Positions 1 through 36,070 of a stretch of 36,070 bases of DNA are shown here, piece by piece. Origin of the DNA: Emcibacter sp. (GTDB lineage Bacteria; Pseudomonadota; Alphaproteobacteria; Sphingomonadales; Emcibacteraceae); assembly GCA_021774875.1 (NCBI GenBank), contig JAJFIP010000060.1, positions 1 through 36,070 of the forward strand, in the 5' to 3' direction. The stretch's first letter is position 1. Each line of letters starts with the position of its first letter. Made by a program: the position numbers and the translations under genes. The notes under the pieces are model-generated. The model searched no databases, was not told the DNA's origin, and saw only the letters and a program-made list of their open reading frames with translations.

Positions 1-1
1 T

Positions 2-835
2 TATTATCCAAATCCGGCGGGGCCGGGTGGTACGGGCAAAACTGAAAACTGGACCATGGATAATTTCGGGCATGATCCGCTCGGTGGTCATTCCATGCTG
101 GCAACGGCAGAAAATGTTGCCCGTGATTATGGTATCACCACCGGACAGCAGCATGAGGTCGTGCTGAGGCGGCAGGAACAATATGCTGACGCCCTGGCCG
201 ATGATCAGGCTTTTCAGAAGCGATTCATGACGTTGCCCTTTGATGTGCCAAAGCCAAACTTCAAAAAGACAGCAAATCAACTGATGGGCGATGAGGGTCT
301 TGTGACCTCGACCGCAGAGGGCTTGGCTGGATTGCGTCCCGTAGTGAAAGATGGCACCATCACCTTTGGCGGTCAAACTCACCCGGCAGACGGTAATGCT
401 GCCCTGATTGTCGCCACAGCGGATAAAGCGAAAGAGTTGAGCCACAACAGTAGCATTCAGGTGAAAATTCTTGGCATTGGTCAGGCGCGGGTGGAACTGG
501 CCTATATGCCTAAAGCGACGGTTCCGGCAGCTCGTGTCGCGCTCGCGCAGGCGGGTCTGGCCATAGATCAGATGGATGCCATTAAAACCCATAACCCCTT
601 TGCAGTGAATGATCTGTTTTTTGCCGATCAATTCGGCATTGATGTCATGATCATGAATAATTTTGGCTGCTCACTGATCTGGGGCCATCCCCAAGGCCCC
701 ATGGGTCTGCGCGGTGTGATAGAATTGATCGAGGAGTTGGCCGCAAGTGGTGGTGGCTGCGGCCTGTTCAGTGGTTGTGCCGCTGGCGATACCGCTATGG
801 CTATTGTCATTCAGGTTACTGATAGGAAAGCGTGA
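2..835 (+). CDS. Thiolase family protein (acetyl-CoA acetyltransferase-like), 5'-truncated
   Basis: This is the C-terminal two-thirds of a thiolase, expected to cleave a 3-oxoacyl-CoA with CoA or run the reverse condensation. The frame is open back to base 2, so the ATG at 56 is internal and the gene begins outside the window. Visible signatures are GHSMLATAENVA, the HPADGNAA segment, HNPFAVND (the NEAFA-like loop), GHPQGPMG with the catalytic His, and SGCAAGD near the end. The Cys in SGCAAGD lies 30 residues after that His, the same spacing as His348 to Cys378 of the Zoogloea enzyme, so the acid/base Cys is kept. The acyl-accepting Cys (Cys89 equivalent) is outside the window. The stop TGA shares one base with the ATG of the HyuA-like gene, so the two are co-transcribed. 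It is the first visible gene of a long acyl-CoA catabolic array; chain-length preference cannot be read. Confidence 0.85.
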   Translation, partial: YYPNPAGPGGTGKTENWTMDNFGHDPLGGHSMLATAENVARDYGITTGQQHEVVLRRQEQYADALADDQAFQKRFMTLPFDVPKPNFKKTANQLMGDEGLVTSTAEGLAGLRPVVKDGTITFGGQTHPADGNAALIVATADKAKELSHNSSIQVKILGIGQARVELAYMPKATVPAARVALAQAGLAIDQMDAIKTHNPFAVNDLFFADQFGIDVMIMNNFGCSLIWGHPQGPMGLRGVIELIEELAASGGGCGLFSGCAAGDTAMAIVIQVTDRKA

Positions 836-2955
836 TGAGTTTGAAAATAGGCATTGATGTTGGCGGGACATTCACTGATTTTTTTGTCGATCAGGCAGGT
901 CAGGGTACAAAAATCCACAAGACATTGTCGACGCCGTCTGATCCGTCCATAGCGGTCATGAATGGTCTGACTGATATTGCTGAAAGCATGGACCCGCCCA
1001 TGACATTGCAACAATTGGCGGGGGCCATTGATACCATAGTTCACGGCACCACCGTGACCACCAATGCCACTCTGACCAGTAACGGGGCCAAAACCGGATT
1101 GATCACTACAGAAGGTTTGCGTGATGCGCTGGAAATGCGCCGCGGCATAAGGGAAGAACAATATAATAACCGCTGTACCAATGTGGTGCCTTTGGTGCCG
1201 AGATATTTGCGGCAGGGCGTGGGTGGCAGACTTGACCGGCACGGCAATGAGATCAGCCCCCTGAGTCTGGATGACGTCAAGTCGGCAATTGAGCTGTTCA
1301 AAAAAGAAGATGTCAAGGCGGTTGCCATCTGTTTCATGAATAGCTTTGCAAGTAGCGAACAGGAGCAACAGGCGGCAGAACTGGTACGGCAATTAATGCC
1401 CGAAGCCTATCTGACCGTATCGTCAGAATTATTGCCCTCGATCCGCTTTTATGAGCGGGTCAGTACTACGGCCCTGAACAGCTATATCGGCCCCATATTA
1501 AATCACTATGTCAATCAGCTTCTGGGCCGTCTGCAAGATATTGATTTCAAGGGTATCCTGCTGATCATGCAGTCAAATGGCGGGGTGATGACCCCGGAAA
1601 CGGCCAAGGAAAAAGCTGCACTTACCCTACTGTCTGGCCCAGCGGCGGGTCCGGGCGCGGGTCTGCAATATGTCAAAGCCCATGAACAGGATAATTGTAT
1701 CGTGGTTGATATGGGTGGCACAAGTTTTGAAGCCGCACTGGTGGTAGGCAGCCCCGTTGTGGTCAACGAAGGTGAAATAGACCGCCGCCGTCTGGCCCTG
1801 CCCATGCTCGGTATTCATACTATTGGCGCGGGCGGCGGTTCTGTTGGCTGGCTTGATGAAGGCGGTCTGCTGCGTATGGGGCCGGAAAGTGCCGGGGCTG
1901 ACCCCGGACCGGCGAGCTATAGCAAGGGCGGCAAAAAACCGGCTTGCACGGATGCCAATCTGGTGCTGGGCTACCTTGATCCGGATTTTTTTGCCGGTGG
2001 GGCCATGAAACTTGACGTGGAAGCGGCTCGCACCGCCATTGAAGAACATGTGGCAAAACCCATGGGGCTAACTATAGAAGAAGCGGCGGCGGGCATGTAC
2101 CGTATTGCCTGCATGAATATGGCTCAGGGTATTCGGGAGATTACCATCAAGCGCGGCTTTGATCCTCGTGAATTTCCGTTGGTGGTAGCAGGCGGTGCCG
2201 GGCCAACCCATAGTTGCCTGATCTGTGAAGAATTGCAGATTCCATTTCAGATTATTCCCCGCGAATCCTCTATTCTTTGTGCGGCAGGTATGCTGATGTC
2301 TGATCTGCGCCATGATTTTGTCCGCACCTTTGTCAGCAGGTTCGATGACATGGACTGGGCGGCCCTCAATGATATTATTTCCAGTCTGGTGGCAGAAGGT
2401 AATGTGCTTCTGGCGGAAGAAAAAATTCCCCAAGAGCGGCGTAGCACCATCATCAAACTTGATTGCCGTTACCTGCGTCAATATCATGAAGTTTCTGTGG
2501 AAGTCACTCAGGAAGACCTAGATAACAATGACGGGGACACCATAACGTCCGCCTTTCATACCGAGCATAACCGTTTGTTTGGCTATTCACTGGAAGATGA
2601 TGCGGATGCCCCGGTTGAGGTCATAAACGTACGGGTGCAGTCCGTGGGCGAGGTGGCTAAACCCAGCTTCCGTACTGAGGCGAAATCAGATGCTGACTGT
2701 TCTTATGCCATCAAGGGCGAACGGAGCGTTTATCTGCCGGAAGAAAAAGAATTTCGCACAGTTTCGGTTTATGACGGCCATAAAATGGTGCATGGTAATC
2801 ATGTGGAAGGCCCGGCAATGATCGAACAGGTAACAACCGCGATCTTCGTTGGCGCCATGTTTAATTGTGTCATAGATAAATACGGCTCTTTCACCCTGTA
2901 CCGCAAAGACCGATCTGATTTGGTGGCATCGCTAGTCGAAGGAGAAAGATTATGA
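835..2955 (+). CDS. HyuA-type ATP-dependent hydantoinase/oxoprolinase A subunit
   Basis: This is a 706-residue protein of the hydantoinase A/oxoprolinase/acetone carboxylase-beta family. These enzymes use ATP to activate a carbonyl, either for hydrolysis of a cyclic amide or for carboxylation of a ketone. The N-terminal actin-like nucleotide motif DVGGTFTD is present at about residues 9-16, TIVHGTTVTTNA follows near 68, and the second phosphate loop reads DMGGTSFEAAL, where relatives usually have TSTD or TSFD. ATG 835 is preferred over an in-frame GTG at 832 because AGGAAAG lies just upstream and the ATG overlaps the preceding stop (TGATG). The gene overlaps its B-subunit partner by 4 bases. 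No gamma subunit of acetone carboxylase, hydantoin racemase or carbamoylase lies alongside, so the substrate is open. The CoA-pathway neighbours suggest ring opening or carboxylation inside that pathway. Confidence 0.9.
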   Translation: MSLKIGIDVGGTFTDFFVDQAGQGTKIHKTLSTPSDPSIAVMNGLTDIAESMDPPMTLQQLAGAIDTIVHGTTVTTNATLTSNGAKTGLITTEGLRDALEMRRGIREEQYNNRCTNVVPLVPRYLRQGVGGRLDRHGNEISPLSLDDVKSAIELFKKEDVKAVAICFMNSFASSEQEQQAAELVRQLMPEAYLTVSSELLPSIRFYERVSTTALNSYIGPILNHYVNQLLGRLQDIDFKGILLIMQSNGGVMTPETAKEKAALTLLSGPAAGPGAGLQYVKAHEQDNCIVVDMGGTSFEAALVVGSPVVVNEGEIDRRRLALPMLGIHTIGAGGGSVGWLDEGGLLRMGPESAGADPGPASYSKGGKKPACTDANLVLGYLDPDFFAGGAMKLDVEAARTAIEEHVAKPMGLTIEEAAAGMYRIACMNMAQGIREITIKRGFDPREFPLVVAGGAGPTHSCLICEELQIPFQIIPRESSILCAAGMLMSDLRHDFVRTFVSRFDDMDWAALNDIISSLVAEGNVLLAEEKIPQERRSTIIKLDCRYLRQYHEVSVEVTQEDLDNNDGDTITSAFHTEHNRLFGYSLEDDADAPVEVINVRVQSVGEVAKPSFRTEAKSDADCSYAIKGERSVYLPEEKEFRTVSVYDGHKMVHGNHVEGPAMIEQVTTAIFVGAMFNCVIDKYGSFTLYRKDRSDLVASLVEGERL

Positions 2956-4631
2956 GCAACATAGACCCTATTTTATTGTCCGTATATGCGCGTGCATTCA
3001 AGTCCATAGCCGATGAAATGAGCATATCCGTTCAGCAATCCACCCGCTCACCCATATTGTGTGAGGCCAAGGATTTTGTCACCGGGCTTTATGATGCTGA
3101 GGGCAATATGCTGGAACAGATGGAAAATCTGCCCATTTTGGCATTCTCACTGGCCCCGGTTTGCAAATATATCATTGAATATTATGACGGCGATATAAAT
3201 GATGGCGATGTGTTTTTTCATAATGATGTTTTTTCCATGGGTAACCAGAATAATGATGTGGCGGTTTACAAGCCGATTTTTTTCGAGGGTGAGCTAGTGG
3301 CATGGTCTGCGGTTAAGGGCCATCAGGCCGATATTGGCGGCAATGTTGCCGGTGGTTATAATCCCAATGCGACCGAAGTCTGGCAGGAAGCCCTGCGTAT
3401 TCCACCGATCAAAGTGGTCGAAGGCGGCAAGTTGCGCAAAGACATCTGGAATTTGATTTTTGCCAATATCCGTTTTGACATCGTGCAACATGATATGAAA
3501 GCCCAGATGGGGGCCTGTACCATCGGTGCACGGCGTATGCTGGATCTCGTGGGAAAATATGGTCTGGAAAGTTATCAAAATCACAAACTGGCCCTGTTTG
3601 AGGCCACCAGGAAAATGATGGAAGCGGAAATCCGTAAAGTACCCAACGGGGTCTATAAAGGTGAAGGCAAGGTCTTTTACGATGGCCGCCACGAAGGCAG
3701 TGAATTTACCATTCGGGTCGAAATTACGGTTGAAGATGAAAAAATAACTTTTGACTATGAGGAAACCGACGCCCAGACCGACGGTTTTGTTAACGGCACC
3801 TATACATCCAGCGCATCGGCAACCATCCTGACATTCCTGCAAATGGTAAATCCTGATATTCCCCATAATCAGGGCATGGTGGAACCCATAGAAATCCTGA
3901 TTCCTGAGGGCAAGATTTTGAATGCCTCCTATCCCAAAGCAACCACATTCGGCAATCATCTTTGCCCCCCCAATGCGGATGCTATCATCCGGGCATTATC
4001 ACCAGTGATGCCCAGCAAGGTAACGGCAGGCTGGAATAATCTGCTCTGCTCTCTGTCAACGGGTGAGGATGCGGAAAAAGATGATACTTATGTGGATATT
4101 TTCTTCATGGGCATGAAGGGCGGTTCCGGCGCCATGGACGGCACCGACGGCTATGATCATATCGGCATGATTGACGCTTCCGGCGGTATATTGGATCAGG
4201 ATTATGAAATGTTTGAACAGCAGACACCCCATACTCTGATCAAGCATGAATATTATACGGATTCAGCCGGGGCCGGAAAATGGCGCGGCGGACTAGGTAC
4301 TGAAACCATCTATAAAATAGGCTCTGAAGACACCCAGATAGTAACCTTCGGCGATGGGGATTTTGAGCCATCGTTCGGCCTGTTTGGCGGCGGGGGTGGC
4401 AATCTGAATCTGATAAAAATGACTTATCCCGATGGCACAGAGGTTATTCCCAATAACAAGGATTTGATCGAAAATGTGCCGAAAGACACCATCTATTATC
4501 AGCTAGCTGGCGGCGGCGGCGGTTACGGGCGGGCGGGTGAACGGGATCGGACCACGATTATCCGGGAAATTCGCGATGGAATTATTTCTCCTGAAAAAGC
4601 TGCTGAAATTTACGGCTATGTTGCGGAGTAG
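2952..4631 (+). CDS. HyuB-type hydantoinase/oxoprolinase B subunit
   Basis: This 559-residue protein belongs to the HyuB family and pairs with the HyuA-like ATPase to form the active site of an ATP-dependent hydrolase or carboxylase. Family features include HNDVFSMGNQNNDVAVYKPIF near residues 91-111, WSAVKGHQADIGGN, where the His/Asp pair is a likely metal or substrate ligand, FGNHLCPPNADAI, and the glycine-rich C-terminal segments GGGGGNLNL and AGGGGGYG. The length fits hydantoinase-B proteins and is well short of the acetone carboxylase alpha subunit (about 775 residues), which argues against acetone carboxylase. The start is an ATG within ATGA, overlapping the HyuA stop by 4 bases, with a strong AAGGAG ribosome site at about 2939-2944. 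The stop lies 5 bases before the acyl-CoA dehydrogenase start, so all are one operon. The substrate is unknown. Confidence 0.9.
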   Translation: MSNIDPILLSVYARAFKSIADEMSISVQQSTRSPILCEAKDFVTGLYDAEGNMLEQMENLPILAFSLAPVCKYIIEYYDGDINDGDVFFHNDVFSMGNQNNDVAVYKPIFFEGELVAWSAVKGHQADIGGNVAGGYNPNATEVWQEALRIPPIKVVEGGKLRKDIWNLIFANIRFDIVQHDMKAQMGACTIGARRMLDLVGKYGLESYQNHKLALFEATRKMMEAEIRKVPNGVYKGEGKVFYDGRHEGSEFTIRVEITVEDEKITFDYEETDAQTDGFVNGTYTSSASATILTFLQMVNPDIPHNQGMVEPIEILIPEGKILNASYPKATTFGNHLCPPNADAIIRALSPVMPSKVTAGWNNLLCSLSTGEDAEKDDTYVDIFFMGMKGGSGAMDGTDGYDHIGMIDASGGILDQDYEMFEQQTPHTLIKHEYYTDSAGAGKWRGGLGTETIYKIGSEDTQIVTFGDGDFEPSFGLFGGGGGNLNLIKMTYPDGTEVIPNNKDLIENVPKDTIYYQLAGGGGGYGRAGERDRTTIIREIRDGIISPEKAAEIYGYVAE

Positions 4632-4636
4632 ATGCA

Positions 4637-5770
4637 ATGGATTTTGAACTGTCAGAAGATCACCGTCTGATCAAGGAAACTTTCGCCCGTTTTTGTGATG
4701 ACCGGATTATTCCAAATGCGGAAGCCATAGATGAGGCTCACGAATATCCTTTTGAACTGTTCCGTGAATTGGGCGATCTGGGGTTTTTCGGCATGCGCTA
4801 TCCGGAAAATGTGGGCGGCAGTAATCTGGATCTTCTGGCCCTGTGTCTGGCGTTACGGGAAGTCTGCCGTGGCTCTATGTCGCTTGGGGGTTGTGTTGCC
4901 ATGCAATCACTAATGGCGACAAATTTTCTGCATCTGCTTGGCAATGAAGACATCATGGAACGCCTGTTTAAACCGGCCCTTAGGGGTGAGAAAATCGGTG
5001 CCATTTGCATGACCGAGCCTAATGCGGGCAGTGATTTGATGGGGATAACCACCAATGCCAAAAAAGTTGATGGTGGTTATTTGCTTAATGGTCAGAAAAT
5101 GTGGGTGACGGCGGCCCCGATGGCCGATTTCTTCACCGTCTTTGCCAAGGCTGGACCCGACAACGCCTTGACCATATTTCTGGTGGAGAAAGACTTTAAA
5201 GGGCTGCATGTGGGCCGTGCCATTGACAAGATGGGCGTCTGGGCATTACCGACCTCCGAAGTGGCTTTTCAGGATTGCTTCATTCCCGATAGTCACCGTT
5301 TGAGTAAAGAATATGGTGATGGAGCTACCCACCTGAAAACAGTTCTGGCTGAAATACGCATCATCACCGGGGCCATGGGTCTTGGTGTGGCGCAAGCCGC
5401 CCTCGATGAAGCGGTTAGATATGCCGCCGAGCGCAAGCAGTTTGGCAAGCCCATCAACCGCTTTCAGGCCATCCAGTTAAAACTGGCGGAAATGGCCACT
5501 GATCTTGAGGCTGCGACCCATATTGTTCATTATGCTGCCTGGCTGAAAATGACAGGCAAGCCTCATTTGCAACAGGCCGCTATGGCAAAGTTATTTGCCA
5601 CCGAAGCCGCAGCATCCATATGTGATAAAGCGGCGCGGGTTCTGGCCTCTTATGGTTTTGCCATGGAATATCCGGTGCAGAGATTTCTGCGGGATGTGCG
5701 CTTTACTCTGATCGGCGGCGGCACAAGTGAAATTTTGAAACTGACCATAGCTAAAGGGTTAAGCTCATGA
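4637..5770 (+). CDS. Acyl-CoA dehydrogenase family flavoprotein with non-canonical catalytic base
   Basis: This is a 377-residue FAD acyl-CoA dehydrogenase of normal length, expected to introduce an alpha,beta double bond in an acyl-CoA and pass electrons to ETF. Seen are CMTEPNAGSDL near 124-134 and WVTAAPMADF near 156-165 (flavin and substrate loops), AERKQFGKPI near 264-273, and the terminal RDVRFTLIGGGTSEI. In medium-chain relatives the last motif contains the catalytic Glu (IYEGTSEI). Here that position is Gly361. The alternative position used by isovaleryl-CoA and long-chain dehydrogenases aligns to Ile240, with a Glu immediately before it (Glu239). The base may therefore come from Glu239, or the reaction may differ. 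The gene sits between the HyuB-like and B12-subunit genes and overlaps the latter by 4 bases (ATGA). Confidence 0.9.
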   Translation: MDFELSEDHRLIKETFARFCDDRIIPNAEAIDEAHEYPFELFRELGDLGFFGMRYPENVGGSNLDLLALCLALREVCRGSMSLGGCVAMQSLMATNFLHLLGNEDIMERLFKPALRGEKIGAICMTEPNAGSDLMGITTNAKKVDGGYLLNGQKMWVTAAPMADFFTVFAKAGPDNALTIFLVEKDFKGLHVGRAIDKMGVWALPTSEVAFQDCFIPDSHRLSKEYGDGATHLKTVLAEIRIITGAMGLGVAQAALDEAVRYAAERKQFGKPINRFQAIQLKLAEMATDLEAATHIVHYAAWLKMTGKPHLQQAAMAKLFATEAAASICDKAARVLASYGFAMEYPVQRFLRDVRFTLIGGGTSEILKLTIAKGLSS

Positions 5771-6171
5771 ATGAAAATAAAATCCGTGTTCTTATGGGAA
5801 AGCCGGGCCTTGATGGTCACGATCACGGGGCCAAGGTGGTGGTTCGCGCCATGATGGATGCCGGATTTGAGGTTATCTATACGGGCCTACGCAAAACACC
5901 GCGTCAGATAGCCGAGGCGGCATCCAATGAGAATGTGGATGTTATCGGCCTGTCAAGTATGGCCGGATCCCACATACCCTTTTGTGAGAAACTGAAACCG
6001 CTTTTGCGGGAATATGATCTGGAAGACAAGCTGTGGATCATTGGCGGTAATGTGCCGACCAAGGACCATGCGGAACTTAAGGACTTCGGCCTGGATGCAA
6101 TTTTTCCAACCGGAACTCACTTCAACGACATTATTGATTACATCAAGAGCCGTTACCGGCAATTGGCATAG
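5767..6171 (+). CDS. Cobalamin-binding small subunit of an acyl-CoA mutase
   Basis: This 134-residue protein is a stand-alone B12-binding domain, the small subunit of a split methylmalonyl-CoA-type mutase. The base-off/His-on signature DxHxxG is visible as DGHDHG near residues 15-20, so His17 should coordinate cobalt. It is followed by the conserved GLSSMAGSH loop near 62-70 and GGNVPTKDH plus FPTGTHF for the nucleotide tail. It holds adenosylcobalamin and docks on the large catalytic subunit encoded 11 bases downstream. Split arrangements are known for archaeal methylmalonyl-CoA mutase, isobutyryl-CoA mutase (IcmB) and 2-hydroxyisobutyryl-CoA mutase (HcmB). The start codon overlaps the acyl-CoA dehydrogenase stop. 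Identification of the domain is secure; the substrate is set by the large subunit. Confidence 0.93.
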   Translation: MNENKIRVLMGKPGLDGHDHGAKVVVRAMMDAGFEVIYTGLRKTPRQIAEAASNENVDVIGLSSMAGSHIPFCEKLKPLLREYDLEDKLWIIGGNVPTKDHAELKDFGLDAIFPTGTHFNDIIDYIKSRYRQLA

Positions 6172-6182
6172 AGAGTGAATTA

Positions 6183-7775
6183 ATGACCGAATATAAAATC
6201 ATAAATGAATCCGGCATAGAGGTTAAAGAGCTTTACACTCAAGCCGATGTGGATAGCTCCGGCGGGGTGGATATGGTGGGACTTCCCGGGGAATATCCCT
6301 TCACCCGTGGCATCCATAAAGAAATGTACCGCAAGCGTCCCTGGACCATGCGGCAATATACCGGTTTTGCCAATGCCAAAGACACCAACGAACGCTTTCA
6401 TTATTTGATCGAGAATGGTCAGACGGGGCTGAATGTGGCCTTCGATCTGCCGACCCAGACCGGACTTGATACCGACGATCCAATGGCGACAGGTGAAGTG
6501 GGCCGGGTTGGTATGGCGGTTGATACATTACGTGATTTCGAAATTGCTTTTGACGGCATAGACCTTGAGAAAATTACCGTGTCCCTGACCATCAATGGCT
6601 CTGCGGCGATCCTCATTGCCATGTATCTGGCTATGGCGGAAAAGCGCGGCTATGACGTGGCAAAATTGCGCGGCACCGCCCAGAATGATATTCTGAAAGA
6701 ATTTATTGGCCGTGGCACCTGGATTTTCCCGGTGGAGCCATCCATCAAGCTGGTTGGCGATACCATAGAATATTGTGCGCGCCATGCCCCGAAATACAGC
6801 CCGGTCAGTGTTTGCGGCTATCACATCCGCGAAAGCGGGGCGACGCCGGAACAGGAAATGGCCTATGCTTTCTGTATTGCCAAGGCCTATGCGGATGATA
6901 TGTTAAAGCGCGGCCTTCACATTGATGAATTCGCCGGACGGCTCAGCTATAATTTCAATATCTTTGGTAACCTGTTTGAGCAGGTGGCTAAATTCCGCGC
7001 CGGACGCAGTCTTTGGGCCAAGATTATCAAGGAAGAATATGGGGCACAAAATCCCAAATCCATGTGGCTAAGAATGATTGCCGCTGGCGGTGGTGGCGGA
7101 CTGACCATTGAACAGCCGGAAAATAATATTGTACGCGGGGCCTATTATGCCCTGATAAGTGCGCTGTCCGGTGCCCAGACCATGGCGCTATGCTGTTATG
7201 ATGAGGCCTATACCATTCCGTCTGAATATGCCCAGCGCATTTCCCTGCGCACCATGCAGATGCTTACCCAGGAAATGGGTATGTGCGAGACGGTTGATCC
7301 CTTGGCTGGCTCTTATTATGTGGAAACCATGACCAACGAAATGCGCAAGAAAATGGAAGACACCATGGCCGAGGTCGAAGCCGAAGGCGGTATCGTCAAA
7401 ATGGTTTCCGAAGGCATCATCCAGTCCAAGGTGTCAGCTCAGGCCTATGACATGCAAAAGAATATTCAGTCCGGTGCCTTCCCCAAGGTCGGGGTCAATT
7501 GTTACCAGACTGATGAGGATGAAAATGAGGTCGAGTTCCACCCCTATGATACCCGCGATGCTGACCAGCAGATTGAAAACCTGAATGCGGTGAAAGCCGA
7601 GCGAGATCAGGCAGAAGTAGACCGCACCCTGGCACAGGTGAAAGCAGATGCGCTGGCTGATCGCAATGTCATGCCTGCCATAGTGGAAGCTGTGAAGGCC
7701 TATGCCACTGTGGGCGAGATCACCAATAAACTGGTTGAAGTTTATGGCTATTACCAAGAACCAATTCGTTTTTAG
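6183..7775 (+). CDS. Methylmalonyl-CoA mutase-type large subunit
   Basis: This 530-residue protein is the catalytic TIM-barrel subunit of a B12-dependent acyl-CoA mutase. Typical segments are RPWTMRQYTGFANAKDTN, VAFDLPTQTGLDTDDP, TAQNDILKEFIGRGTW and VCGYHIRESGAT. By spacing, Tyr59 and Arg177 (118 residues apart, the same distance as Tyr89 and Arg207 in Propionibacterium) are the substrate-sorting residues. His214 matches His244. Isobutyryl-CoA mutase has Phe/Gln and 2-hydroxyisobutyryl-CoA mutase Ile/Gln at the first two positions, so this protein carries the methylmalonyl-type Tyr/Arg pair that grips a carboxylate. I infer methylmalonyl-CoA or a close 2-substituted malonyl/succinyl-CoA as substrate, feeding succinyl-CoA to the TCA cycle. 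No MeaB chaperone or epimerase gene is nearby. Confidence 0.9.
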   Translation: MTEYKIINESGIEVKELYTQADVDSSGGVDMVGLPGEYPFTRGIHKEMYRKRPWTMRQYTGFANAKDTNERFHYLIENGQTGLNVAFDLPTQTGLDTDDPMATGEVGRVGMAVDTLRDFEIAFDGIDLEKITVSLTINGSAAILIAMYLAMAEKRGYDVAKLRGTAQNDILKEFIGRGTWIFPVEPSIKLVGDTIEYCARHAPKYSPVSVCGYHIRESGATPEQEMAYAFCIAKAYADDMLKRGLHIDEFAGRLSYNFNIFGNLFEQVAKFRAGRSLWAKIIKEEYGAQNPKSMWLRMIAAGGGGGLTIEQPENNIVRGAYYALISALSGAQTMALCCYDEAYTIPSEYAQRISLRTMQMLTQEMGMCETVDPLAGSYYVETMTNEMRKKMEDTMAEVEAEGGIVKMVSEGIIQSKVSAQAYDMQKNIQSGAFPKVGVNCYQTDEDENEVEFHPYDTRDADQQIENLNAVKAERDQAEVDRTLAQVKADALADRNVMPAIVEAVKAYATVGEITNKLVEVYGYYQEPIRF

Positions 7776-7789
7776 AATGAGCAGAATAT

Positions 7790-8650
7790 ATGTCAGAAAT
7801 TGAAAAATACATCGCACCAGAAGAAGTAGCAGAGGCTGTGGAAGCTTTGGGTACTGGTGGCGTGACCATAGTTGCGGGCGGCACTGACCTGACCCCGCAG
7901 ATAAATGAGGGCCGTTGCCACTATGAGCCGACCCTGATGAATATTCAACGTATAGAAGAACTTAACCGGATTTCGCTGACAGACGGGGAAATCAGAATTG
8001 GTTGTTTGGCAACTGTTTCAGAAATATGGTATAATGACATTATCATAGAACATGCTGATATTTTATGTCAGACAGCAAATTGCTTCGCCAGTGATCAGAT
8101 CAGGAATGCAGCAACCATCGGCGGCAATATCTGTAACGCATCACCCGCAGGTGATATGATTATTCCGTTACTGGTGCTGGGGGCGTCCGTTGAACTTGCC
8201 AGTTGGAAAGAGGGTGCCATGGAAATCCGGCGCGAGCCGCTAGATAAATTTTTTAAAGGCCCGGGCAAAACTATTCGTAATGAGAATGAGTTGTTGGTCG
8301 CCGTGATATTTGACAAACCGTCTGCTGATTTTATCGGTCAATTCCGCAAGTCAGGCCCCCGTCCGGCTTTGGAAATATCAACGGTAACGGTGGGCATAGG
8401 TGGTGATTTGAAAGACGGCAAGCTGGAAAATGTGCGCGTTGCTTTTGGCGCGGTGGGACCAACGCCTTTGCGTGGCAAGGCGACAGAGGTGGCACTTGAA
8501 GGCCAGATTTTGACTGAGGATATAATCAGTAACGCTGCCGCTGCCGCTCAAAAAGATGCCAGTCCCATTGACGATATTCGGGCGACGACCTGGTACCGCA
8601 ACCATCTGATCGCTGTATTTACCGAGGAGCTATTGAACAATGTCTGTTAA
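7790..8650 (+). CDS. Molybdenum hydroxylase FAD-binding (medium) subunit
   Basis: This 286-residue protein is the FAD subunit of a xanthine-dehydrogenase-family hydroxylase (CoxM/HmfB type) and passes electrons from the Fe-S subunit to an acceptor. The FAD pyrophosphate loop VAGGTDLTPQ lies near residues 27-36, and the second FAD motif IRNAATIGGNICNASPAGD is near 104-122. Its length leaves no room for the extra [4Fe-4S] insertion of 4-hydroxybenzoyl-CoA reductase beta subunits, so the enzyme is probably an oxidising hydroxylase, not a dearomatising reductase. Its 3' end overlaps the Fe-S subunit start by 11 bases. The order FAD, [2Fe-2S], Mo subunit is common in CoxM-S-L-like operons. Substrate preference is set by the large subunit. 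Confidence 0.92.
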   Translation: MSEIEKYIAPEEVAEAVEALGTGGVTIVAGGTDLTPQINEGRCHYEPTLMNIQRIEELNRISLTDGEIRIGCLATVSEIWYNDIIIEHADILCQTANCFASDQIRNAATIGGNICNASPAGDMIIPLLVLGASVELASWKEGAMEIRREPLDKFFKGPGKTIRNENELLVAVIFDKPSADFIGQFRKSGPRPALEISTVTVGIGGDLKDGKLENVRVAFGAVGPTPLRGKATEVALEGQILTEDIISNAAAAAQKDASPIDDIRATTWYRNHLIAVFTEELLNNVC

Positions 8651-9113
8651 AACTGAACTAGACTTTACCCTTAATGGCAGACCGGTCAATATCGAGGTTC
8701 CTGTGGATATGACGGTGCTAAACCTGTTGCGCGATGCTCTGGATATGAAGGGGACAAAATATGCCTGCGGTGAAGGTGAATGTGGAGCCTGCACCATTGA
8801 AGTGGACGGCACGACCATCAATAGCTGTCTGATGATGGCCGTTGATTTGCAAGACCGCGAGGTTATGACTATTGAGGGTATGCAGACCGGACATATGCTC
8901 CATCCCATGCAGCAGTCTTTTGTTGATCATGGGGCTGTGCAATGCGGGTTTTGTATGCCGGGAATGATCGTTCAGGCCAACTATCTGGTCAAGAAAAACC
9001 CTGACCTCACAAGGGAAGAAATGAAACGGGGACTTGAAGGCAATGTCTGTCGCTGTACCGGATATACCAAGGTGCTTGATGCGGTTGCGGCAGTTGTTGG
9101 GGCGAAAGGATAA
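8640..9113 (+). CDS. Molybdenum hydroxylase [2Fe-2S] (small) subunit
   Basis: This 157-residue subunit carries the two [2Fe-2S] clusters that wire the molybdenum centre to FAD. The plant-ferredoxin type cluster is seen as CGEGECGACTIEVDGTTINSC near residues 42-62. The all-helical domain shows CGFCMPGM (near 101-108) and CRCTGYTKV (near 136-144), the usual C-x2-C plus C-x-C ligands. The length is the family norm (about 150-165). The ATG lies inside the end of the FAD-subunit gene, with GAGGAG about ten bases upstream. Relatives include the CoxS, HmfC and nicotinate-dehydrogenase small subunits. All ligands are intact, so an active electron-transfer chain is expected. Confidence 0.95.
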   Translation: MSVKTELDFTLNGRPVNIEVPVDMTVLNLLRDALDMKGTKYACGEGECGACTIEVDGTTINSCLMMAVDLQDREVMTIEGMQTGHMLHPMQQSFVDHGAVQCGFCMPGMIVQANYLVKKNPDLTREEMKRGLEGNVCRCTGYTKVLDAVAAVVGAKG

Positions 9114-9117
9114 GACC

Positions 9118-11445
9118 ATGAGTGAACAAGTCGCTTTTCAGCATATTGAAAAAACCAGTCTGATCGGCAAAAGGATCAAAAAGCCGGACGCCCCCGCCAA
9201 AGCTATGGGCAAGACCCGTTATATCAATGATATGGTTCTGCCTCAGATGCTGTATGGTAAAATACTGCACGCTGGACGACCCCATGCTGAAATTATCAGC
9301 ATTGATACTTCCGAGGCAGAAAATCTCGCGGGCGTTCATCTGGTGATCACGGCCAAGGATACGCCGGAATTAAGACTGGGTTTTGTCAAGGATAATGCGC
9401 CGCTCAAGGACAGAGTCCGTTGTGAGCGCGACGAGGTGGCCGCCGTGGCAGCGGAAAGTGAAGCTATTGCCGCAGCAGCGATAAAATTGATCAAGGTGGA
9501 CTATAAAGACCTGCCCGGTGTCTTCACCGTGGAAGACAGCCAGAAAAAAGATGCTCCTGTGATTCAGGAACATTTCCCTGATAATAAAAGCCTGAAATTT
9601 GAATTTAAACATGGTGATCTGGCCGAAGCAGAGGCAAAATCCGACATCATTCTGGATGATGTCTTCAATGTCCATCTGGTCACTCATTGTTGCATGGGAA
9701 CCTCCTGCGCCATTGCCGATTTTGATCATAACGGCAAACTGACCATATATTCACAGACCCAATATCCTTATAATTACAAGATGGATCTGGCCCCGGCTCT
9801 GGGTATTGACGCAGGTGACATTCGGGTCATCCAGCCACCAACGGGCGGCTCATTCGGGGCAAAACTTGATGTTTATCCCTTCGAGCCTGTTGCGGCTATT
9901 TTGGCTCAGAAAACAGGTCGACCTGTAAAAATTCTGTTTGATCGGGAAGAGGAATTTATCAATTCCCCCACCAGACAGCCTGCATCCATGCACCTGCGCT
10001 CGGGCTGCACGTCGGACGGTATTCTGACTTTCAGAGCGGCAGACGTTGTGATGGATAATGGTGCCTATACCTCATGGGGCGCTACGGTTCCGGTGATCAT
10101 GATGAGGACCACATCCGGCCATTACCGGGTTCCGGTGGTCGATTTCAAGGGGCAGGCCTATTATACTAATAATTCCTATGCGGGTTCTTTTCGCGGGTAT
10201 GGCAATGTTCAGATGACCTATGCCACCGCCCAGCATATGGATATGTTTGCCGAACGACTTGCCAAAGACCATGATCTTGACCCGATCGAATTCCGTCTGA
10301 AAAATGCCCAAAAATCAGGCGAAGTAACCCCGCAAAAATCTTACCTTCGGGAATGTGCTTTAGCAGAATGTCTGACCACGGCAGCAGAGGCATCGGATTA
10401 TGTGGCCAAGCTCAATAAATATGCCGCTGAGCGGGAACAAAAAGGCCGTTACAAGCACGGCATAGGCTTGGCAAGCTCGATTCATAATGCGGGCGGGGCT
10501 AAAATTCATAAATCGGACGGCTGCGGCACAATCCTGAAAATGGATGATTATGCAAGGGTGACAGTGATCACCGGCGCATCTGAAATAGGACAGGGCATTG
10601 ATGCGGTTATCGGTCAGATTGTCGCTGAAGAACTGGGCGTGCCGCCAGAGCATGTAACCTTGGTGAATAATGACAGTGACCTAGGGCCGTGGGATGTAGG
10701 GGTTCATGCGTCCCGCACTACGTTCATTGCCGGTAACGGCGCACGGCGTGCCGCGATCAAGGCCAAAAAACAAATTCTGGCTGCGGCTTCAAAACAGGCC
10801 AATGTGACCGCAGAGGAACTGGACCTGCGCGGCGGCTATGTGGTGCAAGACAAGGATGGGGCGGTAGTGACCCGCTTGGATAAAATGCTGCGCCAGATGC
10901 ATTTTCAGCCTGAGCCTGATGTGGTCATGGTCAGCGATTATTACGAGCCTAACAGTGAGCCGGAAGGGCGCGATCATATTTCCGATCATTCAGCGGCCTA
11001 TTCCCATGCGGTGCATATTGCCGAAGTTGTGGTGGATACTCTGACTGGTGAAGTGAAGGTGGAAAAAGTTACCATGGCGCAGGATGTGGGTCGGGTAATC
11101 AACCGTATGGGGCTTGAAGCCCAGATGGAAGGCGGTCTGGCCTTTGGGCTTGGCTTTGCCCTTAGCGAGGAAATGATATTTGAGGAAGGTCGCCTGAAAA
11201 ACCCCAATTTCCGGGATTATAAAGTACCAACTGCGCCAGAAATGCCGGACCTCGACATACACTTCATTGAAAGTGATTGCGAAGAAGGGCCATATGGGGC
11301 CAAGGGAATTGCTGAACTGCCGACCATAGTTATCGCGCCTGCCATTGCCAATGCGGTTTATAATGCCACGGGAATACGCTTTTTCAATCCACCCATGACC
11401 CCGGAAAAAGTTGCCAGAGCCATTTGGGAAAAGAAAAATTCATGA
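9118..11445 (+). CDS. Molybdenum hydroxylase catalytic (large, Mo-pterin) subunit
   Basis: This 775-residue protein is the molybdopterin subunit of a xanthine-dehydrogenase-family hydroxylase, which inserts water-derived oxygen into a carbon next to a hetero-atom or carbonyl. Seen are [10 protein letters not shown] near 212-221 (pterin loop), GGSFGAKLD near 243-251, [10 protein letters not shown] near 356-365, and the C-terminal GAKGIAELP, in which Glu733 is the expected catalytic base. The region that often reads MEP is MGTSC here (near 193-197). ATG 9118 was chosen because GAAAGGA stands seven bases ahead; a longer frame from 9034 would overlap the Fe-S gene. It is directly coupled to a CoA-transferase and acyl-CoA ligase gene, so the substrate may be a CoA thioester, as in furoyl-CoA dehydrogenase (HmfABC with ligase HmfD). 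The exact substrate is unknown. Confidence 0.9.
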
Positions 11446-12650
11446 AGCAAAAAATAGTTCTGAGCCTTGAACAGGCTCTGTCCCTGCCCTCGGCGACTTT
11501 GCGCTTTGCCCAGCTGGGCTGGCGGGTGATCAGGATAGAAGCAGCCCCTTCGGGACGCGGCTTGCCCGGTGACCCCAACCGCTATATAGGCAAACATATC
11601 ATTGATGACGGCGATGATCGGCGCAGCTATTTCATGGCTCCAAATGTGGGTAAGGAAACCATAGCACTCAATCTGAAAACAGAAGAAGGCCGCGCGGCCC
11701 TGCATCAGATCATTCGCGAACTGGACGTAGATATTTTCTGTTGTAATACTCTGCCCGGACGCTACGAACAAATGGGCATAGATTATGAAACATTGCGTAC
11801 CATCAAGCCTGACCTGATCTGGGCGGGCATTTCAGCCATGGGGCCGGATTATCCGGGTGTGCCGGGCTATGATCCGGCGATACAGGCCATGTCGGGCTTT
11901 ATGGAAGTGACGGGGCAGGAAGATGGCCCACCGACCCTGTCCGGTATTCCGCTTGTGGACCTGAAAGCAGGCGATGAGGTATATGCGGGGGTTATGCTTG
12001 GGCTGGCTGAGCGGGCCGAAAGCGGGCGCGGCAAACGCATTGATGTCTCCATGCTGCAAGCGGCGGCAAGCTGGCTGATCACTACCCTGCCCCTGCTCGA
12101 TTTTGATTGTGACAAGTCGGAAATTACCCGCTGCGGCAATGAACATCGGAAATTCATTCCCACCAATGCCTATCCGACAAAAGATGGCTTTATCTATGTG
12201 GCGATCGGCAATGATGTGCAGTGGCAACGGATGACTGAAATCCCGAAATTTAATACACTGGCAAATGAAACCCGCAAAACCAACGAAGGTCGTCATCTGG
12301 AACGACAGGCACTTTATGTGGATATTGGTGCCCTGACGTCACTTTATACCACTGACGAATTGGTGGATGATTTTATGGCGGCAACCATTCCCCATGCCCG
12401 GATTAATGATGTGCTGCAAGTGGCCGGGCTTGATGCCATCAAAAGCAAGCTGACCATGACACAATTACCAGATGGCAGAGAAATTCAAATGCAGCCCATG
12501 GCGGTGGATGTTGAGGGCGCGGTGACGGAGCTTGGCTTTCCACCCCGTTACGGTGAGCAGACGGCACAGGTTTTATCCGAGGCTGGCTATGGGGCAGAAG
12601 ATTGTGCAAAGTTACAGGAAACGGGTGCCATATTTTGTGCTTCTGAATAG
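11442..12650 (+). CDS. Class III (CaiB/BaiF) CoA-transferase
   Basis: This 402-residue family III CoA-transferase moves CoA between carboxylic acids through an aspartyl-CoA thioester. Family segments are [22 protein letters not shown] near 66-87, [26 protein letters not shown] near 106-131, [17 protein letters not shown] near 142-158, and IPLVDLKAG near 169-177, in which Asp173 should be the nucleophile. ATG 11442 overlaps the Mo-subunit stop as ATGA; an upstream in-frame TTG (11424) is less likely. The adjacent AMP-forming ligase offers a second activation route, so this enzyme may recycle CoA from a product to incoming substrate. Partner acids cannot be read from sequence. Confidence 0.9.
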
Positions 12651-12662
12651 GGAGGATCAGAC

Positions 12663-14171
12663 ATGACCATAGCAGGCTGGATTGATAAGTGGGCCTCAGC
12701 TTGCCCTGAAAAAACCGCCATTCAGTTTGAGGGCGAGAAGATCAGCTATGGTACTTTCAATCAGAAGATTACAGATACCGCCGCGATGCTTGATGAAAGT
12801 CTGGATATAAAAAAAGGCGATCGGGTGGCTTTTCTGGGTCAAAATCATCCACGCACCCTGTATCTATTGTTCGCCTGCGCCCGTATCGGGGCCATATTTG
12901 TGCCGCTCAACTGGCGGCTGACACCGGCGGAACATATTCACATGCTGATGGATTGCACCGCCTCAGCCCTGTTTGTCGAACAGGACTATCAGGATCATTG
13001 TGAAATATTAAAAGAAAAGCTGCCCGAGTGCCGACTGATAACATGGGGCGGCATGGACCAGCCGGGCTGGCTGGGACTGCGTCAGTTAATGGCATCAGCA
13101 AAAGGCCAAGATCCCCGCCCGATCGTTGATCCATCTGATCCCATTTTGCTCATATTCACCTCTGGCACCACGGGCTTTCCCAAGGGGGCGGTGCTCACCC
13201 ATGCGGCACTGGAAGCCAATGCGGAAAATAGTATTGATATGCATGACATGGTCCATGAAGATGTGCTGTTGATCATATTGCCCATGTTCCATGTGGGGGG
13301 CTTGAATGTTCAAACAACACCCGCCTTCAGTATTGGAGCGACAATTCTTTTGCATAAGGCTTTTGATGTGGTACAGGTTATCAAGGCTTTCAATGAAGAT
13401 CAGCCAACATTGGGGATTATCCTGCCTCCCCATATGGCCCCGCTCCGGGCCCATGCTAAATGGGCTGATATAGATTTTTCCTGTCTTCGTAGTCTTACAA
13501 CCGGATCCTGTGTCATACCCGATGATATGATTGATTATTGGCAGGAATTAAACGTTCCGCTGATACAGGTGTATGGCTCCAGCGAAACTGGCCCCACGTC
13601 AATTTATCAAAAGGCGGGCAATGTTCTTGAAACCAAAGGGTCTATGGGATATGCGGCACAGGGATGCAAAGTCAGGATCATTGATGATCAGGGCAACGAT
13701 TGCGACATTGGCCAGTCGGGAGAAATTTTGATCAAGGGACAGAATGTGATGGCCTTTTACTGGGGCAACAAAAGTGCCACGGCGGCCGCTCTGAAAGATG
13801 GCTGGTATTATACCGGTGATATTGGTTATCAGGACGATCAGGGCCGTTATTTTTTTGTTGACCGGAAAAAGGATATGATTATATCTGGCGGAGAAAATAT
13901 TTACCCCGCTGAATTGGAAGCTGTGCTTGCCAGCCATTCAGATATTTTGGAAGTTGCCGTGGTGGGTCGGGCTGATGATCGTTGGGGCGAAATTGTCGCG
14001 GCCTTCATTATCCTGAAAGGGAATTCTGCGCTCGACAGGGAAGACATATTGGATTGGCTCGGTGATCGGCTTGGGCGTTATAAACATCCGCGCATCTTTC
14101 ATTTTGTCGATGAGATGCCCCGCAACAGTATGGGTAAGATCATGAAAGAAAGTCTTAGAGAAATCGCGTGA
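12663..14171 (+). CDS. AMP-forming acyl-CoA synthetase (ligase)
   Basis: This 502-residue ANL-superfamily ligase activates a carboxylic acid with ATP to an acyl-adenylate and then to the CoA thioester. Core motifs are all present: TSGTTGFPKG at about 166-175, YGSSETG at 304-310, YYTGD at 382-386, DRKKDMIISGGENIYP at 400-415, and NSMGKIMK with the acylation Lys492. A strong GGGAGG ribosome site precedes the ATG. The length is typical of medium-chain or aryl acid ligases, and no membrane or fused domain is seen. It likely feeds the pathway that begins with the molybdenum hydroxylase. The gene overlaps the next one by 4 bases (GTGA). Confidence 0.93.
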   Translation: MTIAGWIDKWASACPEKTAIQFEGEKISYGTFNQKITDTAAMLDESLDIKKGDRVAFLGQNHPRTLYLLFACARIGAIFVPLNWRLTPAEHIHMLMDCTASALFVEQDYQDHCEILKEKLPECRLITWGGMDQPGWLGLRQLMASAKGQDPRPIVDPSDPILLIFTSGTTGFPKGAVLTHAALEANAENSIDMHDMVHEDVLLIILPMFHVGGLNVQTTPAFSIGATILLHKAFDVVQVIKAFNEDQPTLGIILPPHMAPLRAHAKWADIDFSCLRSLTTGSCVIPDDMIDYWQELNVPLIQVYGSSETGPTSIYQKAGNVLETKGSMGYAAQGCKVRIIDDQGNDCDIGQSGEILIKGQNVMAFYWGNKSATAAALKDGWYYTGDIGYQDDQGRYFFVDRKKDMIISGGENIYPAELEAVLASHSDILEVAVVGRADDRWGEIVAAFIILKGNSALDREDILDWLGDRLGRYKHPRIFHFVDEMPRNSMGKIMKESLREIA

Positions 14172-15337
14172 CAGAATATGATGTAGTGATTATTGGCGCG
14201 GGGGCCGCAGGGCTCATGTGCGCCATAGAAGCCGGAAAGCGGGGCCGCCGGACTCTGGTCATTGAAAGTAATGAGATGATTGCCGGAAAAATACGTATTT
14301 CCGGTGGCGGACGCTGTAACTTTACAAATCTGCATACTGGCCCGAATAATTTTCTGTCTGAAAATCCTCATTTTTGTGTATCTGCACTGCGCCGCTACCG
14401 TCCACAGGATTTTATAGCATTGGTGGAAAAGCATGATATTGCCTATCACGAGAAAAAACTGGGCCAGCTATTCTGTGATGGTAAGTCACAACAGATTATT
14501 GACATGCTGCGTGACGAATGTGAGTCGGCTACGGTTGAAATAATCACTTCTTATCAAATCGAAGATTTACAAAGAACAGAAGATGGTTTTTGTCTGGATG
14601 AGAAATATAAATGCAGGTCACTGGTTGTTGCCTGTGGCGGAAAATCAATTCCGAAAATGGGCGCAAGCGGATTTGGTTATCAACTGGCTCAGCAATTTGA
14701 TCATGCCATCATTGATCCGGAACCAGCATTAGTTCCCTTCACATTTCAGAATGATTTATTAGATAAAATGAAATCACTGGCTGGCGTATCTCATGATGCA
14801 GTTGTTACGGTTGGTAAAAGGTCATTTGCGGAGGCTATTTTATTCACGCACCGGGGCTTGAGTGGCCCGGCCATATTACAAATTTCATCCTACTGGAAGC
14901 CCGGTGACGAGGTCAGGATAAATCTATCGCCTGCACGCGACATGCTGGAATTTCTGAAGGAACAGCGGGATAATCAACCTAAACAGGAGCTGCATAATAT
15001 TCTGACCCAAAGATTTGTACGGCGGCTGGCGCAGTTTATCTGCGATGAGGTAGGCGTTGACGGCAGAATAGCGGATCTGTCCAATCAAAAACTTGGGCAA
15101 GTGGCAGAATTTATCCATGATTGGATTATCCGGCCAAATGGTACCGAAGGATTCCGAACCGCAGAAGTCACCCGAGGTGGCCTCGATACCCGGGAAATAT
15201 CATCCAAAACATTTGAAAGTAATAAGGTAGGCGGCCTGTATTTCATTGGCGAGGTCGTAGATGTCACTGGACAATTGGGCGGCTATAATTTCCAGTGGGC
15301 CTGGGCATCGGGCCATGCGGCTGGTGAGTACGTCTAA
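14168..15337 (+). CDS. HI0933/BaiN-family FAD-dependent oxidoreductase
   Basis: This 389-residue flavoprotein of the HI0933 (YhiN/BaiN) family has the N-terminal dinucleotide fold DVVIIGAGAAGLMCAIEAG near residues 4-22. The family mark SGGGRCNFTN near 46-55 and the closing FAD segment YFIGEVVDVTGQLGGYNFQWAWASG are also present. Members reduce or oxidise double bonds; BaiN acts on bile-acid intermediates, while many others have no assigned reaction. The start is GTG, coupled to the ligase stop. Being inside the operon, it may reduce an enone or unsaturated ring intermediate, but this family is also a widespread housekeeping type, so a pathway role is only inferred. Confidence 0.88.
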   Translation: MTEYDVVIIGAGAAGLMCAIEAGKRGRRTLVIESNEMIAGKIRISGGGRCNFTNLHTGPNNFLSENPHFCVSALRRYRPQDFIALVEKHDIAYHEKKLGQLFCDGKSQQIIDMLRDECESATVEIITSYQIEDLQRTEDGFCLDEKYKCRSLVVACGGKSIPKMGASGFGYQLAQQFDHAIIDPEPALVPFTFQNDLLDKMKSLAGVSHDAVVTVGKRSFAEAILFTHRGLSGPAILQISSYWKPGDEVRINLSPARDMLEFLKEQRDNQPKQELHNILTQRFVRRLAQFICDEVGVDGRIADLSNQKLGQVAEFIHDWIIRPNGTEGFRTAEVTRGGLDTREISSKTFESNKVGGLYFIGEVVDVTGQLGGYNFQWAWASGHAAGEYV

Positions 15338-15376
15338 ACAGTTGATCTTTCTGTAACTTTTCCTTAACGTCACCCA

Positions 15377-16198
15377 ATGGAATTTGTCGATTTATATTTG
15401 CCGCTAATACTGCTGATGCTGGCCAGTGGTCTGGTGGCCGGAGTTATGGCGGGGTTGATGGGCATTGGCGGCGGCATTGTTATTGTGCCGGTGCTGGAAT
15501 TTTCTCTGGGTTTCATTGGGGTTGATCCGGCAATCCGCATGCATGTGGCGGTGGCGACGTCCCTTGCGACCATCATTCCAACTTCCATATCTTCTGCACG
15601 GGCGCATCACCGACGGGGTGCGGTTGATTTTGCGTTGGCTAAACAATGGGGGCCTATTATATTTATAGGTGCGACTCTGGGTAGCTGGTTGGCAGCACAG
15701 GTGGAAAGCACGGCATTGACCGCAATCTTTGCTGTTGTCGCGCTGTTCGTTGCCATTAAAATGATCCTGCCCATGGAAAATGTCAGATTGGGGGACAGGG
15801 TTCCGGGTGGCTTTTCTGGCGCTATAATCCCGGCAATAATTGGCGGGGTTTCCACCATGATGGGTATTGGTGGCGGGGCGTTAAGTGTGACGACCCTGAC
15901 CGTATTTAAGGTTACCATCCATCGGGCAGTAGGAACTTCGGCTTTTTTTGGTTTGCTGATTGCGGTGCCGGGCACTATTGGTTTTATGATATTGGGACAG
16001 GGCAATATGGCACTGCCAGTGGGCAGTGTGGGTTTTGTTAATGTGATCGGTTTTTTAATTCTGGCTCCGGCCACGTATCTTGCGGCACCTCTGGGGGCAA
16101 AGATTGCTCATTCTTTAAGCCAAAGACAGCTTAGCATAATTTTCGGGGGGTTTTTGCTGATTGCTGCCGCCAGAATGCTGTACCGTACATTCATGTGA
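15377..16198 (+). CDS. TauE/SafE-family membrane exporter
   Basis: This 273-residue, strongly hydrophobic protein has about eight membrane segments and the internal duplication of the TauE/SafE family. The glycine motif GLMGIGGGIVIVPVLEF near residues 26-42 recurs as STMMGIGGGALSVTTLTVF near 160-178. Family members export sulfite, sulfoacetate or other organic anions, but the specificity of this one is unknown. There is a 39-base gap after the flavoprotein gene and no clear ribosome site upstream. It is followed 13 bases later by the hydroxyacid dehydrogenase. It could export an anionic by-product of the pathway or balance a counter-ion. Confidence 0.85.
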   Translation: MEFVDLYLPLILLMLASGLVAGVMAGLMGIGGGIVIVPVLEFSLGFIGVDPAIRMHVAVATSLATIIPTSISSARAHHRRGAVDFALAKQWGPIIFIGATLGSWLAAQVESTALTAIFAVVALFVAIKMILPMENVRLGDRVPGGFSGAIIPAIIGGVSTMMGIGGGALSVTTLTVFKVTIHRAVGTSAFFGLLIAVPGTIGFMILGQGNMALPVGSVGFVNVIGFLILAPATYLAAPLGAKIAHSLSQRQLSIIFGGFLLIAAARMLYRTFM

Positions 16199-16211
16199 AA
16201 AAGAGGAAGCA

Positions 16212-17360
16212 ATGTCACAGTTAGAGTCTTGTTATAACATTGACGATTTTAGGGCGATCGCGAAAAAGCGTCTGCCGCGCATGGTATTTGATTATCTGGA
16301 CGGCGGCTCAGATGATGAGGTAACGCTCAGGCGAAATCAGGATGGTTTTTCAAAATATCAACTGCTACCACGTGTGTTGCGTGATGTGAGTAATATTGAT
16401 CTGTCTACCACGGTTCTGGGTCAGAAAGTTGATCTTCCGGTGCTCATATCACCCACGGGCCAGACCTGCATGTTCCATCATAGCGGCGAGAAGGCTGTGG
16501 CGCGGGCAGCGGCAAAGGCCGGGACCATATATTCTTTGTCGTCCGTATCCAGCACATCCATAGAAGACACCGCAAAGGCGAGCAATGGCCCCAAGTGGTT
16601 TCAAATTTATGTCTGGCGCGACCGGGAAATAATAAAAGAATTCATGACCCGTTGTCGGGAAAGCGGCTATCACGCCTTATGCCTGACTGTGGATTTGCCA
16701 GCCTTTGGGAACCGGGAGCGGGATTTGCGTAATGGTTTGTCTTTTCCCGCCTCCCTGACTTTTAAGACTGCATTGGATGGCCTGTCTCATCCGCGCTGGC
16801 TTTACCATTATTTGACGGCCACCAATCTCGATAATGCCAATGTGAAGGATTCTCCCCAAGCTGCCGGAACCGGAGACAATCTGATGGAATATGCGGCCAA
16901 ACAATTTGATCCCACCGTCAATTGGGATGATGCGGCCTGGATGATTGAGCAATGGGGCGGACCGTTTCTGATCAAGGGCATAGTCAGTGCAGAAGATGCC
17001 AAGCGGGCTGTGGAAATCGGGGCCAGTGGTATTATTGTCTCCAACCATGGCGGTCGTCAGCTTGACTATGCCCCGTCCACAATTGAAGTGTTGCCGGAAA
17101 TAGTCAAAGCCGTGGCGGGCCGGGCGGAAATCCTGCTTGATAGCGGGGTGAGGCGCGGCACAGATGTCATCAAGGCTTTGGCACTGGGGGCGACAGCCGT
17201 AATGATCGGGCGGCCATATCTTTATGCGCTCGCCGCCGGTGGTGAAGCGGGAGTAGACAGGATGTTTGAACTGCTAAAGTCTGAAATTACCCGTGATATG
17301 GCATTACTGGGCTGCACAAAAATTTCAGACCTGACCTCGGAATATATTACTAGCTATTAA
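16212..17360 (+). CDS. FMN-dependent alpha-hydroxyacid dehydrogenase/oxidase (lactate/glycolate/mandelate type)
   Basis: This 382-residue TIM-barrel flavoprotein of the LldD/glycolate oxidase family oxidises an L-2-hydroxyacid to a 2-oxoacid. Active-site residues are visible: Tyr near 28 in FDYLDGG, QIYVWRDR near 131-138, Lys255 in FLIKG, and the catalytic pair His279/Arg282 in SNHGGRQLD. FMN-phosphate contacts are LDSGVRRGTD and MIGRPYLY. ATG 16212 was chosen because GAGGAA precedes it; the longer frame from 16161 overlaps the exporter gene. The membrane-association loop (about 175-235) is moderately long, so a membrane-linked quinone-reducing enzyme is possible. It is the last gene of the + strand array, and its end overlaps the convergent hydrolase gene by 11 bases. 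Confidence 0.9.
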   Translation: MSQLESCYNIDDFRAIAKKRLPRMVFDYLDGGSDDEVTLRRNQDGFSKYQLLPRVLRDVSNIDLSTTVLGQKVDLPVLISPTGQTCMFHHSGEKAVARAAAKAGTIYSLSSVSSTSIEDTAKASNGPKWFQIYVWRDREIIKEFMTRCRESGYHALCLTVDLPAFGNRERDLRNGLSFPASLTFKTALDGLSHPRWLYHYLTATNLDNANVKDSPQAAGTGDNLMEYAAKQFDPTVNWDDAAWMIEQWGGPFLIKGIVSAEDAKRAVEIGASGIIVSNHGGRQLDYAPSTIEVLPEIVKAVAGRAEILLDSGVRRGTDVIKALALGATAVMIGRPYLYALAAGGEAGVDRMFELLKSEITRDMALLGCTKISDLTSEYITSY

Positions 17361-18084
17361 GAAAATTTATAATCACACCCTGAAGGCATTTGTCATGAAG
17401 TAGGTCCACATGGCCACCGTCACGGTTATGGACTGTGCATTTTGGCCCTCGTTTCCTCATCATATCCACCTCATGATCGGCAACAATGGATTTTTCCCCC
17501 CGGATCAGTAAAGTCTTGGCCGTGATCTGGTCGTAATGGTTCCAGATGTCAAAATCCTGACCATGCAGGCTGAACTGATTGGCCAGTGCCGGGTCATTCT
17601 GATAGGTGAATTGGCCATCATCAGTCTGACGGCACCAGGTTTCAGCCAGTCGGCGCCATCTTTTATCATCCAGTTTTAGCCCACCTTTGGACAAGACATC
17701 CTTAAGGTAGGTTTCAAATTTTGTGAAACTGTCGAAATGGGGTGGGCTGGCGATATTTTTCATGGCCGCCTGCCGCAACCATTCAGGAAACCCCGGCCCC
17801 ACGTCATCAAGGATCAGATGACTGATTTGGCATTCGGACATAATTGAGCCGAGCAAAATACCCAGACCGCCGCCTTTGGACGCCCCGATCCAGCGCACAG
17901 AGGTCAGGCCAAGCTGACACAACAGGTCACGGGCGATGGCGGCATAGGTGGCAAGACCGGGATCTTTTTTCTTATCATGGGCCCAGTCAGACAGGCCACA
18001 ACAGATGGAATCCGGGCAGATCACGTGATAAGTGTGGCTAAGCCGGGCCGCCAGTTCCTCATGGTCCCGGCAGGTTCCAATCAC
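17350..18084 (-). CDS. Alpha/beta hydrolase; usable ORF starts too late, true start unclear
   Basis: This is an alpha/beta-hydrolase-fold enzyme, probably an esterase, lactonase or C-C hydrolase. The nucleophile elbow GASKG (WIGASKGGGLG), an acid in SIVADHE and the catalytic His in DGGHVDLL are all seen. The first usable start (GTG at 18084) cuts off the N-terminal strand. The same frame stays open up to 18228 and encodes a convincing start of the fold, including HFLESGDP and VIIWHGVIG with the oxyanion His-Gly. No ATG, GTG or TTG exists in that extension, so translation may begin at a rare codon (CTG 18162 or ATT 18141), a frameshift may join it to the ATG at 18157, or the start was lost by mutation. 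The extension overlaps the end of the MarR gene, suggesting coupled translation. Confidence 0.75.
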   Translation of the reverse strand: MIGTCRDHEELAARLSHTYHVICPDSICCGLSDWAHDKKKDPGLATYAAIARDLLCQLGLTSVRWIGASKGGGLGILLGSIMSECQISHLILDDVGPGFPEWLRQAAMKNIASPPHFDSFTKFETYLKDVLSKGGLKLDDKRWRRLAETWCRQTDDGQFTYQNDPALANQFSLHGQDFDIWNHYDQITAKTLLIRGEKSIVADHEVDMMRKRGPKCTVHNRDGGHVDLLHDKCLQGVIINFLNS

Positions 18085-18190
18085 ACCATGCCAGATGATG
18101 ACAGTTTCTTTTAGCGGATCGCCTGATTCCAGAAAATGAATATTCCTGCCCTGACATTTCAGGAATCGTGATTGGGCAGGGGGCGGATTA

Positions 18191-18673
18191 TTAACGGGAT
18201 TCTCCCTGAATATTTTCCAGCATATGATTTAGCAGCTTCAACAGTTGCTTTCTGTCTTCTTCAGAAAAATCTTTTAATGCCCGGTCTTCCCGTGAAAATG
18301 CCGGAACTGTAGCACTGCGAAATGTGTCCTGGCCCTTTTTTGTCAGGTGAACAAGCACATAACGGTTGTCTTTTTCCCGTAGCTTCCGGGTGACGAGCTT
18401 TTCCTTCTCCATACTGTCGATGACGCGACTAACCGATGATTGTTCCATCATGGTAAAGCTGCAAAGCTCGCTCATATTGCGGCCATCACTGGCATGAAGT
18501 GCGCACAGAACCCGCCAGCGTGAGACGTTTATTTTCAGGGGTCGCAGGCAGTCCTGCAAATCCATATTCAAGCGGTTGGTAATCCGGTACATGACATAGG
18601 GGATAAACTCATCAAGAAATGTTTCCTTATCCTCGCTTATATTCTCGGTCACTGTAATATGTCCTCGATACAC
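18191..18673 (-). CDS. MarR-family transcriptional regulator
   Basis: This 160-residue protein has the MarR winged helix. An N-terminal dimer helix (FIPYVMYRITNRLN) is followed by the recognition region MSELCSFTMMEQSSVSRVIDSMEKEKLVTR and the beta wing RKLREKDNRYVLVHLT. Members bind palindromic operators as dimers and usually release on binding an aromatic or CoA-linked ligand. The start is GTG at 18673; a second GTG eight codons on (18652) is an alternative. It is transcribed divergently from the TetR gene and lies upstream of the hydrolase gene in the same direction. It is a candidate regulator of the large array on the + strand, though the target is not shown by sequence. Confidence 0.9.
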   Translation of the reverse strand: MYRGHITVTENISEDKETFLDEFIPYVMYRITNRLNMDLQDCLRPLKINVSRWRVLCALHASDGRNMSELCSFTMMEQSSVSRVIDSMEKEKLVTRKLREKDNRYVLVHLTKKGQDTFRSATVPAFSREDRALKDFSEEDRKQLLKLLNHMLENIQGESR

Positions 18674-18719
18674 TGTAAATTTTGCCGGATTGTAGGGGGC
18701 TTTGATGAATATGGCTACC

Positions 18720-18756
18720 CATAACTGATATATGCGGTTATGATTTTCACTGAAAA
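18720..18756. promoter_or_regulatory. Two adjacent palindromes between the MarR and TetR genes (candidate operators)
   Basis: The 99-base divergent intergenic region carries CATAAC-N11-GTTATG at 18720-18742 and, directly after it, the perfect palindrome TTTTCA-C-TGAAAA at 18744-18756. Both are of the size bound by MarR or TetR dimers and lie where the two divergent promoters must be. I infer auto- or cross-regulation. Which protein binds which site cannot be told. Confidence 0.45.
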
Positions 18757-18772
18757 CTGAGTTTATAGCCTG

Positions 18773-19357
18773 ATGACAAAGAAATTTAAAAGACGGGACT
18801 TGATTCTGGAAAAGGCCGGGCAGCTTTTTACCGACAAGGGTTTTTCAGCGACATCATTAGAGGATATTGCCGACGCCGTTGGGATCAAACGGGAATCGCT
18901 TTATTATTATTACCCCGGAAAATATGATCTTCTCTATGATATTATTGAGCCGGAGATTTGCAAGGTTATGGAGAATTTTGTGGCGATAGTGGCCGAAGAA
19001 ACTGACTTTGAGAAAACCGTCCGTCTGGGTATTGCAAATCATCTCCGGCAGTTTAATTCAAGCTATCTACATATGGCTATGGCGGTTCGCAAGAACAGCA
19101 AAGACGGCGTCGAGCAGAAATTCATTCACTTGCGTGATATGTTCAAGGCCTATGAAAATATCTGGATGGAGCTGTTCAGTGCAGCCCACGCCACCGGAGC
19201 AGCAAGAGGCGATATTAAGATCAAAACATTGGTCTATTCCCTGCTCGGGTTATGCAATAGCCTGTCCAGCTGGTACCGGCCAGACGGAGATTTATCCCTC
19301 GATCAGATTGGAGAACATTTTTCAGATATTATTCTGGGCGGGATTAAACCCCACTAA
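18773..19357 (+). CDS. TetR-family transcriptional regulator
   Basis: This 194-residue TetR-type repressor has its N-terminal helix-turn-helix at about residues 8-52: ILEKAGQLFTDKGFSATSLE, then DIADAVGIKRESLYYYYPGKYDLLYDII, closing with the typical Tyr-rich recognition helix. The C-terminal ligand domain is unassigned. TetR proteins next to acyl-CoA genes often sense acyl-CoA. The gene is divergent from the MarR gene and convergent, with a 4-base overlap of stop codons, with the fused dehydrogenase/hydratase gene. That gene's promoter contains a palindrome which this protein or MarR may bind. The ribosome site is weak. Confidence 0.92.
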   Translation: MTKKFKRRDLILEKAGQLFTDKGFSATSLEDIADAVGIKRESLYYYYPGKYDLLYDIIEPEICKVMENFVAIVAEETDFEKTVRLGIANHLRQFNSSYLHMAMAVRKNSKDGVEQKFIHLRDMFKAYENIWMELFSAAHATGAARGDIKIKTLVYSLLGLCNSLSSWYRPDGDLSLDQIGEHFSDIILGGIKPH

Positions 19358-21372
19358 CCGGTTTTTTCAAAGTCTGGTTTGCGCCGCTCCTGAAAGGCTG
19401 AAATGCCTTCGCCGGCGGCATTGGTGCAGGCACTGTCCCCAAAAGCAGCATAACCCACATCAAGCGCATCATCCAGTGAGGAGCAAGCGGCGGCTTCAGC
19501 AACAGCCTTTTCAATAATGCCAATGATTTCACCGCTGAGAATCTGTCCATTGACAGAAGTACCATCAGAGGGTTCAAAACCGGTAATCTGGACAGGGTCG
19601 CCAGTGATTTCATGTTGTGATCCCTGTAATTTATCCAATTGCCTGATGGCGGCGGGGATTAGCGCTTGCGGTTCAGCAACAAGTTCCGCAATCATGCCAA
19701 TTTTATGGGCTTGCTTTGCGGTCAATTTTTCTGCCTGCGTCAACATACGGTTGAAAGTCGCTGCAGCCTCAGGCCAGCGGCGGTAGGGGATCACCATGGC
19801 CCCGATACCCGGCACAATGCCAAGGGTCACTTCCGGCAATTGCATCCATGCATTCTCTCGTGCCACCAACCCATGACATCGGGTGGCCAATTCCAGACCA
19901 CCGCCCAGTGCCAGACCATTGAGCGCGGCAATAACTGGCTTGGGACAGCTGTCCAGATGAACCAGCAGCCGGGAGCAGCTTACCGCATAATCAATACTCT
20001 GTGCCTTATCCCCCAACAGGGTCGGGAATTTTCCAATATCAGCTCCGGCGCAAAATGCCTGGGTGCCATAACCGGTAATGACAAAACCTTTGACCGCAGG
20101 GTCATTTTCATAGGCCCGTATGACAGATAGAATTTCATCGGTCATCTGGTCATGCAGGGCGTTCATGGCTTCGGGTCGGCGCAGGGTAATAACCTTGGCT
20201 CCATCCACATCATCCACCAGAATGTTGCGGTAAAAATCCAGATATTCAGAAATTGATTTTTTCGGCTGGGGCATGCCCGGTTTGTAATCAGCGAATTTCT
20301 GTAAGATACGCATGACTTCTTCATCGCCCAACGCCTGCATAAGGTCCAATGGGCCTTTTTTGAAAGCAAAGGCCAGACGGCAACCCAGATCAAAATCTGC
20401 TGCCGAGCCGATACTGCGGTCCATGATGTCCACGGTTTGGGAAAATAATATCCCCAGCAGGCGGTCCCGGATTTTATCTGCAATTTCTGAGTCCACGGGT
20501 ACGGGCGAGCCGGGCGGGTTGGTGTCCCACCTGTCAACCTCGTTAAAGATGGCTGCCGGAGTATAATGGTCGCCTTCTTCTGCCGCCTGCACCGTATTGG
20601 TTTCAACGATGATCGGGTTGCCGTGGGCAAAATTCAGCACGAAAAACGGCCCCGCATGAACCAGCTCCATGGCCACACTGTCAATTTGTGCCGGGCTGGC
20701 AATATCCAGCAACAGGGCGGCCTCGTTGCACCAGTTATCAAAAATCCGATCGAGCATAAAACAGACCGCATCAGTGGTGATCATGGGAACCTTGCCGGTC
20801 ATGCCAAAAAACCAGCGCAGATAATCACTTAAACCTGGATTGGTGCCATGCCAGTCAATAACCTCAACCACGGGATTCTGAAATGCGGGAGCAAAAAAAT
20901 GAGTGACCGTGGCCCGTTCGGGGTGGTCGAGATGGGAAAACAACCATTCTGCCGGCAGGGAACTGGTGTTGGAGGTGATCAGGGCATCGGGCCGGATATT
21001 GGCCTCTATCTGAGAGAATATTTTTCTTTTTAAGCCGAGGTCTTCTGTGGCAGCTTCCAGCACCCAGTCACAGTCGGCCAGAGCCGCATAATCGGTGGAG
21101 GTCACAAGATTCTGTCGTACAGCTTCTGCCTGTTGTTCACTTAGCTTGCCCCTTTTCAGTCCCTTTTCCACGTAAGCATGAATTCGGTCAACTGCCTTGG
21201 TTAAAGCCTGTGGGTTGATGTCGATCAGCACCAGAGTTAAATCCTTGAGCGCACTTTTCAGATAATATCCAATGTCAGGACCAATGGTGCCTGCGCCAAT
21301 GATCGCGATGGATTTTGGCATTTTCCGAATCGGGTTTATCAAGATGGGATTATTAACGGGCAGAGCAGGCAT
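19354..21372 (-). CDS. Fused 3-hydroxyacyl-CoA dehydrogenase/enoyl-CoA hydratase (dehydrogenase domain first)
   Basis: This 672-residue bifunctional beta-oxidation enzyme hydrates enoyl-CoA and oxidises the 3-hydroxyacyl-CoA with NAD. The N-terminal dehydrogenase (about 20-390) shows the Rossmann loop GAGTIG, TSNTSSLP and HFFAPAFQNPVVEVI with the catalytic His. The C-terminal crotonase (about 400-660) shows AFCAGADI, LGGGLELATRC and MQLPEVTLG, so both catalytic Glu positions are kept. The domain order is opposite to FadB and matches the archaeal crotonyl-CoA hydratase/3-hydroxybutyryl-CoA dehydrogenase fusion. ATG 21372 was chosen because AAGGAAA precedes it; an upstream GTG (21396) lacks a ribosome site. 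A clear promoter with an operator-like palindrome lies upstream. It could supply the hydration and oxidation steps missing from the + strand array. Confidence 0.92.
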   Translation of the reverse strand: MPALPVNNPILINPIRKMPKSIAIIGAGTIGPDIGYYLKSALKDLTLVLIDINPQALTKAVDRIHAYVEKGLKRGKLSEQQAEAVRQNLVTSTDYAALADCDWVLEAATEDLGLKRKIFSQIEANIRPDALITSNTSSLPAEWLFSHLDHPERATVTHFFAPAFQNPVVEVIDWHGTNPGLSDYLRWFFGMTGKVPMITTDAVCFMLDRIFDNWCNEAALLLDIASPAQIDSVAMELVHAGPFFVLNFAHGNPIIVETNTVQAAEEGDHYTPAAIFNEVDRWDTNPPGSPVPVDSEIADKIRDRLLGILFSQTVDIMDRSIGSAADFDLGCRLAFAFKKGPLDLMQALGDEEVMRILQKFADYKPGMPQPKKSISEYLDFYRNILVDDVDGAKVITLRRPEAMNALHDQMTDEILSVIRAYENDPAVKGFVITGYGTQAFCAGADIGKFPTLLGDKAQSIDYAVSCSRLLVHLDSCPKPVIAALNGLALGGGLELATRCHGLVARENAWMQLPEVTLGIVPGIGAMVIPYRRWPEAAATFNRMLTQAEKLTAKQAHKIGMIAELVAEPQALIPAAIRQLDKLQGSQHEITGDPVQITGFEPSDGTSVNGQILSGEIIGIIEKAVAEAAACSSLDDALDVGYAAFGDSACTNAAGEGISAFQERRKPDFEKTG

Positions 21373-21403
21373 TTTATTTTTCCTTAATTTTATCACATAT
21401 CAC

Positions 21404-21434
21404 TAATTCTACATAAACGTAGAATTATTATCAA
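21404..21434 (-). promoter_or_regulatory. Sigma-70-type promoter overlapped by a palindromic operator, upstream of the fused beta-oxidation gene
   Basis: On the minus strand TTGATA (21434-21429) and TAGAAT (21411-21406) are separated by 17 bases, a near-consensus promoter about 35 bases before the ATG. A perfect 9-base inverted repeat, TAATTCTAC-ATAAAC-GTAGAATTA (21404-21427, + strand), covers the -10 box and most of the spacer. This is the classical place for repressor binding. The TetR or MarR protein encoded nearby is the likely ligand (inference). Confidence 0.65.
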
Positions 21435-21500
21435 CCATTGTAATACACCAATAAAAATATTATCCTTTGGCGGGCTGTGTAAAGGCTAGTATGGACATTT

Positions 21501-22016
21501 ATGGAAAAAAAACACAAAATATTCATTGAGCAGATGTATCAGGATAATCATGAGGGATTCTTGAGATTCCTGATGCAGAAAACTCAAAATATGGATGATG
21601 CTCATGATGTGCTCCAGGAAGCTTTCCAGAAATTGATGAAACGGGAAGGGCTTCGGGAAATGGAAAATCCCCGGGCCTATCTTTACCGTACCGCCACCAA
21701 TATCATCATTGACCGCCAGCGCAAGGGACAGCATCACCTGCGCTATATCCGTGAAGTGACAAGCGGTGGCGAAGAGGTCGCGGCAAGTTTAAGCACCATC
21801 ATCCCGCCGGACCGGCAGGTGGCGGCACGGCAGGAGCTTGATCTGATTTATCAGGCTCTGGATACCCTGCCTGAAAAATGCCGCCGGGCTTTCCTGATGC
21901 ACCGGGAACAACATATGAAATATGGTGAAATAGCGGAGACCTTGAGCATTTCCATTAGTATGGTGGAGAAATATATGATACAGGCTCTTAAACATTTAAG
22001 ACGTAAAATGAAGTAA
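21501..22016 (+). CDS. ECF-family RNA polymerase sigma factor (FecI-like)
   Basis: This 171-residue sigma factor has only regions 2 and 4. Region 2 appears as the helix MDDAHDVLQEAFQKLMKR and the -10-reading segment NPRAYLYRTATNIIIDRQRK (about 35-80). Region 4 is LDTLPEKCRRAFLMHREQHMKYGEIAETLSISISMVEKYMIQAL (about 115-160), with the IAETLSISISMVEKY helix-turn-helix of FecI-type factors. It is followed by a FecR-type anti-sigma gene and an STN-bearing TonB receptor, the full cell-surface signalling set. When the receptor binds its ligand, FecR should release this factor to transcribe the uptake genes. The ribosome site is not obvious. Confidence 0.93.
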   Translation: MEKKHKIFIEQMYQDNHEGFLRFLMQKTQNMDDAHDVLQEAFQKLMKREGLREMENPRAYLYRTATNIIIDRQRKGQHHLRYIREVTSGGEEVAASLSTIIPPDRQVAARQELDLIYQALDTLPEKCRRAFLMHREQHMKYGEIAETLSISISMVEKYMIQALKHLRRKMK

Positions 22017-22077
22017 AATACTGAGGGTTCTCAGATATGAACCGTTTATGATAGGTAACGGGGTTAGAGTAAAGAAG

Positions 22078-23085
22078 ATGAGTGAACAGATTATAGATGA
22101 TATTCTGCTGGATGAGGCCACCGAGTGGTTTGTACTGATGCGTGCCGATGATATATCGCAGCAACGTTCGGACGACTTTGTACTTTGGATAAGCCAAAGC
22201 CCACGGCATCAGGCGGCATACGCCCAAATTGGCGGATTTTGGGATGGTCTTTCTGTTATTGAAACGGAAAAGGCATCCAATTCTTCATTGGCGGATCATA
22301 AAGCTCCTGAAGCATCTAATAATAATTCCATGCCCCGGAACTGGTCACCCAGACTGATTGCCGCCTCTATTGCCTTTTTGATCATGAGTTTTGTCGGGAT
22401 TAATTACGGCGATATTCTGCTAATGGACAGTCATTCCACTAAAGTAGGCGAACTTGCAGATATTTTTCTGGCTGACGGCTCACATCTGGTCATGAATACC
22501 AATTCCAAAGTGAAAATTGATCTGCAGGATGACAGGCGAATTGTCTATCTGGAGCAGGGCGAGGTTTTCTTTGAGGTGGCCAAAGATAAAGACCGTCCTT
22601 TTTATGTGGAAACTAGTGGCGGTCTTGTGCGGGTTCTGGGCACCAAATTCAATATTCGCCGCAAAGGTAATGCCAGTGATGTGACAGTTGTGGAAGGTTC
22701 TGTGGCTGTTATGGATTATGGCCGTATTAAAGATAATCTTATGGCTTTGTCACTGGATGCCACGCTGAAGCCGGGTCAGAAGTTCACCCTTGGCAATGAT
22801 GACCTGGCCAATATCGCGGTGACCGTGGATAGTGCAGCAGTGCTGGCATGGCAGGACCGCAAGCTGATCTATAACGGCGAAAATTTTGCTACACTTGTCG
22901 CGGATATTAACCGCTATTATGAGACGGAAATCCGCATTGGCGACCGGGCCCTGAATAATATTGAGGTGGTGGCTATTCTAAAAGTCGAAGATCGCGGCGC
23001 CACATTGAAGGCACTTGAGACCACATTTAATGTCACAGCCCGTCCTGTTTCCAAAGACCTTATCTACCTCTATCCCAACAATTAA
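22078..23085 (+). CDS. FecR-family anti-sigma/sigma-regulatory protein
   Basis: This 335-residue inner-membrane protein transmits the signal from the outer-membrane receptor to the ECF factor. It has a cytoplasmic N-terminal domain (EATEWFVLMRADDISQQRSDDFVLWI, about 13-38), one membrane segment near 91-110 (RLIAASIAFLIMSFVGINYG), the periplasmic FecR core (DIFLADGSHLVMNTNSKVKI, then YLEQGEVFFEVAKDKDRPFYV) and a C-terminal DUF4974-like part (YNGENFATLVADINRYYETEIRIGD) that contacts the receptor STN domain. ATG 22078 was preferred over an in-frame ATG at 22048 because the family domain begins directly after it. Neither has a strong ribosome site. The gene lies between the sigma factor and receptor genes, as expected. 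Confidence 0.92.
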   Translation: MSEQIIDDILLDEATEWFVLMRADDISQQRSDDFVLWISQSPRHQAAYAQIGGFWDGLSVIETEKASNSSLADHKAPEASNNNSMPRNWSPRLIAASIAFLIMSFVGINYGDILLMDSHSTKVGELADIFLADGSHLVMNTNSKVKIDLQDDRRIVYLEQGEVFFEVAKDKDRPFYVETSGGLVRVLGTKFNIRRKGNASDVTVVEGSVAVMDYGRIKDNLMALSLDATLKPGQKFTLGNDDLANIAVTVDSAAVLAWQDRKLIYNGENFATLVADINRYYETEIRIGDRALNNIEVVAILKVEDRGATLKALETTFNVTARPVSKDLIYLYPNN

Positions 23086-23099
23086 AAATATTGTATAGT

Positions 23100-23121
23100 T
23101 CCCTAAAATAAACTTTAGGGA
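23100..23121 (+). promoter_or_regulatory. Hairpin masking the ribosome site of the STN receptor gene
   Basis: TCCCTAAA-ATAAAC-TTTAGGGA is a perfect 8-base inverted repeat that ends one base before the ATG at 23123. Its 3' arm contains the only ribosome-binding-like bases (AGGGA). In the mRNA the stem would hide that site, so it could limit receptor translation. Alternatively it may be an operator in DNA. Confidence 0.5.
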
Positions 23122-23122
23122 G

Positions 23123-25699
23123 ATGTTTAAGAAAATGCGACAAATGCTTGTCGGGTTTTTTCCTGTATTCAAGACTGTTCGGGCATGGTTTCCAAAGCTG
23201 AAACTTTGGCGTGCCATGACCAGAATTTTGCTGCTTGGTCTTGTTCTCAGCTTTGGAACAGGTCTGACTAGCCATGCCCAAGTTGAAACTAAAAAAGATT
23301 TTAACGTTTCAGCGCAGACGTTATCCACGGCACTATTAAATTTTGGTGAGCAGGCAGATTTATCCCTGATGGTGCGCAAAGCAGACACCAGAGGTAAAAA
23401 ATCCACAGCTGTGAAAGGACTTATGTATCCGAGAGAGGCATTGATGCTACTCTTGAAAGATACCAGTCTCGGGTTTAAATATATCGACCAAAAGACAATT
23501 TCTGTTTCCCCGGATTTATTCAGGCCACAGGAAGCTGACAGCCTGAAACTGTCGGATATAAAAAGCTCACCTGAGGAAGAAGAAACAGATGATCCTGGTC
23601 ATCTGACAACCCTTGATGAAGTGGTCGTTACGGCACTACACAGACGTAGTAATATGCAGAAGGCACCAGTGGCCGTGACCGTAATAAAACCACCCCTGAT
23701 TCGCGAAGCCCGTATTCACGAATTGCAGGATATGGGTACCCGGGTTCCCGGCCTGACAGTGGCTAGCTTCAGCATCGGACAGCCCACCATTCACGTTCGC
23801 GGCGTTGGCTCTAATGACGACGGCGCGGCTCTGGATAATTCCATTGTTATGTTTATTGATGATGTCTATGTGGGCCGCATCACTGCCATCAGTATGAATT
23901 TTTATGATCTTGAGCAGATTGAGATTATGCGCGGGCCCCAGGGGACGTTATACGGCAAAAATGCCATTGGCGGCGCCATCAATGTCACCAGCAAGAACCC
24001 CACGGAACAAGTATCTGGTGTGGCAGAGGCTACCGTAGGCAATTATGGCCGTCTTGACCTGCGTGGTGTGATCAGTGGCCCCCTGGTGTCAGATAAAATC
24101 CTGGGCCGCCTTGCGGTTCACAGGCGCAAGCGAAATGGCTGGCAGGAAAGTGTATTTTTGCCGGGGGTCAAACAGAATGATGAAAATACATGGTCTAGCC
24201 GTGGTAAACTTATATTTGCCATAAGTGATCAGACCCAGGTAGATCTGAATGGGGATTACAGCCGGGATGATCTGGAAAGTACGGGCCGTATTCCGGTGGT
24301 GGGCCGGGTGCCAGTGCGTCTGCTGGGGTCGGATGGCCTGCCAACCGGACAGAAGGCCTTGCCAACGGATATTTTTGAAAGTCTGGGTGGTAGTGCCAGA
24401 AATGCCATTAACAGTGATCGGGGTTTTACCGACCGTAAAATCTGGGGCCTGAGTAGCCGGATAAGCCGACAGGGGGATTATGGCAGATTATTATCGATCA
24501 CCGCCTACCGCAGGACAGATTTTTCCTGGCTGGAAGATTCCACCGGCCTGCCGTCTTCCCTCACCGACCAGAAAGTTAATTCCAATGTAGAAGAACAGCA
24601 TTCACAGTTTTCACAGGAGTTTCGCTGGATTTCACCGGGTGAGGCGCGTCTGAAATATGTCCTGGGTTTCTATTATCTGTTTGAGCATACTCATCGTATA
24701 GAAAATTTTGCCTTTCCAAGCCTTGTATCGACCACGGATCAGGATAATAAAACCAACAGTTTTGCCGCCTTTGGTGATGTGACATATGGTCTTGCCAGAC
24801 ATGTGAATTTTACTGTTGGGGGCCGACTGACCTATGAAACCAAGCGTATGGACCAAAAGAATATCACCAATGGTGATCAGACCATTTTACTGGAAGATTT
24901 CACTCTAAGAAATGAAGGAAGCTGGACAGACTTTTCACCCAACTTTGTTCTATCGTGGCAACAGCGTGAAGACATCATGTGGTATGCCAGCATTTCGCGC
25001 GGCTATAAAAGCGGTGGCTTTCAGGGGGCACCGGCGACCCGTAAGCTCGCCCTAAAAACTATTGATCCTGAATCTGTGTGGAATTATGAAGTCGGCCTAA
25101 AGTCCCAATGGTTTGATGATCGGTTGCGTTTAAATCTGGTGGGCTTTCATTCTGACTACCGGGATTTGCAGGTCGTGCAATTCAAGACAGAAGGAAATTT
25201 TGGCGTCTTTCAGACCAGCAATGCGGCTTCTGCAAGTCTGGAGGGACTGGAAATGGAATTTACCCTGAAACCGCTTGCTGGGCTGGAGTTTTTTGGTTCT
25301 TATGCCTTTCTGGATGCCACTTATGATGAGTTCAACGATCTTTCAGGGCGAGATTTTACCGGTAATACTCTGCGGCAAGCCCCACGCCATTCCCTGTATC
25401 TGGCCCTATATTATGAACGGCCTTTTTATCATGGACGCCTCCGTTTCCGGGCGGATTACCGCTATCAGGGCCAGAGTTTTCGCGAGCCTGATAATAGCGT
25501 CACCATTCAGCCGGGCTTTGATCTGGTCGATGCTTCCATAGCCTATGAAGCCGCTGACAACAGCTGGGAAGCGACGCTATGGGCCAAGAATTTGCTGGAT
25601 AAGGAATATATCACCCATCTTTATGTGTTGGGTGGCAATGATTTTGCCCTGTTTGGCACCCCCCGCACCTATGGGCTGACGGTAACGTTGAATTTCTAA
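23123..25699 (+). CDS. TonB-dependent receptor with STN signalling domain
   Basis: This 858-residue outer-membrane receptor and transducer (FecA-like) starts with an unusually long, basic leader before the signal peptide (MTRILLLGLVLSFGTGL, cleavage near SHA). The STN domain follows (DFNVSAQTLSTALLNFGEQADLSLMV to KYIDQKTISV, about 55-135), then the TonB box region TLDEVVVTA near 167-175. The plug carries RGVGSNDDG and MRGPQGTLYGKNAIGGAIN. The 22-strand barrel ends in GLTVTLNF with the terminal Phe. The start may be ATG 23123, 23135 or even 23216; the position of AGGGAG fits 23135 best, although spacing is long. It takes up an unknown ligand and signals through FecR and the ECF factor. Sequence blocks are shared with the receptor downstream. 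Confidence 0.92.
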   Translation: MFKKMRQMLVGFFPVFKTVRAWFPKLKLWRAMTRILLLGLVLSFGTGLTSHAQVETKKDFNVSAQTLSTALLNFGEQADLSLMVRKADTRGKKSTAVKGLMYPREALMLLLKDTSLGFKYIDQKTISVSPDLFRPQEADSLKLSDIKSSPEEEETDDPGHLTTLDEVVVTALHRRSNMQKAPVAVTVIKPPLIREARIHELQDMGTRVPGLTVASFSIGQPTIHVRGVGSNDDGAALDNSIVMFIDDVYVGRITAISMNFYDLEQIEIMRGPQGTLYGKNAIGGAINVTSKNPTEQVSGVAEATVGNYGRLDLRGVISGPLVSDKILGRLAVHRRKRNGWQESVFLPGVKQNDENTWSSRGKLIFAISDQTQVDLNGDYSRDDLESTGRIPVVGRVPVRLLGSDGLPTGQKALPTDIFESLGGSARNAINSDRGFTDRKIWGLSSRISRQGDYGRLLSITAYRRTDFSWLEDSTGLPSSLTDQKVNSNVEEQHSQFSQEFRWISPGEARLKYVLGFYYLFEHTHRIENFAFPSLVSTTDQDNKTNSFAAFGDVTYGLARHVNFTVGGRLTYETKRMDQKNITNGDQTILLEDFTLRNEGSWTDFSPNFVLSWQQREDIMWYASISRGYKSGGFQGAPATRKLALKTIDPESVWNYEVGLKSQWFDDRLRLNLVGFHSDYRDLQVVQFKTEGNFGVFQTSNAASASLEGLEMEFTLKPLAGLEFFGSYAFLDATYDEFNDLSGRDFTGNTLRQAPRHSLYLALYYERPFYHGRLRFRADYRYQGQSFREPDNSVTIQPGFDLVDASIAYEAADNSWEATLWAKNLLDKEYITHLYVLGGNDFALFGTPRTYGLTVTLNF

Positions 25700-25760
25700 A
25701 TATTAACAAAAAGTTAAAAAAAACTGAGGGGTTTCTTCCGCCCATCGTTGAATAGGGTGT

Positions 25761-25787
25761 TGCAGCTCGAAAATGTAAGAAGCTGCA
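25761..25787. repeat. Inverted repeat between the two receptor genes
   Basis: TGCAGCT and AGCTGCA (7 bases each, perfect) are separated by 13 bases in the 126-base gap between the receptor genes. No T-run follows, so a terminator is unlikely. An operator or an mRNA leader structure for the second receptor is possible. Confidence 0.35.
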
Positions 25788-25825
25788 CATAATAATTTGA
25801 CAAAATATAGAAACAGGAGACGACC

Positions 25826-28138
25826 GTGAAAGCATGGTATTATGCAACGACTTCCCTTTGTGCCATTGGCATGATCACTACACCCCTTACCGCAACCGCC
25901 GCAGATGAAGATGATTCATTTGCCATTGATGAAATTATCGTGACCGCCCAGAAAAGGTCAGAAAATCTTCAAGCCGCCCCCCTTGCCATTTCAGCATTTA
26001 GCGGTGATCTTCTGCGCGAGGACGATATTTCCAACCTGCAGGATATTGGTAACCGGACACCGGGCTTGGTTTTTGCGGCTTTCAGCGTTGGCCAGCCTGA
26101 AATAGCCATTCGTGGTATCGGCACCAAGGAAGACGGCGCATCTGCGAGTGACAGTGTTGTGGTTAGCGTTGATGATGTATATATCGCTGCCAGAACGGCG
26201 CAGGTTTTTGATATATTTGATCTGGAACGGGTTGAAGTGCTGCGGGGACCACAGGGTACTCTGTATGGTAAAAACTCCATCGGTGGCTCCATAAACTTTG
26301 TTACCACCAAGCCAGGTGAGGAAACAGAAATCCGTGCCCGTCAGACCGTGGGTGATTATGGCCGTTTTGATACTGCCGCGATGATCAGTGGCCAGATTGC
26401 GGAAAATCTGTTTGGTAAAGTTTCCATCAGTCGCCGTGAATTTAATGGCTATTACAAAAATGTTCTGGTCGGTTCCGATCTGTTTGGCAAGCAACTTGGC
26501 GGCGGCGAAACCTTTGCTTACCGGGGTATGTTACGCTGGACACCCAGTGAAGATCTCGAAGTGATATTTAGCGCCGACGGTGCTGACGATAATATGGGCG
26601 ACAGCAACCGCGAGCCGGTTGGCAGCGCCGGCCCGCTGCATGATTGTGGTTGTGCTTCTGATCCCATAGCGGTCAATATTGCCCTTGGTGGCAGTACAAC
26701 GGCTTTTGATAGTTTGAATGATCTGGAAGGCTTTGCCAACCGCGATGTTGAGGGCTACTCCATAAAAGTCAACTGGGATCAGCCCTGGGGAACATTTACC
26801 TCCATATCCGCCTACCGCAAAAGCACTTTTGACTGGATTGAAGATTCAGAAGGTCTGCCCACAACCAATACATTTGTTGCCTTCAATGCGCCGACGGGAC
26901 CTGGCCCGGCTTTTGTTGCCCCGGCCACAGAAGGTTTTGCCTTTGACGTGGAAGATGCGGCGGTTGAAAATACCAAACAATATACCCAGGAATTTCGGGT
27001 TACATCTGGCGGCGAATCTGATTTGAGCTGGGTTGCCGGCCTATTTTATTCTCGCGAAGAAACTGACCGCATTGAAAGATTTACTTTCCGGTCCATTGGC
27101 CTGACTATAGGTGGCGTGGATTTCCCCAGTGATATGTCTTCGATTCAGACCAACGAATCAGACACCTTTGCCGCTTATGCAGATGGGTCTTATGACGTAT
27201 CCGACAAATTAACCGTTCGGGCGGGCATTCGTTATTCTACAGAGAAAAAAGATATGACGGCAGAAGGCATCCTTCACAGTGGTGTTGCTCTGTTGCTGCA
27301 GAATTTTGCCGAGGTTTCTGCGAGTGATCGCTGGAGCAACGTATCCTGGCGGGCAGTCGCCGATTATCAGGTCACGGAAGAAGCTATGGTTTACGGCAGT
27401 ATTTCCACAGGCTATAAATCTGGAGGGTTCACAGGCTCTGCATCCACAGGGGAAAGGGCCAGCACGCCGTTTGATTCTGAAAAAGCCACCAACTTTGAGG
27501 TTGGCCTGAAATCACAATTCTGGGATAATCGTGCGCGGGTGAATATTGCTGCCTTCTTTACCGATTACAAGAACCTTCAGGTCACCCGTTTCTTCCAGCC
27601 AGAAGGCAGCGGATTTGGTCAGTTTATCACTGAAAATGCCGGTGAAGCTGAGTTGAAGGGTGTCGAGGTTGAATATACCATATTGCTGACCGAAGAGTTT
27701 GAAGTCGGCGGCAGTTATGCCTATCTTGATGCGGAATATACCGAGTTTACCGGAACGCCAAGTGTTACCGGAACAGGTGATTTCACCGGTAATACTCTGC
27801 GTCAGGCACCGGAGCATAGCTTCAGCTCCTATGCCAAATACACTTTGCAACTGGAAGACGGCAGCTCACTTTCTGCCAAGGTCAATTATCGTTATCAGTC
27901 CCTGACTTTTTATGACCCCAATAATAACGACATCACAACCATCCCCGCTTATGATATTTGGGATGCGCGGCTGGCGTGGAATTCTCCCGATGGTAAATGG
28001 GAGCTGGCTGGCTGGGTCAAGAATATCAGTAACGAGGAATACCGCACCCATGTCTTCTCCCAGCGCGGCAGTCGTATTGCCTTCGCCTTGTTTGGTGCGC
28101 CAAGAACTTATGGCTTTACAGGCACCTATACATTCTAA
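25826..28138 (+). CDS. TonB-dependent receptor without STN domain
   Basis: This 770-residue outer-membrane receptor has a short signal peptide (cleavage near ATAADED), a TonB-box-like DEIIVTAQKR near 30-39, a plug with RGIGTKEDG and LRGPQGTLYGKNSIGGSIN, and a barrel ending in GFTGTYTF. The start is GTG 25826 with AGGAGA five bases upstream. It shares long similar blocks with the upstream receptor (for example DFTGNTLRQAP in both, and DWIEDSEGLP against SWLEDSTGLP), so the two are tandem paralogues. One signals; this one only transports. It looks like the sphingomonad-type receptors used for bulky organic compounds as well as siderophores, and the substrate is unknown. A hairpin terminator follows. 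Confidence 0.93.
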   Translation: MKAWYYATTSLCAIGMITTPLTATAADEDDSFAIDEIIVTAQKRSENLQAAPLAISAFSGDLLREDDISNLQDIGNRTPGLVFAAFSVGQPEIAIRGIGTKEDGASASDSVVVSVDDVYIAARTAQVFDIFDLERVEVLRGPQGTLYGKNSIGGSINFVTTKPGEETEIRARQTVGDYGRFDTAAMISGQIAENLFGKVSISRREFNGYYKNVLVGSDLFGKQLGGGETFAYRGMLRWTPSEDLEVIFSADGADDNMGDSNREPVGSAGPLHDCGCASDPIAVNIALGGSTTAFDSLNDLEGFANRDVEGYSIKVNWDQPWGTFTSISAYRKSTFDWIEDSEGLPTTNTFVAFNAPTGPGPAFVAPATEGFAFDVEDAAVENTKQYTQEFRVTSGGESDLSWVAGLFYSREETDRIERFTFRSIGLTIGGVDFPSDMSSIQTNESDTFAAYADGSYDVSDKLTVRAGIRYSTEKKDMTAEGILHSGVALLLQNFAEVSASDRWSNVSWRAVADYQVTEEAMVYGSISTGYKSGGFTGSASTGERASTPFDSEKATNFEVGLKSQFWDNRARVNIAAFFTDYKNLQVTRFFQPEGSGFGQFITENAGEAELKGVEVEYTILLTEEFEVGGSYAYLDAEYTEFTGTPSVTGTGDFTGNTLRQAPEHSFSSYAKYTLQLEDGSSLSAKVNYRYQSLTFYDPNNNDITTIPAYDIWDARLAWNSPDGKWELAGWVKNISNEEYRTHVFSQRGSRIAFALFGAPRTYGFTGTYTF

Positions 28139-28151
28139 TTGCTGATTATTT

Positions 28152-28213
28152 AAGGCCCGGTTGAAAGAGCATGTTAAATATGCAACAGTTGCTCCAACAA
28201 CCGGGCCTTTTCT
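28152..28213 (+). terminator. Strong hairpin terminator after the receptor locus
   Basis: AAGGCCCGGTTG (28152-28163) pairs perfectly over 12 bases with CAACCGGGCCTT (28198-28209) and is followed by a short T-run. A second stem (GAGCA 28167-28171 with TGCTC 28190-28194) sits inside the loop. It closes the receptor operon and separates it from the transporter genes. The A/T-flanked stem could act on either strand. Confidence 0.85.
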
Positions 28214-28241
28214 ATGCCATATAAAATAATTGGGAGCTTAA

Positions 28242-28556
28242 ATGTCACTGCCTGAAACTGAAAAATGTCTTGCCCACCCCAAATTTAAACAGCTTGTCCA
28301 CGCCCGTGGCAGGTTCAGCTTTTTATTCAGTCTGATCATCACGGCGGGTTACGGCTTCTTTGTGCTGGGCATGTCCTATGCGCCCAGGTTTATGTCTAGT
28401 CCGATTCAAGAAGGCAGGATGATGACCTACGGCATTTTAACGGCTGTGTTGGTGATCGTGAGCGGAATGGTCTGTTCAGGCATATATATCTGGTGGGCCA
28501 ACAGGAAATTTGATGTGCTAAAGGCGGAATTGTTGAAAGAGTTGGGGTATGAGTAA
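28242..28556 (+). CDS. DUF485 (YjcH-like) small membrane protein
   Basis: This 104-residue protein has two membrane helices (FLFSLIITAGYGFFVLGMSYA near 27-47 and YGILTAVLVIVSGMVCSGIYIWWA near 65-88). It carries the DUF485 pattern, a charged N-terminus HPKFKQLVHARGRFSF and a C-terminal WWANRKFDVL. DUF485 proteins are nearly always encoded just before ActP-type symporters and are thought to assist them. GGGAG precedes the ATG, and the gene overlaps actP by 8 bases. Confidence 0.92.
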   Translation: MSLPETEKCLAHPKFKQLVHARGRFSFLFSLIITAGYGFFVLGMSYAPRFMSSPIQEGRMMTYGILTAVLVIVSGMVCSGIYIWWANRKFDVLKAELLKELGYE

Positions 28557-30213
28557 AAAAACTGTTTTTGCAATACTGGCCACAATCGGTGCGCCCGGCA
28601 TGGCATTTGCTGCCACTGCTGTACCTCTGGGCGAAGTGGATAAGCAACCCCTTAATATTACAGCTATAGCCATGTTCTTTATTTTCGTTATGGCGACACT
28701 TGGCATCACATGGTGGGCGGCCCGTCATACCAAGACCAAGGATGATTTCTATGCCGCAGGTGGTGGTATCAAGCCATGGCAGAATGGCACGGCCATAGCC
28801 GGGGATTTCATGTCGGCGGCGACTTTTCTCGGCATCACCGGGGCCATATACGGCTTTGGTTTTGATGCGCTGATTCTGGCGGTTGGCGTGATGGCGGCAT
28901 GGCCGGTGATTTTATTTCTGATTGCCGAACGCTTGCGCAATCTGGGCAGTTATACCTTCATTGATGTGGTTTCATACCGGCTGGAGAAAAAACCGATCAG
29001 GATTATTTCTGCCATTGGCTCCTTATCGGTTGTTATATTTTATTTGATTGCCCAGATGGTTGGCGCGGGCAAACTGATCCAACTGTTATTTGGTCTGGAT
29101 TATGTCTATGCGGTGATATTGGTCAGCTTCCTGATGATTTGTTATGTCAGCTTTGGCGGTATGTTGGCAACCACATGGGTGCAGTTGATCAAGGCGATTC
29201 TGTTGCTGATCGGGGGAACTTTCATTGCCTTCATGGTGATGAAAAGCTTTAATTTCAGTTTTGAAGCTGTGCTTGGCAGTGCCACAAAAGTGCATCCCAA
29301 GGGCAATGCTATCCTCGCGCCCGGCTTGTGGATGACCAGCCCGGTTGCTATTATTTCCATCGGCCTGACCATGATGTTCGGCATTATGGGGCTGCCCCAT
29401 ATCCTGATGCGCTTCTTTACGGTGAAGGATGCCAAAGATGCCCGCAAGTCGGTTTTTGTCGCGACAACCCTGATGGGTTATTTCTATATCCTGATCATTA
29501 TTATTGGCTTTGGTGCCATGACTTTTGTTATGGGCAATCCTGATTATCATGATGCAGTCGGCAAAATTTTAGGCGGCGGTAATATGGTGGCGCTACATCT
29601 GACCCATTTTATGGGCGGTAACCTGATGCTTGGCTTTATGTCGGCAGTGGCCTTTGCGACCATCCTTGCGGTGGTTGCCGGATTGACCTTGGCCGGGGCG
29701 GCGACTATTGCCCATGATCTATATGCCAAGACCTTTAAAACCACCCCGACCACCAGCGTTGAGGAAATCAGGGTATCACGGATTGCAACCTTTGCTCTGG
29801 GCGGTATTTCAGTGGTTCTGGGTATTGCCTTTGAGCATCAGAATGTGGCTTTTGTCGCCTCACTGGCCCTTGCCATTGCCGCGAGTGTGAATTTTCCCAT
29901 CCTGATCATGTCCATGTATTGGCGAGGCATGACCACCAGTGGGGCGGTGGCTGGCGGCGTTGTCGGGCTGGTTTTGTCCATTGGCCTGATTATACTGGGG
30001 CCAGGGGTTTGGGTGTCTGTGATCGGCAATGCAGAGCCTGTTTACCCCCATATATATCCCACCTTCTATTCCATGCCGTTGGCCTTTGCTGCTATCTGGC
30101 TGTTTTCAGTGCTGGATAAATCTGCACGGGCGAAAAATGAAATTGCCCGGTTTGATGAACAATATGTCCGTTCTGAAACCGGAATCGGTATTTCCGGGGC
30201 CAGTAAACATTAA
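28549..30213 (+). CDS. actP: Cation/acetate symporter ActP
   Basis: This 554-residue sodium:solute symporter matches E. coli ActP along its whole length. Shared blocks include AIAGDFMSAATFLGI, WPVILFLIAERLRNLG, LIAQMVGAGKLIQLLFGL, FGGMLATTWVQLIKA, GLPHILMRFFTVKDA and AVAFATILAVVAGLTLAGA. It has an N-terminal signal-like helix and about 13 membrane segments. It imports acetate and related short monocarboxylates with a cation. It is translationally coupled to the DUF485 gene. The formate dehydrogenase genes start 68 bases later, so short-chain acid use may be a shared theme, although a common transcript is not proven. Confidence 0.95.
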   Translation: MSKKTVFAILATIGAPGMAFAATAVPLGEVDKQPLNITAIAMFFIFVMATLGITWWAARHTKTKDDFYAAGGGIKPWQNGTAIAGDFMSAATFLGITGAIYGFGFDALILAVGVMAAWPVILFLIAERLRNLGSYTFIDVVSYRLEKKPIRIISAIGSLSVVIFYLIAQMVGAGKLIQLLFGLDYVYAVILVSFLMICYVSFGGMLATTWVQLIKAILLLIGGTFIAFMVMKSFNFSFEAVLGSATKVHPKGNAILAPGLWMTSPVAIISIGLTMMFGIMGLPHILMRFFTVKDAKDARKSVFVATTLMGYFYILIIIIGFGAMTFVMGNPDYHDAVGKILGGGNMVALHLTHFMGGNLMLGFMSAVAFATILAVVAGLTLAGAATIAHDLYAKTFKTTPTTSVEEIRVSRIATFALGGISVVLGIAFEHQNVAFVASLALAIAASVNFPILIMSMYWRGMTTSGAVAGGVVGLVLSIGLIILGPGVWVSVIGNAEPVYPHIYPTFYSMPLAFAAIWLFSVLDKSARAKNEIARFDEQYVRSETGIGISGASKH

Positions 30214-30280
30214 TTTTCATTATTGAATTGTATGAGGGAACAAGCGGCATTAGTATGCTTCCTTTTAAAAAGGATGACAT

Positions 30281-30772
30281 GTGCTAAATGATAAGACCCA
30301 CCTTGAAAAGGCTGAGTGGGATGAAACCGAAGCCCGGCAGGTGATAGAGCAGTTTACAGGCTTGAAAGGGGGTCTGATGGAAGCCCTGCATGGGCTGCAA
30401 CATGCCTTTGGCTTTATTCCAAAACCAAGCTACGACTTGCTTGCTGATGTTTTTAACCTTTCAAAAGCTGAAATTTACGGCGTCAAAAGTTTCTATCATG
30501 ATTTCAAGAGTGAGCCTCAGGGCCATCATGTGATTCAGATTTGTCAGGCGGAATCCTGTCAGGCACGGGGCAGTCGGGCTTTGACGAGACATGTACAGGA
30601 ATTATTGGGAATAAAGCTCGGCCAAACTACCCATGACGGACATTTCACGCTGGAGGCGGTCTATTGTCTGGGCAATTGCGCGGTATCCCCCAATATCACT
30701 TTCGATGGCAAACTTCATGGCCGCATGAGTGAGGACAATTTTGACGGCCTGTTGAAAAAGGTCGCGCTATGA
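30281..30772 (+). CDS. fdsG: NAD-dependent formate dehydrogenase gamma subunit (FdsG, NuoE-like)
   Basis: This 163-residue NuoE-like subunit has a helical N-terminus and a thioredoxin-fold [2Fe-2S] domain. The ligand Cys are in CQAESCQARGS (near 87-97) and CLGNCAVSPN (near 131-140), giving C-x4-C and C-x3-C. It relays electrons within the soluble FdsGBA complex. The start is GTG 30281, chosen because AAGGA stands 6-7 bases upstream and no ATG fits. It overlaps fdsB by 4 bases (ATGA). Confidence 0.93.
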   Translation: MLNDKTHLEKAEWDETEARQVIEQFTGLKGGLMEALHGLQHAFGFIPKPSYDLLADVFNLSKAEIYGVKSFYHDFKSEPQGHHVIQICQAESCQARGSRALTRHVQELLGIKLGQTTHDGHFTLEAVYCLGNCAVSPNITFDGKLHGRMSEDNFDGLLKKVAL

Positions 30773-32310
30773 GTGATCTTGTGACCCTATATGTGCCATT
30801 GGAAACCACAGCTTTGTCATTGGGGGCCGACGAACTTGTCATTGCCATCTGCCAGGAAGCGGCAAGGCGGGGGCAGGATGTGGAGATCATTCGCAATGGC
30901 AGCTGGGGCATGAGCTGGCTTGAGCCTTTGGTAGAGGTAGAAACCGATAAGGGACGTATCGCTTACGGTAATGTGACAGTAGAAGATGTTCCCGGTTTAT
31001 TTGCTGCCGGGTTCCTCACCGGCGGCGATCATGCCTTATGTCAGGGGCTGACAGCTGATATTTCCTACCTCAAAACCCAGGACCGCTTGACGTTTGCCCG
31101 CTGTGGCCTGATTGATGCCCTGTCACTGGATGACTATCAGTTGAACGGTGGTTTTCTGGGCTTGAAAAAGGCCCTTGAGATGACCCCCGAACAGATAGTG
31201 GATCAGGTAACAAAGAGCGGTTTGCGCGGGCGCGGCGGCGCGGCATTTCCCACCGGGATCAAATGGAATACGGTGCTGGGTGCGGAAGGGGAGCAGAAAT
31301 ATATCTGCTGCAATGCCGACGAAGGCGACAGCGGTACTTTCGCCGACCGTATTCTCATGGAAAGCGACCCCTACTGCCTGATCGAAGGTATGATCATTGC
31401 CGGATTGGCTGTGGGCGCGACAGAAGGCTATATTTATCTGCGGTCTGAATATCCGCTCTGTAAGGAGATTCTGGGAGAAGCCCTGATCAATGCCCGCGCA
31501 GATGGCTGGCTTGGTAGGGACATTAGAGGGTCGGGCAAGGCGTTCGATTTGCAAATTCGTATGGGGGCCGGGTCTTATGTCTGCGGCGAGGAAACCGCCA
31601 TGCTCGACAGTCTGGAAGGTAAGCGCGGCATGGTCAGGGCCAAACCGCCCCTGCCCGCCATTCACGGATTATTCGGCCAGCCTACAGTGGTCAATAATGT
31701 TTTGTCTTTGGCCAGCGTGCCGATCATTATGGCGCGGGGGGCCAAATTTTATCAGGATTTTGGTCTGGGACGTTCCCGTGGTACAATAGCGTTCCAGCTT
31801 GCGGGAAATATTGCCCGTGGCGGACTGGTGGAAAAGGCCTTTGGCATCGATCTGCGGGAACTTGTCGAAGACTACGGCGGTGGCACTTATACCAATACGG
31901 CCATTAAGGCTGTGCAGGTTGGTGGCCCGCTCGGCGCTTATTTATCGGCAGATGATCTGGACTTGCCCATGGATTATGAGGCTTTTTCACAAGCAGGCGC
32001 GGTGCTGGGCCACGGCGGTATTGTGGTCTTTGACGGGTCAGCAGATATGGCTGAACAGGCGAAATTTGCCTTTGATTTCTGCGCTGTGGAAAGTTGCGGT
32101 AAATGCACGCCCTGTCGCATTGGTTCAGTGCGCGGATCGGAACTGATCGCAAAAATTCAGGCGGGCGAGAATAGCCAGCAGAATCTGGATATGGTCAGGG
32201 ATTTATGTGATGTGATGGAAGCGGGATCTTTATGTGCCATGGGCGGCATGACGCCAATCCCGGTCTTAAGTGCAATTAAAAATTGGCCCAAAGATTTTAA
32301 AACGGAATGA
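30769..32310 (+). CDS. fdsB: NAD-dependent formate dehydrogenase beta subunit (FdsB, NuoF-like)
   Basis: This 513-residue diaphorase subunit reduces NAD with electrons from formate. An N-terminal thioredoxin-like domain (about 1-115) carries no obvious Fe-S Cys set. The NuoF core follows, with GLRGRGGAAFPTGIKW (NADH/FMN), CCNADEGDSGTFADR and YVCGEETAMLDSLEGKRG. The C-terminal [4Fe-4S] motif is ESCGKCTPCRIGS, with a later Cys in SLCAMGG. Its order after fdsG and before fdsA matches Rhodobacter and Cupriavidus fds operons. Its stop directly abuts the fdsA start. Confidence 0.95.
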   Translation: MSDLVTLYVPLETTALSLGADELVIAICQEAARRGQDVEIIRNGSWGMSWLEPLVEVETDKGRIAYGNVTVEDVPGLFAAGFLTGGDHALCQGLTADISYLKTQDRLTFARCGLIDALSLDDYQLNGGFLGLKKALEMTPEQIVDQVTKSGLRGRGGAAFPTGIKWNTVLGAEGEQKYICCNADEGDSGTFADRILMESDPYCLIEGMIIAGLAVGATEGYIYLRSEYPLCKEILGEALINARADGWLGRDIRGSGKAFDLQIRMGAGSYVCGEETAMLDSLEGKRGMVRAKPPLPAIHGLFGQPTVVNNVLSLASVPIIMARGAKFYQDFGLGRSRGTIAFQLAGNIARGGLVEKAFGIDLRELVEDYGGGTYTNTAIKAVQVGGPLGAYLSADDLDLPMDYEAFSQAGAVLGHGGIVVFDGSADMAEQAKFAFDFCAVESCGKCTPCRIGSVRGSELIAKIQAGENSQQNLDMVRDLCDVMEAGSLCAMGGMTPIPVLSAIKNWPKDFKTE

Positions 32311-35115
32311 ATGATGATCATTGAAAAAGATTTTGGCACCCCGGAAGTCAATTCGGATACTACTGTCACTCTTGATATTGATGGCAAGTCGGTCTCGGTT
32401 GCAGAGGGCACCAGTATTATGCGGGCTGCTGGCGTAGCGGGCACCGACATCCCGAGCCTTTGTGCCACAGACTGTCTTGAAAGCTTCGGTTCCTGTCGCT
32501 TGTGTCTGGTGGAAATAGATGGACGAAAGGGCACGCCCGCATCCTGCACTACACCCGCAGAAGACGGCATGAAAGTCTCCACCCAGTCCGACCGTCTGAC
32601 AGAACTCCGGCGCGGGGTGATGGATCTTTATCTGTCTGACCATCCTGATGATGACGACCTGCCGCTGCATGATCTGGCAAAACTGTTGGGTATGCGTGAA
32701 AGCCGCTACGGATCAGAAGGACATAACCATCTGAAATCCATCATTGATGACAGCAATCCTTACTTTAGTTTCGATGGCTCCAAATGTATCCTCTGCTCCC
32801 GTTGTGTGCGTGCTTGCGAAGAAGTGCAGGGAACTTTTGCCTTGACGGTGGAAGGGCGCGGTTTTGACAGCCAGATTACAGCGGGAGTGGCTCAGGATTT
32901 TCTGACCAGTGACTGTGTGTCCTGTGGCGCATGTGTTGATGCCTGTCCAACGGACAGTCTGCTGGAAAAGAATGTCATAGAGAATGGAAAACCGGATCAT
33001 AGTGTCATTACCACTTGCGCCTATTGCGGGGTGGGATGTGGCTTCAAGGCAGAACTGAATATAGGCGAGGTTGTTCGCATGACCCCGTGGAAAGATGGCA
33101 TGGCCAATCATGGCCATAGTTGCGTCAAGGGCCGATTCGCGTGGGAATATGCTTTCCATGAGGACCGCATAACCAAACCCATGATCCGGGAAAATATTAC
33201 CGACCCTTGGGCTGAAGTAGGCTGGGACGAGGCCATTGAATTTGCCGCCAAGCGTCTGAAATCCATTCAGGAACAACATGGCCGGAAATCCATTGGCGGT
33301 ATTACCTCATCGCGCTGTACCAATGAAGAAGTTTATGTGGTTCAGAAAATGATCAGAACCGCCTTCGGCAATAACAATGTGGATACCTGTGCCCGGGTCT
33401 GCCATAGTCCGACCGGATATGGCTTGAATCAAACCCTGGGAACTTCTGCGGGAACCCAGACCTTTGACAGTGTGATGGATGCTGATGTGATTCTGGTGAT
33501 CGGGGCTAACCCCACCGATGCTCATCCGGTCTTTGCCAGTCGTATGAAAAGCCGACTGCGTCAGGGTGCGCGACTGATCGTTATCGACCCCCGCGCCATT
33601 GATCTGGTCAAAACCCCTCATATCAGGGCTGATTATCACTTGTCGCTGCTGCCGGGAAATAATGTGGCGGTGATCAATGCGCTGGCCCATGCGATCGTGG
33701 AAGAGGGTCTGGAAGATAAGGGCTATGTCGATGAGCGTTGTGATGATCAGGCATATGCTGACTGGCGGGATTTTATCCTGGAGAGCAAAAATTCACCGGA
33801 AGCCATAGAGCAATATTCAAGCGTTCCGGCAGATGATTTGAGGGCTGCAGCAAGGCTTTATGCCTCAGGACGTAAATCAGCGATTTTTTATGGTCTGGGT
33901 ATCACCGAACATTCCCAAGGCTCAACGGCGGTGATGGCCTTGGCTAATCTTGCCATGTTGACCGGAAATATTGGATTTTCAGGAGCCGGAGTAAATCCGC
34001 TCCGGGGTCAGAATAATGTGCAAGGCTCATGTGATATGGGCTCTTTCCCCCATGAGCTGCCCGGATACCGCCCGGTCGGTGATGATGAGGTGCGCGGCAG
34101 TTTTGAGGCCGACTGGGGTGTGGGCCTTGACAGCGAGGCTGGCCTTCGAATTCCCAATATGTTTGATGAGGCTGTGGCGGGCAGCTATCGGGGCATGTAT
34201 ATTCAGGGCGAAGATGTAGCCCAGAGCGACCCAAATACCCGCCATGTGGAAGCGGCTTTAAAAAATCTCGACTGTCTGATTGTCCAGGATTTATTCCTCA
34301 ATGAAACCGCCCGCTTTGCCCATGTGTTTTTTCCCGGCACCAGTTTTCTGGAAAAGGACGGCACCTTTACCAATGCAGAGAGGCGCATCAGCATGGTGAA
34401 TAAGGCGGTGGAACCTTTGGCCGGGCTTGATGAATGGGAAATTACCTGTCGTCTGTCGCGGGCTATGGGGTACGATATGTCCTATGACAATCCTTCACAG
34501 ATCATGGATGAAATTGCCCGCCTGACGCCAACCTTTACCAACGTCAGTTTTGATAAAATACACGCCGAGGGCAGTGTGCAATGGCCGTGTAACCCATCGG
34601 CTCCTGATGGTACCCCGATCATGCATGTGGGTGGCTTTGTGCGGGGAAAAGGCAATTTTGTCATCACAGAATTTGTGCCGACAACAGAAAAAGTAAGCCG
34701 CCGTTTTCCGCTAATCCTGACCACTGGCCGAATCCTGAGCCAGTATAATGTTGGCGCCCAGACCCGCCGGACGGAAAATAATATCTGGCATGATCAGGAT
34801 GTGGTGGAAATTCATATCAAGGATGCCGAAGACCGGGGCATCAGGGACGGCGACTGGATCAATATCCAGAGCCGCATGGGCGATACCACTCTACGTGCGG
34901 TGATTTCAGAACGTATGCAGCCGGGGGTGATTTACACCACCTTCCATATGCCAGAATCCGGCGCCAATGTGGTGACCACGGATAATGCCGACTGGGCCAC
35001 CAGTTGCCCCGAATATAAAGTCACAGCCGTTGAAGTCAGGCTGACAAATCACAGGTCCGACTGGCAGGAAGAATTTGAGCATTTCTCTGAAGACACAAGA
35101 CATATTGCAGAATGA
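32311..35115 (+). CDS. fdsA: NAD-dependent formate dehydrogenase alpha (Mo-bisMGD) subunit FdsA, lacking the His-Cys cluster motif
   Basis: This 934-residue catalytic subunit oxidises formate to CO2 at a bis-MGD molybdenum centre. Seen are an N-terminal [2Fe-2S] set (Cys51, 62, 65, 79), two ferredoxin clusters (Cys159/162/165/169 and 202/205/208/212), the FDH [4Fe-4S] set (Cys236/239/243/271) and the active site RVCHSPTGYG, with Cys364 as Mo ligand (not selenocysteine) and His365. The usual HPxDCxxCxxxxxC cluster segment after the first domain is absent: residues 111-127 read HPDDDDLPLHDLAKLLG, about 7 residues shorter and without Cys. The rest is typical of Rhodobacter-type FdsA. The ATG follows the fdsB stop with no gap. 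The stop abuts the convergent phosphatase gene, so fdsC and fdsD do not follow. Confidence 0.95.
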   Translation: MMIIEKDFGTPEVNSDTTVTLDIDGKSVSVAEGTSIMRAAGVAGTDIPSLCATDCLESFGSCRLCLVEIDGRKGTPASCTTPAEDGMKVSTQSDRLTELRRGVMDLYLSDHPDDDDLPLHDLAKLLGMRESRYGSEGHNHLKSIIDDSNPYFSFDGSKCILCSRCVRACEEVQGTFALTVEGRGFDSQITAGVAQDFLTSDCVSCGACVDACPTDSLLEKNVIENGKPDHSVITTCAYCGVGCGFKAELNIGEVVRMTPWKDGMANHGHSCVKGRFAWEYAFHEDRITKPMIRENITDPWAEVGWDEAIEFAAKRLKSIQEQHGRKSIGGITSSRCTNEEVYVVQKMIRTAFGNNNVDTCARVCHSPTGYGLNQTLGTSAGTQTFDSVMDADVILVIGANPTDAHPVFASRMKSRLRQGARLIVIDPRAIDLVKTPHIRADYHLSLLPGNNVAVINALAHAIVEEGLEDKGYVDERCDDQAYADWRDFILESKNSPEAIEQYSSVPADDLRAAARLYASGRKSAIFYGLGITEHSQGSTAVMALANLAMLTGNIGFSGAGVNPLRGQNNVQGSCDMGSFPHELPGYRPVGDDEVRGSFEADWGVGLDSEAGLRIPNMFDEAVAGSYRGMYIQGEDVAQSDPNTRHVEAALKNLDCLIVQDLFLNETARFAHVFFPGTSFLEKDGTFTNAERRISMVNKAVEPLAGLDEWEITCRLSRAMGYDMSYDNPSQIMDEIARLTPTFTNVSFDKIHAEGSVQWPCNPSAPDGTPIMHVGGFVRGKGNFVITEFVPTTEKVSRRFPLILTTGRILSQYNVGAQTRRTENNIWHDQDVVEIHIKDAEDRGIRDGDWINIQSRMGDTTLRAVISERMQPGVIYTTFHMPESGANVVTTDNADWATSCPEYKVTAVEVRLTNHRSDWQEEFEHFSEDTRHIAE

Positions 35116-35658
35116 TTATTTGGTGATTTTTGCCAGATAATTCCGCAACATACTTTCAGTACTGGCTTTTGTCATGCCAGCCTGTTTGGCTAACGTAATA
35201 GCTTTTTCCTTATCATAGCCTTTATCCCGGATCAGATGGGCTGCAAACCAGGCCGCGATGCGGTTACCGCTGGAACAATGGAAAAGTATTTTCTTATTTC
35301 TGTTAGCTTCGACGGCAGCAAGAATTTCCATGACGGCATTTTCCTGCATTTCACCGTCTTTCAGCAGCGGGATGATGTAATAGGCCATGCCATTTTGTTC
35401 GACCAGTGTTTCTTCGTCGAATGCCATTTCAGCCCGGCCACGGATATTTATTACGACCTCAAAGCCCTGATCTTTCAGGCCTATAATAGTCTCCTGATCA
35501 GGTTGTCCGGCCATATATAACCAGTCATTCAGCGAAGCTACACCGGTGAGGTTGCCTATTGCAGGCTCTTTTTTCACCTCAACAGTTGGTTCATGTGCGC
35601 CTGTGGACAGAAGCATGATAATAATAATAGGCCCGGCGAGCAGTAATTTTTTGATCAT
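35116..35658 (-). CDS. Exported tyrosine-phosphatase-like protein (DUF442/beta-lactamase-hydrolase-like)
   Basis: This 180-residue protein has an N-terminal hydrophobic leader (LLLAGPIIIIMLLSTGA, about 5-21) without a lipobox Cys, so it is probably periplasmic. The fold is the small phosphatase type: WLYMAGQPDQETIIGLKDQGFEVVINIRG at the start and the phosphate loop FHCSSGNRIAAW near 125-136. The loop is C-x4-R, shorter than the C-x5-R of classical tyrosine phosphatases and similar to DUF442-type proteins. A substrate is not known for most members. AAGGA lies 7 bases ahead of the ATG. Its stop touches that of fdsA in convergent orientation. Confidence 0.8.
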   Translation of the reverse strand: MIKKLLLAGPIIIIMLLSTGAHEPTVEVKKEPAIGNLTGVASLNDWLYMAGQPDQETIIGLKDQGFEVVINIRGRAEMAFDEETLVEQNGMAYYIIPLLKDGEMQENAVMEILAAVEANRNKKILFHCSSGNRIAAWFAAHLIRDKGYDKEKAITLAKQAGMTKASTESMLRNYLAKITK

Positions 35659-35792
35659 GACAGTTCCTTGTTATCTGACATTAGTATCATAACTTCTTAA
35701 AGGGAAGTTTGACAGGGTGAAAAATTGGTGTAATTTATAAACTTTTAACATAGTCTGTGATAGGGTGTGCTTGTAATAGTGAAGGTCAAAAG

Positions 35793-36070
35793 TTGAATAT
35801 TTCTATAGAAAAAAACGGTGATAATTCTGCAAGTCTGGATGAACGGCTAAAACAGTTGGCTCGGCATTGTCAAAAATTCAAGGGCGCCATTTACTGGCGT
35901 AGTCTTTTTCAGCTACTTTCCACATCATTATTATTTATCGCCAGCATAGTGGCTATTATGGCGACCTATGAAAATCATTACTGGCTAGCCGCATTGCTGA
36001 TCATTCCCACGGGCGGACTGGTGGTAAGGTTATTTATTTTCCAGCATGATTGCGGCCATCAGTCATTCTT
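35793..36070 (+). CDS. Fatty acid desaturase, 3'-truncated
   Basis: This is the first 92 codons of a membrane fatty acid desaturase that runs off the right edge. The start is TTG 35793 with GAAGG about seven bases upstream; the first in-frame ATG (35956) is deep in the protein. A hydrophilic head is followed by two membrane helices (FQLLSTSLLFIASIVAIMA, then WLAALLIIPTGGLVVRLFIF) and the first histidine box QHDCGHQSFF. This box binds one iron of the di-iron site. A TTGACA at 35709-35714 may be the -35 box of its promoter, but a matching -10 box is unclear. Confidence 0.85.
   Translation, partial: MNISIEKNGDNSASLDERLKQLARHCQKFKGAIYWRSLFQLLSTSLLFIASIVAIMATYENHYWLAALLIIPTGGLVVRLFIFQHDCGHQSF

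Follow-up and report, generated by a model that had tools for sequence, protein, structure and literature searches.

The TetR-family protein considered here is closest, by sequence and by fold, to the KstR2/PfmR/AibR/FadR group. Some members of this group have, according to PDB names and titles, been solved with acyl-CoA ligands; they share ~15-29% identity with our protein in structural alignments. Three other TetR regulators are also informative. DarR, from Mycobacterium and Rhodococcus, was crystallised with the operator TAGATAC-TCCGGA-GTATCTA (PMC10636190). EdcR is a repressor of estradiol degradation in Caenibius, and its deletion derepresses the genes (PMC8700777). BkaR acts on branched-chain acid genes of mycobacteria; it is autoregulated, as TetR regulators generally are, and its promoter region holds two sites (PMC3920632).

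Here we analysed a 36,070-nucleotide stretch of DNA from Emcibacter sp. (hereafter the window), in which a 9-6-9 palindrome, TAATTCTACATAAACGTAGAATTA at 21404-21427, lies upstream of a fused beta-oxidation gene, HAD-ECH. We consider it probable that this palindrome is the operator of a TetR protein encoded nearby (18773-19357), which would repress HAD-ECH until released by a ligand. We infer binding, repression, ligand and promoter use from sequence, position, conservation, co-occurrence and TetR-operator pairs.

The palindrome shares its TAC-N6-GTA core with the DarR operator, which thus offers a structural parallel. The two proteins match in fold and their recognition-helix patterns look alike by pattern reading; on that reading the place of DarR Gly45 would be taken by Glu41 of our TetR. 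DarR itself senses cyclic nucleotides and acts as a dimer of dimers; the flanking arms of its operator differ, and it has no link to this pathway (PMC10636190). EdcR resembles our TetR in being alphaproteobacterial and catabolic, and in that its proposed palindrome has TAC/GTA inner triplets and overlaps the -10 box, the arrangement proposed here; it differs in a spacer of 5 rather than 6 bases, in the arms, in a TetR_C_11 C-terminal domain and in a partial operator at its own promoter (PMC8700777). BkaR is likewise a local repressor of acyl-CoA-type genes with a palindromic operator, reported as a motif of 24 bp, the core of which is however GTTA-N-T-N4-A-N-TAAC (PMC3920632). We found no prior publication on this operator or this TetR among the literature matches listed; the terms are ambiguous and absence from print is not thereby established. 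The general mechanism, in which a TetR protein represses locally from its operator, is ordinary and of a known type.

The locus and the promoter beneath the palindrome

HAD-ECH (19354-21372, minus strand) encodes a protein of 672 amino acids, identified by domain search as an N-terminal 3-hydroxyacyl-CoA dehydrogenase fused to a C-terminal enoyl-CoA hydratase. The TetR gene (18773-19357, plus strand) is convergent with it, the two stops overlapping. The 194-amino-acid product, our candidate repressor on the grounds of domains, co-occurrence and fold, scores 50.6 bits for the TetR HTH domain PF00440 (cut-off 24) and 58.1 bits for TetR_C_24 (cut-off 26.4). Its predicted fold is all-helical, with nine helices and a mean pLDDT of 85.7; among the 50 fold matches listed, the top TM-scores were those of KstR2 (0.87) and DarR, with PfmR and AibR also matching. 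CoA esters are present in several of the TetR structures matched, so the obvious guess for the ligand is an acyl-CoA from the neighbouring pathway.

Next to the TetR gene lies a MarR-family regulator (18191-18652, minus strand). The intergenic region between them carries CATAACTG / GGCTACCCATAACTG...TATG (18714-18745), an element common to several relatives and unlike the operator, possibly a site for another regulator of TetR. On the far side of the palindrome an ECF sigma factor gene (21501-22016, plus strand) is divergent from HAD-ECH and begins a group (21501-28138) of ECF sigma, FecR and two TonB-dependent-receptor genes, the second receptor assigned by similarity only, which is kept beside HAD-ECH in the genus. 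An ActP-like acetate symporter gene and a formate dehydrogenase gene set follow at 28549-35115. An acyl-CoA catabolic cluster occupies 56-14171; it comprises a thiolase piece, caprolactamase/acetophenone-carboxylase-like subunits, an acyl-CoA dehydrogenase and a two-subunit B12 mutase, then a xanthine-dehydrogenase-like Mo hydroxylase, a class III CoA transferase and an acyl-CoA ligase. Parts of this cluster are common to Rhodocyclaceae and other lineages, where they also stand beside a HAD-ECH gene.

The candidate operator, TAATTCTAC-N6-GTAGAATTA, has arms that are complementary at 9/9 positions around a 6-base spacer. The earlier note had described a minus-strand promoter, TTGATA-N17-TAGAAT, with a perfect 9-base palindrome over its -10 box and spacer, and this was borne out at 21404-21434. 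The -35 hexamer TTGATA (21434-21429) and the -10 hexamer TAGAAT (21411-21406) together match the consensus at 10/12 positions, and the pair ranked best among 29 promoter-like sites between 16000 and 30000 (shuffle mean, 19.3 sites). The right arm of the palindrome includes the -10 box and the left arm falls inside the promoter spacer. The distance of 35 bases to the ATG given in the same note needs correcting, since we measured 33 bases from the -10 box and 31 from the palindrome to the ATG at 21372. A Shine-Dalgarno-like AAGGA (21381-21385, minus strand), read from the sequence, lies 8 bases 5' of this ATG; an alternative longer frame with a GTG start at 21396 would leave hardly any leader. 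If the -10 assignment is correct, the HAD-ECH transcript would start near 21399, so that the palindrome would lie outside the transcript and form no RNA hairpin.

Taken by itself, the palindrome is no more than expected by chance in 36 kb and mildly unusual in its own intergenic region. A scan of the whole window for perfect 9-base arms with spacers of 0-10 found 1 such palindrome, compared with 3, 5, 0, 1 and 1 in five shuffles, and 49/3000 shuffles of the 128-bp intergenic region reached the same. The palindrome pattern at up to 3 mismatches was present in 1/100 shuffled windows. A perfect palindrome of this size being expected somewhere in the window, one might regard it as functionless; we give that view a negligible probability, because the site is kept in 13/13 genus orthologues amid variable flanks, with orthologous proteins 15-24% different from that of the window. 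Conservation, rather than single-sequence statistics, is thus the key evidence for function.

The arrangement suggests how control might work. A TetR dimer would sit on the palindrome with one recognition helix per half, and would exclude RNA polymerase by covering the HAD-ECH promoter at its -10 box and spacer. An acyl-CoA or similar pathway intermediate would then bind the C-terminal domain of TetR, the dimer would leave, and HAD-ECH would be made. A site lying over the spacer between -35 and -10 could also belong to an activator that remodels the spacer in the manner of MerR. MerR-type activated promoters have an overlong spacer of 19-20 bases that contains the palindrome. The spacer here is of normal length, 16 or 17 bases, the site covers the -10 box as well and the predicted fold is that of a TetR protein, so activation by the bound TetR appears very unlikely.

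Conservation within the genus and the identity of the regulator

We searched 60 genomes, including G000, of which 16 belong to the genus; the named relatives are Emcibacter MAGs. HAD-ECH was found in 13/16 genus genomes at 76-100% identity (as two contig pieces in G003). All 13 orthologues keep TTGATA, a spacer of 16 or 17 bases, TAGAAT and the inner arms ATTCTAC/GTAGAAT, so that near-consensus boxes at a spacing within the 16-18 bases of a sigma-70-type promoter are present in every case. Sigma-70 requires no conserved sequence in the promoter spacer, where the left arm sits. The outer arm bases vary, with 9 paired in 2/13 orthologues (G000 and G003), 8 in 7/13 and 7 in 4/13 (G006, G007, G008 and G010); full 9-base pairing is therefore not itself conserved across the 13. 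Flanking sequences align poorly, and the distance from palindrome to ATG ranges from 31 to 87 bases (G002, with an ambiguous start, gives 22 as computed). In a fourteenth genome, G014, one contig carries both the site and the ECF gene, the stretch ending just past the site and before HAD-ECH. The same site was seen in ten named contigs (L042-L050 and L104), at least one of which duplicates a counted genome under its public name. Direct repressor control of the fused gene, as previously proposed, is supported by the position of the palindrome and by this joint conservation of palindrome and promoter.

Outside the genus the picture was different. The best 80 of 177 relatives of HAD-ECH comprised 10 genus loci and 70 others, of which L114 was left out as its gene begins at a contig edge. 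Among the remaining 69 orthologues no operator was found upstream within 4 mismatches, the best site having 5. A generic 9-6-9 scan of these distant loci at up to 1 mismatch gave six scattered, mostly G+C-rich matches. Conservation of the palindrome upstream of orthologues, on which the earlier note had staked its reading, thus holds within the genus and fails beyond it.

Because the palindrome lies between two divergent genes, and an ECF orthologue adjoins in 13/13 loci examined, it might instead serve the ECF gene, perhaps by binding an activator 5' of that gene's promoter. A tentative ECF promoter, TTGTAA-N17-TATCCT, read from the sequence at 21438-21466 on the plus strand, adjoins the operator and is weak in the window. 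Its hexamers are alike in several relatives, and the top site of the scan differs in others including G000; since the best sites are inconsistent between genomes, we keep this promoter as tentative. The palindrome stays locked to the -35 and -10 boxes of HAD-ECH, while its distance to the ECF start runs from 62 to 110 bases and reaches 486 in G003, where there are ~400 extra bases. Moreover, G011 keeps the ECF gene with no palindrome at the locus. From the distances across the genus the ECF gene is probably not the target, and we regard a role of the palindrome in its expression as highly improbable.

Two neighbouring genes, TetR and MarR, had been put forward as encoding the repressor of HAD-ECH. 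All 14 palindrome-bearing genomes have TetR, though in G001, G009 and G014 only in pieces at contig ends. Two genus genomes, G004 (69% complete) and G011, have neither HAD-ECH nor a 24-base match within 2 mismatches, and there TetR is represented only by homologues of 24-28% identity. This co-occurrence suggests that TetR is the regulator; it is not independent evidence, since the TetR and HAD-ECH genes adjoin each other. MarR and TetR genes lie side by side in the window as well as in several relatives, and the MarR protein might have been thought to occupy the palindrome. A MarR orthologue of at least 76% identity occurs in only 8/14 palindrome genomes; none was found in G001, G005, G006, G008, G010 and G015, all of which bear the palindrome. 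G005, G008 and G010 are 93-97% complete, and G001, G006 and G015 62-85%; G015 has a 56% MarR homologue on another contig. Conversely, G011 (98% complete, one contig) has a locus in the order ECF, MarR (76%), hydrolase, FMN dehydrogenase, TauE and HI0933-like gene, and in this 18-kb stretch we found no HAD-ECH, no TetR and no site better than 5 mismatches. The site thus does not co-occur with the MarR gene, and in two other families, f4 and f155, it accompanies TetR. We accordingly rejected MarR as the regulator of this operator, its remaining probability being very small.

Homologous TetR proteins and associated sites in other families

We extended the search for TetR homologues to 385 genomes of the class, 296 of the order and 7 of family f155. 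These searches gave homologues sharing the recognition-helix residues R40-E41 (hereafter R-E), which are invariant among 8 aligned TetRs. In G040 and G046 (f4) and G251, G343 and G676 (f155) a TetR that is 31-34% identical to ours has neighbours from the same catabolic cluster. In G040, G046, G251 and G343 the acyl-CoA ligase is 42-44%, the caprolactamase-like subunits 67-80% and the acyl-CoA dehydrogenase 70-74% identical; the f155 cluster (G251 and G343) also has the mutase subunits at 64-79%, and in G676 the TetR adjoins a thiolase (67%). The palindromes at these loci are TAATTTTAC-N6-GTAAAATTG, AAATTTTAC-N6-GTAAAATTT and GAATTTTAC-N6-GTAAAATCG. G046 has the sites TAATTTTACTTAAGTGTAAAATTG and AAAGTTTACGAGAGTGTAAAATTT, with near-identical counterparts in G040; the sites of G251, G343 and G676 are AAATTTTACGGTACCGTAAAATTT, AAATTTTACAGTACCGTAAAATTT and GAATTTTACGGAACTGTAAAATCG, respectively. 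The observed match was reached in 1, 0, 0 and 0 of 2000 shuffles of four intergenic regions from G046, G251 and G343, and in 0/1000 shuffles of the G676 region.

The sites lie upstream of TetR, between TetR and the ligase in 4/5 genomes, and f4 has a further site upstream of a dehydratase that is itself followed by the thiolase. In these families the TTTTAC operators of the homologous TetR would lie at the promoters of TetR itself, of the acyl-CoA ligase and of the main catabolic operon. When the five whole genomes were scanned with AATTTTAC-N6-GTAAAATT, 7/7 matches at up to 1 mismatch fell within ~2 kb of TetR. At exactly two mismatches there were six more, one of them (G251:C68:44191) ~2 kb from TetR; the reversed control pattern, allowed up to 2 mismatches, matched three times. 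The HAD-ECH orthologues of G251 and G343 (68%) are on other contigs and had no match within 2 mismatches. Together with co-occurrence in the genus, these matching TetR-palindrome pairs lend good support to the adjacent TetR as the regulator.

We also asked how far the site type goes with the recognition helix. Of the distinct TetRs outside the genus, 5/9 with R-E and 3/48 without it had a match within 1.5 kb when up to 3 mismatches were allowed. This count omits a truncated genus piece (L007), and the genus site itself, ~2 kb from TetR, is beyond its reach. In a smaller control on TetRs lacking R-E, 8/8 regions were free of matches at up to 3 mismatches. Of the three exceptions in the wider count, L203 and L204 represent a single KPF-type locus shared by two related genomes, with 2 mismatches, and L222 is of the KPT type, with 3. 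The L203 and L204 sites, TAATTATAC-N6-GTAGTATTA, lie ~1.5 kb from a TetR gene in G040 and G046 (Pfam run on the G040 protein). Four R-E TetRs off this pathway gave weaker sites or none, at thresholds chosen after the sites were seen: one 5-mismatch site in G060 (11/1000 shuffles), two overlapping 5-mismatch sites in G335 (0/1000 shuffles), three sites at 4-5 mismatches ~6 kb from TetR in G163 (1/1000 shuffles), and in G412 no site within 5 mismatches over ~300 bp either side. Sites of this type are strongly enriched near R-E TetRs, without being exclusive to them.

A stricter count, of perfect 6-base arms ending in TAC-N6-GTA within 1.5 kb, gave 3/3 REA, 0/6 REG and 2/48 other TetRs; the latter two are 2/7 of the KPT type, the remaining 41 TetRs having none. 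The KPT-type TetRs at L149 and L151, from two further genomes, have a perfect TGTTAC-N6-GTAACA upstream. At L202 (1331-1352) a TetR_C_24-type paralogue stands beside a dehydrogenase-like gene, with AATTATAC-N6-GTATATTT in the divergent promoter. The TAC-N6-GTA core may be shared by further proteins of the TetR_C_24 type, the helix setting the outer bases, and the stricter count backs such a shared core for few TetRs only (REA and KPT).

These comparisons also bear on whether some other, unlinked regulator binds the palindrome while TetR merely travels with the cluster. Such a reading would accommodate the dependence of co-occurrence on adjacency, the similar sites near a few other TetRs and the fact that the genus TetR has no site at its own promoter. 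It is less readily reconciled with five genomes of two other families in which the site follows TetR at different promoters and is absent elsewhere at up to 1 mismatch, and we judge it unlikely.

Targets of the proposed operator and their apparent change between lineages

If TetR is the repressor, the number of its targets in the genus appears small. The earlier note had suggested using the motif to find other members of a regulon, an expectation that did not hold: apart from the operator, G000 had only one match within 3 mismatches (exactly 3), compared with 4 control matches. Across 21 genomes a 22-base pattern at up to 3 mismatches gave 208 matches against 186 for the control. With the 24-base pattern at up to 2 mismatches, the genus had extra matches at G015:C64:16662 (1 mismatch) and G013:C8:38747 (2), each in one genome; among the matches listed for the 22-base pattern were G011:C1:1898484 (1 mismatch), G004:C16:40687 (2) and G010:C103:21466 (2). 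The G015 site (L208, 2663-2686) is a solitary palindrome, TAATTCTACCATATAGTAGAATTG, that lies apart from HAD-ECH and TetR and beside a response-regulator-like frame; with up to 2 mismatches allowed, no other genome had a counterpart at the matching place. We judged such isolated sites to be chance and, with match counts near those of the control, rejected a genome-wide regulon.

TetR autoregulation was likewise not apparent in the genus. No operator copy was found in the 230 bases upstream of the genus TetR in 12 sequences (best, 4-8 mismatches), whereas f4 and f155 do have a site upstream of TetR. The main-operon stretches of G013 and G005 had no site within 3 mismatches; that of G012 ends within the thiolase gene and does not cover the thiolase promoter. 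G013, one genome, has a LysR-family gene divergent from the thiolase. Within the genus no site other than the HAD-ECH operator recurs from genome to genome, so that it looks like a one-promoter switch; judged from the sites present in each lineage, the target of the operator appears to have changed.

The half-site also differs by one base, being TTCTAC in the genus and TTTTAC in f4/f155, and the nine other R-E TetRs have Gly or Ala at TetR residue 42, where the genus has Ser. Operator base and residue 42 may have changed together, which as one co-change on one branch is suggestive only. A broader possibility, to which we give somewhat less than an even chance, is that the operator code of the R-E-[S/G/A] TetR clade was rewired as the pathway moved: the genus would have dropped the TetR, ligase and main-operon targets, kept or gained only HAD-ECH, and recoded TTTTAC to TTCTAC with the change from Gly/Ala to Ser at residue 42.

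With these results a TetR of uncultured marine bacteria gains a specific candidate operator and target gene. An acyl-CoA pathway with a B12 mutase, a molybdenum hydroxylase and a caprolactamase-like enzyme gains a candidate regulator, which could be used to find its inducer. The single differing operator base and the single differing helix residue offer a directly testable specificity swap, and the apparently changed target set would be a small case of regulatory rewiring.
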